From assembly GCA_015066665.1 (NCBI GenBank), contig SVNX01000016.1:1-52483 (forward strand): a stretch of 52,483 bases of DNA. The letters are read 5' to 3'. Below, piece after piece: positions 1 through 52,483 of the stretch. The position numbers and the translations under genes are program-made. Source of the DNA: Ruminococcus sp. GTDB taxonomy: Bacteria > Bacillota > Clostridia > Oscillospirales > Ruminococcaceae. The notes under the pieces were generated by a model that saw only the letters and a program-made list of their open reading frames with translations, searched no databases and was not told the DNA's origin. Every line of letters starts with the position of its first letter. Positions within the stretch are counted from its first letter, which is position 1.

Positions 1-542
1 CCGCAACAACAACCGAGACCACGACAGAATCCGACGAAACATCCGACACAACCGCAACAACAACCGAGACCACGACAGAATCCGACGAAACATCCGACAC
101 AACCGCAACAACAACCGAGACCACGACAGAATCCGACGAAACATCCGACACAACCGCAACAACAACCGAGACCACGACGGAATCCGACGAAACATCCGAC
201 ACAACAGAAACGACAACTGAGACCACGACAGAATCCGACGAAACATCCGACACAACAGAAACGACAACCGAGACCACGACGGAATCCGACGAAACATCCG
301 ACAGCACAGAAACGACAACTGAGACCACGACGGAATCCGACGAAACATCTGACAGCACAGAAACGACAACTGAGACCACGACAGAATCCGACGAAACATC
401 TGACAGCACAGAAACGACAACCGATTCCAACCTCCCCCAGACAGGTGATTCTAACATCTATGATTACATCCTGTTTGTTGCTATGGCAATGGTACTCTTC
501 GGTGCCCTGCTTATGGTAAGAAACAGAAAATCCATGGAATAA
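1..542 (+). CDS. C-terminal part of an LPxTG-type sortase-anchored surface protein (5' end outside window)
   Basis: Only the C-terminus is visible; the reading frame is open from position 3 to the TAA at 540-542. It holds eight full copies of a 17-residue Thr/Glu/Ser/Asp-rich unit, encoded by 51-bp tandem repeats beginning at 3, 54, 105, 156, 207, 258, 309 and 360. A sorting signal follows: LPQTG, a hydrophobic stretch of about 20 residues, and a short basic tail (VRNRKSME). By family knowledge sortase cleaves between T and G and links the protein to peptidoglycan, the repeats acting as a stalk. The first four units start with Ala and the later ones with Glu, which suggests stepwise duplication. 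The ligand or enzyme part lies outside the window. Confidence 0.85.
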   Translation, partial: ATTTETTTESDETSDTTATTTETTTESDETSDTTATTTETTTESDETSDTTATTTETTTESDETSDTTETTTETTTESDETSDTTETTTETTTESDETSDSTETTTETTTESDETSDSTETTTETTTESDETSDSTETTTDSNLPQTGDSNIYDYILFVAMAMVLFGALLMVRNRKSME

Positions 543-583
543 GCCTGGATGACGGAGGAAACCAATCCGCATAAACACTAAGA

Positions 584-603
584 GGAGCGTCTTCGGACGC
601 TCC
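584..603 (+). terminator. Hairpin after the surface protein gene
   Basis: A 7-bp GC-rich stem (GGAGCGT/ACGCTCC) closes a CTTCGG loop 41 bp after the surface protein stop codon. No long T run follows directly, so it probably works with the second hairpin at 616-646. Confidence 0.6.
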
Positions 604-615
604 TTCAGATTGTCG

Positions 616-646
616 AAAAAGTCCAGCCCAGAGCTGGACTTTTTTC
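616..646 (+). terminator. Rho-independent terminator
   Basis: The stem GTCCAGC/GCTGGAC, extended by an A tract on the left and a T tract on the right, is followed by T residues up to 645. It is a canonical terminator for the surface protein transcript and could act in both directions. Confidence 0.8.
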
Positions 647-680
647 AAAGGAAGGGCACTCCAACAGCAAATATCGCCGT

Positions 681-1071
681 GTGATTTATCAGTGCAGCAG
701 CAAATTCAAGCACAAATGCATTGCCGACTTCACATCCGATGTCGGCACAACTTCGTCCTCGGACAACATCCTGACTCGGACTCAGCCGTGTTCCACGCCA
801 CATTTATATGAGCCTGAAATTCAGCAGAAGTTTCTGCAAGCCTTTGCACGGTGCTTCGGGCAGAGGAAAGTGGTGATCCGAAACTGCCGATTTGTACTGA
901 ATCAACTGAAAAAACAGAATGCTGAATATTCTGAAAATTCTTGAAACCTCAGCATCCATCCTCGAAGCTTTTGATGAAAATGTGTGGAATGCCGTACTGG
1001 AAAATCTGACTGTGTTCCATGATGGAAGCAGGGTATTTCTGTTTAAAGACGGAACGGAGATAAAAATTTGA
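681..1071 (+). pseudogene. Remnant of a large serine recombinase (C-terminal zinc-ribbon part)
   Basis: The reading frame at 681-944 contains IYQCSSKFK and then CSTPHLYEPEIQQKFLQAF, which match the recombinase zinc-beta-ribbon region of large serine recombinases (family pattern W/YQC..K...KC.TPHL.E..I...F..AF). After this frame stops at 944, another frame (from about 922 to the TGA at 1069-1071) continues with FDENVWNAVLENLTV and FKDGTEIKI, the usual C-terminal end of the same family. The catalytic resolvase domain is absent and the two halves are in different frames, so this is a decayed fragment of an old mobile element. Family recognition is from memory of the motif pattern. Confidence 0.6.
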
Positions 1072-1083
1072 TAGAAATGATGA

Positions 1084-1426
1084 AACCCTCGGCAGTTAAA
1101 TACTGTCGAGGGTCAGTCTGTCAAAAATCCTTATTAGGTTCAAAGGACGGAGTCCTTTGGCGGGTGGAGGGCTGCTCCCCACGGGGTGGGGAGACGTCAC
1201 GAAGTGACAGAGGGGACGGCGGCAGTAAGCCGCGCAGTACCCTCGCAATATAGCCCCTCCCCCGTTGGGGGAGGGGTTGGGGCGACTCCCCACGGGGTGG
1301 GGAGATGCCGAACAAAGTGAGGCAGAGGGGACGGCACCTGTAAGGTGGGGGCAGTTACAGGGGTGCTAACCCCAGAAAACGACTTTTTCGACAAGCTGAC
1401 CCTCGGCAGTTAAACTGTCGAGGGTT
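1084..1426. mobile_element. MITE-like element with about 43-bp terminal inverted repeats
   Basis: The left end (1084-1127) and the reverse complement of the right end (1384-1426) match over about 43 bp with only a few differences: AACCCTCGGCAGTT... against AACCCTCGACAGTT..., both continuing to GAGGGTCAG and TGTC.AAAAA. The interior holds two copies of a perfect palindrome (CTCCCCACGGGGTGGGGAG at 1175-1193 and 1286-1304), each followed by a similar GTGA...GAGGGGACGGC tail. No transposase is encoded. I see no convincing target-site duplication, so mobility is inferred from the inverted ends only. Confidence 0.6.
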
Positions 1427-1652
1427 ATTTTTCTGCGTAAACTCGGAGATTCTGTGCGATCGCAAACGATGGGCACATTTGCCGCTGTAATCGTTTGCAC
1501 TTTATGCATCCAAAGCGTTTGCTATGCACCCACTCTGAAAAATATGCACCCACCTTGCAGTAATCGTTTGTCTTTTCATACTTTACAGCATAGAAAAATG
1601 CACCCTCTTTCGAGAGTGCATTTTCTACATTGTATCAATTGTGATACAAATT
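1427..1652. other. Gene-free stretch with inverted and direct repeats
   Basis: No credible gene is seen. It contains the inverted pair GCAAACGAT (1462-1470) and ATCGTTTGC (1490-1498), another nearby copy of AATCGTTTG, and several copies of ATGCACCC. A small hairpin with a TTCG-type loop lies near 1598-1622 (TGCAcCTCT/AGAGtGCA) and ends in a T-rich run, so it may be a terminator. The prophage att core begins immediately after. Confidence 0.4.
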
Positions 1653-1699
1653 TGGTCTGAGTGACGGGACTTGAACCCACGGCCTCTACCACCCCAAGG
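1653..1699. repeat. attL core: 47-bp copy of the tRNA-Pro 3' end
   Basis: The sequence from TGGTCTGAGTGACGGG to CCACCCCAAGG is identical to 36845-36891 and covers the acceptor 3' strand, T-arm and part of the anticodon arm of the tRNA on the minus strand. It diverges at 1700, exactly where the intact tRNA continues on the right side. It is a non-functional tRNA fragment. Confidence 0.9.
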
Positions 1700-1804
1700 G
1701 ATTAGGATGGTTTTCTAAAGCCCATAAAAAACGGAAGAATTGGCTATTTTACGCCGTTTCTAAAACTACAAAAACCAAGATAAAATTGAAAAAAACATCT
1801 TAAA

Positions 1805-1824
1805 TGTCGCAGTGGTGTCGCAGT
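1805..1824. promoter_or_regulatory. Tandem TGTCGCAGT repeats, possible integrase arm-type sites (left)
   Basis: Two copies of TGTCGCAGT, 11 bp apart, lie between the attL core and the integrase stop codon. A matching tandem pair occurs at 36769-36790 beside attR. Paired short repeats flanking both att cores are typical of arm-binding sites of tyrosine integrases. The function is inferred. Confidence 0.5.
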
Positions 1825-1827
1825 AGA

Positions 1828-2955
1828 TCATTCAATTTTGAGTAGTTTTCGAGTGCTTTCCACATCACTGTGCGCATACCGTTTACGGAGCATTTTCAGG
1901 TCTGCATGCCCGAGCACATCGGCAACGGCAAACAGGTTTTCACCGTCATTAACCCAGATGCTTGCCCTGGTATGGCGCAGCTCATGGGGAGTTAATTTGG
2001 GGATGTTCTCCTCTTGTTTGGCATAATGTGTCTGCATGTCATTCATAAATACATCATAGTGCCGTCTGCTCCACGTCCGTGGGCTGCACATCGTTCCATT
2101 TGTATTGCTGATCACAAATTCATGGTCATCACAAAATGCAGCGTTCAGAAGTGCTGCCGTCTCCGTCGAAATCGGCACGTCACGACGGCGGAAATCGTTT
2201 TTGGGTTCGCCGAGGATTACCTGCATTTTTCCATCCGTTCCCTGTACATCTGCAACGCCATGTCGGATGTGCAGGATCTTTTCGCCCAGATCCACATCTT
2301 CCCAGCGCAGCCCGAGTAATTCACTTCTGGAAATGCCATACATCAGCATCAGATGCACACCAAGGCCAAAACGATGACTCTTGGCGTATTCCAGAACCTT
2401 CCTGCACTCTTCCTTCGTGTAAGTGCGCTTGGGAGCAGCGCCGACGCTGCTTTTTAGTTTGATATTGATGCAGGGATTGCGTGCAATCATATCGTTCAGC
2501 ACGGCTGCATCAAAAATGCGGCCCAGCGCCATCTTGTGCTTTTTCAGAGTTTCAAGGGCAAGTGTGCAGCCCTTCTGATTGAAATAATTCTGGATGTCGA
2601 TCTGCCGGATGTCTGCAATTCTTCGCTTCCCGAAATACGGGATCAGGTGCTTCTCGATGCTGGTTTTATAGGTCAGGTTCCATGAGCTGTCCTTAACAGT
2701 ACCTTTGAGGCTTTCCAGTACCTTTTTTGACCAATTTTCAAAAGAGGCGGGACTTTCGTCAAGGACTTCACCGGTGATTTGTTGAACCGCTCGATTAATT
2801 TTATACTGTTCCGCCTTAGCTCTGGCATCAGCCTTGCTGATCGCACTGTAGAAGCTCTTGCGGACGAGCTTGCCGTCGAAGGTCTTGCCGATCGTGATCT
2901 TGACCTCGTACATGCCGCTGGTATGATTCGGCTTTTCTTTTCTGGGACGTCCCAT
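1828..2955 (-). CDS. int: Phage tyrosine-family site-specific integrase
   Basis: This 375-residue protein catalyses recombination between attP and the tRNA-Pro attB. The N-terminus (about 1-65) looks like an arm-binding domain, residues about 70-165 are a SAM-like core-binding domain, and the rest is the catalytic domain. Active-site residues are visible: R210 in GISRSELLGLRW, H324 and R327 in HELRHTR, H350 in VLGHADL, and the nucleophile Y360 in RKRYAHS. The length is normal for phage integrases of Gram-positive bacteria. The start ATG has an AAGGAGG ribosome binding site. It is transcribed leftwards toward attL, which lies about 130 bp beyond its stop codon, the usual arrangement for a tRNA-targeting prophage. 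Confidence 0.95.
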   Translation of the reverse strand: MGRPRKEKPNHTSGMYEVKITIGKTFDGKLVRKSFYSAISKADARAKAEQYKINRAVQQITGEVLDESPASFENWSKKVLESLKGTVKDSSWNLTYKTSIEKHLIPYFGKRRIADIRQIDIQNYFNQKGCTLALETLKKHKMALGRIFDAAVLNDMIARNPCINIKLKSSVGAAPKRTYTKEECRKVLEYAKSHRFGLGVHLMLMYGISRSELLGLRWEDVDLGEKILHIRHGVADVQGTDGKMQVILGEPKNDFRRRDVPISTETAALLNAAFCDDHEFVISNTNGTMCSPRTWSRRHYDVFMNDMQTHYAKQEENIPKLTPHELRHTRASIWVNDGENLFAVADVLGHADLKMLRKRYAHSDVESTRKLLKIE

Positions 2956-2975
2956 ATTTGCCTCCTTCCAAGTAA

Positions 2976-2997
2976 CCCCCTGTCTTTTGACAGGGGG
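2976..2997. terminator. Hairpin between integrase and the DUF4236 gene
   Basis: A 9-bp perfect stem CCCCCTGTC/GACAGGGGG closes a TTTT loop. T-rich sequence follows on the plus strand, whereas the genes on either side run leftwards, so its effect on their transcription is unclear. It may attenuate read-through into the integrase gene. Confidence 0.5.
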
Positions 2998-3011
2998 TGT
3001 TTTTGTTTGCT

Positions 3012-4331
3012 TTACGGATCACAGACGCCACACGGCGAGTATCCCTGATTAATCAATTCTTTACGTTCACAGGTTCGTGTTGTCCAATAGGACTCATTTT
3101 TATTCTTGATAGTACGGCATCTGCTGTGATGGAACTTTCCGCTGTCTGTGTTGATCCAGTATGTGATTTGGATTCGAGTGGGGGTGGTTGTGGTCTTTTT
3201 TGTACTGGCGACTTCCGTTTCTGAGATTAGAGCCTCCGTTGTAGGCGGGGCTGTCGGAGGTTGAGTGGTCGGTTCTTCTGCAGAGATCAGCTTACAGTAA
3301 TTCATCTTGTAATTTCCGAAAGTACTTTCTACCCTACCTTGAATTGTTGCGATATTGCCTGGCTCTACATCATTTACCTCGAGTTTGTCAAGCATTTCGC
3401 ATTGATACCATCCGCTGTATCTTGATTCCCCGAAAAGATGAATTTCGCCATCATAGATCGTGTTTTCTTTTACTTCGCCAGTGATTTGTATATATTTCCC
3501 CTTAATAGATTCCTCAAATTTCTCTTCATCATCCATTAGATGCGCCAGTTCCACCGCATCATAGATACCAAACAACTTAACTTCTCCATGAGAGATAAGA
3601 ATGGATCCATTGAATTCAAGGCTGCGGTTAGATAGACGCTTGAATCGCCCCTTGACGGTGACTGAACAACCTGGGATCATATCATCAGGCACAGTTTGTC
3701 CCTCTGCCAGTTCAAAGGACAGGTCATAGGTGTTGGAGTAAGCGGCAATGACATTTGTTGAAACTACAAGCTCATTGTTTGTAATACTATCAAATTCTCC
3801 TGTGATTTCATAGATATTGTTCTTGCACTCATTGACGGCAGCGGTCTCATCGGCTGAAAATTTTGCGGCAAAGTCATCTGCTGAAATAGAAGTTGATTCC
3901 AAATTCTCTATTGGCTCATCATCAGGGGACAGAACTGCCATGATCCCGGTCATAATGAAACAAGAACCAAATATCACCACAAGCGGGATTACAATTGCCA
4001 GAAGGACATGGAGCGGAACGCCTGCGGACTTCTGCGGGATCGAAGAACGAACAGAATTTGTTGTAACTGGTCTTGTCGAATTCGTAGTCGTTCTGGTTGA
4101 TGAGGTGCTTCTTTTTTTAGTAGATGAAGTGTTCCGTTTTTTGCTGCCCCCTGAGCTTGTCGAATAACTCAACCCCGTGCCAGGAACCTTTACAGTTGTA
4201 GTGCGGCGGCCTTTGGAATTTACAGTGAATTTTGCGCCTTTTCCACCAAAAGAGACACTTCCGCCTTTTTTGCCGACGTTCAGGCGAACGCCCGGTGCAA
4301 TTTTAAAACTTTTCCTGAAATTTAGACCCAT
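3012..4331 (-). CDS. DUF4236 membrane protein with OB-fold-like domains, possible lysogenic conversion gene
   Basis: The likely start is the ATG at 4329-4331 (MGLNFRKSFK), preceded by GGAGG; an in-frame ATG 21 bp upstream has no such site. The 439-residue product starts with a DUF4236-type domain (residues 1-55, GVRLNVGKKGGSVSFGGKG), then a Ser/Thr/Arg-rich linker, one membrane segment (about 106-134), and a long predicted extracytoplasmic part with two regions resembling tRNA_anti-like OB folds (YEITGEF..., KYIQITGEV...). The last 50 residues contain a Cys/His set (HHSRC...TC...CGVC) like the small metal-binding tails of some extracellular nucleases and lipoproteins. It sits between integrase and repressor, the typical place for genes expressed in the lysogen. 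The role is unknown; superinfection exclusion or surface modification is conjecture. Confidence 0.7.
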   Translation of the reverse strand: MGLNFRKSFKIAPGVRLNVGKKGGSVSFGGKGAKFTVNSKGRRTTTVKVPGTGLSYSTSSGGSKKRNTSSTKKRSTSSTRTTTNSTRPVTTNSVRSSIPQKSAGVPLHVLLAIVIPLVVIFGSCFIMTGIMAVLSPDDEPIENLESTSISADDFAAKFSADETAAVNECKNNIYEITGEFDSITNNELVVSTNVIAAYSNTYDLSFELAEGQTVPDDMIPGCSVTVKGRFKRLSNRSLEFNGSILISHGEVKLFGIYDAVELAHLMDDEEKFEESIKGKYIQITGEVKENTIYDGEIHLFGESRYSGWYQCEMLDKLEVNDVEPGNIATIQGRVESTFGNYKMNYCKLISAEEPTTQPPTAPPTTEALISETEVASTKKTTTTPTRIQITYWINTDSGKFHHSRCRTIKNKNESYWTTRTCERKELINQGYSPCGVCDP

Positions 4332-4360
4332 ATGTATTCCTCCAATCATCAATAAACATA

Positions 4361-4389
4361 AAAACCCCGTATCAAACGGGGCTTTTTTT
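4361..4389 (-). terminator. Terminator after the repressor gene
   Basis: The stem CCCCGT/ACGGGG is flanked by an A run on the left and a T run on the right, so it can end transcription in either direction. It sits 5 bp beyond the repressor stop codon. Confidence 0.75.
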
Positions 4390-4393
4390 ATAC

Positions 4394-5101
4394 CTATTCT
4401 TCCAAAACCCCGATCACTCTGCCGGAGCAGATGACTACGTCATAATCGTGCAGCATGATGTCCTCAAAATCCTCATTGTGGGAGATCAGGCGATCACCGC
4501 CGTACTCCTTGACATAACCATTTCCGTTTACCACAAAAATACCAATATCGCCTACATTGATGTACGGCGTGCCCTCTACCAGCAGAATCTCACCGTCATG
4601 ATAGGTCGGCTCCATGGAGTCGCCATTGACACGCACTGCGAAGTCCGCCTGCAGCGTTGTTTCCGTGCGTTTGACCGTGATGTGCTCATAATCCTCAGAA
4701 TCAAGATAATCACCCGTGCCGGCACTGGCTGCCAGATAGGACAGTCTCAGTGTGATGTGCTGTTCCTCGTCCTCGTCCTGCTCTGTCGCAGTGCAGCGGG
4801 TATATTCCATTTCAAGCACGGTATCTACCATCTCCTTGCCGTGGGGGTCGAGCTGATAATATTTTGCTGTGAAAAGCGGCGGCATTTTTTTATTCTGTGT
4901 CTTGAATTCAGAATAAAAATCTTCCGGATTACAGTCAAGATATTTGCAGATCTTCAGGAACTTTTCAATTTCAATTTTTGTGTTATCCCTCAGGATCATA
5001 CTGCTGAGAGTAGTCTTAGGCAATCCGACAGCTTCAGCCAACTCAGCCTGCTTGACATTCTTGGCCTTCATTTTTTCTTCGAGCAATTTTCCGAAGCCCA
5101 T
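4394..5101 (-). CDS. CI-like phage repressor: XRE helix-turn-helix plus S24 self-cleaving peptidase
   Basis: This 235-residue protein keeps the prophage silent and should be inactivated by RecA-stimulated self-cleavage after DNA damage. Residues 1-65 form an XRE-type helix-turn-helix (QAELAEAVGLPKTTLSSMI). The C-terminal half is a LexA/CI S24 peptidase with catalytic Ser162 (NGDSMEP) and Lys198 (GYVKEY). A plausible cleavage bond is Ala127-Gly128 (AASAGTG). The start has an AGGAGGTGA ribosome binding site. It has its own strong promoter at 5127-5155 and lies opposite the cro-like gene across an operator array that it very likely binds. Confidence 0.93.
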   Translation of the reverse strand: MGFGKLLEEKMKAKNVKQAELAEAVGLPKTTLSSMILRDNTKIEIEKFLKICKYLDCNPEDFYSEFKTQNKKMPPLFTAKYYQLDPHGKEMVDTVLEMEYTRCTATEQDEDEEQHITLRLSYLAASAGTGDYLDSEDYEHITVKRTETTLQADFAVRVNGDSMEPTYHDGEILLVEGTPYINVGDIGIFVVNGNGYVKEYGGDRLISHNEDFEDIMLHDYDVVICSGRVIGVLEE

Positions 5102-5126
5102 AAGATCACCTCCTAATTACACCCAT

Positions 5127-5155
5127 ATTATAGCACAGATTCTTTACTAAGTCAA
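5127..5155 (-). promoter_or_regulatory. Leftward repressor promoter (PRM-like)
   Basis: On the minus strand, -35 TTGACT (5150-5155) and -10 TATAAT (5127-5132) are separated by exactly 17 bp, directly upstream of the repressor gene. Operator copy 1 (5164-5177) lies 8 bp upstream of the -35 box, a good position for autoregulation. Confidence 0.85.
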
Positions 5156-5163
5156 TACAAAAA

Positions 5164-5320
5164 TACGAAAATTCGTACAAATAGATTGATTTTGTGCGAA
5201 CTCACAAAACCGCAGTATTCTTTTTGTTACAATATACAAAAATACGAAAAGGCGTATTTTGGTACTTGACACAGTACGAAAATGCGTGTATAATAGCATT
5301 AGAACGAACGAAAATGCGTT
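5164..5320. promoter_or_regulatory. Phage operator array: four copies of TACGAAAANNCGTA
   Basis: Four near-identical inverted-repeat sites occur: 5164-5177 (TACGAAAATTCGTA), 5243-5256 (TACGAAAAGGCGTA), 5275-5288 (TACGAAAATGCGTG) and 5307-5320 (AACGAAAATGCGTT). The last three are spaced exactly 32 bp apart, about three helical turns. Site 3 fills the gap between the -35 and -10 boxes of the rightward promoter, so its occupation would block that promoter. Binding by the repressor and the Cro-like protein is inferred from position and symmetry. Confidence 0.85.
5266..5294 (+). promoter_or_regulatory. Rightward early lytic promoter (PR-like)
   Basis: Consensus -35 TTGACA (5266-5271) and -10 TATAAT (5289-5294) are separated by 17 bp that consist largely of operator site 3. 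It drives the cro-like gene and the early operon. Confidence 0.9.
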
Positions 5321-5344
5321 CAAAAAATAGAAAGGCGGTGTTTT

Positions 5345-5548
5345 ATGTACACAAATTTGAAAGAATGCTTGAACAAGAAGGGACTTTCGTACAATGCGGC
5401 TGCAAAGATCCTCGGTATGCCGGAGCCGACATTCCGCACCAAGGTGCAGGAGCGCAGCTTCAGCGTAGAAGAAGCGTTTGCCATCAAAGAGAATCTTTTC
5501 CCTGAGCTTGACTTTGCCTATCTGTTTAAGAGATCTGCCGACCAGTAA
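5345..5548 (+). CDS. Cro-like small helix-turn-helix regulator
   Basis: This 67-residue protein is the first gene of the rightward early operon. Residues about 5-45 fit a short helix-turn-helix (LKECLNKKGLSYNAAAKILG, then a TFRTKV recognition-like segment). It lies divergent to the CI-like repressor, which is the Cro position, and presumably competes for the TACGAAAA operators. The ATG is about 10 bp after AAAGGCGG. The domain assignment is by pattern; the role is by context. Confidence 0.75.
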   Translation: MYTNLKECLNKKGLSYNAAAKILGMPEPTFRTKVQERSFSVEEAFAIKENLFPELDFAYLFKRSADQ

Positions 5549-5567
5549 CAAGAAAGGAATGAACGCT

Positions 5568-6263
5568 ATGAACGAACTGATTAATGTGAACTACGGTGAC
5601 GATGGTTCTCCGACCGTATCGGGAAGAGAGCTGCACGAGGCTCTGGGTATTGAAACCAGATATAACGACTGGTTCAAGAGAATGTGTGAGTATGGTTTTG
5701 CAGAGTGTGAGGACTTTTACTCAATTTTGAGTAAAACCTCTGACAACGGCAGACCTGCTACCGACCACGCACTGACCATCCCCATGGCAAAAGAACTCTG
5801 TATGCTCCAGCGAACGGACAAGGGTCGGGAGATCCGCAAGTACTTCATCGCCATCGAGGAACAGTGGAACAGCCCCGAAGCGATCATGGCAAGGGCACTG
5901 AAGCTTGCGAATGTAAAGCTCAAGGCTCTGCAGGTCACGGTATCGGAGCTGACGGTCGAAAACCAGATCATGCAGCCGAAGGCCGACTACTTCGACGAGC
6001 TGGTCGACCGGAACCTGCTGACGGGCATCCGTGAGACCGCCAAGGAGCTGAAGATCAAGCAGAACCGCTTCGTGCAGTTTCTGCTCGACAAGAAGTATCT
6101 GTACCGTGACAAGAAGGGCAAGCTGATGCCGTACGCAAAGCAGGTGGAGGCAGGCCTCTTCGAACTGAAGGAATTCACGAACGAGAAGACCAACTTCTCG
6201 AGCACACAGCTGTTCATCACGCCCAAGGGCAAGGAGACGTTCCGGCTGCTGTGTATTACATAA
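5568..6263 (+). CDS. Phage antirepressor (AntA/AntB N-terminal domain, KilAC C-terminal domain)
   Basis: The likely start is the ATG at 5568, 9 bp after GAAAGGA; an ATG at 5559 abuts that site. The 231-residue protein begins with an AntA/AntB-type domain (GRELHEALGIETRYNDWF..., with the conserved PMAKELCMLQRTDKGREIRKYF block) and ends with a KilAC-like domain (LLTGIRETAKELKIKQNRF...KKYLYRDKKGKL). Such proteins relieve repressor control during induction or superinfection. It immediately follows the cro-like gene. Confidence 0.88.
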   Translation: MNELINVNYGDDGSPTVSGRELHEALGIETRYNDWFKRMCEYGFAECEDFYSILSKTSDNGRPATDHALTIPMAKELCMLQRTDKGREIRKYFIAIEEQWNSPEAIMARALKLANVKLKALQVTVSELTVENQIMQPKADYFDELVDRNLLTGIRETAKELKIKQNRFVQFLLDKKYLYRDKKGKLMPYAKQVEAGLFELKEFTNEKTNFSSTQLFITPKGKETFRLLCIT

Positions 6264-6280
6264 CGAATGGAGGACTATCT

Positions 6281-6541
6281 ATGACCGCACAAGAAAAAAT
6301 CGCTGCTTTCCTCGCAGCGGATGATGAAAAGCTTGCCGAGATCATCGACAAGCACCCGATGCAGATCCCCGTGCCGGTGCTGGCTGATTTGTTCGGCTGC
6401 CATCAGGACACGCTCCGCACGGCGCTGCAGGAGCAGGGGCTTCTGGGTATCGCCGAGCGCAAGGCCGGAAAGCTCAACCGTGGCTTCGTCGTACCGACGG
6501 CGCATTTCGTCCGCTGGTACATGATTCAGTGGAGGTTCTGA
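6281..6541 (+). CDS. Small early phage protein, possibly DNA-binding
   Basis: The 86-residue product starts at MTAQEKIA, the ATG preceded by TGGAGGACTATCT. It is mostly helical, and residues about 30-60 (VPVLADLFGCHQDTLRTALQEQG) look like a winged-helix or helix-turn-helix segment. No family is recognised with confidence. It lies in the early operon and ends 1 bp before the next ATG. Confidence 0.65.
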   Translation: MTAQEKIAAFLAADDEKLAEIIDKHPMQIPVPVLADLFGCHQDTLRTALQEQGLLGIAERKAGKLNRGFVVPTAHFVRWYMIQWRF

Positions 6542-6542
6542 T

Positions 6543-6821
6543 ATGCGCAAAATGATCACTATCCTCCTCTCCCTCACCGCATGCATCCCCGCCGTGCATT
6601 TCCTTGTGACAAGCAGCCCCGACAGCTTCTGCCTGACCTGCATTCTGGCCTTGATCGCCTTTGCACTGTGGCTCGACCACGAGCTGTATCTGGCGGACAG
6701 GGTCACGGACATGCAGCTGCGGGAGTGGCAGCTCGAGCAGGATCGCCGTGCCGAGGTGCTCGTGACCAAGACCGCTCTCAGACGTGAGCTGATGCGGGCT
6801 TGGGGGAGGAACGAGCTATGA
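6543..6821 (+). CDS. Small phage membrane protein
   Basis: The 92-residue protein has two closely spaced hydrophobic segments (about 4-20 and 27-45), then a charged helical tail (MQLREWQLEQDRRAEVL) likely in the cytoplasm. It overlaps the following micro-ORF by ATGA and follows the previous gene directly, so it is cotranslated in the early operon. Function unknown. Confidence 0.6.
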   Translation: MRKMITILLSLTACIPAVHFLVTSSPDSFCLTCILALIAFALWLDHELYLADRVTDMQLREWQLEQDRRAEVLVTKTALRRELMRAWGRNEL

Positions 6822-6880
6822 ATGTCCTCGAGCGCGAGGAGATCTGGAACAGAAAGAACGGCCAGATGGGTTTCTGGTAA
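6818..6880 (+). CDS. Possible 20-residue micro-ORF
   Basis: The ORF MNVLEREEIWNRKNGQMGFW overlaps the previous stop codon as ATGA, the typical sign of translational coupling. It is too short for homology-based recognition, and conservation is unknown. Confidence 0.35.
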   Translation: MNVLEREEIWNRKNGQMGFW

Positions 6881-6960
6881 AAAAACACCCCCGCACAGCG
6901 GCTGCTGCGACAGGGGGAAAGAAAATATGTATGAGTTAAGTATAGCAGAAAGGGAGAGAA

Positions 6961-8544
6961 ATGTCAAGAGAAATCATTGTAGATAATTTCGCCGGAGGCG
7001 GCGGAGCATCCACCGGCATTGAAATGGCTGTCGGCCGGAATGTTGACATCGCCATCAATCATGATCCGGATGCTATCCGTATGCATAAGGCAAACCATCC
7101 GTGCACCAAGCATTACTGTGAGGATGTGTGGGAGGTTGACCCCGTTGAGGCGTGCGGCGGCCGGAAGGTAGGGCTTGCATGGTTTTCGCCGGACTGCACG
7201 CATTTTAGCCGTGCCAAGGGGGGAAAGCCGGTGGACAAGAATATCCGTGGTCTTGCATGGGTTGCAGTCCGCTGGGCGTACATGGTAAGACCCAGAGTCA
7301 TCATGCTTGAAAATGTGCCTGAAATCAGGTCATGGGGGCCGCTGGATGATAAAGGCAAGCCAATCAAGCAGCGTGCCGGTGAAATCTTTGAGGGATTCTG
7401 TATGGCGCTGACGACGGGAATCCCGCCGGAGCATCCTGCACATGGTGAGATGTGTGCATCTCTCGGGATCCTGCCGGAATCGGAGATGGCTGAAGCGCTG
7501 TCAAGGGGTCTTGGCTATATGCTGGACTACAGGATTCTGCGCTCCTGCGATTATGGAGCACCCACAACACGGACACGATTTTACATGATCGCACGCAGCG
7601 ACGGGAATCCGATCATCTGGCCGGAAGCAACGCATGGAGAAGCAAACGGGCTGCTGCCATATCATACCGCTGCGGAATGCATCGATTGGAGCATCCCCGC
7701 AAAGAGCATCTTTGAGCGGGAAAAGCCGCTTGCGGAAAATACACTCCGCAGGATTGCAAGAGGCATCAGGAAATTTGTGATCGATCATCCCGACCCGTTT
7801 ATCGTGACGGTCAACCATGGCGGCGATTGCTTCCGAGGGCAGAACATCCACGATCCGCTGAACACAGTCACCGCAAAAAACGGCTATAGTGTCGTTGTAC
7901 CCTCTCTGATCCAGTATCACAGCGAGACTGCTGATGACGAAGTCAGGGGGCAGGAGCTGACAGAACCCCTGATGACAGTTGACACACAGCCCCGATATGC
8001 TTTATCCGTTGCACACATTATGAAAAACTATGGCGGCAATTATACCGGATCGGGCAGCGGCGCAGACGATCCGCTGGATACCGTCACAGCCAAAGATCAC
8101 AACAGTCTTGTCACTGCCCACATTCTTACGCTGCGCAATCACATGGATGGGCAGGCATTGGATGAGCCGCTATCAACTATATCCTGCAGCGGTGCGCATC
8201 ATGCAGAAGTGCAGGCATTCCTGGTCAAGTATTTTTCGAATGGTGCCGCAAAATCCGTGCAGGAACCGCTTGACACGGTAACAACGAAAGACCGTTTTGC
8301 ACTTGTCACAATCCACGGAGAGGAATACATCATCACTGATATCCGGATGCGGATGCTGCAGCCGAGAGAGCTGTTCAATGCGCAGGGATTCCCGGCTGAT
8401 TATATTATTGATCATGATTTCGAGGGAAAGCCGTACAGCAAGGCCGCACAGGTGGCCAGATGCGGAAATGCTGTGACGCCGCCCGTTCCGGCAGCACTTG
8501 TCAGGGCGAATCTTCCGGAATTATGCAAGGAGGAACAAATATGA
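6961..8544 (+). CDS. Phage DNA (cytosine-5) methyltransferase
   Basis: This 527-residue enzyme would transfer a methyl group from S-adenosylmethionine to cytosine C5. Visible motifs are I (DNFAGGGGASTGIEM, 8-22), IV (SPDCTHFS with catalytic Cys79, where most family members have PCQ), VI (ENV, 117-119), VIII (TRTRFYMIA), and IX-X at the end (QGFPADY, KAAQVARCGNAVTPPV). Between VIII and X is a long target-recognition region built of repeated units of the form PLxTVTxKDxxxLV. No cognate restriction enzyme is adjacent, so it is an orphan, probably protecting phage DNA or marking it for packaging or regulation. AAAGGGAGAG precedes the ATG. Confidence 0.93.
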   Translation: MSREIIVDNFAGGGGASTGIEMAVGRNVDIAINHDPDAIRMHKANHPCTKHYCEDVWEVDPVEACGGRKVGLAWFSPDCTHFSRAKGGKPVDKNIRGLAWVAVRWAYMVRPRVIMLENVPEIRSWGPLDDKGKPIKQRAGEIFEGFCMALTTGIPPEHPAHGEMCASLGILPESEMAEALSRGLGYMLDYRILRSCDYGAPTTRTRFYMIARSDGNPIIWPEATHGEANGLLPYHTAAECIDWSIPAKSIFEREKPLAENTLRRIARGIRKFVIDHPDPFIVTVNHGGDCFRGQNIHDPLNTVTAKNGYSVVVPSLIQYHSETADDEVRGQELTEPLMTVDTQPRYALSVAHIMKNYGGNYTGSGSGADDPLDTVTAKDHNSLVTAHILTLRNHMDGQALDEPLSTISCSGAHHAEVQAFLVKYFSNGAAKSVQEPLDTVTTKDRFALVTIHGEEYIITDIRMRMLQPRELFNAQGFPADYIIDHDFEGKPYSKAAQVARCGNAVTPPVPAALVRANLPELCKEEQI

Positions 8545-8666
8545 AACATAAACACTACTGCAAGCACTGCAACCTTGAGATATCCCCGGCCGATCTCAGA
8601 CTCGGCATCGGGTTTGCGTATCATGAGCGGTGCTATGCCAAATTTTATGGGAGGTTTAGTGACTGA
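8541..8666 (+). CDS. Small zinc-ribbon phage protein
   Basis: The 41-residue product, MKHKHYCKHCNLEISP..., has CKHC and a later HERC that could bind one zinc ion. It starts by ATGA overlap with the methyltransferase stop, with AGGAGG upstream. It is followed by an overlapping start of the next zinc-binding ORF. Function unknown. Confidence 0.6.
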   Translation: MKHKHYCKHCNLEISPADLRLGIGFAYHERCYAKFYGRFSD

Positions 8667-8878
8667 TGGCAATCCGTAAAACAAGCGACTGCAACGGCTG
8701 TCCCGAGTGCATCGGCTGCAGTCTCGGGAAGTACCGTAATGCCGTATTCTGTGATGAATGCGGGCAAGAGATCGATGAAACAGTGTATCTTGTGAGCGGC
8801 GAGCATCTGTGTGAGGAATGCGCTCTGGATACAATAGCGAGCATCAGCGTGGAGGAATTGACCGATGATCCTGAGTGA
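8666..8878 (+). CDS. Small cysteine-rich zinc-ribbon phage protein
   Basis: This 70-residue protein has two cysteine clusters: CNGCPECIGC in the N-terminus and CDECG...CEECA later, with spacing fitting a treble-clef or zinc-ribbon fold. It is tightly packed between neighbours (1-bp overlap before, 14-bp overlap after). No family is recognised. Confidence 0.65.
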   Translation: MAIRKTSDCNGCPECIGCSLGKYRNAVFCDECGQEIDETVYLVSGEHLCEECALDTIASISVEELTDDPE

Positions 8879-9509
8879 CCCCAGAACTCACGCCGAATGG
8901 CTTGCCTGCCGGAAATCCGGCATCGGCGGATCGGATGCGGCATCCGTGCTCGGACTCAATCCCTACAAGTCCAACATCGAGCTGTATCGGGAAAAGGCAG
9001 GCATCGCCACGCCGGCGGACATCTCCGACAATCCTGCCGTCCGGTTCGGTAAGGAAGCCGAAGCGCACATCCGTGCACTGTTCCAGCTGAATCATCCGGA
9101 GTACAATCTTGATTATCACGAATTCCGGATGTATGCACAGCCGGATACACCGTACTTATACGCCACGCTGGACGGCGAGCTTACGACCGGAAACCGTTAC
9201 GGTATACTGGAGATCAAGACCACCACGATCCAGCAGAACAGGCAGTGGGACGACTGGACGGACAGGATTCCGGAGCACTACTATGTGCAGATTCTCCACC
9301 AGCTGCAATGCACCGGATGGGATTTTGTCGTGCTCGTGGCGTTTATCCGTTACCGCAAAGGCGACGGATGGGCGGCGGCTATGCGTGAGTATTACATCGA
9401 GCGTTCTGAAGTGGAACATGAAATCACATATCTGAAAGAGAAAGAAGTACAGTTCTGGCGGCGTGTCACGGATCACGAAGAACCGCCGCTGATACTGCCG
9501 AGAATTTAG
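8865..9509 (+). CDS. YqaJ-family viral recombinase exonuclease
   Basis: This 214-residue nuclease belongs to the lambda-exonuclease-like YqaJ family, which degrades the 5' strand of double-stranded ends to give a substrate for RecT. Landmarks are the N-terminal W...R..GIGGSDAA segment, GKEAEAHI (Glu), the metal-binding Asp in ATLDGEL, and the E-x-K pair in GILEIKTTT. It forms a recombination module with RecT and SSB just downstream. The ATG is preceded by GGAGG and overlaps the previous gene. Confidence 0.9.
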   Translation: MILSDPRTHAEWLACRKSGIGGSDAASVLGLNPYKSNIELYREKAGIATPADISDNPAVRFGKEAEAHIRALFQLNHPEYNLDYHEFRMYAQPDTPYLYATLDGELTTGNRYGILEIKTTTIQQNRQWDDWTDRIPEHYYVQILHQLQCTGWDFVVLVAFIRYRKGDGWAAAMREYYIERSEVEHEITYLKEKEVQFWRRVTDHEEPPLILPRI

Positions 9510-9523
9510 CGAGGAGGAAATCA

Positions 9524-10354
9524 ATGGAATTTGAAGTAACAACCGACCTGTCGGTACTGCCGGCAGTGATTGAGAGCAATGCGGAGGAGGTCAAGGCACA
9601 GCTTTCGCAGGCTCTCGAAAAGTACAAGACGATTGCCGTCACGCCGGAAACCATGAAGCAGGCGAAGTCCGACAAGGCAGATCTGAACAAGCTCCGCACA
9701 GCGATTGAGGAACGCCGCAAGGAGATCAAGCGGCAGTGTCTTGCACCGTATGAAGCATTCGAGGTCAAGTGCAAGGAAATCACCGCTCTGATCGACGAGC
9801 CGATTGCTGTCATCGACGCTCAGGTGAAAGCGATCGTGGAGGCAGCCGTGAAGGAAAAGTGTGACGTTCTGCAGGCATACTTCAACAGTATTGTATCCGA
9901 AAAGAACGCAGAGTGGATCGACATTAATCGCATTCTGAACCCTAAGTGGAAGAATTCCACGATGAAACTGGATGTGCTGAAACGTGAGATCTCCGAAGCT
10001 GTTGACCGACTGCTTGCGGAGGAAGCGGAGCTGCAGAGCATCTACGCCATGTCGCCGCTGTATCCTGCGATCTGGGGGAAATATCTGGAAACCTATGACA
10101 AGGGGCAGACACTTGCCTATGCCGCAGTCCTGATCCAGCAGGAGCAGCAGAGACAGCTGGCACCGCCGCCGATGCCGGAACCTGTGCCACAGCCGGTTCC
10201 CGAACCTGTGCCGATGCCCGAACCCGTACAGGATGAGCATCTGATCACCGGAATGTTCCGTGTGACAGGCACGAGAGCGCAGATTCAGGCACTCTCGGCG
10301 TTTATGAAGCAGAACGGCATTGCATTTGAAGTTATCAGAGGAGGAAAACAGTAA
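9524..10354 (+). CDS. DUF1351 phage protein of the recombination module
   Basis: The 276-residue protein is largely helical and probably coiled-coil in residues 20-110 (KQAKSDKADLNKLRTAIEER). It has a Pro-rich segment near 205-230 (PEPVPQPVPEPVPMPEP) and a small C-terminal domain (TGTRAQIQALSAFMKQNGIAFEV) resembling a short alpha/beta fold. By family knowledge DUF1351 proteins commonly sit between YqaJ and RecT in Gram-positive phages; their role is not settled. It overlaps recT by one base (TAATG). Confidence 0.8.
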   Translation: MEFEVTTDLSVLPAVIESNAEEVKAQLSQALEKYKTIAVTPETMKQAKSDKADLNKLRTAIEERRKEIKRQCLAPYEAFEVKCKEITALIDEPIAVIDAQVKAIVEAAVKEKCDVLQAYFNSIVSEKNAEWIDINRILNPKWKNSTMKLDVLKREISEAVDRLLAEEAELQSIYAMSPLYPAIWGKYLETYDKGQTLAYAAVLIQQEQQRQLAPPPMPEPVPQPVPEPVPMPEPVQDEHLITGMFRVTGTRAQIQALSAFMKQNGIAFEVIRGGKQ

Positions 10355-11127
10355 TGGCAGTCATGAATAATCTGGTGCAGCAGCCTGCACCGCCGCAGCA
10401 GTACATGGTACAGTATCGTGCCGGAAACACGGACATTGTACTGGATGAGCAGACGGTCGTGAATTATCTGGTCAGCGGAAAAGTAGAAAACGTAACGCCG
10501 CAGGAAGTCGTGATGTTCATGAAGCTCTGTGAGCATCAGGGACTGAACCCGTTTCTGCATGAAGCATATCTCGTGAAGTACGGCAGGGACAATCCTGCGC
10601 AGATCGTGGTCGGTAAATCTGCTCTGGAAAAGAGAGCATACCGGAATCAGCGGTACAAGGGAATCATCGGCGGCATTATTGTCGTGCGCCAGGATGGTGT
10701 GATTGACTACAGAGTCGGAGAATTCTATCTGCCGGAAGAACGCATTGTCGGCGGATGGGCGAAAGTTTTTGTGGACGGCTTCACAAATCCGATTGAATCA
10801 TCTGTTGCGATGGCTGAATACAATAGCGGGAAATCCGTCTGGACACAGAAGCCTGCCACGATGATCCATAAGGTCGCAAAGGTTCACGCACTTCGGGAGG
10901 CGTTTCCGGAGGATATGGCTGGTATGTACTCCGCAGAAGAAGTCGGCGCATATGACCTGCCGGAAGCTCCGATCGAGCCGCCGCACGGAGTCCGTGCAGA
11001 CGTTTTTCCTCACAATGCGCCTGACGGCGCAAAGGTCGGAGTGCAGAATGTAGTCGAAGCGGAGATCGCACCGCCACCGCAGGAACAGTACGAGTATGAT
11101 GAATTTGCAGAACTGATGGGAGGTTAA
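10354..11127 (+). CDS. recT: RecT-family single-strand annealing protein
   Basis: This 257-residue recombinase would anneal complementary single strands exposed by the YqaJ exonuclease. The family core is visible: EVVMFMKLCEHQGLNPFLHE, QIVVGKSALEKRAYRN, and AKVHALREAFPEDMAGMYSAEE. The C-terminal 50 residues are Pro/Glu-rich and probably flexible. The order exonuclease, DUF1351, RecT, SSB is standard for this phage group. Confidence 0.92.
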   Translation: MAVMNNLVQQPAPPQQYMVQYRAGNTDIVLDEQTVVNYLVSGKVENVTPQEVVMFMKLCEHQGLNPFLHEAYLVKYGRDNPAQIVVGKSALEKRAYRNQRYKGIIGGIIVVRQDGVIDYRVGEFYLPEERIVGGWAKVFVDGFTNPIESSVAMAEYNSGKSVWTQKPATMIHKVAKVHALREAFPEDMAGMYSAEEVGAYDLPEAPIEPPHGVRADVFPHNAPDGAKVGVQNVVEAEIAPPPQEQYEYDEFAELMGG

Positions 11128-11129
11128 AC

Positions 11130-11729
11130 ATGTACAACAGAGTGATTTTGATGGGCAGACTGACCGCTGATCCGGAGCTGAAGCAGACCCAGAACGGCAT
11201 TGCAATGTGCCGTGTATCCGTCGCTGTGGATCGTGGATACACAAAGCAGGGTGAAGAGAAAAAGACCGATTTCTTCGATGTGACATTCTGGCGGCAGCAG
11301 GCGGAATTCGTCTGCCGTTACTTCTCCAAGGGCCGTGCGATCCACATCGAGGGCAAGCTCCAGAATGATAACTACACCGACCAGAACGGTCAGAAGCATT
11401 ACAGGACGTCCATCGTTGCGGACAACGTCACATTCTGCGGCGATAAGAGTAACAAGCAGAACCAGCAGAACAGCTACTATCAGCAGCCCCAGCAGGGCGG
11501 ATACTACCAGCAGCCTCAGCAGTATGCACCGCCTCCGCAGCAGTACCAGCAGCCTGCGCAGAACAGCTACTATCAGCAGCCGACGACGCAGCAGCAGTAC
11601 CAGCAGCCCACACCGCCTCCGCAGTATCAGGGCGGCTACACCCAGCAAGACAAGCCTCCCGACATCTTGGGGGACTTCGATGTGAGCGAGTTTCAGGAGA
11701 TTCTCGGTGACGGGGATGTGCCGTTCTGA
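11130..11729 (+). CDS. ssb: Phage single-stranded DNA-binding protein
   Basis: This 199-residue protein has an N-terminal OB fold (YNRVILMGRLTADPELKQT, residues 1-110) typical of bacterial SSB. A long Gln/Tyr/Pro-rich linker (about 110-175, QQPQQGGYYQQPQQ) follows, then the acidic tip ending in GDGDVPF, the phage version of the DDDIPF tail that recruits replication and repair proteins. A GGGAGGTTAAAC ribosome binding site precedes the ATG. It coats single strands during replication and recombination. Confidence 0.94.
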   Translation: MYNRVILMGRLTADPELKQTQNGIAMCRVSVAVDRGYTKQGEEKKTDFFDVTFWRQQAEFVCRYFSKGRAIHIEGKLQNDNYTDQNGQKHYRTSIVADNVTFCGDKSNKQNQQNSYYQQPQQGGYYQQPQQYAPPPQQYQQPAQNSYYQQPTTQQQYQQPTPPPQYQGGYTQQDKPPDILGDFDVSEFQEILGDGDVPF

Positions 11730-11832
11730 TTCCGGTTGCATCGTAACGTGCAACTTTTGATTGAAAATGCAGGATGGATGAGGGGGCATGGGGCACGCCG
11801 TCCCCCCCATTCTCCATAAGGAGGTGATTTTT

Positions 11833-13902
11833 ATCATCACTGAAAATTTGCAGGACATTGACTATGCCGATTTTGAAGCCGTGCTGGATGTGATCCTGTC
11901 GCTGACAGACAATGCCAAAACTCAGACAGAGGTCAACACCGCCATGCAGCAGATGAAGCAGGCGGCGATCCAGAAACAGCAGATGCACGAATTCTCCAAC
12001 ACCGTCCGCCGTCTGCGGCGGCTTATCGAGGAGGACACAAACTTCCAGTTCATAGACTTCAATGCCGCTGGGCTGGTTCTCCGCTGGCAGTACGATCTGA
12101 CCGATTTCCAGAATACCGAAGATCCGTTCCGTGAAGTGTTCGAGCAGCCGACAGCATTCAAGCAGAAACGTGCGCTGGAGCTGATCGCAGCAGAAGCACA
12201 GCAGGCAGGATACAAGGGATTCAAGTCCATGTACACCGCCTATGTGCAGGAACGCAGGGCGATGAACGAACAGCCGAATGCAAATTTGCCCGTCCATGCA
12301 ACCGAATTTCCGGAACAGCCGCTGGAGCTGGATGCAGGAGACTGGATCTGCGATGCGTCCGGCGTGTATCGTACCGGCATCAACGGCTTCGAGTATGCCT
12401 GCCATCATCCGATCATGCCTGTCAAGCGGCTTGTGAACATCGACACATGGGAGGAAAAGCTGGAGATCGCATTCTATCGTGGCAGAGGATGGCGGAAAAT
12501 CACAGCAAGCAAACGCACACTATTTGATTCCTCCAAAATCATCGAGCTTGCCGCATATGGCGCAGCGGTGACTTCCAAAACCGCAAAAACCCTCGCTGAT
12601 TTTCTCTGCCATGTGGAGGGCATCAACTACGACCGCATCCCACAGCAGGACAGTATATCCCGTATCGGATGGATGCAGGACGGCGGCTTTTCCCCCTATG
12701 TGCAGGACATTGCATTTGACGGCGATGCAAGCTATGGCGAGATCTTCCGGTCGATCCGTCAGGAGGGCGACTTTGAGACATGGAAACAGGCGGCGATCCG
12801 ATGTCGCAGGGAAAGCGTGACGGCACAGGTCATGCTGGCGGCTTCCTTTGCGTCCGTTCTGATCTCCAGAATCGGTGCACTGCCGTTCTTCGTCCATCTC
12901 TGGGGTGGCGAGTCCGGCACGGGCAAATCCGTCGCTCTGATGCTGGCGGCTTCCGTCTGGGGCAATCCGGAAATCGGCAAGTATCCGCAGACGTTCAATG
13001 CAACACAGGTCGGACATGAAAAGACAGCCGCATTTCTGGGAAATATCCCGATGTGCATTGATGAGCTGCAGCTGTCAAAGGATTCACACGGGCGGAGCAA
13101 GTTTGACGTGTACCAGCTGGCGCAGGGTGTGGGCAGAACCAGAGGCAACAAAGCCGGAGGCGTTGACAAAACACCGACATGGTCGCTGTGCATCCTCACC
13201 ACCGGAGAATCTCCGATCGTATCGGAATCAGCCGGTGCAGGTGCAGTGAACCGTGTCATTGACATCGAGTGCAGAGCATCCGAAAAGGTCATCCGTGATG
13301 GTATCGGGACATGCAGGGTGATCCGGTCGCACTATGGGCATGCGGGGCGGCGGTTCGTGGAATCACTGAACGAGGAACGGATCACGCAGGCGCAGGAAAT
13401 GTACCAGCAGTATTTCGGAGAGCTTGCACAAGGCGAAACGACCGAAAAGCAAGCAATGGCAGCGGCTCTGCTCCTGACAGCGGACGCATTGGCGGACACG
13501 CTGATCTTCGGGACGGGGCTGCATCTCACCACAGCACAGATCTCCGCATTCCTCAAATCCAAAGCCTCTGTCTCGGTCGGAGAACGTGGCTACAGCTATA
13601 TGTGCGACTGGGTGGCGATGAACGCCAACAAGTTCCAGAGCGAGAACAAGAACGAGATCTACGGCACGATCGAGGGCGACTATGCCTATGTCAATCAGTC
13701 GGTCTTCCGCAGTGCCTGCCGTGATGCAGGGTTCGATGACCGGGCGTTGCTGTCGTGGCTCAAGTCGGAGGGGTTGATTCTGACGAGGGGCAGGAACAAC
13801 ACCAGAGGGAAGCGGATCAACGGCGTGAACGTCGAGTGCATTGCAATGAAAATGAAAGACTGTGACAGCTATGATGGCGACGAATATAACTGTCTGTTGT
13901 GA
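11833..13902 (+). CDS. DUF927-domain phage ATPase (replicative helicase-like)
   Basis: A large ATPase of about 690-704 residues of the DUF927 family, often found where phages encode a replicative helicase. The Walker A motif is GGESGTGKS (about 12907-12930) and the Walker B is CIDELQ (about 13054-13071); the N-terminal region before them has the family's DWICDASGVYRT-like segment. The start is unusual. A perfect AAGGAGGTGA (11818-11827) is followed not by ATG but by ATT/ATC codons; ATC at 11833 has ideal 8-bp spacing. The only in-frame ATG, at 11788, has a poor site. I use 11833, with 11788 as the alternative. The gene is followed by the GGGAC repeat region. Confidence 0.85.
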   Translation: MITENLQDIDYADFEAVLDVILSLTDNAKTQTEVNTAMQQMKQAAIQKQQMHEFSNTVRRLRRLIEEDTNFQFIDFNAAGLVLRWQYDLTDFQNTEDPFREVFEQPTAFKQKRALELIAAEAQQAGYKGFKSMYTAYVQERRAMNEQPNANLPVHATEFPEQPLELDAGDWICDASGVYRTGINGFEYACHHPIMPVKRLVNIDTWEEKLEIAFYRGRGWRKITASKRTLFDSSKIIELAAYGAAVTSKTAKTLADFLCHVEGINYDRIPQQDSISRIGWMQDGGFSPYVQDIAFDGDASYGEIFRSIRQEGDFETWKQAAIRCRRESVTAQVMLAASFASVLISRIGALPFFVHLWGGESGTGKSVALMLAASVWGNPEIGKYPQTFNATQVGHEKTAAFLGNIPMCIDELQLSKDSHGRSKFDVYQLAQGVGRTRGNKAGGVDKTPTWSLCILTTGESPIVSESAGAGAVNRVIDIECRASEKVIRDGIGTCRVIRSHYGHAGRRFVESLNEERITQAQEMYQQYFGELAQGETTEKQAMAAALLLTADALADTLIFGTGLHLTTAQISAFLKSKASVSVGERGYSYMCDWVAMNANKFQSENKNEIYGTIEGDYAYVNQSVFRSACRDAGFDDRALLSWLKSEGLILTRGRNNTRGKRINGVNVECIAMKMKDCDSYDGDEYNCLL

Positions 13903-14195
13903 TGTGGGACTTTATGAGGGACAGTACGAGGGACATTTTGACAAGAAAATATCCCGATGTTCAGCCGCTTTTAAAAAGTGTGGGACTGTGGGACATTTCT
14001 CCCACATACACACAGGAAATTTAATAGAACATTCTGAAAAGAACCTTTGAGAAAAAATATTTCCCTCTGACGTGAGAATGTGCGATTTTGTCCCACAGTC
14101 CCACAACGTCAAAATTTTGGCTATAATTCGAAATAAATTTGTTGGGACAAATGTCCCACACAAATCCCACAATCCCACAAGAAAGGAGAAAGGAA
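13903..14195. other. Gene-free region with clustered GGGAC/GTCCC repeats, candidate replication origin
   Basis: Within about 250 bp there are six GGGAC (13906, 13918, 13930, 13982, 13990, 14144) and three GTCCC (14090, 14098, 14153), mostly in the context TGTGGGAC. The pair at 14144-14157 forms a small palindrome (GGGACAAATGTCCC). The stretch is AT-rich between the repeats and lies between the DUF927 ATPase and the SF2 helicase genes. Repeats with AT-rich DNA beside replication genes suggest iterons. The origin role is inference. Confidence 0.45.
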
Positions 14196-15527
14196 ATGCA
14201 GCTGCGAGACTACCAGCTGAAAGCCATCCGTGATGTCTCCCTTGCGTGGCGTGCCGGATATAAACGTCCCTGCATCGTCATTCCTTGCGGCGGCGGTAAA
14301 TCCATCATCACAGCGGACATGGCTAAGCGTGTGACGGACTCCATGCGGCGTGTGCTGTTTCTGGTGCATCGCAGGGAACTCTGTGAGCAGATCGAGGACA
14401 CATTCCGCAGCTACGGAGCAGACATGGACCTGTGCAGCATCATGATGGTGCAGACGGCATCACGGCGCATTGAGAAGCTGGAACGCCCCACTCTGATCAT
14501 CACGGACGAAAACCACCACTGCCTTGCAAGCAGCTACAAGCGGATCTATCAGCACTTTGCAGATGTGCACTGTGTCGGAGTGACGGCAACGCCTGTCCGG
14601 CTCAATGGCGGAGGCTTAGGTGAGATCAATGACAAGCTCATCATCGGTCCGACTGTCCGTGAGCTGATCGGGCGGAACTGCCTTGCAGACTTTGACTGTT
14701 ATGCGCCGCAAGTGACGGATCTGTCCGGTCTGAAACGCAAATCAACGGGCGATTTTGACATGACACAGGCGGCGGAACTTCTTGGCAAGCCTGCAATCTA
14801 TGGCGACATCATCCGGCACTACCATGGCCTTGCGGACGGTGTGAAAGCGATCTGCTACTGTCCGACGATCCCGCACAGCATGGAGGTCGCACAGCGATTC
14901 CGTGATGCCGGCATTCCGGCGGCACACATTGACGGCGAAACGCCAAAACAGCAGCGTGCGGACATCATCCGGGACTTCCGTGAGAATCGCCTGCAGATCC
15001 TCTGCAACGTGGATCTGATCTCGGAGGGATTCGACGTTCCGGACTGCGGATGCAGCATCCTGCTCAGACCGACAAAGTCCCTGACACTGTACACACAGCA
15101 GGCAATGCGGTGTATGCGGTATCAGCCTGACAAGCGGGCGATCATCATCGACCATGTAGGCAATGTGCATCGGTTCGGACTGCCCGATGAAGAACGGCAG
15201 TGGACGCTGGATCCGAAGCCACAGAAGAAACAGGAGAAAGCCGTATCCGTGAAGCAGTGCACAGAATGCTTCTATACACATGCACCAGCTCCGGCATGCC
15301 CGAAATGCGGTCATGTCTACGAGAAATCGGAACGGCAGATCATGGAGGAGAGGAAGGAGCAGGAGCTTCAGAAGATCGAGCGGCGTGTAAGCATGATGCG
15401 ATCCCCATCGGAATGCACATCCATGAAGGAACTCTGCGTTATGGAAAAACAGCGAGGCTATAAGCACGGTTGGGCATTTCACCAGGCGAAACGAATGGGA
15501 ATTTTCAAGAAAGGAGAATCAGCGTGA
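14196..15527 (+). CDS. Phage SF2 DEAD/DEAH-box helicase with C-terminal zinc ribbon
   Basis: The start is MQLRDYQLKAI at 14196, after AAAGGAGAAAGGAA. The 443-residue helicase has a Q-like DYQ motif, Walker A PCGGGKS (about 27-33), motif II DENH (about 104-107), motif III TATPVR, and motif VI in QQAMRCMRYQPDKRA. Near the end four cysteines (CTEC...CPKCG) form a zinc ribbon. It presumably unwinds DNA during phage replication or recombination. It is coupled to the following nuclease by a 4-bp GTGA overlap. Confidence 0.92.
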   Translation: MQLRDYQLKAIRDVSLAWRAGYKRPCIVIPCGGGKSIITADMAKRVTDSMRRVLFLVHRRELCEQIEDTFRSYGADMDLCSIMMVQTASRRIEKLERPTLIITDENHHCLASSYKRIYQHFADVHCVGVTATPVRLNGGGLGEINDKLIIGPTVRELIGRNCLADFDCYAPQVTDLSGLKRKSTGDFDMTQAAELLGKPAIYGDIIRHYHGLADGVKAICYCPTIPHSMEVAQRFRDAGIPAAHIDGETPKQQRADIIRDFRENRLQILCNVDLISEGFDVPDCGCSILLRPTKSLTLYTQQAMRCMRYQPDKRAIIIDHVGNVHRFGLPDEERQWTLDPKPQKKQEKAVSVKQCTECFYTHAPAPACPKCGHVYEKSERQIMEERKEQELQKIERRVSMMRSPSECTSMKELCVMEKQRGYKHGWAFHQAKRMGIFKKGESA

Positions 15528-15841
15528 AGGAAACAGATATTCAGAACCAGATTCGGATGGCGTTGTCAGAGCATGGCATTGTCATCCGGCAGAATACAGG
15601 AAACTTTCTGACAGCGGACGGTCGGCGGATCGTCTGCGGCGTGAAAGGTCTGTCGGATCTGCTGTTCATCGGCAATGGATTTGTGGCATTTATCGAAGTC
15701 AAGAACAACACGGGCAGACCAACAAAGGAGCAGATCAGCTTTATCAACGCAGTCCGCAGGCTCGGACATCGTGCCGGCATCTGCCGCAGTGTGAGTGACG
15801 CACTCCGGCTCATCGGAGGTGATCCGGATGATGTTGGATGA
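15524..15841 (+). CDS. VRR-NUC domain nuclease
   Basis: The start is GTG at 15524, overlapping the helicase stop (GTGA), with AAAGGAG upstream. The 105-residue protein is a stand-alone VRR-NUC domain of the PD-(D/E)xK superfamily: GVKGLSDLLFIG carries the Asp, and FIEVKNNTGRPTKEQ carries the ExK pair. In phages such proteins often accompany SF2 helicases, and a role in processing branched replication intermediates is plausible. Confidence 0.9.
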   Translation: MKETDIQNQIRMALSEHGIVIRQNTGNFLTADGRRIVCGVKGLSDLLFIGNGFVAFIEVKNNTGRPTKEQISFINAVRRLGHRAGICRSVSDALRLIGGDPDDVG

Positions 15842-16208
15842 ACTTGAACGTCTGGCAATCGCAAAGAAACCCCTGCCGGAATTCGCACCGATGCACGAAA
15901 CCTGCTACTACTGGATCATGCGCCGGCTGCACGAGAGTCTGCGTGATGGGAAGATCCATCGGGATGCGGCGGCACAGGAAAAGCACCGGGCTGTCCGGAG
16001 ATACAACGAATTCAAGGCACTGTATGAGGAAAGCCGGAAACTCTATGGAGAACGGCAGGAGAACATTCGCCTCTGCTCCCAGAAGATGAATGACATCGTG
16101 AAAGAACCCGATATGCAGAATGCGGCGGTGATGGCATTTGAGGTTATCGGGATTCTGACGGGGGATGCAGTGTTTGTGAAAACCATGAAAGGGAGGTTTG
16201 AGGAATGA
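15828..16208 (+). CDS. Hypothetical phage protein, coiled-coil prone
   Basis: The likely start is the ATG at 15828 (a second ATG follows at 15831), with GGAGGTGA 10 bp upstream inside the previous gene. The 126-residue product is rich in charged helical sequence (RYNEFKALYEESRKLYGERQ). No family is recognised. It overlaps both neighbours, consistent with a tight early operon. Confidence 0.6.
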   Translation: MMLDELERLAIAKKPLPEFAPMHETCYYWIMRRLHESLRDGKIHRDAAAQEKHRAVRRYNEFKALYEESRKLYGERQENIRLCSQKMNDIVKEPDMQNAAVMAFEVIGILTGDAVFVKTMKGRFEE

Positions 16209-16363
16209 TCGCAATCATTATCACCATCGCAGCCCTGATCGCCCTGATCGTCTGGGCATGCTGCAGGGTATCGGCAATGAGTACGCCGTATCCATGCCGG
16301 AACTGCCAGCAGGAGTACTGCGATGGGTGCGAATTTTGGAGGGAGTGGACGAATGACGGCTAA
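16205..16363 (+). CDS. Small membrane protein with a cysteine pair motif
   Basis: The 52-residue ORF starts by ATGA overlap with the previous stop. Residues 2-20 are strongly hydrophobic (IAIIITIAALIALIVW), followed by CRNCQQEYCDGC, a likely metal site outside or beneath the membrane. The combination of one membrane span and a CxxC...CxxC cluster recurs in small phage proteins of unknown role. Confidence 0.5.
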   Translation: MIAIIITIAALIALIVWACCRVSAMSTPYPCRNCQQEYCDGCEFWREWTNDG

Positions 16364-16412
16364 AAAGGAAAAGATCGAGCAGTGGCTTGCAGAAGTGGGT
16401 GACGCACCATGA
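16353..16412 (+). CDS. Possible 19-residue micro-ORF
   Basis: MTAKKEKIEQWLAEVGDAP begins inside the end of the previous ORF and ends by overlapping the next ATG (CCATGA). GGAGG lies 10-15 bp upstream. It may be real or may only carry ribosomes between neighbours. Confidence 0.35.
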   Translation: MTAKKEKIEQWLAEVGDAP

Positions 16413-16498
16413 CCTCCCGCTACAAAGCCAGTAAGCCCGATGTGAACTACTGCCCGAACTGCGGTACAAAGATGTATGGAGGTAAGAACAATGTTTGA
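16409..16498 (+). CDS. Possible 29-residue zinc-finger micro-ORF
   Basis: The ORF MTSRYKASKPDVNYCPNCGT... carries a single CPNCG knuckle, half of a zinc ribbon. It overlaps the preceding micro-ORF by ATGA, and the next gene starts 7 bp before its stop. Conservation is unknown. Confidence 0.4.
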   Translation: MTSRYKASKPDVNYCPNCGTKMYGGKNNV

Positions 16499-16694
16499 CA
16501 CAAAGATCGTATTCCGTGATGGAAGCACCATGACCATACCTGACTGCGATAACTACAAGCTTGACAAGGGATGCAAGATCTTATCCATTCAAAAAAACGG
16601 GAGCAACATTTTATTAAATTTTGAAGATATCAGGTATATCGGAGTCTCAGATGATCTGGAACCGCTCCCATCCTCGCCAGAATCAACCGTATGA
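16491..16694 (+). CDS. Small hypothetical phage protein
   Basis: The 67-residue product starts at MFDTKIVFRDGS; GGAGGTAAGAACA precedes the ATG. The sequence suggests a small beta-rich domain (TMTIPDCDNYKL, ILLNFEDIRYIGV). The codon pattern at 16580-16640 is more AT-rich than the surroundings. Function unknown. Confidence 0.55.
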   Translation: MFDTKIVFRDGSTMTIPDCDNYKLDKGCKILSIQKNGSNILLNFEDIRYIGVSDDLEPLPSSPESTV

Positions 16695-16758
16695 CCCGCC
16701 CGAGGGTCTGCACACAAAGAATACCCCCAAACCAAACGGGGCATACAGCGCATTTTAG
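16651..16758 (+). CDS. Possible 35-residue small ORF
   Basis: The ORF MIWNRSHPRQNQPYDPPEGL... starts 6 bp after GGAG inside the preceding gene and fills the gap before the next one. It is rich in Pro and Asn. It is reported because it has a ribosome binding site and fits the overlapping pattern of this operon. Confidence 0.35.
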   Translation: MIWNRSHPRQNQPYDPPEGLHTKNTPKPNGAYSAF

Positions 16759-16770
16759 GAGGTGATACCA

Positions 16771-17160
16771 ATGACCTACAAACGCAAGACCCGTGACTGC
16801 ATCGTCTGTGGCAGGCGGTCACGCAAGGGCGACCTGTGCGAGCTGTGCAGCGCAAACAAGTGCTCCGGTCGCATCATCCCCATCCCCGAGGGCACGGACG
16901 ATGCCCTCATCCGCCTCGCCGGCCGCATCATTCAGAGCTGCCTGTCCGAGTACAAGGCCGCCTATCGCAAAGTGCTGGAAAATCCATACCGCAAGGCCTT
17001 GCATGCGGACTTTGAGCGGCTCGACAGGGCGTTCCGCAGCTACTACCATCAGGCACTGTCGCTGGGACATATGGACGCCATGCTCGATCGGGTGCGCCAT
17101 GACACAGAAAGAGAGGTAAACGGATGTCGGATGAACAGATCAGGAAGAAGGAGTGGTTGA
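16771..17160 (+). CDS. Hypothetical phage protein with N-terminal zinc ribbon
   Basis: The start is MTYKRKTRDC at 16771, with AGGAGGTGA just upstream. The 129-residue protein opens with two Cys pairs (CIVCGRRSRKGDLCELC, residues 9-25) that fit a zinc ribbon, followed by a helical domain. It overlaps the late regulator gene by 37 bp. No named family. Confidence 0.6.
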   Translation: MTYKRKTRDCIVCGRRSRKGDLCELCSANKCSGRIIPIPEGTDDALIRLAGRIIQSCLSEYKAAYRKVLENPYRKALHADFERLDRAFRSYYHQALSLGHMDAMLDRVRHDTEREVNGCRMNRSGRRSG

Positions 17161-17552
17161 ATCGGGGCTATCCGCTCCGGATGAAGCTGCTGGGCAAGTA
17201 CGCAGTCCGTCGTGAGCGGGTAGCTCGTGCCGAATACAGCGGCATCCAGTACGACAAGACAGGCTCCGGCGGACACTCCGGCAATGCCATGCAGGCAAAG
17301 CTCGACAGCATCGCCGATGTGGAGGCAGAGATTGCACAGCTTGAGCAGGAGCTTGACGCCGTAGAAGCAGAGGTGGAGCAGGCGATCCGTTCGGTCGGGG
17401 ATGATACACTCCGGTCGATTCTGGAACAGCATTATCTCGGCTATTTGTCGTTTGCCAGAATCGGGCGGGAGATCGGGTATGGCAAGGAAAACATGATCAA
17501 ACTGCATAAAAAAGCACTGGATGCAGTAAAGAGTACACCGGAATACACTTGA
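17124..17552 (+). CDS. Phage late-gene regulator (ArpU / DUF1492, sigma-region-4-like)
   Basis: The 142-residue protein has an N-terminal charged region, a coiled-coil centre (VEAEIAQLEQELDAVEAEVEQ, about 72-92) and a C-terminal helix-turn-helix (YLGYLSFARIGREIGYGKENMIKLHKKAL) similar to sigma-70 region 4. This matches the ArpU/DUF1492-type regulators that sit at the end of the early region of Gram-positive phages and switch on late genes. A terminator and the terminase genes follow, which fits. Confidence 0.78.
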   Translation: MSDEQIRKKEWLNRGYPLRMKLLGKYAVRRERVARAEYSGIQYDKTGSGGHSGNAMQAKLDSIADVEAEIAQLEQELDAVEAEVEQAIRSVGDDTLRSILEQHYLGYLSFARIGREIGYGKENMIKLHKKALDAVKSTPEYT

Positions 17553-17578
17553 ATACACCTACCCCAGTATGATACAAT
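17549..17578 (+). promoter_or_regulatory. Possible promoter before the hairpin array
   Basis: TTGAAT (17549-17554) and TACAAT (17573-17578) are 18 bp apart, overlapping the end of the late regulator gene. A moderate match to a sigma-70 promoter; it would transcribe the hairpin region and perhaps the late genes. Confidence 0.4.
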
Positions 17579-17595
17579 AGAATTACAGAAAAGCG

Positions 17596-17647
17596 ACGGA
17601 CGGGCAGTGCAGCGCTTCCCCTAACGGGTTCGCCGTCCGTTTCTTTT
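17596..17647 (+). terminator. Terminator at the end of the early operon
   Basis: The 8-bp stem ACGGACGG/CCGTCCGT (17596-17603 with 17633-17640) encloses a 29-nt loop region and is followed by TTTCTTTT. It separates the early genes from the late region. Confidence 0.75.
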
Positions 17648-17668
17648 CTCAGATGCGGCAAACAGTTT

Positions 17669-17851
17669 CCGGCGAAGGCCAAGCCGGTGCAGGTGTGACT
17701 CCTGCGTGCTGCACCACCTGGTTTTCGGTCAACCAGAGTAAAAACCGATTCATGCATGATGGACTGTCAGGGTGCATTAAACCGTCTGCACCCACAGTGG
17801 CAGAGTCGAGGAACGGCTCCTCAGCAGGCTCATAACCTGCCTCTGCAACCA
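17669..17851 (+). ncRNA. Array of RNA hairpins ending in a T-arm-less tRNA-Met-like structure
   Basis: Successive stems are seen: CCGGC/GCCGG (17669-17687), GGTGCAG/CTGCACC (17686-17715), CTGGTT/AACCAG with a 7-nt loop (17718-17736), and ACTGT..GGGTGCA/TGCACCC.ACAGT (17763-17798). The last unit, 17800-17851, folds like a tRNA: acceptor GCAGAG/CTCTGC, D-like stem GAGG/CCTC with GG in the loop, anticodon stem GCAGG/CCTGC with loop CTCATAA (the canonical Met loop, anticodon CAT), then an ACCA end. The T-arm is missing because the acceptor strand directly follows the anticodon stem. The structure is seen in the sequence; the role is unknown. Confidence 0.45.
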
Positions 17852-17945
17852 TTTGACACCATTCCATTTTACCCCTATACAGTGCACAGAGCATCCGGAA
17901 ATATTCGGGTGCTTTTGTGTTATCATTTTTCCAGAGGTGGTGACC

Positions 17946-18404
17946 TTGAATGAACAGAATCTGATTCGGCCGGAGGATTTAACACCGAGCGAACGCCGAG
18001 AGAATGCTTCCAAAGCGGGCAAGGCATCCGCTGCGGCCAGACGGCGGCGAAGGGACATGAAAGCCAAGATGAAGATGATTCTTGGGCTGCCGGTCTCTGA
18101 CTGTGATAATTTCAACACTTTGGCAGTGATGGGCATTGCGCCGGAGGAAATCGACAACGAGACCCTGATGCTTGTCGGGCTGTTCCGCAAGGCCATGAAC
18201 GGCGATGTACAGGCCGTCCGTGAGGTGCGGAACATCCTCGGCAAGGACAATGATACAGAGCGTCTGAAACTCCAGAAGCAGCAGCTTGCCCTGCAGGAGA
18301 AGAAACTGGAAGGTGATGTGGCTGCTGACCTTCCGGATGACGGTTTCCTGGAAGCTTTGAGCGGTACTGCCGCAGCAGATTGGAGCGATGCGGATGAAAC
18401 CTAA
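17946..18404 (+). CDS. terS: Phage terminase small subunit
   Basis: The probable start is TTG at 17946, 7 bp after GAGGT (MNEQNLIRPEDLTPSERREN); no good in-frame ATG exists nearby. The 152-residue protein has a basic N-terminus (AARRRRRDMKAKMKMIL), a helical middle and a Gln/Leu-rich coiled-coil-like stretch (LKLQKQQLALQEKKLEGD). Such proteins recognise the phage packaging site and hand DNA to the large subunit, whose gene overlaps it. The assignment rests on size, composition and position. Confidence 0.78.
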   Translation: MNEQNLIRPEDLTPSERRENASKAGKASAAARRRRRDMKAKMKMILGLPVSDCDNFNTLAVMGIAPEEIDNETLMLVGLFRKAMNGDVQAVREVRNILGKDNDTERLKLQKQQLALQEKKLEGDVAADLPDDGFLEALSGTAAADWSDADET

Positions 18405-19692
18405 TGCCCCAGTGTTCCGGTTCAGCCCGTTTTCTAAGAAACAGCGGCAGGTGCTGAACTGGTGGTGCGAAAGCTCGCCCGTGCATGACTATGACGGCAT
18501 CATTGCGGACGGTGCCATCCGTTCCGGCAAGACAGTCGCCATGTCCCTGTCATTTGTTCTCTGGGCGATGACATCTTTTAATGCCAATAACTTTGCCATG
18601 TGCGGTAAGACCATCGGCAGCTTCCGCCGCAACGTGTTGTTCTGGCTCAAGCTGATGCTCCGGTCCCGTGGGTACAGGGTGCAGGACAAGCGTGCTGACA
18701 ATCTGATCATCGTAACCCGAGCAAAGGTACAGAATTATTTCTATATTTTCGGAGGCAAGGATGAACGCTCTCAGGATCTGATTCAGGGCATCACACTGGC
18801 CGGGCTGTTCTGCGACGAAGTTGCACTCATGCCGCAGAGCTTTGTCAATCAGGCAGTGGCAAGATGTTCCGTGGACGGTGCCAAGCTCTGGTTCAACTGT
18901 AACCCCGATAACCCGCACCACTGGTTCAAAAAAGAGTGGATCGACAAAAGGCAGGATAAACGAATCCTCTATCTCCATTTCGTGATGGAGGACAACTTGT
19001 CGCTCTCGGAGCGGACAAGACAGCGTTACCGTTCCAGATGGACGGGTGTCTTCTTCAAACGGTTCATTCTTGGGCTCTGGGTGGCAGCAGAGGGCGTCAT
19101 TTACAACGAGTTTGCTGACGATGCAGAGCCGTTTCTGCTGGATGCACCGCCCGACGATATCCTGTATGCCGCCATCGGCTTTGACTTCGGCGGGAATGGA
19201 TCCGCCCATGCAGGGATCTGCACAGGATTTTCCAAGGGGCTGCGGAAGGTTGTTGTGCTGGAGGAGTATTACCGCAAGGAGGTTATATCTCCAGCGGAAC
19301 TGGAGGAAGATGTATGCAACTTCATCCGACTTTGCCAGCGAAAATACAAGATCTACGATGCCTATTTCGATAGTGCCGAGCAGGTGCTGATCAAGGGTAT
19401 CCGCATTGCAGTGATGCAGAAGAAAATCCCTATCAACGTCAGGAACGCAAAAAAAACGCCCATCCTCGGGCGCATCCGTCTGGTGTGTCAGCTCATGTCG
19501 CAGAAGCGTTTCTATGTGATCAGCCGCTGCACACATGTGATAGAGGCACTGCAGACGGCGGTCTGGGACAGCAAAAAATCCGAGGATGTGCGCCTTGATG
19601 ACGGCAACTACAATATCGACAGCCTCGATGCCATGGAGTACAGCATCGAGCCAAATCTGAGCGATCTTATAGAGACAGGAGTGAGAATTTGA
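18394..19692 (+). CDS. terL: Phage terminase large subunit (ATPase and nuclease)
   Basis: A 432-434-residue DNA packaging motor. The ATG at 18394 (MKPNAPVF) has better spacing from GGAG than the ATG at 18388. The ATPase domain shows Walker A GAIRSGKT (about residue 40) and Walker B GLFCDEVAL (about 138). The C-terminal RNase H-like nuclease has acidic residues in GFDFGGNGS, DAYFDSAE and NIDSLDAMEY. It resembles the terminase_3 / PBSX-type group. The portal gene overlaps its stop codon. Confidence 0.94.
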   Translation: MKPNAPVFRFSPFSKKQRQVLNWWCESSPVHDYDGIIADGAIRSGKTVAMSLSFVLWAMTSFNANNFAMCGKTIGSFRRNVLFWLKLMLRSRGYRVQDKRADNLIIVTRAKVQNYFYIFGGKDERSQDLIQGITLAGLFCDEVALMPQSFVNQAVARCSVDGAKLWFNCNPDNPHHWFKKEWIDKRQDKRILYLHFVMEDNLSLSERTRQRYRSRWTGVFFKRFILGLWVAAEGVIYNEFADDAEPFLLDAPPDDILYAAIGFDFGGNGSAHAGICTGFSKGLRKVVVLEEYYRKEVISPAELEEDVCNFIRLCQRKYKIYDAYFDSAEQVLIKGIRIAVMQKKIPINVRNAKKTPILGRIRLVCQLMSQKRFYVISRCTHVIEALQTAVWDSKKSEDVRLDDGNYNIDSLDAMEYSIEPNLSDLIETGVRI

Positions 19693-21167
19693 GCAGCATC
19701 CTACAGGACACTGCGCAGGCATGGCCGGACATGCACCTGCTGCAGCTGGAAGAAAACTACCGGCATATGGGACTCCACAAACGCATCTTCGGCGGAGCAC
19801 CGCCATGGAACCGTGCGAAGGCATCCGGTTTGTATGCGAGGGGCACCCGAAGACGCAAGCTCATGCAGGCGGCCAAGGTGGTCTGCGATGAGTTTTCTGC
19901 TCTGACGTTTTCGGAGCAGGTGGAGATCACCCTTGACCATGCACCCTATCAGGACTATATTATGAGGACGCTGAATGAGGTGGGTTTCTGGAAGCATTTC
20001 CCTGAGCTGCTCTCCTATGCCTACGCCATGGGCGGCTGTTCTCTGAAGGTCTATGCCGATGATTCAAAGCCGGCTGTGGACTATGTACAGGCGGAGCATT
20101 TTCTCCCGACAGCGTGGACGGGGGACGCAGTACAGGAAGGCGTATTCCGCACACTCTCGTATCGGAATGGCAGCTACTATACACTGCTCGAGAGGCATGG
20201 ACGGAATGCAAACGGCTTTGCCACAGTGGAGCATGCGGCCTTCCGGAGCAGCATGCGGGATACCCTTGGCACGAGATGTGCACTTTCCGAAATGTTTCCG
20301 GAGTTGGCGGAGCATACAGTGTATGATCATATCAGGATGCCCATGTTCTGTTACTTCAAGCCAGGCACATCCAATAATCTGGAGGCGGATTCACCGCTGG
20401 GACTATCTGTGTTTGCATCTGCCATTGATACTCTGGAAGCGCTTGACATTGCATTCGACAGCTTCTCACGGGAGTTCATCCTCGGCAGGAAACGCATCAT
20501 TGTACCGGCTTCCTGCATCCGCACGGTGGCAGATCCCCTGACAGGCGAGTTCAAACGGTACTTCGATGCGGACGATGAAGCGTTCATGGCGCTCAGATGC
20601 GAGGATGAACAGCAGCTGAAGATCACGGACAACACTGTGACACTGAGAGTGGATGAACATGTCAGTGCCATCAATGCACTGCTGAATATCCTGTGCTTTC
20701 AGATCGGATTTTCAGCCGGTACGTTTTCGTTTGATGCCGCACAAGGCATGAAGACAGCCACGGAGGTCATCTCACAGGACAGCAAAACCGCACGCACGAT
20801 CGGCACGAACAAGAACCTCATCGGCGAGATGCTGGAGCATCTGGTTCATAGCCTAATCAGCATCGGTATTGCGCTTGGATTGATTCCGCAGCACGAGTAT
20901 ACGGTTACCATCGGATGGAAGGACAATATCATCATTGATGACAACACGCTCATTGACAACAATGTGAAGCTCGTTGAGGCCGGTCTGAAGTCGAGACTGA
21001 AGGCGATCATGGAAGTGCAGAAGTGTGATGAAAAGACGGCACAGGAAGAACTGGATCGCATGGCGAAGGAGCAGAGCGTGACAGCGCTTGCAGTGGACGA
21101 TTTCCTGAATGGCGGTGAGGAAGATGACGAAGCTGGAGATGCTGGCACTGAGCCAGCCGCTGAGTGA
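19689..21167 (+). CDS. Phage portal protein (SPP1 gp6-like)
   Basis: The 492-residue protein forms the ring at the capsid vertex through which DNA enters. It starts with TTG at 19689, overlapping the terminase stop, with AGGAGTGAGAA upstream. Recognisable features are the N-terminal NYRHMGLHKRIFGGAPPWNR region, the central HVSAINALLNILCFQIGFSAGTF segment and GMKTATEVISQDSKTARTI, which fit the phage_prot_Gp6 family. It ends in an acidic tail (NGGEEDDEAGDAG). The head protein gene starts inside its last 60 bp. Confidence 0.92.
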   Translation: MSSILQDTAQAWPDMHLLQLEENYRHMGLHKRIFGGAPPWNRAKASGLYARGTRRRKLMQAAKVVCDEFSALTFSEQVEITLDHAPYQDYIMRTLNEVGFWKHFPELLSYAYAMGGCSLKVYADDSKPAVDYVQAEHFLPTAWTGDAVQEGVFRTLSYRNGSYYTLLERHGRNANGFATVEHAAFRSSMRDTLGTRCALSEMFPELAEHTVYDHIRMPMFCYFKPGTSNNLEADSPLGLSVFASAIDTLEALDIAFDSFSREFILGRKRIIVPASCIRTVADPLTGEFKRYFDADDEAFMALRCEDEQQLKITDNTVTLRVDEHVSAINALLNILCFQIGFSAGTFSFDAAQGMKTATEVISQDSKTARTIGTNKNLIGEMLEHLVHSLISIGIALGLIPQHEYTVTIGWKDNIIIDDNTLIDNNVKLVEAGLKSRLKAIMEVQKCDEKTAQEELDRMAKEQSVTALAVDDFLNGGEEDDEAGDAGTEPAAE

Positions 21168-22977
21168 TTTATACACAGGGCTTGAGACCGATCTCCTTGC
21201 CAATATCGCAGAGCTTCTGGCGGCGGGAACGCTCGACCTCCCGTCCTCTCAGTGGAAGCTGAAGATGCTGGCGCAGCTGGGTGCTCTTGACAAGCTCAAC
21301 ATGCAGACCATTGCAGCCTATGCGGCGCTGATGCCGGATGTACTGACGGATACTCTCGAAACCGCCGCCCTCGAAGCCATCGGAGAGATGGAGCCGGGTT
21401 TTGCGGCACTTGCCAGAGACGGCATTGTAAAGCAGACAGAGGTCCCCATTGAACGGAGCATGGCAGCCGCACTGCAGACCTATCAGAAGCAGGCGAGGCA
21501 GTCGCTCAACATGGTCAACACCGTCATGAAGTACAAGGCGAGGGCAGCCGCACAGACGGCAATCAAGGACGCTGCAGAGCTGTCTGACAAGCAGGAGTTT
21601 CTGGACATGCTGAACAAGGCAGCCGGCAAGGCCGTCACGGGCATCGAGAGCCGTCAGGCGGCCATGCGGCAGTGTATCCGTGAGATGTCGGAAAAGGGCA
21701 TCCCTGCCTTCGTGGACAAGCGTGGGCGGGAATGGAGCCCCGAGGCGTATGTGAACATGGACATCCGCACCACGGTCGCCAATGTGGCGCATCAGGCACA
21801 GTTCCAGCGCATGGACGACTATGGGCTGAATCTGGTGGAGGTGTCCAGCCATTCCGGCGCACGCCCGAAGTGTGCCAGAGATCAGGGCAAGATCTTCAAC
21901 CGGAACGGCGGTGGCGGCACCACGACCGATCTGCGTGGAAGAGAGATTCGCTATTATGCATGGTCGGATTCTTCCTATGGAGAGCCGGACGGGCTTCTGG
22001 GGATCAATTGCGGGCATCAGATCTATCCGTTCATGCCGGGTGTGAGCCTGCAGACCTATTTTCCCATCGATGAGGAAGAGAATGCCAAGGAGTATGCCAG
22101 ACGCCAGCAGCAGCGTGAGCTGGAACGCCGTGTGCGCAAAGCCCGCCGGGAGTGCATGATGCTGGAGACAGCAGGCGACAAGGAAGGTTTGAAGAAGGCC
22201 AAGGCGAAGCTGAACACAAGGGTGCAGACACTCCGGACATACTGTGATGACAACGGCCTGAAATACAAGCCCGACCGGACGGCGGTTGTGGATTACAAGA
22301 AGTCCATGGAGGGATTCGTGCCGGCGGATAAACGCAAGAAAATTGCGGAAATCCAGCGGAAAGGGCTTGACATTTCGGGCGGGAGTGGTATAATTAAAGA
22401 AAAGCAGCGAAAAACAACAGCGTTCCCCAAAACAAAAAGCACATCGCTTGCTGCTGGTTCTGAACGATTTTCCCCTGAAGCAAAGAAAAAACTTTATGAG
22501 AACGAACGGATTATTTCTGGGGATCGCTATGAAACAGCTATTCTTTATGACGCAGACGGCAACCGGCTCTTCATGAAAAAAGGTAGTAATGATTCTGTAA
22601 CATTTACTGCAAAGGAAATCAAGCAAATGAAGGGGAATGTACTGACGCATAATCATCCGAATAATTCCGTTTTCTCTCCTGAAGATATCAATATGCTGCG
22701 AAGAGGGCAGCTCTCAGAAATCAGAGCATGCAATCAATATGGCACCTATATCCTGCAGCAGCCTGACAAATGGAGCGAGGATATCTCAACTCTGTCGAAA
22801 ATCAATAGCGAGTACGAAAAAGTTGCAAATGAGGTCGGGGAAAAATATAAGGAAATTGCTGCGAAAGAAGGAAAAAGCGTACTTCATTATCTGGATCAGA
22901 TCGATATGGAGGCTATGGAAACTTTCAGCACAAAGTATAATATGAAATTTAGATGGGAGGGGCTGAATAATGATTAA
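21109..22977 (+). CDS. Phage minor head protein with an added C-terminal JAMM-like domain
   Basis: A 622-residue protein (an alternative start at 21124 is likely given the GGTGAGG before it). Residues 1-395 match a minor capsid / head morphogenesis protein (AYVNMDIRTTVANVAHQAQF, then SSHSGARPKCARDQGK and GLLGINCGHQIYPF). Residues about 455-622 are extra and encoded by clearly more AT-rich DNA. They contain H514-x-H516-P517 then S523-x-x-D526 (THNHPNNSVFSPEDI), the JAB/JAMM metalloprotease signature, with E475 as a possible catalytic Glu. Fusion of effector-like domains to head proteins is known from MuF polymorphic toxins of temperate phages; this is possibly such a case. A small AT-rich gene follows with an 8-bp overlap. 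Confidence 0.85.
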   Translation: MAVRKMTKLEMLALSQPLSDLYTGLETDLLANIAELLAAGTLDLPSSQWKLKMLAQLGALDKLNMQTIAAYAALMPDVLTDTLETAALEAIGEMEPGFAALARDGIVKQTEVPIERSMAAALQTYQKQARQSLNMVNTVMKYKARAAAQTAIKDAAELSDKQEFLDMLNKAAGKAVTGIESRQAAMRQCIREMSEKGIPAFVDKRGREWSPEAYVNMDIRTTVANVAHQAQFQRMDDYGLNLVEVSSHSGARPKCARDQGKIFNRNGGGGTTTDLRGREIRYYAWSDSSYGEPDGLLGINCGHQIYPFMPGVSLQTYFPIDEEENAKEYARRQQQRELERRVRKARRECMMLETAGDKEGLKKAKAKLNTRVQTLRTYCDDNGLKYKPDRTAVVDYKKSMEGFVPADKRKKIAEIQRKGLDISGGSGIIKEKQRKTTAFPKTKSTSLAAGSERFSPEAKKKLYENERIISGDRYETAILYDADGNRLFMKKGSNDSVTFTAKEIKQMKGNVLTHNHPNNSVFSPEDINMLRRGQLSEIRACNQYGTYILQQPDKWSEDISTLSKINSEYEKVANEVGEKYKEIAAKEGKSVLHYLDQIDMEAMETFSTKYNMKFRWEGLNND

Positions 22978-23158
22978 CATCTCTGATATTCCTGAGAACA
23001 AAAAAATTGACGAGTATCCTGATGAAACAGAATTTGTTATGCAGGATCGATTTCCTCGTTACCAGCTTGACCCATTTGAAATCATATTGCCAAATGACCC
23101 CAGATATGCTTCCGCTCTTAGCAGAGAAGAACTTGAAACAATGAAAAATAATGATTAA
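22970..23158 (+). CDS. Small acidic protein, possible partner or immunity factor of the head protein's C-terminal domain
   Basis: This 62-residue acidic protein, MINISDIPENKKIDEYPDET..., starts within the end of the head-protein gene (after GGGAGGGG) and shares its low-GC character, unlike the scaffold gene after it. A terminator follows at once. Its size, tight coupling and base composition fit a gene acquired together with the JAMM-like domain. Immunity or inhibitor function is conjecture; no family recognised. Confidence 0.6.
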   Translation: MINISDIPENKKIDEYPDETEFVMQDRFPRYQLDPFEIILPNDPRYASALSREELETMKNND

Positions 23159-23182
23159 ACCGCCCTTAAACAGGCGGTTTTC
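23158..23182 (+). terminator. Terminator after the head-protein module
   Basis: Stem AACCGCC/GGCGGTT with an 8-nt loop followed by TTTTCTT, located immediately after the small acidic gene and before the scaffold gene. Confidence 0.7.
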
Positions 23183-23215
23183 TTATACCCAAATCCAAGA
23201 AAGCGAGGTCAAACT

Positions 23216-23746
23216 ATGAAGAACTTATTCCGCATCCCCATGCAGTTCTTTGCCGAGCCGGCTGAGCCGGATCCTGCACCCGCACCGGATCCTGCTCCGT
23301 CAGATTCCAAGCCCGACAATGAACCTGCTTCCGCTCCCGATCCCGCACCGGATGTCCCATCCGCTGAGGAACTGGAGGCCTTCCGCAAATGGCAGGCATC
23401 CCAGCAGTCGGAGTCGGAGAAGCATGCCGCAGCCATCAAAAAGGCGGAGAGTGCAAAGACAGCCGCCGAGAAGAGAGCCGCTGCCGCTGAGCTGAAGCTG
23501 ACAGCCTTTTCCAAGGGTGTGACAGCGGAGGCTGTTGACGACGTGATTGCACTTGCCAAGAGCAGGATTTCAGATAAAGTGACCGCAGAACAGGCGATTG
23601 ATGAAATCGTCAAGAAGTACCCTGCCTTCACTGCATCCGTTAAGCCGGGTATTACCACGGGCGTGAGAACCGGCGGCAATACCCAGCCTGCCGCATCAGC
23701 AAAGGCAATCGATATCATCCGTGCCGAACAGGTAAAACGCAGCTAA
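23216..23746 (+). CDS. Phage capsid scaffold protein (DUF4355-like)
   Basis: The 176-residue protein fits the DUF4355 scaffold family: a conserved-looking N-terminus (MKNLFRIPMQFFAE), a Pro/Asp-rich repeat region (AEPDPAPAPDPAPS), a central coiled coil (about 65-105, KKAESAKTAAEKRAAAAEL) and a C-terminal part that would contact the capsid protein (YPAFTASVKPGITTGVRTGG). It assists procapsid assembly and is normally lost from mature heads. It lies just before the major capsid gene. Confidence 0.85.
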   Translation: MKNLFRIPMQFFAEPAEPDPAPAPDPAPSDSKPDNEPASAPDPAPDVPSAEELEAFRKWQASQQSESEKHAAAIKKAESAKTAAEKRAAAAELKLTAFSKGVTAEAVDDVIALAKSRISDKVTAEQAIDEIVKKYPAFTASVKPGITTGVRTGGNTQPAASAKAIDIIRAEQVKRS

Positions 23747-23763
23747 GAAAGTGAGGACTATTT

Positions 23764-24702
23764 ATGCCGTATCTGAAGGACGAACTCTCCGGCTTTGTAC
23801 CGGAGGACATTGCAACTGACATCATCAAGGATGTCGCAAGAGGCTCCAGCATCATCCGTCTGTCCAAGGCAGAGGAGATGAAGAGCGACGAAAAGAAGAT
23901 CCCTGTGATGACCGATGGCCCCGGTGCATACTGGGTCGGTGAGGGTGAACGCATCCAGACTTCCACGGCGCAGTGGATTTATCCCAAGCTCGTGGCAAAG
24001 AAGCTGGGTGTCATCATTCCCGTCACAAAGGAGAAGCTCGAGGATACAACCATCGACGTATTCAGCGAGCTCAAGCAGCACATCGCCGAGGCATTCTACA
24101 AGACCATTGACGCAGCCTGCATCTTCAAAACAAGCTCACCCTTTGAGACGTCCCTTATCACAGCGATTGAGGAAGCGGGCAACACCATCACAAATACGGG
24201 CAAGTTTGACATCGTGGTGTCCGATCTCATGTCTGCTGTCGAGGAAGACGGCTTCGATGTGGACGGCTTTACCGCTGACATCGGCGTAAAGGGCACCCTG
24301 AGAAAGCTCCGTGACGATAACGGTGCGGCGCTCTTTGTAGAGGGCACAAACCAGAGAGAGCTGTATTCCCAGCCCATCGAGTTCGTGCGCAACGGTGCAT
24401 GGGACAAGGCGAAGGCAACCATCATCGGCGGTGAGTGGAAGTACTCGCTCTTTGGCCTCAAGCAGGGCATTGAGTATGAGATTCTGAAGGAAGCCACCCT
24501 CCAGAACACTGTCGATGCAGACGGCAAGCCTATTTCCCTGGCTGAACAGGACATGATCGCCATCAAGGCCACCATGCGTGTGGGTTATCTCTGCGTCAAG
24601 GGCGATGCCTTTGCGGCCATCGTCCCCGAGGGCGCTGCAGCGGCTCCCGATGAAGGCGATGAAGGAGATGAAGGCGATGAAGGTGAGGAAGGTGCAGCAT
24701 AA
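23764..24702 (+). CDS. Major capsid protein, HK97 fold
   Basis: The 312-residue protein (MPYLKDELSGFVPEDIATDI...) has the usual segments of HK97-type capsids of Gram-positive siphophages: VMTDGPGAYWVGEGERIQTS and VAKKLGVIIPVTKEKLEDTT, and a C-terminal MIAIKATMRVGYLCVKGDAFA strand. The last 17 residues are an acidic Gly/Asp/Glu repeat (DEGDEGDEG) encoded by an imperfect 9-bp DNA repeat; this tail is unusual and could be surface exposed. TAATG overlap with the next gene. Confidence 0.92.
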   Translation: MPYLKDELSGFVPEDIATDIIKDVARGSSIIRLSKAEEMKSDEKKIPVMTDGPGAYWVGEGERIQTSTAQWIYPKLVAKKLGVIIPVTKEKLEDTTIDVFSELKQHIAEAFYKTIDAACIFKTSSPFETSLITAIEEAGNTITNTGKFDIVVSDLMSAVEEDGFDVDGFTADIGVKGTLRKLRDDNGAALFVEGTNQRELYSQPIEFVRNGAWDKAKATIIGGEWKYSLFGLKQGIEYEILKEATLQNTVDADGKPISLAEQDMIAIKATMRVGYLCVKGDAFAAIVPEGAAAAPDEGDEGDEGDEGEEGAA

Positions 24703-25073
24703 TGCTGGACTTCTACAAGAATGAATGGCACGGCAGTTTTTCCGGCACGGATGAGGCACTTTCCCTGCTTCTCTCCCGTGCTGCGGATATTGTGGACTGT
24801 GCCATTTTCCCGAGTGGCTTCACAGTAGAGGAGATTCCTGTGCTGTTCCGCCGAAGCGTGTACAGCGCAGTCTGTGCGCAGGCTGACCGCATCGACAGTA
24901 TGGGCGGTGCGGAGAGCCTGACGGAAAGCGGATACAGTTCGGTGACGCTTGGCAAATTCAGTTATTCTGAGGGCAGCAGCACACAGAGCAGCGATGCTTT
25001 CTCGCTCTGCGCCCTTGCCAAGGGCTATCTCGAGTCCGTGGGGCTGCTCTACAGAGGGGTGGCGGTCATGTGA
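24702..25073 (+). CDS. Head-tail connector protein
   Basis: The 123-residue, mostly helical protein sits directly after the capsid gene. Position and size match the gp6/gp15-type adaptor that attaches below the portal. It overlaps the capsid stop (TAATG) and the next start (GTGA). Confidence 0.75.
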   Translation: MLDFYKNEWHGSFSGTDEALSLLLSRAADIVDCAIFPSGFTVEEIPVLFRRSVYSAVCAQADRIDSMGGAESLTESGYSSVTLGKFSYSEGSSTQSSDAFSLCALAKGYLESVGLLYRGVAVM

Positions 25074-25399
25074 AACCAATTCCGAAGCGGCTGCTCATCC
25101 ATTCTGCATCGCTCCATGGCGTGACGGAGGATGTCTGGCAGAAAGAATCACTTACAACGATTGCAGAGCTCTGCCGGATCCGCATTGAGCCGATGACAAA
25201 GCTCATCACAGATAAGCAGAACCGGCAGTGCACACTGTCGGTGATGCTGTTCTATGACTGCCGGAACAGTGCTCCGCAGGGTGTACAGTTCGAGGTGGGA
25301 CAGAAGCTCTTGTGGAACGGCACAGAATACCGTGTCGAAACCGTTGAGCCGCTCTATGACGGAGCACGGCTGCATCATCTGGAGGTGGGACTTGTCTGA
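25070..25399 (+). CDS. Putative minor capsid / head closure protein (Minor_capsid_1-like)
   Basis: The 109-residue product starts with GTG. The ending (GVQFEVGQKLLWNGTEYRVETVEPLYD) resembles the stopper protein family listed as Minor_capsid_1. In this family the protein closes the portal channel after packaging. The next gene starts at its stop codon. Confidence 0.78.
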   Translation: MKPIPKRLLIHSASLHGVTEDVWQKESLTTIAELCRIRIEPMTKLITDKQNRQCTLSVMLFYDCRNSAPQGVQFEVGQKLLWNGTEYRVETVEPLYDGARLHHLEVGLV

Positions 25400-25842
25400 T
25401 GGATGTGAGAATGAACATCAATCTCGGTGCAATCGAGAAGAAGCTGCAGAAGGCGGCGGACAAGGCAGTGTACATCACTGCGGAAAAGGCACTGGAGGAC
25501 AGCAACAAATATTGCCCGAAGGATCAGGACGGTCTCATCAACAGCAGTCTGACCTTTTCTGAACCGGAAAAAGGAATTATCCGCTGGACAGAACCCTATG
25601 CAAGGGCTCTGTACTATGGCGTGGTCATGGTGGATCCGGAAACCGGAAAAGCCTGTTTCTTCATCGATGACCAGCCATATTCCCGCAAGGGTGTGAAGAA
25701 AGTGAAGAGCGATCCGGAGCGGGAATACCAGTTTGCCAATGGCCGCCGCAAGCTCTGGGCACAGTATGCACACAGCAAGCACGGCAAGGAGTGGCTTGAG
25801 ACATTCCGTGCAGCCATGCGGCAGGCAGCAAAGGAGGGCTGA
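25399..25842 (+). CDS. Putative minor capsid protein (Minor_capsid_2-like)
   Basis: A 147-residue protein with the family-like segment ALEDSNKYCPKDQDGLINSS and a downstream WTEPYARALYYG motif. These features, plus the order between Minor_capsid_1-like and _3-like genes, identify it as a head-tail joining protein comparable to HK97 gp10. Confidence 0.82.
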   Translation: MDVRMNINLGAIEKKLQKAADKAVYITAEKALEDSNKYCPKDQDGLINSSLTFSEPEKGIIRWTEPYARALYYGVVMVDPETGKACFFIDDQPYSRKGVKKVKSDPEREYQFANGRRKLWAQYAHSKHGKEWLETFRAAMRQAAKEG

Positions 25843-25843
25843 T

Positions 25844-26200
25844 ATGCTCGGAACCATACTGGAATACGCAGCGAGGCTCACGGGCGCATCCATCGGCCAG
25901 TTGCCTGCAAAGGGCGGCATTTCCGTCGAGCCTGCCCCTGCATCGTCCGGAGAGACCTATCTCGACGGCACCAGCAGTGACAATGCGTCGCTGCTTTTTT
26001 TGTGCAAATCCAAGGGGCAGCGGGACGCACTCGATCAGCTGTGCGGCATCTGCGGCAAGCTTACAAGAACCAGACACCATCCCCATGGTATCTACCATGT
26101 CCATGTGTCCACATATCCGAATTATGTCTCACGGGATGGTGACTTCTGGGTCTATTCGTGTATCATCAACCTGAAATACTACAACAAGGAGGACTTTTAA
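25844..26200 (+). CDS. Putative minor capsid / tail terminator protein (Minor_capsid_3-like)
   Basis: The start is MLGTILEYAARLTGA at 25844. The 118-residue product fits the tail-completion family (SLLFLCKSKGQRDALDQLCG; YHVHVSTYPNYVSRDGDFW). It probably caps the tail tube before head joining. It ends at the start of the tail tube gene. Confidence 0.8.
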   Translation: MLGTILEYAARLTGASIGQLPAKGGISVEPAPASSGETYLDGTSSDNASLLFLCKSKGQRDALDQLCGICGKLTRTRHHPHGIYHVHVSTYPNYVSRDGDFWVYSCIINLKYYNKEDF

Positions 26201-26662
26201 ATGCCGGAAAATGTAAAACCCGATATTTCGCTGAACTATGACTATCGGTTTGAAATCAACACAACACCGGAGAGCGATACAGCCACAATGGCTGAGGTCG
26301 CCAAGGGCTTTGACAATGTGTCCGAGGCACTCAACGAGGTGCTCTATCAGGGTTCCTTCCTGGGCGACGGCGGCTATGGTTCCAGCTTTGTGACCGGCGG
26401 CCAGCTCATTGTGACACTGTCCGGTGTTCGCATGGTCGGCGATCCCGCACAGGACTATATGTTCGGTGACGCCGTCTACTACAACTGGGGCAAGGCGAGA
26501 GAGACCGATATCAGGATGTACTGTCCGGACGGCGCAGTGATTACCTGTCCTGTGACGCTTGCCAAGATCACCCGCTCGGGCGGTGCAGCCAACAATGCCA
26601 CCGCTGTGTCTCTGGAAATCCATTTCAATGGCAAGCCGGAGGTTGTGACGGAAACTGAATAA
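26201..26662 (+). CDS. Major tail tube protein
   Basis: The 153-residue protein starts MPENVKPDISLNYDYRFEIN. Size, position between the tail terminator and the tail chaperones, and a beta-rich sequence (TGGQLIVTLSGVRMVGD) make it the tail tube subunit. It is followed by a strong terminator or attenuator, typical of highly expressed tail tube genes. Confidence 0.8.
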   Translation: MPENVKPDISLNYDYRFEINTTPESDTATMAEVAKGFDNVSEALNEVLYQGSFLGDGGYGSSFVTGGQLIVTLSGVRMVGDPAQDYMFGDAVYYNWGKARETDIRMYCPDGAVITCPVTLAKITRSGGAANNATAVSLEIHFNGKPEVVTETE

Positions 26663-26666
26663 CAGA

Positions 26667-26690
26667 AGCACTCCGAAAGGGGTGCTTTTT
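26667..26690 (+). terminator. Terminator/attenuator after the tail tube gene
   Basis: An 8-bp stem AGCACTCC/GGGGTGCT closed by a GAAA tetraloop and followed by TTTTT. It likely lowers expression of the downstream tail genes relative to capsid and tail tube. Confidence 0.85.
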
Positions 26691-26716
26691 ATATTTTAAC
26701 GAAAAGGAGAATTTCT

Positions 26717-27121
26717 ATGGCATATCAGATCAAGAGACCGGAGCGTATTGTGGAGGATCTGGAACTGATGGCAGAGTCCGATCATCCCGCAATGATCATC
26801 CACATTGATATCAACCCCGAAGCGATGGCAAGGGATTACCGCAGACTTGAGTTGACACTCGCCAAGGCTAAGCAGGCAGGGGATATGGCATCATTTGAGA
26901 AGGCTGCAGGGGATCTGTTTACACTCATCTGCGGTGAGGAGGCCGTGGAGAGGATCCTTGCTTACTTTAAGGGCTCCTATGTGGACATGACGGCAGCACT
27001 GCTGCCGTTTGTGTTTGACTGCATCAAGCCTGCGGTGGAACGCTATGTGCAGAGCCGCAGGGAGATCCTTGCAAACAATACATGTCTGAACCGCCGTCAG
27101 CGCAGAAAGATCGGCTTATGA
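26717..27121 (+). CDS. Tail assembly chaperone (first of two)
   Basis: The 134-residue, charged, helical protein lies just before a Gp15-family gene and the tape measure, the standard place of the tail assembly chaperone. AAAAGGAG precedes the ATG. Its stop overlaps the next start as ATGA, and the two frames differ by -1, so a programmed frameshift product is conceivable, though no strong slippery site is obvious. Confidence 0.72.
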   Translation: MAYQIKRPERIVEDLELMAESDHPAMIIHIDINPEAMARDYRRLELTLAKAKQAGDMASFEKAAGDLFTLICGEEAVERILAYFKGSYVDMTAALLPFVFDCIKPAVERYVQSRREILANNTCLNRRQRRKIGL

Positions 27122-27705
27122 TGTTTGATCTCACTAGGACGCTCCCTGACAGCATTGTTTTCGAGGGGAAAAGGTGGCGTCTCAGACTCGCCTTCAATAC
27201 CGTGCTTGAAGTGCTCGCCTTGCTGAAGGATCCTGTGCTGTTTGACAGGGAAAAACAGACGCTTGCCCTTGCCATGCTCTGCAGGGACAAGAATCCGCCG
27301 CCGGATCTCTTGTCTGCAATCTTCGATGAATGCATCAGCTTTACGAAGAAAACGGAACATCAGGGGCTTCGCTGTGTAGATTTTCTGCAGGATGGAGCCT
27401 ATATCTATGCATCATTCATGGCAGATTACGGCATCGACCTGACTACTGAGCGGGACAACCTCCACTGGTGGCAGTTTATGGCACTGTTCCAAGGCCTGTC
27501 TGAGAAAACAAAAATGCGGGAGGTCATGCGCATCCGTCGTGAACCAATCCCGCATGCCAATAAGCACAACGGCGAGTACATCGCAAACCTGATTTCCCTC
27601 AAGCAGTACTATGCCCTCGATATCTCGCAGGAGGAACGGGAGCAGAATTTCCGCAGGGGTCTTGCAGGTCTTGCAGATGCACTGAAGGCAAGAGCTGAAG
27701 CATAA
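27118..27705 (+). CDS. Bacteriophage Gp15-family tail chaperone
   Basis: Start MMFDLTRTLPDSIVFEGKRW at 27118. The 195-residue product fits the Gp15 family (N-terminal VFEGKRWRLRLAFNTVLEVL, then DRDNLHWW-like TERDNLHWWQFMALFQGL, and a C-terminal QEEREQNFRRG). Family members act with the preceding gene in tape measure folding. No good ribosome binding site is visible, consistent with coupling or frameshifting. Confidence 0.85.
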   Translation: MMFDLTRTLPDSIVFEGKRWRLRLAFNTVLEVLALLKDPVLFDREKQTLALAMLCRDKNPPPDLLSAIFDECISFTKKTEHQGLRCVDFLQDGAYIYASFMADYGIDLTTERDNLHWWQFMALFQGLSEKTKMREVMRIRREPIPHANKHNGEYIANLISLKQYYALDISQEEREQNFRRGLAGLADALKARAEA

Positions 27706-27719
27706 AGGAAGGTGATGCT

Positions 27720-30458
27720 ATGCCGGAAAATCAGGCAGCAGACGGCGAGGTTGTCTATCGTGTCCGTGCTGACACCAGTGATCTGAAGAAGGATCTGAAG
27801 GAATCTGAACAGGCGGCAAGACGATCGGCGGGGACTGTAGAAAACACCCTCGGGGTCGTGGAGGATGCCGCAGAGGAAGCAGCAGACAGCATGGCCGGAG
27901 CCATGAGAGAAGCCGCAGAAGCCATCGCAGATGCTGCGGATGCCGCTGCAGAGTCGGCGGAGGGACTGGGCGAATCAGCAGACGGTGCATCGGATCCTGT
28001 CAAAGGGTTCGGCGATGAGACCGAAAAAACCAGAAAGAAAACAAAATCCTTTGCGGAAGAGCTGGATGATATCAATGAGCTGCTGGAAAAGAACAGCAAG
28101 AATGCGGTTCTGACCGCCCAGAAAAAGAAAGTCCTTGCTGAGGCTGTGGAACAGACCACACGAGAGCTTGACGATCTGAAGGAAAAGCAGCAGGAAGTTG
28201 ACAGAGCCTATCAGGCAGGAGAAATCCCTGACGAAGAATATCGGGCATTCCAGCGACAGATCATTGCCACGGAGCAGGAACTGCAGAACTACCGTGAAGA
28301 ACTGGAGAAGGTCGGTAAAGCATCCGAAGAGGTCGCAGAGAAAACAGAAGGCGGCCTCAGCGATGCCCTCAGTTCTGTCGGCGGGGCACTCGGAACAGCA
28401 GGAAAAGTAGCCGGCGGTACGGTGCTTGCCGTGGGAGCGGCAGTCGTAGCCGGAGGCGTGGCAGCAGTCAATGTGGCGAATGATCTTGACAAGGCCATGA
28501 ACAGCTTCACTGCCTCCACAGATGTGGCTGTGGAGGATATGGACCGGTATCGTGCGGTTATGGAGGACATCTATACCGACAATTTCGGCGAGAACTTTGA
28601 GGATATTGCGGCATCACTTGCACTTGTCAGGAAGAATCTTGGCGACATGAACGACGCCGATCTTACCCGTGTTACGGAAGCGGCTATCATGCTCAATGAC
28701 ACATTTGAGTATGACATTGTCGAGACCACCCGTGCTGCCAAGGCCATGATGGACAGCTTCGGCATCAACGGCTACAATGCCATGGGGCTGATTGCTGCGG
28801 GTGCGCAGAATGGTCTTGACTATTCCGATGAACTGATTGACAGCATTTCCGAGTATTCCGTGCAGTTTGCAAAGTTCGGTTTTACTGCGGACGACATGTT
28901 CCACATCATGGAAAAGGGCGCAGAATCCGGTGCATGGTCGCTTGATAAGATCGGCGATGCAGTCAAAGAACTTTCCATCAGAGCGATTGATGGCTCGGAT
29001 GGGACAACCGCAGGCTTCGAGGCAGTCGGGCTCAGTGCCGATGCCATGAGTGCCAAGTTCGCACTCGGCGGCGATGCAGCAAAGACTGCGTTCTATGAGA
29101 CGGTGGAAGCACTCGGGGCACTGGATGATCCCCTCGCACAGAACACCGCAGGCGTGGCACTGTTCGGCTCAATGTGGGAGGATCTGGGAACGGATGCCGT
29201 GACGGCACTTAACGAGATCGGCAGTGGCATCTACAACACAGAGGACGCCCTCGGTAAGATCAATGAGGTCAAATATGACGACCTCGGATCTATGTTTGAG
29301 GCATTGAGCCGCACGCTGGAAATGGTCATCCTGCCGATCGGCGAGGCCCTGATTCCGGTGCTGAACGAATTGCTCGAAGAGATTCTGCCGCTTCTGGAAA
29401 ATTCGCTTGGCCCCATTGCAGAGCGTTTTCTGGACCTGATCGACCCGATTCTAACCCTTGCCAAAGAAGCGATTGAACCACTGGCAGCAGAGTTCGAGAA
29501 ACTGGTCAGCGGAGAACTCCTGCCCTATCTGATCGAAACGCTTCTGCCGGAGCTGAAAAACATCGGCGAATCACTGAAACCGTTTTTTGAAGAATTCAAA
29601 ACGGATATTCTGCCAAGGCTGACGGAACTTCTTACAGGCTTGTCCAAGGAAATTCTAACCCTTATTACTGACCTCCTGCCGCCCCTGCTGGATGTTGTCA
29701 TGGCACTGCTTCCTGTGTTTCTGGATCTGGCAGAGATGCTCATCCCGATACTGGTTGATATTTTGAGAGAACTTGCTCCTGTCATTCAGGACCTTGTCCC
29801 CATCATCGAGCTCCTGGCCGAATACCTCGGTATCTCCCTGAAAGCCGCCATTGAGATGGTCATGCCTGTCATTGAGGACTGCATGGAGATCATTGCCATG
29901 CTTGGTGACTCTTGGGCGGCGGCAGCTGATCTCATCAATGCCATCATTGAGGGGGACTGGAAGACCATGTGGGCAAGTGCTGGGAAAATTTTCGAAAACG
30001 CCATGAACGGGCTGCCTATGATTGCAGAAACAGTGCTGAATCTGCTTGTCGGGATGCTGAATGCGTCCATCAATGGCATTAACATGGTGACCGGCAAATT
30101 CGGCATTGACGCCATCCCCAACATCCCCGTGGTCAAGCTGCCGAAATTCCACACGGGCGGCATCATCGATTATGAAATGGGAGCAGAAGTGCCCATCCTT
30201 GCGCAAAGCGGGGAGATGGTGCTGACGCAGGCACAGCAGCGGCGCCTTTTTGAAATCGCAAACGGGCTTACTGTTCAGCCGGAAAAGCATTTGTCTGCGC
30301 TGGATCCCACTGACACTGTGGAAGGGGAGCAGCCTGTTGTCAATTATTACATCCAGTTGCAGGTCGGTGAGGAAATCGTTGCCGATGCCGTCACAACCAA
30401 GGTGGACATGCAGCAGGGTGTGAATCTCGTACTGAAACAGAGGGGGCTTGCAAAATGA
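27720..30458 (+). CDS. Tape measure protein
   Basis: The 912-residue protein sets the tail length. The N-terminal 230 residues are Ala/Glu-rich coiled coil, followed by a hydrophobic glycine-rich segment (VGGALGTAGKVAGGTVLAVG, near 230) and a phage tape-measure core (MMDSFGINGYNAMGLIAAGAQ, FAKFGFTADDMFHIMEKGAE). Long amphipathic and hydrophobic helices with repeated Leu/Ile-Pro patterns follow (ILPLLENSLGPIAERFLDLI). Near the end is the common FHTGGIIDYEMGAEVPILAQ motif. AAGGAAGGTGATGCT precedes the ATG. At about 1.5 angstrom per residue the tail would be roughly 130-140 nm, a rule-of-thumb estimate. Confidence 0.93.
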   Translation: MPENQAADGEVVYRVRADTSDLKKDLKESEQAARRSAGTVENTLGVVEDAAEEAADSMAGAMREAAEAIADAADAAAESAEGLGESADGASDPVKGFGDETEKTRKKTKSFAEELDDINELLEKNSKNAVLTAQKKKVLAEAVEQTTRELDDLKEKQQEVDRAYQAGEIPDEEYRAFQRQIIATEQELQNYREELEKVGKASEEVAEKTEGGLSDALSSVGGALGTAGKVAGGTVLAVGAAVVAGGVAAVNVANDLDKAMNSFTASTDVAVEDMDRYRAVMEDIYTDNFGENFEDIAASLALVRKNLGDMNDADLTRVTEAAIMLNDTFEYDIVETTRAAKAMMDSFGINGYNAMGLIAAGAQNGLDYSDELIDSISEYSVQFAKFGFTADDMFHIMEKGAESGAWSLDKIGDAVKELSIRAIDGSDGTTAGFEAVGLSADAMSAKFALGGDAAKTAFYETVEALGALDDPLAQNTAGVALFGSMWEDLGTDAVTALNEIGSGIYNTEDALGKINEVKYDDLGSMFEALSRTLEMVILPIGEALIPVLNELLEEILPLLENSLGPIAERFLDLIDPILTLAKEAIEPLAAEFEKLVSGELLPYLIETLLPELKNIGESLKPFFEEFKTDILPRLTELLTGLSKEILTLITDLLPPLLDVVMALLPVFLDLAEMLIPILVDILRELAPVIQDLVPIIELLAEYLGISLKAAIEMVMPVIEDCMEIIAMLGDSWAAAADLINAIIEGDWKTMWASAGKIFENAMNGLPMIAETVLNLLVGMLNASINGINMVTGKFGIDAIPNIPVVKLPKFHTGGIIDYEMGAEVPILAQSGEMVLTQAQQRRLFEIANGLTVQPEKHLSALDPTDTVEGEQPVVNYYIQLQVGEEIVADAVTTKVDMQQGVNLVLKQRGLAK

Positions 30459-31156
30459 TCGGAATCGAAGTGAATGGTCTGCATTCGTGGTCGGCGTTCC
30501 GGTGCCGTGTGGCATCAAGGAACATCGGGCAGGCCAAAAAGAACCGCATTACAGAGCGGGTGCCCCACAGCAATGCAGTGTACAATTTCAGCACTATCTG
30601 CGGCGCACAGACCTATGGAGAACGTACATTAAAATATGTGCTGGTATTCCTGTGCGACAATGGGACGGAAGCCCGGAATCGCATCCGCTGCATCCGGAAT
30701 TGGTTGGATTACAGCGGATATCAGAAGCTCTATGACGACATGGAGCCAGATATTTATTACATGGCAGAAGCCACGGATGTGAATATCACAGAGCAGAACA
30801 ACCTGTACAAGATCAGTGTGACTTTTGCGGCTGAACCGCATGCATATCCCCGCTACCCCTCCACCCCCTCCACCAGCCGCTACCCAGACCTCAACGCCGA
30901 CGGCATTGTGGACGCCAATGACGGTGCCATTGCGCTGGCAGCGGCCGCTCAGATCGGGGCGGGCAATCCCTCCGGCCTGACACCGGAGCAGGAAGCCCTT
31001 GCCGACACTGACGGGGACGGCGTCCTCGATGCGGTCGATGCCAACAACATCATGCGTTTTGCCGCCCTTGCAGGTGCAGGCAACTACGATAACGATCAGG
31101 CAGGCTGGACACGATACATGAATGACCAGCTCGCACAGGAGGAGGGCATCATCTGA
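30455..31156 (+). CDS. Distal-tail-like phage protein carrying a type I dockerin domain
   Basis: A 233-residue protein directly after the tape measure (ATGA overlap). Residues 1-130 resemble a distal tail (Dit) component by position and beta-rich sequence. A Pro/Ser/Tyr linker follows (YPRYPSTPSTSRYP), then a dockerin-like module at 145-210. Loop 1 has D145, N147, D149, D153, D156 (DLNADGIVDAND); loop 2 has D184, D186, D188, D192, D195 (DTDGDGVLDAVD). Both have the exact 1-3-5-9-12 calcium-binding spacing of dockerins, each followed by a helix. The host encodes dockerin enzymes nearby (47491-52483). Binding to host scaffoldin cohesins is therefore a reasonable inference. Whether the module folds as a dockerin or a single EF-hand pair remains untested. 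Confidence 0.82.
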   Translation: MIGIEVNGLHSWSAFRCRVASRNIGQAKKNRITERVPHSNAVYNFSTICGAQTYGERTLKYVLVFLCDNGTEARNRIRCIRNWLDYSGYQKLYDDMEPDIYYMAEATDVNITEQNNLYKISVTFAAEPHAYPRYPSTPSTSRYPDLNADGIVDANDGAIALAAAAQIGAGNPSGLTPEQEALADTDGDGVLDAVDANNIMRFAALAGAGNYDNDQAGWTRYMNDQLAQEEGII

Positions 31157-32973
31157 TGTACGAAATTGATATCAGAAACGGCGTGACCACGCAGAAGCTC
31201 CACGAGCTGTCTCCCGACAGTCTCCAGCGTGCGGCATCCGGCCAGCTCACCGAAGAAGCGGGGCTGATTCCTGCCTTTACTTTTAGCGTATATCCCCAGA
31301 ACACCTGCTATGACGCACTCCGTGAGATGCAAACCTTTGTCACGCTGACCAACACCAAGACTGGCGAAGCGGAATTCCGTGGCCGTGTGCTTCGGATCAG
31401 CGATACCATGAACCAGAACGGCGTCATCGGAAAAACCGTCACCTGTGAGGGAGAGCTGGGCTATCTCTGCGACTCCTGCCTGCTCTACATGGACTATGGC
31501 ACGGTGGACATCCTCATTTTCCTCAATTCCGTACTCGCACGCCACAATGCCCTTGTGGCTGAGGCGCAGCAGATCAGGATGGGACAGTGCGACATCCATG
31601 GCGTGCTGCCCGTGAAGACCCTCGGGCGCAGGACACTCGAGGAAATCAAGGCGAATCTTGTGGATGTGCTCGGCGGTGAGCTGTCCATCCGTCATGTGGA
31701 TGGCGTGCGGTATCTGGACTACCTGAAGGCATCCGGCGTGCGCTCATCCGTGGCGATCGAGCTGACGAAGAATATGAAATCCCTCTCCCGCAGTCAGGAT
31801 GCCACCTCCATGATCACCCGTCTCATGCCCCTTGGTGCAAGGCTCAGCGACGAGACGGAGGAACGCCTGACCATTGCGGGCGTGAACATGAACTGCCCGT
31901 ATATCGACGATGTGACGGCTCTGGAAAAATACGGCGTCCTTTGCGGTGTGGCCGAGTTTGACGATGTCACAGACCCCGCCGTACTCATGGAGCGGGGCAG
32001 GGAGTACCTCGCACAGAATAACCGCATCAAAAAGGCATACCGTGTCGAGGCGCTCGATCTCTCCACGATCGGACTGGATCCGGCAGCCTTCCGGCTCTGC
32101 AATACGCATCCGGTGCGCAATCCCGTCATGGGCGTGGATGAGTGGCTGCGCATCTACAAGCGCACGGTGGACATCTACAAGCCCTACGCCCCCGCCCTCG
32201 AGTTTGGTGACAAGCAGGAGGCACTGACCGACCTGAATGTCCGGACAGCGAACTATATCAAGTATGAGGCTCCCCAGCAGCGCACCGAAATCCTGACGCT
32301 TGCCAAGGAAAACGCCACCGCCCTCATTCAGGCGGGCATCAAGGGCTATGTCGTCGTGAACGGCAATGAGCTCCTCGTCATGGACACCCCTGACAAGGCG
32401 ACTGCGCAGAAGGTCTGGCGGTGGAATACGGGCGGTTTTGGCTACAGCAGCACCGGCTATGACGGGACATACGGCACGGCCATCACCATGGACGGTGCCA
32501 TTGTGGCGGACTTTATCACAGCGGGCGTGCTGCGGGGCATCGAGATCACGAACGGCGACGGGACGTTCCGTGTGGATCCGGACGGCAACTGCTTTGCCGA
32601 GAGCATCAACATCACCGGCGGCAGCATCCATATCAACACGGGAGATGAGACCTACAGCGTCATTGAGCTCAACAGCGGGGCGTGGCATGCAAAATATGCC
32701 CCACTTGAATGGAGATTGTCGAATGACAGTACGGGTGCGGAAATTGTTGCACAAGCGGGTGCGATTTTCTTTTATCGGGGCGGGCAAAGCACAGCACATT
32801 TTTCTTCCGACGGTTTGATGCGATGCACGAGCATCACAGCCAGCGGCTCAGTAAGTTGCACGAGCATCACAGCCAGCGGCTCAGTAAGTTGCACGAGCAT
32901 TCTGTGTGACGAGCTGAAAGAAGAGCTGACCAATATCAAAGAGCGTATTGCCGCTCTGGAAGGAGGCACATAG
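31156..32973 (+). CDS. Phage tail-tip protein (tail-associated / Tal-like)
   Basis: The 605-residue protein (MYEIDIRNGVTTQKLHELSP...) fits the prophage tail hub family at this position: residues 1-400 contain NTKTGEAEFRGRVLRISDTM and RTLEEIKANLVDVLGGELSI. The C-terminus has a collagen-free beta-rich region (GGSIHINTGDETYSVIELNS) and two 11-residue copies encoded by 33-bp DNA repeats (32825-32890), then a coiled-coil stub (ELKEELTNIKERIAALE) that probably trimerises. It begins at the stop of the dockerin gene. Role: hub of the tail tip and platform for receptor-binding proteins. Confidence 0.85.
   Translation: MYEIDIRNGVTTQKLHELSPDSLQRAASGQLTEEAGLIPAFTFSVYPQNTCYDALREMQTFVTLTNTKTGEAEFRGRVLRISDTMNQNGVIGKTVTCEGELGYLCDSCLLYMDYGTVDILIFLNSVLARHNALVAEAQQIRMGQCDIHGVLPVKTLGRRTLEEIKANLVDVLGGELSIRHVDGVRYLDYLKASGVRSSVAIELTKNMKSLSRSQDATSMITRLMPLGARLSDETEERLTIAGVNMNCPYIDDVTALEKYGVLCGVAEFDDVTDPAVLMERGREYLAQNNRIKKAYRVEALDLSTIGLDPAAFRLCNTHPVRNPVMGVDEWLRIYKRTVDIYKPYAPALEFGDKQEALTDLNVRTANYIKYEAPQQRTEILTLAKENATALIQAGIKGYVVVNGNELLVMDTPDKATAQKVWRWNTGGFGYSSTGYDGTYGTAITMDGAIVADFITAGVLRGIEITNGDGTFRVDPDGNCFAESINITGGSIHINTGDETYSVIELNSGAWHAKYAPLEWRLSNDSTGAEIVAQAGAIFFYRGGQSTAHFSSDGLMRCTSITASGSVSCTSITASGSVSCTSILCDELKEELTNIKERIAALEGGT
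32825..32900 (+). repeat. 33-bp tandem repeat inside the tail-tip gene
   Basis: Two identical 33-bp units starting GCACGAGCATCACAGCC (32825-32857, 32858-32890) and 10 bp of a third. They encode the repeat CTSITASGSVS in the tail protein. Being a multiple of three, copy number can vary without frameshift. Confidence 0.9.
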
Positions 32974-32974
32974 T

Positions 32975-33325
32975 TTGAAATTCTACAAAGAACTCCCCTA
33001 TAGTGAGGCACTGGCAGGGGACACACTGGGGCCGTTCCGGATCGTGCCGGTGGTGGAGCAGGACGGGGAGCGCACACGCCTCGATGTGACAGGCTGCAGC
33101 ATGCAGCTGCTGCTTGCCTCGGAAGACAGACCTGCGGATGCGGTGCTGACGCTCGACTGCGAGATTGTGGACGGTGCCTTTGAGGTGACCGTGCTGAGCA
33201 GTGCGACAGCCGGACTGCGGGGCGGCTACCGGATGCACTTTGCACTGCGCAAGGGCGAAAAGGTGCACCGCAAGCTGATGGGCAGACTGTATTTCCATCC
33301 CGTCCCGCTGGGAGGTGCTGTATGA
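32975..33325 (+). CDS. Phage baseplate/tail-tip accessory protein
   Basis: The start is TTG at 32975 (MKFYKELPYSEALAG), 8-9 bp after GGAGG. The 116-residue, beta-rich protein has a Gly-X-Tyr segment (AGLRGGYRMHFALRKGEKVH) similar in style to BppU-type N-terminal domains. It lies between tail-tip and receptor-binding candidate genes. Family assignment is tentative. Confidence 0.65.
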   Translation: MKFYKELPYSEALAGDTLGPFRIVPVVEQDGERTRLDVTGCSMQLLLASEDRPADAVLTLDCEIVDGAFEVTVLSSATAGLRGGYRMHFALRKGEKVHRKLMGRLYFHPVPLGGAV

Positions 33326-33495
33326 GTGAGTTTGTAATCGGCCGCATTGATTTTGAGTTTGCACTCGGAACGGCAGCAGGGGAGAGCTCAGGCACCACCC
33401 TCCCCCACCCCGCCGCTGCATCGGCAGCGAGTCGGATTGCACCCATCCCCGATGTTCTCAGCGGCATCATGACCATGACAGAGGAGGCAACCTAA
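33322..33495 (+). CDS. Small phage structural-region protein
   Basis: A 57-residue ORF (MSEFVIGRIDFEFALGTAAG...) starting by ATGA overlap with the previous stop, with GGAGG upstream, and ending by TAATG overlap with the next gene. A short N-terminal beta part is followed by an Ala/Ser/Pro-rich middle. No family recognised; possibly a linker subunit of the tail tip. Confidence 0.55.
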   Translation: MSEFVIGRIDFEFALGTAAGESSGTTLPHPAAASAASRIAPIPDVLSGIMTMTEEAT

Positions 33496-34193
33496 TGGCA
33501 ATCACGAAACTGACGGCACAAACCACCGCCCAGGACATGACGCCCCTGCTCGACATCCTGCAGACACACGCCGTGCCCGCTTACTTTGACAGCGTTGAGC
33601 TTGTGGAGGGCGACACCAACCAGAGCATCAGCTGCAAGGTGGGCGGTACCGAGATTCTGCGCATCTGGGCGGATATCCTTGGTACGGGTACATCGACAAA
33701 CTACGGCTTTACCATCACCCACCCCGACGCCAGCACCACCCAGCTCTATGCGGGCTATGGCTCCACCGGCTACACCGACAGCGTCTATGTGTGCAGCAAC
33801 GCCCTGTTGCTCGTGCCACACAGCCAGACAAATAACGGCGTGGTGATCTGCAAGGATACGGGCGGTGCCACAGCACTGGCACTGTATACCATGGACAAGA
33901 GATCACAGCGGCATAACGGTTCACAGGGTATGAGTTACTCCGAGTCCACCTATGGCCTGTGGGCTGTTTCGGCAGCGGACACCGCACCGGCACCGTATAA
34001 CGTATACCTGAACAATGCCGACAGCGTCACCGGCTGTACAGCGCTGTGTCCCATCTACACGCAGACCGGCAGCCTGCAGCATGTCTGGCAGCCCTTGCAG
34101 CGACAGTTTGCAGAGGTGGCCGCACCGATGGTAACCGAGATGGACGGCAAGCGGTACCTGTGCACCCGTGGCTTTGTGATTCTGGATAGTTAA
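33495..34193 (+). CDS. Phage tail protein of unknown family, receptor-binding candidate
   Basis: The 232-residue product is rich in Thr, Ser, Gly and Tyr with predicted beta strands (NYGFTITHPDASTTQLYAGY, GSTGYTDSVYVCSNALLLV). It lies last before the lysis genes, a common place for receptor-binding proteins. The C-terminus (EMDGKRYLCTRGFVILDS) is frequent in small tail proteins of these phages. The role is inferred from position and composition only. Confidence 0.6.
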   Translation: MAITKLTAQTTAQDMTPLLDILQTHAVPAYFDSVELVEGDTNQSISCKVGGTEILRIWADILGTGTSTNYGFTITHPDASTTQLYAGYGSTGYTDSVYVCSNALLLVPHSQTNNGVVICKDTGGATALALYTMDKRSQRHNGSQGMSYSESTYGLWAVSAADTAPAPYNVYLNNADSVTGCTALCPIYTQTGSLQHVWQPLQRQFAEVAAPMVTEMDGKRYLCTRGFVILDS

Positions 34194-34211
34194 TAGTTAG
34201 GAGGTGGGAAT

Positions 34212-34598
34212 ATGCAGTATATGATTATGATTCTGATCGTGCTGGGGCTTGCGATCGCAGATTTTGCAACGGGCTACATCAAGGCCTATTGCACAAACAC
34301 GGTCAACAGCCAGAAGATGCGGCATGGCGGCATGAACAAGCTCGGCGAGCTGATTGTGATGCTGACAGCCTGCGGACTGGATATCGGCATCCATGCGCTG
34401 GGGCAGTATTATCAGGCGGCGGAGCTTGCGGAGATCGCAGGCGTGGTGACGGCATTTGCGGTGTTTGCGTATATCGTCCTGATGGAACTGGTGTCCATCC
34501 TCGAAAACTACGCCGCTGTCAATCCGGATGCGCAGTGGGCGGCACGGATGATTAAGCGGCTGAAGAGTGCGAATGAAGATGAGGAGGAAAACATATGA
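34212..34598 (+). CDS. Phage holin
   Basis: The 128-residue membrane protein starts with a hydrophobic segment (MIMILIVLGLAIADFATGYI, residues about 3-22), then a loop with NSQKMRHGGMNKLGEL, a second pair of segments (LIVMLTACGLDIGIHAL; VVTAFAVFAYIVLMELVSIL) and a charged tail (RLKSANEDEEEN). This matches the phage_holin_4 / toxin-secretion holin family. It forms the membrane lesion that releases the endolysin. AGGAGGTGGGAAT precedes the ATG. Confidence 0.9.
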   Translation: MQYMIMILIVLGLAIADFATGYIKAYCTNTVNSQKMRHGGMNKLGELIVMLTACGLDIGIHALGQYYQAAELAEIAGVVTAFAVFAYIVLMELVSILENYAAVNPDAQWAARMIKRLKSANEDEEENI

Positions 34599-35821
34599 CA
34601 AATCTCGAAAATTTAAAAAAGCTTGCGGAGGGTCTGGGTGCTGATGCGAGCAAGTCCAGCACGAATCTCAGTGCGCTGAACGTGATTTCTAAGGCGTTGG
34701 GCGGCTCGGGTGATGCGCAGACGAATGCGGAGGCGATCTTTGACATTGTAGGTGCATCTCTTGATGAAATGGCATCTCCTGCGATGCTGAAAGGCATCAT
34801 CGACCGCACTGTGACAGAGGTCGTGATTCCGGAGGGGACAACGGAAATCGGTTCATATAGCCTTTATTCATGCACTAATTTGGAAAATGTCCAGTTCCCT
34901 ACAACCGTATCCACCGTAAAAAACAATGCTTTTGCAGGATGCACAAGTCTGAAAGCAGCCAATTTTCTTGAAGGCGTTGAGAGCATCGGTGCAAGTGCTT
35001 TCGGCGGCTGTATGGCACTCGAAACGGTGACGCTCCCGAACAGCGTACACAGTATCGCAAGTTCGGCATTTGGTGGATGCGCTGCGTTGAAATCCTTTAA
35101 AGTCACAGAGGGGAGCAGCGACAATGTGACTATCCCTGAAAATGCAACAGGGATTAAAAGCAACACAATTTCCAGCGGAACAATGCTTGAAACTATTGAA
35201 ATTCCCGCCGCAATTGCGAAAATTGAAGCGGGGGCTTTTGCGGGTGCTACAAATGTAAAAACAATCAAGCTGTCCGCCGCATTGCATACAATCCATAACG
35301 TGCTCGGTGGAAACAACACAAGCCTGACTACAGTGACCACATCTTACGGAGCAGAAGTAAGTACTCCAGATGATGCGGTAGGCATGGTGGCAAGTTTTGC
35401 AGGGTGTTCGGCTCTTACCTATGCGGAAATCCCTGATGCGATCACAACAATTGGAGATTCTGCTTTTGCAGGATGCACAAAACTGGAGGCAGTCGTACTT
35501 CCGAAGAACCTCAAGGAAATCGCCCGTGATTCCGGAAACCCCTTTGCAGGTTGTCCGCTCAAAAGCATGAAAACAAGAGATAATCAGGATTCTGAATTTG
35601 ACATTGATTTCCCTGACGGATTTACAACGCTCTGCGATTTGGCACTTGCAGGGGCAAGCGGATTCACAAGCGTGCATTTTCCGTCCACTACAGCAAGCAT
35701 CGGTGCAAGTGCTTTCGGCGGCGTTTCCACGCTGACAAAGATCGTGATCGACAAACCCGAAAACAGCATCGAGGGCGCACCGTGGGGCGCTACGAATGCA
35801 ACGGTCAACTGGCTGGGCTAA
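34595..35821 (+). CDS. Phage-encoded leucine-rich-repeat protein (BspA-like LRR_5)
   Basis: The 408-residue protein has a helical N-terminal domain (residues 1-70, SALNVISKALGGSGDAQTNA), then tandem LRR_5 repeats of about 23 residues with the pattern IxxxAFxGCxxLxxVxLPxxVxxI (for example FAGCTSLKAANFLEGVESIG and FAGCTKLEAVVLPKNLKEIA). No signal peptide is seen, so it is more likely part of the virion or released at lysis than secreted. BspA-type repeats commonly bind proteins or glycans, so an adhesin or receptor-binding role is plausible. It is placed unusually between holin and amidase genes. Confidence 0.82.
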   Translation: MTNLENLKKLAEGLGADASKSSTNLSALNVISKALGGSGDAQTNAEAIFDIVGASLDEMASPAMLKGIIDRTVTEVVIPEGTTEIGSYSLYSCTNLENVQFPTTVSTVKNNAFAGCTSLKAANFLEGVESIGASAFGGCMALETVTLPNSVHSIASSAFGGCAALKSFKVTEGSSDNVTIPENATGIKSNTISSGTMLETIEIPAAIAKIEAGAFAGATNVKTIKLSAALHTIHNVLGGNNTSLTTVTTSYGAEVSTPDDAVGMVASFAGCSALTYAEIPDAITTIGDSAFAGCTKLEAVVLPKNLKEIARDSGNPFAGCPLKSMKTRDNQDSEFDIDFPDGFTTLCDLALAGASGFTSVHFPSTTASIGASAFGGVSTLTKIVIDKPENSIEGAPWGATNATVNWLG

Positions 35822-35852
35822 AAACAAAACGAAGCGGAAGGAAGAATGAACT

Positions 35853-36563
35853 ATGGGAAAAATCTGTTTTATCGTAGGACACGGCGAATCCAAAAGCGGC
35901 GGCTATGATCCCGGCGCAGTTTCCGGCGGCTTCCATGAATTCAAGATCGCCCGGGAAATTGTGCGATATGCAACGGAGTATTACAACAAAACATACACCG
36001 AAGCAGCGGAACCGATGAACTATAATGGCAATCTGTACTTGACAGAGAGGATCAAGGCCGTCAATGCTGACAGTTATGATTTTGTTGCAGAAGTCCACCT
36101 GAACGCCGGTGGCGGAACCGGCACTGAATGCTTTTACCACATCGGCAGCAGTGAGGGCAAGAGATACGCAGAAGCCATCACAAAGGCAATTGCAGCGGCT
36201 TTCGGAGTGAAGAACCGTGGCGCAAAGACAAAGGCAAATTCAAGCGGAAAGGATTATTTTGCAATCATCCGTGAAACAAAGCCCACGGCGGTTTTGATTG
36301 AAACGCTGTTCATTGACTCTTCCGACCTAAAGCACCTTGACGAAACAGCAGAACAGAAGAAATGCGGTGAAGCCATTGCAAAGGCTGTTGCAGAAGTCAG
36401 GGGCGCAAAAAAGAAGGCTGTGACCGATGCCACAGCAACAACGGAGCCGGGCAAGCTGTACCGTGTACAGGTGGGCGCATTTGGCAAGCGTGAGAATGCG
36501 GAAGCGATGATGCAGAAGCTTAAAGCGGCCGGATTCGGCGATACAATCATCAAAGAATCTTAA
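35853..36563 (+). CDS. Endolysin: N-acetylmuramoyl-L-alanine amidase (amidase_3) with SPOR domain
   Basis: The 236-residue lysin cuts the bond between muramic acid and L-Ala. The amidase_3 fold shows the zinc His10 in FIVGHGESKSGGYDPGA, a downstream His in AEVHLNAGGGTGTE and the catalytic Glu in AVLIETLFIDS. The C-terminus (about 200-236, LYRVQVGAFGKRENAEAMMQ) is a SPOR-like domain that binds denuded glycan strands, an uncommon cell-wall module for a phage lysin. It has no signal peptide and so needs the holin. Confidence 0.92.
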   Translation: MGKICFIVGHGESKSGGYDPGAVSGGFHEFKIAREIVRYATEYYNKTYTEAAEPMNYNGNLYLTERIKAVNADSYDFVAEVHLNAGGGTGTECFYHIGSSEGKRYAEAITKAIAAAFGVKNRGAKTKANSSGKDYFAIIRETKPTAVLIETLFIDSSDLKHLDETAEQKKCGEAIAKAVAEVRGAKKKAVTDATATTEPGKLYRVQVGAFGKRENAEAMMQKLKAAGFGDTIIKES

Positions 36564-36716
36564 AAAGAGTTGTCAAAGATTGAAAATCAGTTGTCAAACT
36601 TGCAAACTATTTGAAAATCTTTCGAAAAGATTTCAAATCCCGTGAAATTTGAAAGGAAATCACGAGATAGGCACGAGATAATTTCAAAATCACATGGTTT
36701 TGAGATGTAAAACAAG

Positions 36717-36751
36717 ACCGGCAGGGGAATCAATCCTCTGCCGGTTTTTTG
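36717..36751 (+). terminator. Terminator of the prophage late operon
   Basis: The stem ACCGGCAG/CTGCCGGT followed by TTTTTTG, downstream of the lysis genes. Confidence 0.85.
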
Positions 36752-36768
36752 TTTAGAAATAGGTACAA

Positions 36769-36790
36769 GTGTCGCAGTAAGTGTCGCACT
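36769..36790. promoter_or_regulatory. Tandem GTGTCGCA repeats, possible integrase arm-type sites (right)
   Basis: GTGTCGCAGT (36769-36778) and GTGTCGCACT (36781-36790) repeat with a 12-bp period and match the pair beside attL (1805-1824). Inferred integrase arm sites. Confidence 0.5.
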
Positions 36791-36797
36791 AAACAAA

Positions 36798-36832
36798 ACA
36801 GCCGTCCTTCCGAAAAGAAGAACGGCTATTCT
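36798..36832 (-). terminator. Terminator of the tRNA-Pro gene
   Basis: Read leftwards, AGCCGT.CTTC...GGAAG.ACGGCT forms a stem followed by GTTTTGTTT, 13 bp past the tRNA 3' end. As it lies inside the prophage, it is the terminator provided by the phage. Confidence 0.65.
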
Positions 36833-36844
36833 GTGTTATAAAAC

Positions 36845-36891
36845 TGGTCTGAGTGACGGGACTTGAACCCACGGCCTCTACCACCCCAAGG
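36845..36891. repeat. attR core (47-bp direct repeat)
   Basis: Identical to 1653-1699. It covers the tRNA 3' end up to the anticodon region; the rest of the tRNA (36892-36920) is original host sequence. Confidence 0.9.
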
Positions 36892-36920
36892 TAGCGCGCT
36901 ACCAACTGCGCCACACCCAG
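36845..36920 (-). tRNA. tRNA-Pro (anticodon GGG), prophage integration site
   Basis: A 76-nt tRNA with encoded CCA. The acceptor stem pairs CTGGGTG with CACTCAG, the D-arm has AGTTGGTAG, the anticodon stem CTACC/GGTAG carries loop TTGGGGT (anticodon GGG), and the T loop is TTCAAGT. Its 3' 47 nt are duplicated at attL (1653-1699); the functional copy is reconstituted at the right end of the prophage. Confidence 0.95.
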
Positions 36921-37111
36921 ACATTAAAGGGGTACGGTGTCAATCACCTTATATACTATACCACAAATCGGGGATGTTGTCAAGCGTTTTCTGAAGTTTT
37001 GGCGTTTTGCACAAAATCAGGACTGATTTGTGAATGCGGAAGGGGAGAAGGGAAAAAAGGAAAAAAAGACGCAAAAGCATAGAAAAAAACATAGAATCGG
37101 GAAAAAAACAC

Positions 37112-37140
37112 TTGACAAAAACGTGGAAATGTTGTATAAT
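37112..37140 (+). promoter_or_regulatory. Promoter of the rplM-rpsI operon
   Basis: Perfect -35 TTGACA (37112-37117) and -10 TATAAT (37135-37140) with 17-bp spacing, about 150 bp upstream of rplM. Confidence 0.92.
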
Positions 37141-37149
37141 ACTGATTGT

Positions 37150-37260
37150 ATGGTTATCCGTGGAGTAACCGCCCACGGTGGCCCGTTCACCTGCTTTGCA
37201 CCGCATATGCAGGGAGTCCCCGTTCCTTGCAAGGCCGCATTGAACAAGTGAACGCATACC
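37150..37260 (+). promoter_or_regulatory. Structured 5' leader of rplM, probable L13-type autoregulatory leader
   Basis: The transcribed leader folds: CCGTGG/CCACGG (37158-37163 with 37173-37178) and a long-range closing stem CGTTCAC/GTGAACG (37184-37190 with 37248-37254) that encloses GC-rich sequence. Firmicutes often carry an L13-binding leader here that represses translation when L13 is in excess. Identity with that family is inferred from position and structure. Confidence 0.6.
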
Positions 37261-37287
37261 TAATATAGAAAATGGAGGAATATGATT

Positions 37288-37716
37288 ATGTCTACAACCA
37301 TGGCAAAAGCTGGCGAAGTCAGCCGTAAGTGGTATATTTTAGATGCAACAGGCAAGCCCCTGGGCCGTGTGGCTGCAAAGGCTGCGCATCTGCTGAGAGG
37401 CAAGCACAAGCCCACCTTCACTCCCCACGTTGACTGCGGTGATCATGTGATCATCATCAACTGTGAGAAGGCTGTTCTGACCGGCAAGAAGCTGGAGCAG
37501 AAGAAGTTCTACTGGCACACAGGCTGGATCGGCGGTCTGAAGGAAGTATCCTACAAGCAGCTGATGGCTGAGAAGCCTGAGAAGGCAATGACAATTGCTG
37601 TAACAGGCATGGTACCCCACACCGCACAGGGCAGAGAGCAGCTCAAGCGTCTGCGTACCTTCAAGGGTGCAGAGCACGCTCATGCAGCACAGAAGCCCGA
37701 GATGATCGAAGTTTAA
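37288..37716 (+). CDS. rplM: 50S ribosomal protein L13
   Basis: The 142-residue L13 binds 23S rRNA early in large-subunit assembly. The start ATG 37288 (MSTTMAKAGEVSRKWYILDA) is 9 bp after GGAGG; an ATG two codons upstream is too close. Family landmarks: LGRVAAKAAHLLRGKHKPTF, VIIINCEKAVLTGKKLEQKK, and the end KGAEHAHAAQKPEMIEV. It forms the conserved operon with rpsI. Confidence 0.98.
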   Translation: MSTTMAKAGEVSRKWYILDATGKPLGRVAAKAAHLLRGKHKPTFTPHVDCGDHVIIINCEKAVLTGKKLEQKKFYWHTGWIGGLKEVSYKQLMAEKPEKAMTIAVTGMVPHTAQGREQLKRLRTFKGAEHAHAAQKPEMIEV

Positions 37717-37735
37717 TTAGAGGAGGCGTCAAAAT

Positions 37736-38137
37736 ATGTACGAACCTAAGGTTGCATATCATTACGGTACAGGCAGAAGAAAGCATTCCGTATCCAGAGT
37801 AAGACTGGTTCCCGGCAACGGCACCATTACAATCAACGGCAGAAGCATTGATGAGTATTTCGGTCTGGAGACCCTCAAGCTCATCGTTCGTCAGCCTCTG
37901 ACACTGACAAACACCATTGACAAGCTCGATGTTGTCTGCACAGTAGAGGGCGGCGGTGTGACCGGTCAGGCCGGTGCCATCCGTCACGGCATCTCCCGTG
38001 CTCTGCTGCAGTATGATGCAGAGCTCCGTCCCGCTCTGAAGGCTGCTGGTTTCCTGACCCGTGACCCCAGAATGAAGGAAAGAAAGAAGTACGGTCTCAA
38101 GGCTGCTCGTCGTGCACCGCAGTTCTCCAAGAGATAA
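37736..38137 (+). CDS. rpsI: 30S ribosomal protein S9
   Basis: The 133-residue S9 has the family's N-terminal [20 protein letters not shown], the middle [20 protein letters not shown] and the invariant basic C-terminal tail [17 protein letters not shown] that reaches the P-site tRNA. Its last 13 bp (38125-38137) are the attachment site of the downstream mobilizable element. The coding sequence is left complete, with its stop codon. Confidence 0.98.
38125..38137. repeat. attL of the mobilizable element (13-bp repeat)
   Basis: CTCCAAGAGATAA covers the last three codons and stop of rpsI; the same sequence is at 47099-47111. Confidence 0.8.
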
Positions 38138-38224
38138 TTTCAGCCCTTACAAACCTCGTATTTATGCGGTTTGGGGCATACAAAAACAGAAAAGTGTCAT
38201 TTTTCTGTCATTATTTCAAGGACA

Positions 38225-38257
38225 AATCCCGTTGTTGCAAAACAACGGGATTTTTTG
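38225..38257 (+). terminator. Element-borne terminator now serving rpsI
   Basis: Stem AATCCCGTTGTT/AACAACGGGATT with a GCAA loop and a T run to 38256. It lies between the converging rpsI and integrase genes and replaces the original terminator, which is now at 47138. Confidence 0.85.
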
Positions 38258-38269
38258 TATCCTCTTGTA

Positions 38270-39421
38270 TTATGCAAGTTTAAGCGATATTAAATCCGCA
38301 ATCTTCATCTTTGAGCTTTTGAGTACGTCCGCATACACATCTGCTGTAACCTCAACACCGCTGTGACCGAGATGTTCCGAAACAATCTTTAAATCCACGC
38401 CGCTGTTAAGCAATAAAGTAGCGTTCAGATGCCGCATCTGGTGCAGAGTCATTGTTTCAAACTCTGTGCCTTTGGTAAATCGCTTGAATGATGTGTACAC
38501 AGAACCTCTGTCCCTGTAATTGCCAAGTGCAGACGTAAACACCATTTCGGAGTGAGTGCATTTTGTGCCGAGAGATTTAACCAGCTCGTCCTGAAAAGCC
38601 TTGTGTTCCGTAAGTATATCGTGCAAGGTCTGACTCATTCCTATAACACGCTGACTGCTTTGGGTTTTGGGCGTCGTAAGAAAATGCTTGCCGCCGATGT
38701 CTGCAAGATTGTAGTTGATTGAAATTATTCGGTTTTCAAAATCAATATCCTCCCAGCGTAAGCCAAGACATTCTCCCGAACGCATTCCCGTGTAAAGAAG
38801 CACCTTGACAATCGTTTTAAGGTCAGCGTCCCACTTTTCCGTATCAAGAAAATTAAGAAATGCTTTTACTTGCTGCTCGTCCATAACGGGCTTTTTGTTT
38901 TTCCTGCGCTTCGGGAGGATAACGTGCTTGCAGGGAGTGTCACGGATAAAGCCTTGTTCAACGGCACGGGTGAGAATGCTTTGCATTACAACATATATTT
39001 TCTTCACTGTGTTAGGATTAAGCGTGTAGCTTTGCATAAGCTCAGTGATTTTCGGCGTTGTAATATCTTTCAGCTTCATATTCCCGATTTTGGGTGCAAG
39101 ATGATTTTCGTACTGACTTTTGTAGTTATACACCGTACTTTCCTTTAGTTCAACAGGTGCATAGTTCTGAAAATACCATTCAGCCAGTTCTGAAAACCGC
39201 ATATTTTCTCTGAGCGTGGAATATCCGCGGCAGTGCTGCTCGTATTCAACGGCATATTCCTGTGCCATTTTGCGCCCCTTGCTTTCCGTTGTATGCGGCG
39301 GAATTTTGAAAGTTGTCGTTTTCTGAATCTGATTGCCGTTCAAATCATATCCGAGAGAAACACGGATACGATACGAAATGATTTCGCCGTTTTTATTCTT
39401 ATTAGCGATAATATTTGCCAT
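38270..39421 (-). CDS. Tyrosine integrase of the mobilizable element (Tn916-type)
   Basis: The start is MANIIANKNKNGEIIS at 39421, after AGGAGGACTTGATT. The 383-residue protein has an N-terminal arm domain, a SAM-like core-binding domain (FSELAEWYFQNYAPVELKES) and the catalytic domain with Arg in TGMRSGECLGLRW, His and Arg in HQMRHLNAT, His in EHLGHSG and nucleophile Tyr in ADVYADV. It would integrate and excise the element at rpsI. The gene converges on rpsI and its stop is about 130 bp from the att repeat. Confidence 0.93.
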   Translation of the reverse strand: MANIIANKNKNGEIISYRIRVSLGYDLNGNQIQKTTTFKIPPHTTESKGRKMAQEYAVEYEQHCRGYSTLRENMRFSELAEWYFQNYAPVELKESTVYNYKSQYENHLAPKIGNMKLKDITTPKITELMQSYTLNPNTVKKIYVVMQSILTRAVEQGFIRDTPCKHVILPKRRKNKKPVMDEQQVKAFLNFLDTEKWDADLKTIVKVLLYTGMRSGECLGLRWEDIDFENRIISINYNLADIGGKHFLTTPKTQSSQRVIGMSQTLHDILTEHKAFQDELVKSLGTKCTHSEMVFTSALGNYRDRGSVYTSFKRFTKGTEFETMTLHQMRHLNATLLLNSGVDLKIVSEHLGHSGVEVTADVYADVLKSSKMKIADLISLKLA

Positions 39422-39527
39422 ATAATCAAGTCCTCCTACGTTCAATTATTATGGCATACCTCTACACCCTAATTATATCACTTTCGTGTTGTAAAGTCAA
39501 GAAGTGCAAGGGCACGCCATAAAATAT

Positions 39528-40742
39528 TTATCTTGATTTACGATGTGTAACAGGCTTCAGGAATTCCTCCAGCTTTTCTTTCAGTCTGTGATTTCTGATA
39601 AATTCCATAACCCCGTCGAATTTTTCTTGCAGAGCTTTCAACAAAGATTTGGTCTGGGTTAGCTCTTTTTCCTTGTCCTCAATGCGCTTTTCAAGCTGAT
39701 ACCGTTCCTGTTTTAAACACATCACATCATTTGTCAATATATGCACCTGCGAGGAAATAACTTCATTTTCCTTTTTCAGTTTCTTGTTTTCCTCTGCGAA
39801 ATCAATATTATCTGCAACAGTTTCATAAAACCTGCCATATTCATATTCAAGCTGATGAAGCTGCCCCGATAGGTTGTCCCTCTCTGATTTAAGCTTCTCG
39901 TTCTCGCTTTTCAGTTTTGTGCACTCCGCTTTAAGCTGAAAATTTTCCGTTTCAGCTTTTTTCGCACCCACATAATTTTTCGCCGCAGTGGACAACATTT
40001 CAAAATCGTCCTTCTTGATAGCAACTGTGTTCAGCGGAAGATTTGCGGTTTTGACTTCCTCGATATTCTTAATCTCTGCAAGCTGCTCCGTTGTTTCGGC
40101 AAGCTGTTCCTCCGTCTTTTTCAGTTTGTACTCCGCAACGGTCAAATGCTCGGCGGTACTTCCTTTTTCGCCACGCTCCAAGTCGTATCCACGGGAGGTG
40201 ATGAAATCATAGTAGTCATCTTGCAGACGGGAGTAACTGTCCCGTCCTTTCCAGAATTCCGAGCAGTTGATACGCTTGCAGGGATTGCCCTTTCTGTCCT
40301 TGCCGTTGATGACGGGAATGAATGCGACGTGCATATGAGGAGTGGCTTCATCCATATGAATAACAGCGGAGAGGATATACTGTTCACCTCCAGCCTTTGC
40401 CGTTACAAAATCGTAAGCGTCCTCAAAGAACCGTCGAGTTCTCTCTTTGCCGAGTCTGTCGAAAAAATCTTTATCCGATGTGATTACAAACTCACATAGA
40501 ACAGTACTCTGTTTCTCGCCGTGCAGACGTAAGTTGCCTTTCAATTCCTGTCGGGTGCGTATCCTCTCAAATTCCTGCTGATAAGTTTCAGCCTGTATCT
40601 TCTTAAGGTGATAATTTTCAGATGTGCGTGACAAGTCTATATCCTTGTTGCTGTAATTATGATTAAGCCGTTCGTTGTGACGTTCAAGGAGGGGTACGGC
40701 ATTCATCTTGTGATTTTCGTTTCTGATAATTGCATAGCTCAA
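39528..40742 (-). CDS. mobV: MobV/Pre-family relaxase
   Basis: The proper start is probably TTG at 40742 (MSYAIIRNENHKM), because AAGGAGTGAAAAAACG lies just upstream and this matches the family's N-terminus; an ATG 54 bp earlier has no ribosome binding site. The 404-residue relaxase would nick oriT and pilot the transferred strand. The metal-binding motif HMDEATPHMH (His at about 129, 136 and 138) is clear. The C-terminal half is a long coiled coil (LKAECTKLKSENEKLKSERD), as in other MobV proteins. Confidence 0.93.
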   Translation of the reverse strand: MSYAIIRNENHKMNAVPLLERHNERLNHNYSNKDIDLSRTSENYHLKKIQAETYQQEFERIRTRQELKGNLRLHGEKQSTVLCEFVITSDKDFFDRLGKERTRRFFEDAYDFVTAKAGGEQYILSAVIHMDEATPHMHVAFIPVINGKDRKGNPCKRINCSEFWKGRDSYSRLQDDYYDFITSRGYDLERGEKGSTAEHLTVAEYKLKKTEEQLAETTEQLAEIKNIEEVKTANLPLNTVAIKKDDFEMLSTAAKNYVGAKKAETENFQLKAECTKLKSENEKLKSERDNLSGQLHQLEYEYGRFYETVADNIDFAEENKKLKKENEVISSQVHILTNDVMCLKQERYQLEKRIEDKEKELTQTKSLLKALQEKFDGVMEFIRNHRLKEKLEEFLKPVTHRKSR

Positions 40743-40797
40743 CGTTTTTTCACTCCTTTTTCTGTTCGGGAATCTTTCAGGGGCAAATCTATTCATC

Positions 40798-40842
40798 GGA
40801 ATAGTTCTAACCCACTAGGACTATTTTGCAGGCAAATAGTCC
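40798..40842. other. Candidate oriT upstream of the relaxase gene
   Basis: A 25-bp inverted repeat, GGACTATTT...AAATAGTCC (40818-40842), is directly followed (reading leftwards) by TAGTGGGTTA (40808-40817), which resembles the TAGTGTGTTA nick region of MobV-type plasmids. It lies just before the relaxase gene, the usual oriT position. Inferred. Confidence 0.5.
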
Positions 40843-41000
40843 GTGGGCAAGCAGTTCCTCTTGACCCCTCTGAAAAGCGGTCACAGACCGCAGTGGAGCA
40901 GAGGGATACCCTCTGCATTCTGCGACGATATGCGACGATGTGACGGTGTTTTCACTACCGCACCCGCTGTCATAAATATCGTCGCAATCGTCGCACACCG
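40843..41000. other. Repeat-rich intergenic DNA between relaxase and ATPase genes
   Basis: No gene. GCGACGAT occurs twice in one orientation (about 40921-40940) and ATCGTCGCA/ATCGTCGCA twice in the other (about 40976-40997), with GTGACGGTG and CACCGTCAC also mirrored. These inverted repeats could be an origin-like or protein-binding site of the element; no function can be assigned. Confidence 0.4.
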
Positions 41001-42011
41001 TCACGGCTTGATGTGTACAAGCCGTATCAGACGTCCGCTGTGAGTATGCTTATTTGTGTAAGAAATGCCATACTCATTGTACAGCCGACCTGCATTCACG
41101 TTCAGCTTTCTTGTAAGAGCATTAGGCGGTATGTCGGATTTAAGGATTTCGGCAAGCTGCGTCGGCGACCCTTCCCACAGGGAATTATCCGCATTTACAA
41201 TTTCAGCGATTGCTTCAAGTATAGGTTCGGGAGGCTCTTTCCATAGTTCGGTTTCGGTGCGTTCCAAATCCCAGTATAATGTTTCGGGATTGCGGACAAT
41301 ATATAGCTTCTGGTCTTGCTGGTCACGTCCCGAAATTTCAAGAACGGCAGAATTGCCGACCCTCTTTTCCTTGTGAAGAAGAAAAGCGCCGTCAGCCGCA
41401 CCGAGCAAGCCGTTTGTTCCCGAAATCATATCAAAATTATCCTCCGACCTCTGCTTGCGTGTGTGGTGAACAAGCAGCAGGCATATTCCATAGTTGTCTG
41501 CAAAATGTTTGAGCCGAGTGATAATCTCATAATCGTTGGCGTAGCTGTAATTATCTCCGCCTGCTTCACGGACTTTCTGAAGGGTGTCGATGATTATAAG
41601 TCTTGTGTCGGGGTGTTCTCGGATAAACCCCTGAAGCTGTTCGTCAAGCCCCTTGCCAAGCTGATTTGCAGAGGTTGCAAAGAAAAGGCTGTCCGTGCTT
41701 TCCGTTCCGAACATACGGTACATTCTTTCCTGTAATCGTCGGTAATCATCTTCAAGGGCAAGATACAGAACAGTACCTTTTCGGACGGGGTAATTCCAAA
41801 GAGGGATACCCGTGCTGATGTGATATGCAAGCTGTGCCATAAAGAAGCTCTTGCCCAGCTTCGGAGCGCCGACGAAAAGATATGTTCCCGAATACAGCAG
41901 ACCGTCAACAAGCGGCGGTCTGCTTTCAAACACGGTTTCGTAAATCTCATTCATCGAAACGGTTTTCAGATATGCAGGGTCAAGCATTTTCTGATATTCT
42001 CTGTAATTCAT
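41001..42011 (-). CDS. AAA (RecA/RepA-like) ATPase of the mobilizable element
   Basis: The 336-residue protein resembles RepA/AAA_25 helicase-like ATPases found in integrative elements. Walker A is GAPKLGKSFFMAQL, Walker B LIIIDTLQKV, and a later VHHTRK segment matches the family. The C-terminal 70 residues look like a small DNA-binding domain (TQLAEILKSDIPPNALTRKL). It may support replication or transfer of the excised circle. Its start overlaps the end of the excisionase-like gene. Confidence 0.88.
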   Translation of the reverse strand: MNYREYQKMLDPAYLKTVSMNEIYETVFESRPPLVDGLLYSGTYLFVGAPKLGKSFFMAQLAYHISTGIPLWNYPVRKGTVLYLALEDDYRRLQERMYRMFGTESTDSLFFATSANQLGKGLDEQLQGFIREHPDTRLIIIDTLQKVREAGGDNYSYANDYEIITRLKHFADNYGICLLLVHHTRKQRSEDNFDMISGTNGLLGAADGAFLLHKEKRVGNSAVLEISGRDQQDQKLYIVRNPETLYWDLERTETELWKEPPEPILEAIAEIVNADNSLWEGSPTQLAEILKSDIPPNALTRKLNVNAGRLYNEYGISYTNKHTHSGRLIRLVHIKP

Positions 42012-42298
42012 CAGGCGGCACCTCCCAAGTATTCCAGCAGCCCAGCCTTGCTGACGAGAATTTTACCACGCTTGCCCTGACCCGTTCTGATGAACGGTAT
42101 CTTTTCCTGTGCAATAAGCTGACGGACGGTGTGTTCGGAAAGTCCCTTGACAGCCTCCGTGCATTCCTTGACAGTCAGCATTTCGACAGGTACAGATGAT
42201 TTCTGCTCTGCAATCTGCTGTTCGTTCTCGACCTCAATAACAGCGTTGAGCATTGCAACAATCTGAGCGATAAGCTCCTGTTTTGTCTTTCTTGTCAT
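42011..42298 (-). CDS. Excisionase-like small DNA-binding protein
   Basis: The 95-residue protein has a helical, charged N-terminus and a MerR/excisionase-type helix-turn-helix at about 38-90 (MLTVKECTEAVKGLSEHTVRQLI...IPFIRTGQGKRGKILV). It lies first in the leftward operon with the ATPase gene (1-bp overlap) and may help excision or control that operon. Confidence 0.85.
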   Translation of the reverse strand: MTRKTKQELIAQIVAMLNAVIEVENEQQIAEQKSSVPVEMLTVKECTEAVKGLSEHTVRQLIAQEKIPFIRTGQGKRGKILVSKAGLLEYLGGAA

Positions 42299-42726
42299 AA
42301 TTTCTTCCTCCGTTTTTCATTATTTTCGAGAGAGCGTCATACCCTTTCATAAGTACCTACAAAAACGGCTGATTTTTTAAGTCTGTTTGCGTAAGTTTTT
42401 GAAAGTTTGTATATCTGCACAAAAAGCGGCGAAATTTTCAATGCAAAATACACCTCTCATAAATTACGGCCACTTAGAGGGCGAAAATATAATCCAAAGC
42501 GAAAAGTTTGTAGGGTTGTATAAAATCGGGAGTGGGAGTTGGTGTTTTTGCTCTTTTATACGGTAAGATAAAAGAAAAGCTGTTTTCTCATATAGAAGAG
42601 AAAACAGCAGGTCTATTATTATCAACATTTTTGAAATAGTATTTTTGTGCGGCTTGTCAATGGACAAAACGCACAAAAAATGGTATAATATTTAGGGCAT
42701 ATTATAATATATAAGGAGTGTTTGCT
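42299..42726. other. Intergenic region between divergent operons of the element
   Basis: About 430 bp without a credible gene. It contains an 11-bp inverted repeat GCTGTTTTCTC/GAGAAAACAGC (42579-42608) with a T-rich flank on the minus strand, perhaps a leftward terminator, and the rightward promoter at 42661-42689. Base composition falls sharply in GC toward the restriction-modification genes. Confidence 0.6.
42661..42689 (+). promoter_or_regulatory. Promoter of the restriction-modification locus
   Basis: TGGACA (42661-42666) and TATAAT (42684-42689) separated by 17 bp, about 40 bp before the start of the first ORF. Confidence 0.75.
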
Positions 42727-43047
42727 ATGATTTCTATAGAAAACATAAAATCTATAATAAAACAGATAGGATTTACTGCTGAGAATGGTAGGGATGGTGT
42801 TTATGTTAAGTATTATGGCAATCATGGCAATTATATAATCAGAGTTAATTTTAATACCCAAAAAATTGAATATAGAGCTGATGATATCGATGAATCAAAC
42901 GGTATAAATTGGGGCGATTCAACAACCTGTAATTTTGAAAAATCAGAAAATTTTGTAGTGTTAGAATGTGTAGATAGATTGCTTGTTAAAGGATATCCGC
43001 CAAAGAGTATTACTTTGGAAAAAAGTACCCCTTGGGCAGGCAGTTAA
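42727..43047 (+). pseudogene. Type IIB-like restriction-modification gene, part 1: nuclease N-terminus (frameshifted)
   Basis: Starts MISIENIKSIIKQIGF after AAGGAG. This ORF covers the first ~100 residues of an HsdR-N-like nuclease domain and then goes out of frame in an A6 tract (43019-43024): with one more A it would read LEKKYPLGRQLKGKLDIVV and continue into the ORF starting at 43032. The whole locus 42727-46575 therefore looks like one ancestral gene of about 1,282 codons with nuclease, methyltransferase and two-TRD specificity parts, like single-chain type IIB enzymes of the AloI/CjeI kind. As read here the first piece ends in 9 non-native residues. Confidence 0.75.
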
Positions 43048-45488
43048 AGGGAAAGCTTGATATTGTTGTGACAGATGATAACGATAAAGCTTACTTAATG
43101 ATTGAATGCAAAACTTGGGGTAATGAGTTTACAAAAGAACACAAAAAAATGCTCAAAGATGGCGGTCAATTATTTTCTTATTATTCATTGGATAGGTCTG
43201 CAAAATACCTTTGTTTATATGCATCACGTTATGTAGAAGATAATATAGATTATAAATCAGAAATAATTCCTGTTGATGAATTGTGGCTTGAACTTTCCAA
43301 TACTAAAGAAATTTTTGATCATTGGAATAAAAATTTTAAAGATAATGGTATTTTTGAAGAATGGATTAATGCGTATGATGTTGATATAAAAGCCCTTGTA
43401 AGAGGGAGATTACAACCCATAACTAAAGATGACAGCGGAAAGATTTTTAATCAGTTTGCTGAAATTTTGCGTCATAATGTTGTGTCGGATAAACCTAATG
43501 CATTTAATAAGATATTAAATCTTTTCATTTGCAAAATCATTGATGAAGATAGAAACGATGAGGAGCAAGTTGAATTTCAGTGGTTAGAAGATGATACTGA
43601 CCAGTCTCTGCAGTTGCGTTTAAATGACCTTTACAAAAAAGGTATGCATAAATTTCTTAACATAGATGTAACCGACTATACTGAAAAGGATATTGATGAC
43701 AACCTGATTAATCTGGCTGATGATGACGCAAAAAAGGCATTACAGCAAATGTTTGTCAAATTGCGTTTGCAGAAAAATCCTGAATTTGCCTTCATTGAAG
43801 TTTATGACGATGCTTCATTTAAACTTAATGCCAGAGTAGTCAGAGAAGTGGTTGAACTTTTACAACCCTACCGTTTTCGTTATGGACATAAGCAACAGTT
43901 TTTGGGTGACTTCTTTGAAAAACTACTTAATACAAGTATGAAACAAGAAGCAGGACAATTCTTCACTCCCACCCCAGTTGCTCACTACATAATTTCATGT
44001 TTACCAATTAAAGAATTCATTATCGACAAGCTGAAAAATGGCAGTTCTGATGGTATTTTACCTGCTGCAATTGATTTTGCCTGTGGTACAGGTCATTTCT
44101 TAACAGAATATATGGATACTGTACAGAATATCATTGAAGGAATTGATACAAAGATAGCACGTCCTACTGATAGAAAGAAACTAAATTATTGGTGTGGAGA
44201 TGACGGCAAATACGAATGGGCAGGAGAATATGTTTATGGTATTGATGCTGATTACCGCTTAATAAAATCTTCAAAGGTTAGCTCATTTTTGAACGGTGAC
44301 GGAGAAGCCAACATTATTCGTGCAAATGGTTTAGACCACTTTAAGAAATCCAAAGAATACAAAAGCAAACTTACAGTTGTAACAAGTGAGGATAGCAAGG
44401 ACAATGCACAGTTTGACATTCTTATTGCTAACCCGCCCTACTCTGTTAATGCTTTTAAATCTACTGTGCAGTATGGTGAAGAGTCATTTGAACTGTTTAA
44501 TAAGCTTACAGACAACAGCTCAGAAATTGAATGTCTTTTTATCGAAAGAATGAAACAGCTTCTTAAAGTAGGCGGATATGCAGGTATTATTTTGCCGAGT
44601 TCTATTTTAAGCAACACAGGCATTTACACTTCTGCAAGAGAAATCCTTTTAAAGTATTTCTATATTGTGGGAATTACTGAATTTGGCCCAAATACTTTCA
44701 TGGCAACAAACACAAATACAGTAACATTATTCTTAAAACGACGTGATAATTCGGATTGGAAGAAGATTGAATCAGCTATTTCGAATTTCTTTGACAAACC
44801 TAAAGATGTTACTGTTTTAGGAATTGAAAAAGCATTCAGTAAATATGTAAGTTCTGTTTATGAAGGTTTGACTATTGAAGACTACATTTCTTTTGTTAAT
44901 AAAAAGCCTTCTGAGGTTTTCAAGGCACAAGATATATATAAAGATTATTTGAAGTGGTTTGAGAGTTTGACAGATGTAAATAATTTAAAAAGCAAAGCTT
45001 CATTTAAAGCTTTATCAACGGCAGAACAGATAGCAAAGCTTAACTCACTTTTTTATGATAAGGTTTTCACTATCGAAAAAGAAAAGCTTCTTTATTTCTT
45101 GCTTACATATCCGCAAAAAACAGTTATTGTAAAAACTGGTGAAAAACAGGCTGAAAAAGAATTTTTGGGATATACTTTTTCAAACACCAGAGGGCATGAA
45201 GGTATTAATGTATCTCCTTATGGTAGCAAATTATATGATGTATCACTTAATTCAAAAAAAGCAAACTATTATACATATAATGCTTTTATAGGGGAGTACC
45301 CATTGATAGATTTTGAAATGGCTAACAACATTTCTGTTGTCAACATTTCAAATCTTATTAACTACAAAGCCTGTGTATTCGAAAAAACTATACAATTGAC
45401 AGAAAGGAGTGACATTAAATGGTCAATCCCAACAAATAAACTGGGTTTAATGTGTGATATTAAAATTGGTGGTACACCTGATAGGTGA
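43032..45488 (+). CDS. Type IIB-like restriction-modification gene, part 2: nuclease active site and N6-adenine methyltransferase
   Basis: An 818-residue open frame, first possible start TTG at 43032. Near its N-terminus are PD-(D/E)xK nuclease residues (GKLDIVV and YLMIECKTWG). The rest is an HsdM-like methyltransferase: an N-terminal helical part, motif I IDFACGTGHF, and catalytic motif IV ANPPYSVN. The last 30 residues begin a target recognition domain (IPTNKLGLMCDIKIGGTPD), after which the frame breaks at 45483-45488 (an apparent extra G). It is strongly AT-rich compared with the rest of the element, suggesting separate acquisition. Without the upstream part and the specificity part it may be inactive. 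Confidence 0.85.
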   Translation: MGRQLKGKLDIVVTDDNDKAYLMIECKTWGNEFTKEHKKMLKDGGQLFSYYSLDRSAKYLCLYASRYVEDNIDYKSEIIPVDELWLELSNTKEIFDHWNKNFKDNGIFEEWINAYDVDIKALVRGRLQPITKDDSGKIFNQFAEILRHNVVSDKPNAFNKILNLFICKIIDEDRNDEEQVEFQWLEDDTDQSLQLRLNDLYKKGMHKFLNIDVTDYTEKDIDDNLINLADDDAKKALQQMFVKLRLQKNPEFAFIEVYDDASFKLNARVVREVVELLQPYRFRYGHKQQFLGDFFEKLLNTSMKQEAGQFFTPTPVAHYIISCLPIKEFIIDKLKNGSSDGILPAAIDFACGTGHFLTEYMDTVQNIIEGIDTKIARPTDRKKLNYWCGDDGKYEWAGEYVYGIDADYRLIKSSKVSSFLNGDGEANIIRANGLDHFKKSKEYKSKLTVVTSEDSKDNAQFDILIANPPYSVNAFKSTVQYGEESFELFNKLTDNSSEIECLFIERMKQLLKVGGYAGIILPSSILSNTGIYTSAREILLKYFYIVGITEFGPNTFMATNTNTVTLFLKRRDNSDWKKIESAISNFFDKPKDVTVLGIEKAFSKYVSSVYEGLTIEDYISFVNKKPSEVFKAQDIYKDYLKWFESLTDVNNLKSKASFKALSTAEQIAKLNSLFYDKVFTIEKEKLLYFLLTYPQKTVIVKTGEKQAEKEFLGYTFSNTRGHEGINVSPYGSKLYDVSLNSKKANYYTYNAFIGEYPLIDFEMANNISVVNISNLINYKACVFEKTIQLTERSDIKWSIPTNKLGLMCDIKIGGTPDR

Positions 45489-46575
45489 GTATTATAAAGA
45501 TGGAAATAATATTTGGGTATCTGTTGCAGAATTAAATTCAAATACAATTGTTGATTCAAAAGAAAAAATAACAGATTTAGGTGTTAATAAATCCAATGTG
45601 AAATTAGTGCCTAAAGGAACAACATTATTAAGTTTTAAATTATCTATTGGCAAAACAGCAATAGCAGGGACTGATTTATACACAAATGAAGCAATTGCAG
45701 CATTAGTAATAAAAGACGAATATACTCATTTGCTTGCTGATAAATATTTATTCGTATTATTTTCTTCTGGAAAAATAAACTTGGATTGTATTGGCAGTAA
45801 AGCTTTTGGAAAGAGTTTGAATTTAAAAGATTTGAACGATATTGTTGTGCCTTTACCAAGTATATCAGAGCAGTCAAAGATAATAGCAAGCTTTGAAACT
45901 CTAGATAACAAAACCAAAGAATATCGTAATCAAATTGATAGCTTGAAAAACAAAATCAATAGCTTTATCTCAGACATTGAAGAGAATAACAATGATAAAA
46001 CAAAAATTAAAAAAGTAGCTACAATCAATCCTTCAAAACTGAGTAAAAATGCATATAAACCATCACACTCGATATCATTTATTGATATGGCATCTGTAAG
46101 CGAAAACGGATATATATGCAAACAAGAAATTAGAGATTTCGGCTCTGTTGTTTCAGAAAGCTATAAATGTTTTCTTGAAAATGATATAATCATTGCAAAA
46201 ATTACACCTTGTATGGAAAACGGAAAATGTGCTTTAGCCACTAATTTGACCAATGGTATCGGTTTTGGCAGCACGGAATTTCATGTGATTCGAGCAGACA
46301 ATACAAAGATTCTACCCAAATTTCTTTTTTTATTATTGAACAGAGAAAAAATTAGAGAAGAAGCAAAATTACGAATGACAGGCAAAAGCGGTCATAGACG
46401 TGTGCCTGAAGTTTATTATTCTGATTTAGATATTGTTAATGTAGACATTGAAACGCAAAAGGAAATTGTTGCACAGGTTGAAATTTTAGAAAAAGAGATT
46501 CAAACTTTAGAATCCAAAATTGTTATTGCCGAAGAACAAAAGAAAACGATTCTCAACAAATATCTGTTCGAATAG
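45454..46575 (+). CDS. Type IIB-like restriction-modification gene, part 3: HsdS-like specificity domain
   Basis: An open frame of 373 codons with a possible GTG start at 45454. True HsdS similarity begins at GEYYKDGNNIWVSVAELNSN, the direct continuation of the TRD begun in the preceding ORF. TRD1 extends to about 45960 with the typical end SISEQSKIIASFETLDNKTK and a helical spacer; TRD2 (KKVATINPSKLSKN...) ends in the second spacer (ETQKEIVAQVEILEKEIQTL). Two TRDs read two half-sites of a bipartite target. An HsdS-like protein could in principle be made alone, but its TRD1 lacks the first strand. Confidence 0.82.
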   Translation: MILKLVVHLIGEYYKDGNNIWVSVAELNSNTIVDSKEKITDLGVNKSNVKLVPKGTTLLSFKLSIGKTAIAGTDLYTNEAIAALVIKDEYTHLLADKYLFVLFSSGKINLDCIGSKAFGKSLNLKDLNDIVVPLPSISEQSKIIASFETLDNKTKEYRNQIDSLKNKINSFISDIEENNNDKTKIKKVATINPSKLSKNAYKPSHSISFIDMASVSENGYICKQEIRDFGSVVSESYKCFLENDIIIAKITPCMENGKCALATNLTNGIGFGSTEFHVIRADNTKILPKFLFLLLNREKIREEAKLRMTGKSGHRRVPEVYYSDLDIVNVDIETQKEIVAQVEILEKEIQTLESKIVIAEEQKKTILNKYLFE

Positions 46576-46596
46576 TAAGTTTTTATACACAAGATA

Positions 46597-46624
46597 TGAG
46601 CCGACCTCAGCCAAGGTCGGCTCA
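46597..46624. terminator. Bidirectional terminator between the RM locus and the DUF6809 gene
   Basis: An 11-bp perfect stem TGAGCCGACCT/AGGTCGGCTCA, located between converging genes. Confidence 0.75.
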
Positions 46625-46629
46625 TAAAT

Positions 46630-46902
46630 TTATTCCTCAATCGGCTTAAGCATTTCCATCATAATCTGTGCGCCTACTTTCATTCCGAGCTGAAACTGCT
46701 GATAACCGAAAATATCAGCAGATTCGTAATGTGCCGTGCAGTAACTTTCAAGAAGCTGTTCTGCTTCGGGAAATGCTTCGAGCAGTTCTTTCTGAATTTT
46801 CAGAATTTGCTTTGCTTTTTCATCATATTCTTTGGCTCTGTGCTGTATCTCCCAAAATGGAAGAACGTTTCCGAAATACATATCTTTGATAATATTGTCC
46901 AT
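46630..46902 (-). CDS. DUF6809-like small protein
   Basis: The start is MDNIIKDMYFGNVLPF at 46902, after GGAGGTATAACT. The 90-residue, helical protein fits a family common on plasmids and integrative elements of gut Firmicutes (DUF6809): N-terminal MDNII..MYFGN, a coiled middle (YDEKAKQILKIQKELLEAFP) and a C-terminal YQQFQLGMKVGAQIMMEML. Function unknown. It lies just inside the right end of the element. Confidence 0.7.
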   Translation of the reverse strand: MDNIIKDMYFGNVLPFWEIQHRAKEYDEKAKQILKIQKELLEAFPEAEQLLESYCTAHYESADIFGYQQFQLGMKVGAQIMMEMLKPIEE

Positions 46903-47098
46903 AGTTATACCTCCGTTATAAACCGATATTTTTTCAAAAACGTAGAGGTACACCGAATTTTGCAATGACATTTCTGTCATTAAAGTGTCATTAAAGTTAT
47001 TCAAGGGTACAGAAAGTCGGAATAAATTAAGTGCTTCAACTTACATAATTCAGGGCAATTTGAATAGTATGCAAAGTTGCGATATGAAAAATTGCCGA

Positions 47099-47111
47099 CT
47101 CCAAGAGATAA
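47099..47111. repeat. attR of the mobilizable element (13-bp repeat)
   Basis: CTCCAAGAGATAA, identical to the rpsI 3' end at 38125-38137. Confidence 0.8.
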
Positions 47112-47137
47112 CTTCTCACCCATTCAAAAACTTACAA

Positions 47138-47169
47138 AACCACGCAAATCACGAATTTGCGTGGTTTTT
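47138..47169 (+). terminator. Original rpsI terminator, displaced by the mobilizable element
   Basis: A 12-bp stem AACCACGCAAAT/ATTTGCGTGGTT followed by T residues, 27 bp outside attR. Without the element it would follow rpsI directly. Confidence 0.85.
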
Positions 47170-47454
47170 CTTTTACCTCTGAATCTGTGAGGAGCGCTGA
47201 AAAACGGTATGTAGCACTCGGGTAACACGCAGGCAGCACGCACATAAAAGGAGAAAATATACATATTTCTCTTCTCCGTCATATAGAAGAACTTCCCCCA
47301 TCCCCCCTTCCCCTGAGGGGAAGGGGGGAGTTCAGCCCGAGCCGAAGGCCTGGGCACCCACAGGAGGGGCATCGCTTCACTTGCTCCCAGTCCCCGAGAA
47401 CGGCAAAAACAACCGATTTCTCACCTTTACCGCAAGTACAGAAGCCAAAAAAAT
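47170..47454. other. Gene-free stretch with a GC-rich intergenic repeat
   Basis: No gene seen. At about 47297-47328 there is a large palindromic GC-rich segment (CCCCTTCCCC TGA GGGGAAGGGG) with additional short GC-rich sequence to about 47390. It is similar in style to the palindromes inside the MITE-like element at 1084-1426, but a common origin is not shown. Confidence 0.45.
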
Positions 47455-47474
47455 CCCCCCGAATCCTCGGGGGG
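47455..47474 (-). terminator. Terminator of the GH30 xylanase gene
   Basis: Read leftwards, CCCCCCGAGG/ATTCGGGGGG forms a stem and is followed by ATTTTTTT. It lies 17 bp beyond the stop codon of the multidomain xylanase gene. Confidence 0.85.
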
Positions 47475-47490
47475 CAAAACAGGGGGTTGG

Positions 47491-50460
47491 TTATGAAGCT
47501 TTGAACGCCGCTCTCACAAAATTATACATGTGTGCACGAATGCAGTTGCCGCCATGGTAACCGCCGTCCACATAATGCCAGATGTGGGGGACGCCATTGC
47601 TTGTCAGGATGTTATGGTAGCCGGAAGGTGTGGAGTAAACCACTTCATCATTGGAACCGGCTGTCAGCAGCAGCAGATAGGGGGATTCGCCTGTGAATTT
47701 GAAATCGTTCTCTGCAATCAGTCCCGGAGAAACACCCGGTGCCGGACAAATCGCTCCCACATATCCAAACAGATCGGGGCGCTTGTTGGCGATATACAGC
47801 GATTCTCTGCCGCCCATTGAAAAGCCCGTCAGGGCTGTGTTGTCCTTGCCTGTCAGTACGGAATAGTTCGCCTCAATATAAGGCATCAGATCGTTCGTCA
47901 GCTCGTTGATGAAATTGTCATATGCGGCGTTGTTGGCGTCGTCCATTGCAGAACAGGCGTCCTGTGTGGCACTTGCATAAATATACGGGTATACAACAAT
48001 CATTTCCTCCGCTTCACCGGCTGCAATCGCATTGCCGATGATCTGACGCAGACGCATGGTCTCATCCGTCTCGCTGGCGAGGGTGTCTTCATTCTGCCAG
48101 TAGCCGTGCATTGCATAGAGCACGGGATATTTCTTGTTTGTGGAGTAGCCGGCCGGCAGGAGAATATTGAAATTGCGGTTTCTCTTGCAGGTGTTCGAGT
48201 AGTAGCTCACCTTCTGCAGTGTGCCATAGGCACGGCCTGCCTGCTCGGTGCGCTCGGATTCCGGCTCCTTTTCCACCATTTTTGCCTGAACCTGTGCGGT
48301 GTATGCAGCCATAGAAACCTCCGTGGTGACATTCTGATTGCCGTTGGGATCGGCTGTGAATTTCTTGATTCTGCCCATCACAAAGTCCTGAATCTGCTTT
48401 GCATCATCGGCATCGATCTTGCCGTTCTTGTTGACATCAGCGGCAAGCTTTGCAGCGTCGGCGCTGAGGGACTTCTTCAGTGCCTTTCTGCAGGCAGCTG
48501 CATCAAATGCATTGATCACGCCGTCGCAGGTTACATCGCCAAGGAGATACTCAGTCACAGGCGGTGTGGTTGTGGGCTCTGTTGTGGGTTCGGTCGGAAT
48601 TTCGGGCTGTCCGGCGCCGTTGATGGTCACGCCGGGCAGAGCGCCGATGGCTTCGTCAATATAGAAATTATTGGTGGTATCTGCGGTTTCGATGTAGAGG
48701 GTCATGTTTGTGGCACCCTCGGGGATTTTATAATTCTTGTTGGCAAGTTGTGCCCATTCGCCCTTGACGCCGGTGACTTCGGCAATGGTCGAATACTGGG
48801 TTTCGCCGTTTGCATCGGTGTACTGAAGCTTCATGTAGAATGTATCGGTGGCATCGCCGTCGAAATAAGTCACATTCGCACTGAAGCTGAATTCCTGACC
48901 CGGCACGAAGGCAAGGGGATTGAGCGAGCGGGAAGCGCCGTTCCAGGCAGATTCACGGTTCTGGACAAGGAGAGCCTCGCTGCCGACATAGGCAGTTCTG
49001 CCGGAAGTCATGATGGTGGCAGCGCCACGGCCTTCCCATGTGCAGGTATCAGCCTCAAACTCGTCGTGGAAGTACCAGCCGTACTCGTTGGGCTTGGGCG
49101 TGGAGGGTGTATCGGAGGGCGGATCGGGGAGGGTGATGGAGCCGTCCTTCATGGTGACAACGAAGGTAGAAACGGACTGTGCGGGGAGATTTGCCCAGAA
49201 AGCAGAGCCGTCGTTCTCGAGGTTATTGGTCTTTGCGAGATTCTCGGAGCCGGAGGAACGGATGCGGTCGACATCGGTGATGGTACCGGAGGAGAATGTG
49301 AAGTGCTGTGTCACATCGGAAGTGCCCTTATTTACAGCAACAACGGTGATCTGGCTGTCACTGCCCTTGTAGGCGGAGATGAGCAGGCCGTCTGCGGGGG
49401 ATTCGGTGGCAGCGATACGCACGTCGCCGGGACGAACGTACTTGGAGTACTGTGCCATCATGTAGCCGCGCTTGGAGATGGAGCCATCCTCGAGCATCGG
49501 GCCGTAGCTGCGGCGGATATACCACCACACATAGGCGCTCATATTGCCGACAACGAGGCCGTTGTGGATGTTTTCGGCAACATCCAGTGCTTCCGGCCAT
49601 GTATTCGCATTCGATGTGCTGTTGGGAACGTAAACCTCAGTCATCCAGATTTCCTTGCCGCAGTTTTCGAGATCGTTGTAGTTCATCCAGTCTCTGGTTG
49701 TGCCGTAGAAATGCGTACCGAAGACATCGCAGTTGGCCATGGCCTTCTGGTTGTTGAGGATCTTGGAGTAATACTTTTTACCGCCGTCCTTGCCGCCGAG
49801 GATCCAGGAAGCATTTTCGGGGGAATACTGGAACGATTCGGGGGACATGACTCTGGTGCTTGTGATCTGGTCGCCGTAGTTGGCGAGGAAGTCGGTGGTT
49901 TCATCCGATGACCAGTATGTCCATTCGTGGGCATAGTCCGGCTCATTCTGAACGGAGATCGAATACAGATCGACGCCGTTGTTCTTCATATAGGTACCAA
50001 AATCGTTCAGATGCTTTGCATAGGCACCGTAATTGGAGCGGGGGAGATGGAGCTTGCCGTTGCTGCCGCCGGATTCAGCAAGGTTCGACGGAGGTTCCCA
50101 GGGGGAAGCGAAGACGGTAACACCATTTTCGGAAGCATATTTTGCGGTGGGAACAGCCAGATTCCACTGGTTCTGGTTGGGATTGACGAAGATACGCAGC
50201 ACAGTGAAGCCGAGCTGATTGTCGCCGTTGCCGAAGGCAGTCTCACGCTGAGCCTGCGTGAGATCCTGACCCGTCCACTCAGGGTGGTTGATGCCGCCGA
50301 AGCCGCGGATATTCTGGTAGGTGGTGTTGGCATTGATGACGCAGTCATCGGCCGCATAGGCCTGCTGCTCCGGCAGGAAAGCCGTTGCTGTAAAGAGCAT
50401 GGTGGAAGCCGTCAGACCGGCTACAAGCGATCTGAGTACTTTTTTCATAGAAATCTGCAT
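47491..50460 (-). CDS. Secreted multidomain xylanase: GH30 glucuronoxylanase - CBM22 - dockerin - CE1 esterase
   Basis: A 989-residue cellulosomal enzyme. A signal peptide (1-37) is followed by a GH30 catalytic domain (about 38-440) with acid/base Glu173 (SVQNEPD) and nucleophile Glu275 (IWMTEVY). The segment YVWWYIRRSYGPMLEDG is typical of GH30_8 enzymes, whose Arg contacts the methylglucuronic acid side chain of xylan. A CBM22-like module (about 460-610) and a Pro/Thr linker follow. The type I dockerin (about 640-700) has two calcium loops (DVTCDGVINAFD and DVNKNGKIDADD). The C-terminal CE1-like esterase (about 745-989) has Ser881 in GFSMGG, Asp938 and His969, suited to removing feruloyl or acetyl groups. 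The start has AAAGGAG. Coupled xylanase and esterase would attack decorated arabinoxylan. Confidence 0.92.
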   Translation of the reverse strand: MQISMKKVLRSLVAGLTASTMLFTATAFLPEQQAYAADDCVINANTTYQNIRGFGGINHPEWTGQDLTQAQRETAFGNGDNQLGFTVLRIFVNPNQNQWNLAVPTAKYASENGVTVFASPWEPPSNLAESGGSNGKLHLPRSNYGAYAKHLNDFGTYMKNNGVDLYSISVQNEPDYAHEWTYWSSDETTDFLANYGDQITSTRVMSPESFQYSPENASWILGGKDGGKKYYSKILNNQKAMANCDVFGTHFYGTTRDWMNYNDLENCGKEIWMTEVYVPNSTSNANTWPEALDVAENIHNGLVVGNMSAYVWWYIRRSYGPMLEDGSISKRGYMMAQYSKYVRPGDVRIAATESPADGLLISAYKGSDSQITVVAVNKGTSDVTQHFTFSSGTITDVDRIRSSGSENLAKTNNLENDGSAFWANLPAQSVSTFVVTMKDGSITLPDPPSDTPSTPKPNEYGWYFHDEFEADTCTWEGRGAATIMTSGRTAYVGSEALLVQNRESAWNGASRSLNPLAFVPGQEFSFSANVTYFDGDATDTFYMKLQYTDANGETQYSTIAEVTGVKGEWAQLANKNYKIPEGATNMTLYIETADTTNNFYIDEAIGALPGVTINGAGQPEIPTEPTTEPTTTPPVTEYLLGDVTCDGVINAFDAAACRKALKKSLSADAAKLAADVNKNGKIDADDAKQIQDFVMGRIKKFTADPNGNQNVTTEVSMAAYTAQVQAKMVEKEPESERTEQAGRAYGTLQKVSYYSNTCKRNRNFNILLPAGYSTNKKYPVLYAMHGYWQNEDTLASETDETMRLRQIIGNAIAAGEAEEMIVVYPYIYASATQDACSAMDDANNAAYDNFINELTNDLMPYIEANYSVLTGKDNTALTGFSMGGRESLYIANKRPDLFGYVGAICPAPGVSPGLIAENDFKFTGESPYLLLLTAGSNDEVVYSTPSGYHNILTSNGVPHIWHYVDGGYHGGNCIRAHMYNFVRAAFKAS

Positions 50461-50517
50461 AAAATTACTCCTTTATATTCGTTGGTTTCTGAAGAGACGG
50501 TAACTCTTCATAGGAAG

Positions 50518-50552
50518 GCGACCCCGCTGCCGGGGGGCGACTGCGGGGTCTG
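50518..50552. terminator. GC-rich hairpin between the two xylanolytic genes
   Basis: GACCCCGC (50520-50527) pairs with GCGGGGTC (50543-50550), loop partly paired. There is no long T run; it may terminate or stabilise the GH43 transcript, which ends just to the right. Confidence 0.55.
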
Positions 50553-50583
50553 TATGAAAATGTTCAGAAAGGGGTTGGCAAAA

Positions 50584-52483
50584 TTATTCGAAGTACCACC
50601 AGTCAAATTCCATCTGACCGCTGAATACGAAGCAGACATCCTTGGTGCCGCTCACGCTGTTTACGGGAACGGTGATCTCGGACATACCGCCTGCGGGCAC
50701 TTCCACATAACCGATCACATCGCCCTTGGGACCGCCTGCGCAGACCTTGATGGCAGCGCCGCTGCCCGAGGATGCTCTGACTGTCAGGCTCTTGCAGCCC
50801 TTGGAGAAGTTTGCACCTGTTACCTTGACCCAGTCACCGGCACCGATGTCTGTGACAACGGTATCGCCCAGACCGGAAACATTGATGCCGGCCTGATGGG
50901 ACATGGTCTCAGCCTGAACCTTCTGATAGGGATTCAGTGTCTGAAGCTGCGGGATGGCAGTCATGGTGCCGGTTACCGCATTCATCTTCGTGCCGCTCAT
51001 GGTGATTTCATTCACCTGGGGGCTTCTGTAGTTGAAGTCGATGCCCATTGCACCGGCTACGGGACGGGAGTGATAGAACAGGTAGAGCTTGTTGTTCAGT
51101 TCTACGATGGAGTGATGGTTGTTGCCGTAGTAACCGAAGAAGACGCCCTGATTCTTGAAGAGCTCGCCGCCGTAGGTGTACGGGCCCATGGGGTTGTCTG
51201 CTACCATGTACTCAATGGCACCGCTGGTCAGACCGAGGTTGTTGCCGCCGGTATTCCAGTTGGAGCAGTAGGTGTAGTAGTACTTGTTGCCGATCTTGTT
51301 GAGACCGGAATCCTCGAAGAGATAGGGAGGATTGAGAGTCTGGGGTGTGCCCACGATGCTGATCATGTCATCACCGAGCTGAACGATTCTTGCTGTGCCG
51401 GGATCGGCCTGCTTGCCTTCCGGAACGCCGCCGCCGAATGCAAGGTAGCCTGTGCCGTCATCATCCACGAAGACTGCGGGGTCAAAGAGCCATGTTACGT
51501 TGCCGCAGTTGGGCGTGGAGCGGGTGATCAGGCCGTGGCCGAGCGGGTCAGTCCAGGGGCCGGTGGGGGAGTCGGCAGTCAGAACGCTGACGCCGTTGCC
51601 GCCGTTGCAGAAGTACAGGAAGAACTTTTCCTTGCCGTTGATGGTCTTGTGTGCAGCGCAGGGGGCCCAGGAGTTGTTTGCCCACTTGGCAGCACCGTTC
51701 GAACCTGCTACCTGGATGATACCGTGGTCAGTCCAGTTGACCATGTCAGCGGAAGAAATACAGTTGATCTGGTTGATCTTGCCGTAGGTGTTATCCACGA
51801 GATTGCCGTTTGCGTCATACTCGAAGATATCGTTTGTCATGTAGACATATACACGGCCGTTGTATTCCATAACACCGGGGTCGGCGCCGAAACGCTGTGT
51901 GTACAGCGGATTGTTTTCGCCGTCCTTCTTGATGCTGGTGCCGGGGTTGATGCCGGAGAACAGTGCCTCCATCTTGGCGGTGTCAACGGAAGCCATGGGC
52001 TTCTCCACCACCGTAAACTTATCGATCTTAGCCATGATGAACTTGGCGAGCTGAACGATGTCGACAACCTCAACCTTGCCGCTCTCATCAACGTCGGCTG
52101 CAAGGGAATCCACATCAGCGACAAAGCCCTTGAGCAGACCCTTCTTCGCAGCTGCGAGGTCGAAACCGTTGATTCTGCCGTTGTGGTCAACGTCACCCTT
52201 GATGACGGTGGAAGGATCGATCGGAATTTCAGGCTGGCCGGGGCCGAGAATACCTGTGCCGCCCACTGCGCCGATGGCCTCATCGATGTAGAAATTATTC
52301 GTGGAATCGGCTGTTTCAATGTAGAGCTGCATCTGTGTGGCATCGGCCGGAATCTTGTAGTTTGCATTGTGGAGCTGTGCCCATTCACCCTTGACGCCGG
52401 TTACCTCTGCGATGGTGGAGTACTGGGTCTCGCCAGCGGCATCCACATACTGAAGCTTCATGTAGAAGGTGTCGGTCGGATTG
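50584..52483 (-). CDS. Secreted arabinoxylan-degrading enzyme: CBM22 - dockerin - GH43 - CBM6 (5' end outside window)
   Basis: Only the C-terminal ~630 residues are visible; the frame is open to the window edge, so signal peptide and upstream modules lie outside. Counting from the methionine codon at 52461, the end of a CBM22-like module (1-65) is followed by a type I dockerin (about 88-148, loops DVDHNGRINGFD and DVDESGKVEVVD), and a GH43 five-blade propeller (about 185-480) with Asp194 (GADPGV), Asp328 (LFDPAVF) and Glu383 (LFEDSGL). A C-terminal CBM6-like domain (about 490-625, QAETMSHQAGINV...DWWYFE) follows. It most likely removes arabinose from arabinoxylan or cleaves xylo-oligosaccharides. 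The CBM22-dockerin stretch is highly similar to that of the next gene, pointing to duplication. Confidence 0.9.
   Translation of the reverse strand, partial: NPTDTFYMKLQYVDAAGETQYSTIAEVTGVKGEWAQLHNANYKIPADATQMQLYIETADSTNNFYIDEAIGAVGGTGILGPGQPEIPIDPSTVIKGDVDHNGRINGFDLAAAKKGLLKGFVADVDSLAADVDESGKVEVVDIVQLAKFIMAKIDKFTVVEKPMASVDTAKMEALFSGINPGTSIKKDGENNPLYTQRFGADPGVMEYNGRVYVYMTNDIFEYDANGNLVDNTYGKINQINCISSADMVNWTDHGIIQVAGSNGAAKWANNSWAPCAAHKTINGKEKFFLYFCNGGNGVSVLTADSPTGPWTDPLGHGLITRSTPNCGNVTWLFDPAVFVDDDGTGYLAFGGGVPEGKQADPGTARIVQLGDDMISIVGTPQTLNPPYLFEDSGLNKIGNKYYYTYCSNWNTGGNNLGLTSGAIEYMVADNPMGPYTYGGELFKNQGVFFGYYGNNHHSIVELNNKLYLFYHSRPVAGAMGIDFNYRSPQVNEITMSGTKMNAVTGTMTAIPQLQTLNPYQKVQAETMSHQAGINVSGLGDTVVTDIGAGDWVKVTGANFSKGCKSLTVRASSGSGAAIKVCAGGPKGDVIGYVEVPAGGMSEITVPVNSVSGTKDVCFVFSGQMEFDWWYFE

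Follow-up and report, generated by a model that had tools for sequence, protein, structure and literature searches.

Dockerins are the plugs by which fibre-digesting bacteria hold their cellulose-digesting machinery together, and in Ruminococcus flavefaciens FD-1 the group-4 dockerins bind the wall-anchored ScaE. These modules, such as that of ScaH, have been described (PMC5301203, PMC2930009), and one account gives Gly-Arg at the recognition positions of several of them, including those of ScaH, ScaB and CttA, and states that most FD-1 dockerins borne by LRR proteins bound none of the cohesins tested (PMC5301203). On the phage side, the literature states that protein receptors are known for few phages of Gram-positive bacteria (PMC9863714) and that the evolved Dits (evoDits) of siphophages of Gram-positive bacteria carry added sugar-binding domains, exposed at the tail tip, that aid adsorption by targeting polysaccharide (PMC9863714; PMC10688798). 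The passage on gene 40 of Vibrio phage VvAW1 likens its product to a "dockerin type I cellulosome protein" but names neither a tail role nor a link to cohesins (PMC3558961). None of the titles and abstracts listed from the open-licence PMC literature deals with a phage tail that bears a dockerin; a digester study concerns dockerins in bacterial genomes, and an E. coli phage study concerns a modelled sugar-binding module.

The prophage considered here (Table 1) lies in a window of 52,483 nt, the whole stretch of DNA that was analysed. Its Dit resembles the classical Dit of SPP1 (gp19.1, 2x8k) in its N-terminal fold and in its gene position between the tape measure and Tal, as expected of a Dit, but the classical C-terminal domain is unmatched and a dockerin stands in its place. 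As in evoDits, a domain has been added to a Dit and would be exposed at the tail tip; here, however, the added domain matches dockerins, not carbohydrate-binding modules, and its expected target is a protein. By profile and by fold, the nearest solved structure is the group-4 dockerin of ScaH, which has two similar repeats, as this module also seems to have; the module described here sits in a phage tail protein, bears an extra C-terminal helix and, in the window copy, has Ala-Asn and Ala-Val at the recognition positions, the Gly-Arg described for several group-4 dockerins being absent.

Architecture and identity of the Dit-dockerin protein

The Dit-dockerin open reading frame (ORF) shares 4 bases with that of the tape measure and is followed by a further tail ORF that begins at 31156; the tail region also holds a 232-aa ORF at 33495. 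Both profile and fold identify the N-terminal domain as a Dit, and no secretion signal is evident in the sequence. The translated protein contains the two calcium loops named in the preliminary description (D145/N147/D149/D153/D156 and D184/D186/D188/D192/D195). The Pro/Ser stretch reported there also exists, but it joins the Dit domain to loop 1 and does not link one loop to the other. The layout is that of Dockerin_1, with two 12-residue loops that each run into a modelled helix and lie 20 to 40 residues apart. A paired-loop pattern that we wrote ourselves has a single match when all six frames of the window are scanned and none in 200,000 shuffles of residues 131 to 233. The two repeats (residues 145 to 170 and 184 to 209) agree at 11 of 26 residues when compared by eye.

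Table 1. Features of the prophage, its Dit-dockerin protein and the flanking host genes (window coordinates)
Feature	Position	Strand	Evidence or remark
Prophage, ~35 kb	1653..36891	.	Bounded by exact 47-bp repeats; phage genes
47-bp repeats	1653-1699 and 36845-36891		Exact; right copy within tRNA-Pro gene
Phage integrase	1828..2955	-	phrog_1 E 7.8e-63
Terminase large subunit, portal, minor head, major head and major tail protein genes	18388..26662	+	PHROG matches
Tail tape measure protein	27720..30458	+	PhageMin_Tail E 9.9e-21; phrog_1272 E 3.7e-88
Dit-dockerin fusion, 233 aa, ATG start	30455..31156	+	
Dit domain, residues 1-129	30455..30841	+	phrog_33 E 9.5e-10 (residues 4-131); Foldseek SPP1 Dit 2x8k E 2.7e-7
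Pro/Ser linker, residues 130-141 (about)	30842..30877	+	Sequence; low pLDDT at 136-139
Dockerin calcium loop 1, residues 145-156, then helix 154-168	30887..30922	+	
Dockerin calcium loop 2, residues 184-195, then helix 193-207	31004..31039	+	
Extra C-terminal helix, residues 215-225	31097..31129	+	W/F-x-x-F/Y motif of phage modules
Tail-associated (Tal, Prophage_tail) protein	31156..32973	+	PF06605 E 1.6e-25; phrog_3558 E 1.8e-105
Holin, LRR_5 protein, amidase endolysin	34212..36563	+	
tRNA-Pro(ggg), attachment site	36845..36920	-	
Host protein: esterase, CBM_4_9, dockerin	47491..50460	-	Dockerin_1 40.8 bits; same contig, outside prophage
Host protein: GH43, CBM_6, dockerin	50584..52461	-	Dockerin_1 34.3 bits

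Taken alone, the window copy scores 19.6 bits against Dockerin_1 (hmmscan, E 0.001), below the cut-off of 22.9; in the genome search it reaches 22.7 bits, or 24.6 "with its neighbours in the frame." With its relatives taken into account, the identity is clear: the cut-off is exceeded in all 26 virus records searched, although in the three with a sequence identical to the window copy this is so only with neighbours. The profile also matches 8ajy_B ("Dockerin from ScaH," R. flavefaciens) with an E value of 3.7e-8, and the AlphaFold model superimposes on the same structure as a dockerin fold (TMt 0.80, rmsd 2.0 over 78 columns, E 2.3e-4). The profile search and structure prediction proposed in the preliminary description thus return a dockerin and not a generic EF-hand; EF-hand_6 gives 11.9 bits (E 0.2), against an E value of 0.001 for Dockerin_1, and the profile and fold matches are to dockerins.

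Recurrence in other phages and kinship with host dockerins

Profile matches, the modelled fold, conservation and the gene content of the host all support the claim of a dockerin in a prophage tail protein of a cellulosome-type host, and the finding holds on a larger scale than first stated, in that the fusion recurs and the module occurs in other phage proteins. A search for the same fusion elsewhere, which the preliminary description had proposed, found it in further phage loci: full Dit fusions are present at at least 46 loci and represent at least 32 different proteins (among the matches listed, 33 of the 38 loci from IMG/VR and 13 of the 22 from named genomes), and an ORF identical to the Dit-dockerin ORF of the window is found in five IMG/VR contigs. 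The same dockerin module occurs in four further kinds of phage protein of the tail region, making five kinds in all, and one of these non-Dit modules is a clean insertion that is missing from two human-gut Ruminococcus phages. A 204-aa protein (L137), used as a query in the viral scan, found only itself.

D145, D156, D184, D188 and D195 are invariant in 30 fusions, and dN/dS of the dockerin is 0.07 to 0.17 in the six closest fusion pairs, which indicates purifying selection (30 of the 32 different fusions were used, L086 and L139 being left out and L128 being cut at its 5' end; 40 of 435 pairs were kept, with dS of 0.1 to 1.8 in both parts, and the pairs are not independent). Arg is found at residue 155 in 1 of the 30 fusions and at residue 194 in 4 of them. 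The C-terminal W/F-x-x-F/Y motif is common to the phage modules, whose variability was analysed in the 38 full-length rows of 43.

The module clusters with the symmetric dockerins of the host, which belong to surface proteins and scaffoldins, and not with the enzyme class; the related host dockerins are borne by LRR proteins, by Coh-Doc proteins and by the end of a scaffoldin. A whole host scaffoldin searched against the PDB did not hit the ScaH dockerin (best match, 5n5p_A, E 0.0025). In a tree of 86 rows and 69 columns, which has many open forks and carries a long-branch warning, the window module branches beside the host clade (96/92), and non-Dit modules are interspersed among Dit modules (host rows were the 40 of 52 that span the module, plus three from G008 and G018). 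Since the phage modules do not form one clade in this tree, open forks included, we reject a single capture followed by descent only.

Host cohesins and the proposed role of the module

Exactly one dockerin is present in each of the 26 virus records, which cover 26 of the 38 IMG/VR loci, and a search at E 0.1 found no cohesin in any of them. None of the cohesin hits of the host genome lies within the window either, and a phage-encoded cohesin was rejected as the partner; any cohesin partner would therefore need to be supplied by the host. The host genome yields 89 dockerin hits and 8 cohesin hits, 6 of the latter above the cut-off, so that it does have the cohesins that the preliminary description had presumed, and its scaffoldins sit in a multi-cohesin cluster. 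Among the matches listed, the four fusion-bearing genomes of the family sample have 8 to 11 cohesin hits each, a number of at least 8 being reached in only 25 of the 396 genomes of that sample; three module-bearing genomes (G003, G004 and G011), all incomplete, have one cohesin hit each among the matches listed. ScaE in this host was considered and set aside: PF00963, which may miss ScaE-type anchor cohesins, gave no further hit at E 10 in the 77%-complete host genome, and no LPXTG was present in the wanted-strand ORFs of five regions (G008, G002, G024 and G018), of which that of G002 ends inside a scaffoldin.

We consider the Dit dockerin to be, probably, an adhesion module that binds host cohesins and has a role in adsorption. 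By analogy with evolved Dits, we infer an adhesion module that binds a protein rather than a sugar; the binding itself, the choice of cohesin and the part played in adsorption are likewise inferred. The Dit of the prophage would carry a working dockerin in place of the C-terminal domain of other Dits. Dit forms a hexamer, and six dockerins would therefore ring the tail tip of each virion. With calcium, these would bind cohesins displayed on the host scaffoldins, the most likely partners being the cohesins that accept symmetric dockerins, the kind borne by surface proteins and scaffoldins. The virion would thereby stay attached to a suitable host cell until infection is completed by Tal and the other proteins of the tip. 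The putative receptor role is made likelier by the spread of the module over five kinds of phage protein, together with the lack of any cohesin in the 26 virus records. We count in favour of cohesin-mediated adsorption the identity of the domain, its recurrence, the pattern of one dockerin and no cohesin, purifying selection, the host cohesins, the cohesin-rich genomes of the family sample, the kinship with symmetric dockerins and the precedent of evolved Dits. Against it we count the sub-cut-off Pfam score, the absence of Gly-Arg, the failure of most FD-1 dockerins of LRR proteins, which the module resembles, to bind any tested cohesin, the ScaE-type cohesin that was not found and the genomes with one cohesin hit; moreover, Dit is a structural protein, and another protein may be the true receptor-binding one.

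This evidence for binding applies equally if the dockerin binds host cohesins but serves to park virions where new hosts will settle, on cellulosomes that are shed or attached to plant fibre, with another receptor serving infection. The multi-cohesin cluster of the host scaffoldins fits such an arrangement, and Tal or the product of the ORF at 33495 could bind the receptor. We regard it as unlikely, however, as cellulosomes are loaded through the enzyme class of dockerins, whereas those of the phages are closer to the class found on surface proteins and scaffoldins. Alternatively, the domain may be a dockerin-derived, calcium-stabilised structural element of the tail tip whose partner is some other phage protein or a non-cohesin molecule of the host surface. 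Its location in structural proteins, the extra C-terminal motif and the missing group-4 recognition residues are compatible with this; but a structural need would not explain a module found in five unrelated kinds of protein and absent from close relatives of one, and the full-length fusions of the family sample are, among the matches listed, in cohesin-rich genomes, making this reading rather improbable. That cohesins are taken up by virions, or by free Dit released by lysis, to the detriment of rival phages or of the host cellulosome, which likewise requires a host cohesin partner, is very unlikely given the few copies per virion, a gene placed in the tail operon and the lack of an evident secretion signal. 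Despite the weak Dockerin_1 score of the window copy, chance and assembly error are rejected in view of the identical ORFs, the recurring fusions, the low dN/dS and the shuffles, and a decaying, functionless fusion has a negligible probability on the same grounds.

Implications for phages of cellulosome-making bacteria

Adsorption through cohesins is directly testable because both partners, cohesin and dockerin, are small modules, and binding assays for them are routine. The recurrence of the module in many related viruses suggests that host sockets are used for attachment. It is conceivable, although we hold this more tentatively than the role proposed for the single prophage, that the cohesin-dockerin interaction serves as a receptor for phages of cellulosome-making gut Ruminococcaceae in general, with the dockerin as a cassette among unrelated tail proteins whose recognition positions track cohesin specificity, and with the specificity classes themselves being partly phage-driven. 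If the dockerin binds, a main fibre-degrading machine of the gut would also be a virus handle, and phage predation would be tied to the architecture of the cellulosome. The idea may also help to explain why more than one specificity class of dockerins and cohesins is maintained in ruminococci.

A dockerin at the end of a phage distal tail protein

The prophage gene under study encodes 233 residues, of which residues 4-131 match the PHROG family of distal tail proteins (Dits; phrog_33, E 9.5e-10), and its match to the Pfam family Sipho_tail (25.1 bits) lies slightly above the cut-off of 24.2. The gene stands between those for the tape measure and the tail-associated protein (Tal), and holin, LRR_5, and amidase genes follow the Tal gene in that order. 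The prophage looks complete in outline, with an integrase (at 1828), primase/helicase, terminase, portal, head, and tail genes assigned by PHROG, and the host dockerin genes that the preliminary description placed near it do lie on the same contig, outside the prophage.

Features of the window and related loci
Feature	Position	Remark
Exact 47-bp repeats	1653-1699 and 36845-36891	right copy within tRNA-Pro gene
C5 cytosine DNA methyltransferase	6961-8544	early region of prophage
Tape measure gene	27720-30458	5' neighbour of Dit-dockerin gene
Dit-dockerin gene	30455-31156	
Tal gene	31156-32973	3' neighbour of Dit-dockerin gene
232-aa tail-region protein	33495-34193; L042:2839-3534	L042, locus of the host's other dockerin-bearing prophage
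BspA-type LRR_5 protein	34595-35821	prophage-encoded, flanked by holin and amidase genes
Likely mobile element	38270-46575	directly outside prophage; includes tyrosine integrase (by eye); neighbours genes for ribosomal proteins (by eye)
Mob_Pre relaxase	39528-40796	in the element, after the integrase
N6-methylase, restriction-modification type	43032-45488	in the element, after the relaxase
Host dockerin genes	47491-52461	
Second fusion of host genome	C34:6018-6725	
Likely lipoprotein (by eye)	L052:7411-8247 = G000 C34:37410-38246	G000, genome of the window's host
Long ORF with weak cohesin match	G000 C36:27640-31608	25.0 bits; by eye, start resembles a PASTA-like-repeat serine/threonine kinase

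The C-terminal calcium loops had been read as a dockerin, and Dockerin_1 does detect the window copy alone at E 0.001 but scores it at 19.6 bits, below the cut-off of 22.9; in the genome search, the same copy reached 22.7 bits, or 24.6 when neighbouring matches were counted. A profile of 10 fusions matched 17 sequences of solved structures at E <=0.1, headed by 8ajy_B, "Dockerin from ScaH" (E 3.7e-8), followed by two entries named serine protease and then by clostridial and ruminococcal dockerins. We take 8ajy to be the ScaH-ScaE complex. The AlphaFold model, for which an alignment of 27 fusions was the input (mean pLDDT, 85; pTM, 0.58), has helices at residues 154-168, 177-183, 193-207, and 215-225. 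According to Foldseek, its N-terminal part resembles Dits (monocin tip, 9j1k; SPP1, 2x8k; NF5, 9m8o), and its C-terminal part resembles 8ajy_B (E 2.3e-4; TMt, 0.80; rmsd, 2.0 over 78 columns), which ranks 17th and is the sole dockerin named among the best 50 rows. The Dit of locus L137, which has no dockerin, matches phrog_33 over residues 2-232, and the Dits of two family genomes (G107 and G303) have a different C-terminal sequence of similar size, so the dockerin apparently stands in place of a C-terminal domain.

Spread of the module among phage proteins

The same fusion, proposed as something to look for in other Ruminococcus prophages, occurs in at least 10 full-length copies in at least 7 of 38 genus genomes; two of those listed are in the window's own genome, the second lying between 1004-aa and 638-aa ORFs that by position are like a tape measure and Tal. 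The sample of 396 family genomes includes 5 full-length fusions in 4 genomes (two in the window's genome, the others in G056, G294, and G328). A scan of named genomes gave at least 22 loci, those listed being 13 full fusions (L083-L095, with titles Ruminococcus sp., R. flavefaciens, Clostridiales, and Lachnospiraceae), 4 with the module outside a Dit (one a fragment), and 5 with a dockerin match only, and of 38 loci from IMG/VR, 33 are Dit fusions and the other 5 bear the module on a different protein. These collections overlap (e.g., L083 and L109), and their 46 Dit loci represent 32 different proteins. A composite module query had no match at E 0.01 among 50,697 INPHARED records; with the whole fusion protein as query, 25 records match, only within residues 1-133 and none over the dockerin. 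Dits, evolved Dits, and dockerins are already known; in the literature searched, no report of a dockerin in a phage tail came to light.

The dockerin module moves between phage proteins. By PHROG and Pfam assignments for the carriers in L137, L140, L029, and L048, it (a) ends a protein that starts as phrog_1084, between Dit and Tal (L137; alike in L136, L138, and L141), (b) lies inside a phrog_13879 protein of unassigned function (L140), (c) lies inside a phrog_18805 protein directly ahead of LRR_5 repeats (L029; alike in L030, L031, and L046, with cut copies in L047 and L051), or (d) ends a coiled-coil protein adjoining a tape-measure end (L048). PV036433 and PV036441, listed as phages of Ruminococcus sp. 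from human faeces, have the type (c) protein with a gap of ~94 residues exactly at the module site. All 43 phage module rows end in W/F-x-x-F/Y, whereas host dockerins mostly end otherwise, one (C32, about 87.6 kb) coming near. The 26 virus records searched, 14.5-49 kb long and for the most part fragments, carry a single dockerin apiece and no cohesin.

Dockerins adjoin LRR repeats both in host LRR proteins and in one L029-type phage protein. The 232-aa tail-region protein common to the two dockerin-bearing prophages of the window's genome is 90% identical between them, within 1214 bases of 90% identical DNA, but their Dits are 45% identical; a recent exchange between these prophages is indicated.

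Host cohesins and the likely partner

Cohesins, on which the preliminary description had counted, are present in the host genome (8 matches, of which 6 exceed the cut-off). A cluster of scaffoldin genes lies on contig C32, and two of the 89 dockerin matches in the genome are the phage Dits. Host dockerins form an enzyme-like and a symmetric class, the latter borne by surface proteins, LRR proteins among them, and by the large scaffoldin at its end, and the tree places the phage modules with the symmetric class (split 96/97). A Coh-Doc protein of a related genome (G008), with a symmetric-class dockerin, matches 8ajy_B (E 1.1e-6); the scaffoldin of the window's host does not. Excerpts of PMC5301203 and PMC2930009 describe group-4 dockerins of Ruminococcus flavefaciens FD-1 (ScaB, CttA, ScaF, ScaH, ScaI, and a peptidase) as binding ScaE, a sortase-anchored protein of the cell wall. 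Against ScaE as partner count the lack of the Gly-Arg pair in the window copy, the report that most LRR-borne FD-1 dockerins bound none of the tested cohesins (excerpt of PMC5301203), and the failure to find ScaE in the incomplete genome of the window's host.

The end of the host's likely lipoprotein matches the cohesin profile over its first half only (residues 2-59 of 139). By eye, the preceding stretch resembles the second half, and the protein is perhaps a circularly permuted, membrane-anchored cohesin. Similar partial matches occur in ~300-aa ORFs of many genus genomes.

A cohesin match is present in at least 139 of the 396 family genomes and in at least 37 of the 38 genus genomes. Among matches listed, the four fusion-bearing genomes of the family sample have 8, 9, 10, and 11, and 25 of the 396 have at least 8; the chance of all four doing so is 1.3e-5, or 0.015 against the 139 cohesin-bearing genomes, in both cases with kinship not removed and small numbers. 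Among matches listed, 8 family genomes have 9 Dit relatives, 5 of them with a dockerin, and the 4 without are in genomes with 3 (G053), 2 (G107), and 0 (G075 and G303) cohesin matches listed; a stop lies inside the G075 Dit match, and these numbers too are small and uncorrected for kinship. A rich cohesin set was not observed in every module-bearing genus genome, since counts listed, several from incomplete genomes, fall to 1 (G000, 8; G002, 10; G003, 1; G004, 1; G008, 8; G011, 1; G024, 6; G028, 4; G029, 4; G030, 2).

Selection on the module and a proposed role in adhesion

D145, G150, D156, D184, D188, G189, and D195 are invariant in 30 different fusions. For the six pairs of smallest divergence (dockerin dS < 0.6), dockerin dN/dS is 0.07-0.17; of 435 pairs, 40 were usable, and among these it has a median of 0.25 and a maximum of 0.48, the Dit median being 0.30. 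Among 63 core positions, residue 194 (loop 2, position 11) varies most and residue 155 (loop 1, position 11) ranks fifth; both are presumably recognition positions of dockerins. On one reading, their variability may be diversifying recognition; on another, it may come from loose constraint. An excerpt of PMC5301203 numbers the mutated dockerin residues 11/12 and 50/51.

The analysis shows what the module is, how widely it occurs, that it is under selection, which dockerin class is nearest, and that the virus records searched have no cohesin; we infer cohesin binding by the module, the cohesin concerned, and a role in infection. In evolved Dits, according to excerpts of PMC9863714 and PMC10688798, sugar-binding domains bind host glycans, whereas for the phage dockerin, cohesins are proposed instead; Dit hexamers are mentioned in the excerpt of PMC9863714. 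An adhesion function is the best-supported reading, in which a ring of dockerins at the tail tip would plug into the cohesins of the host.
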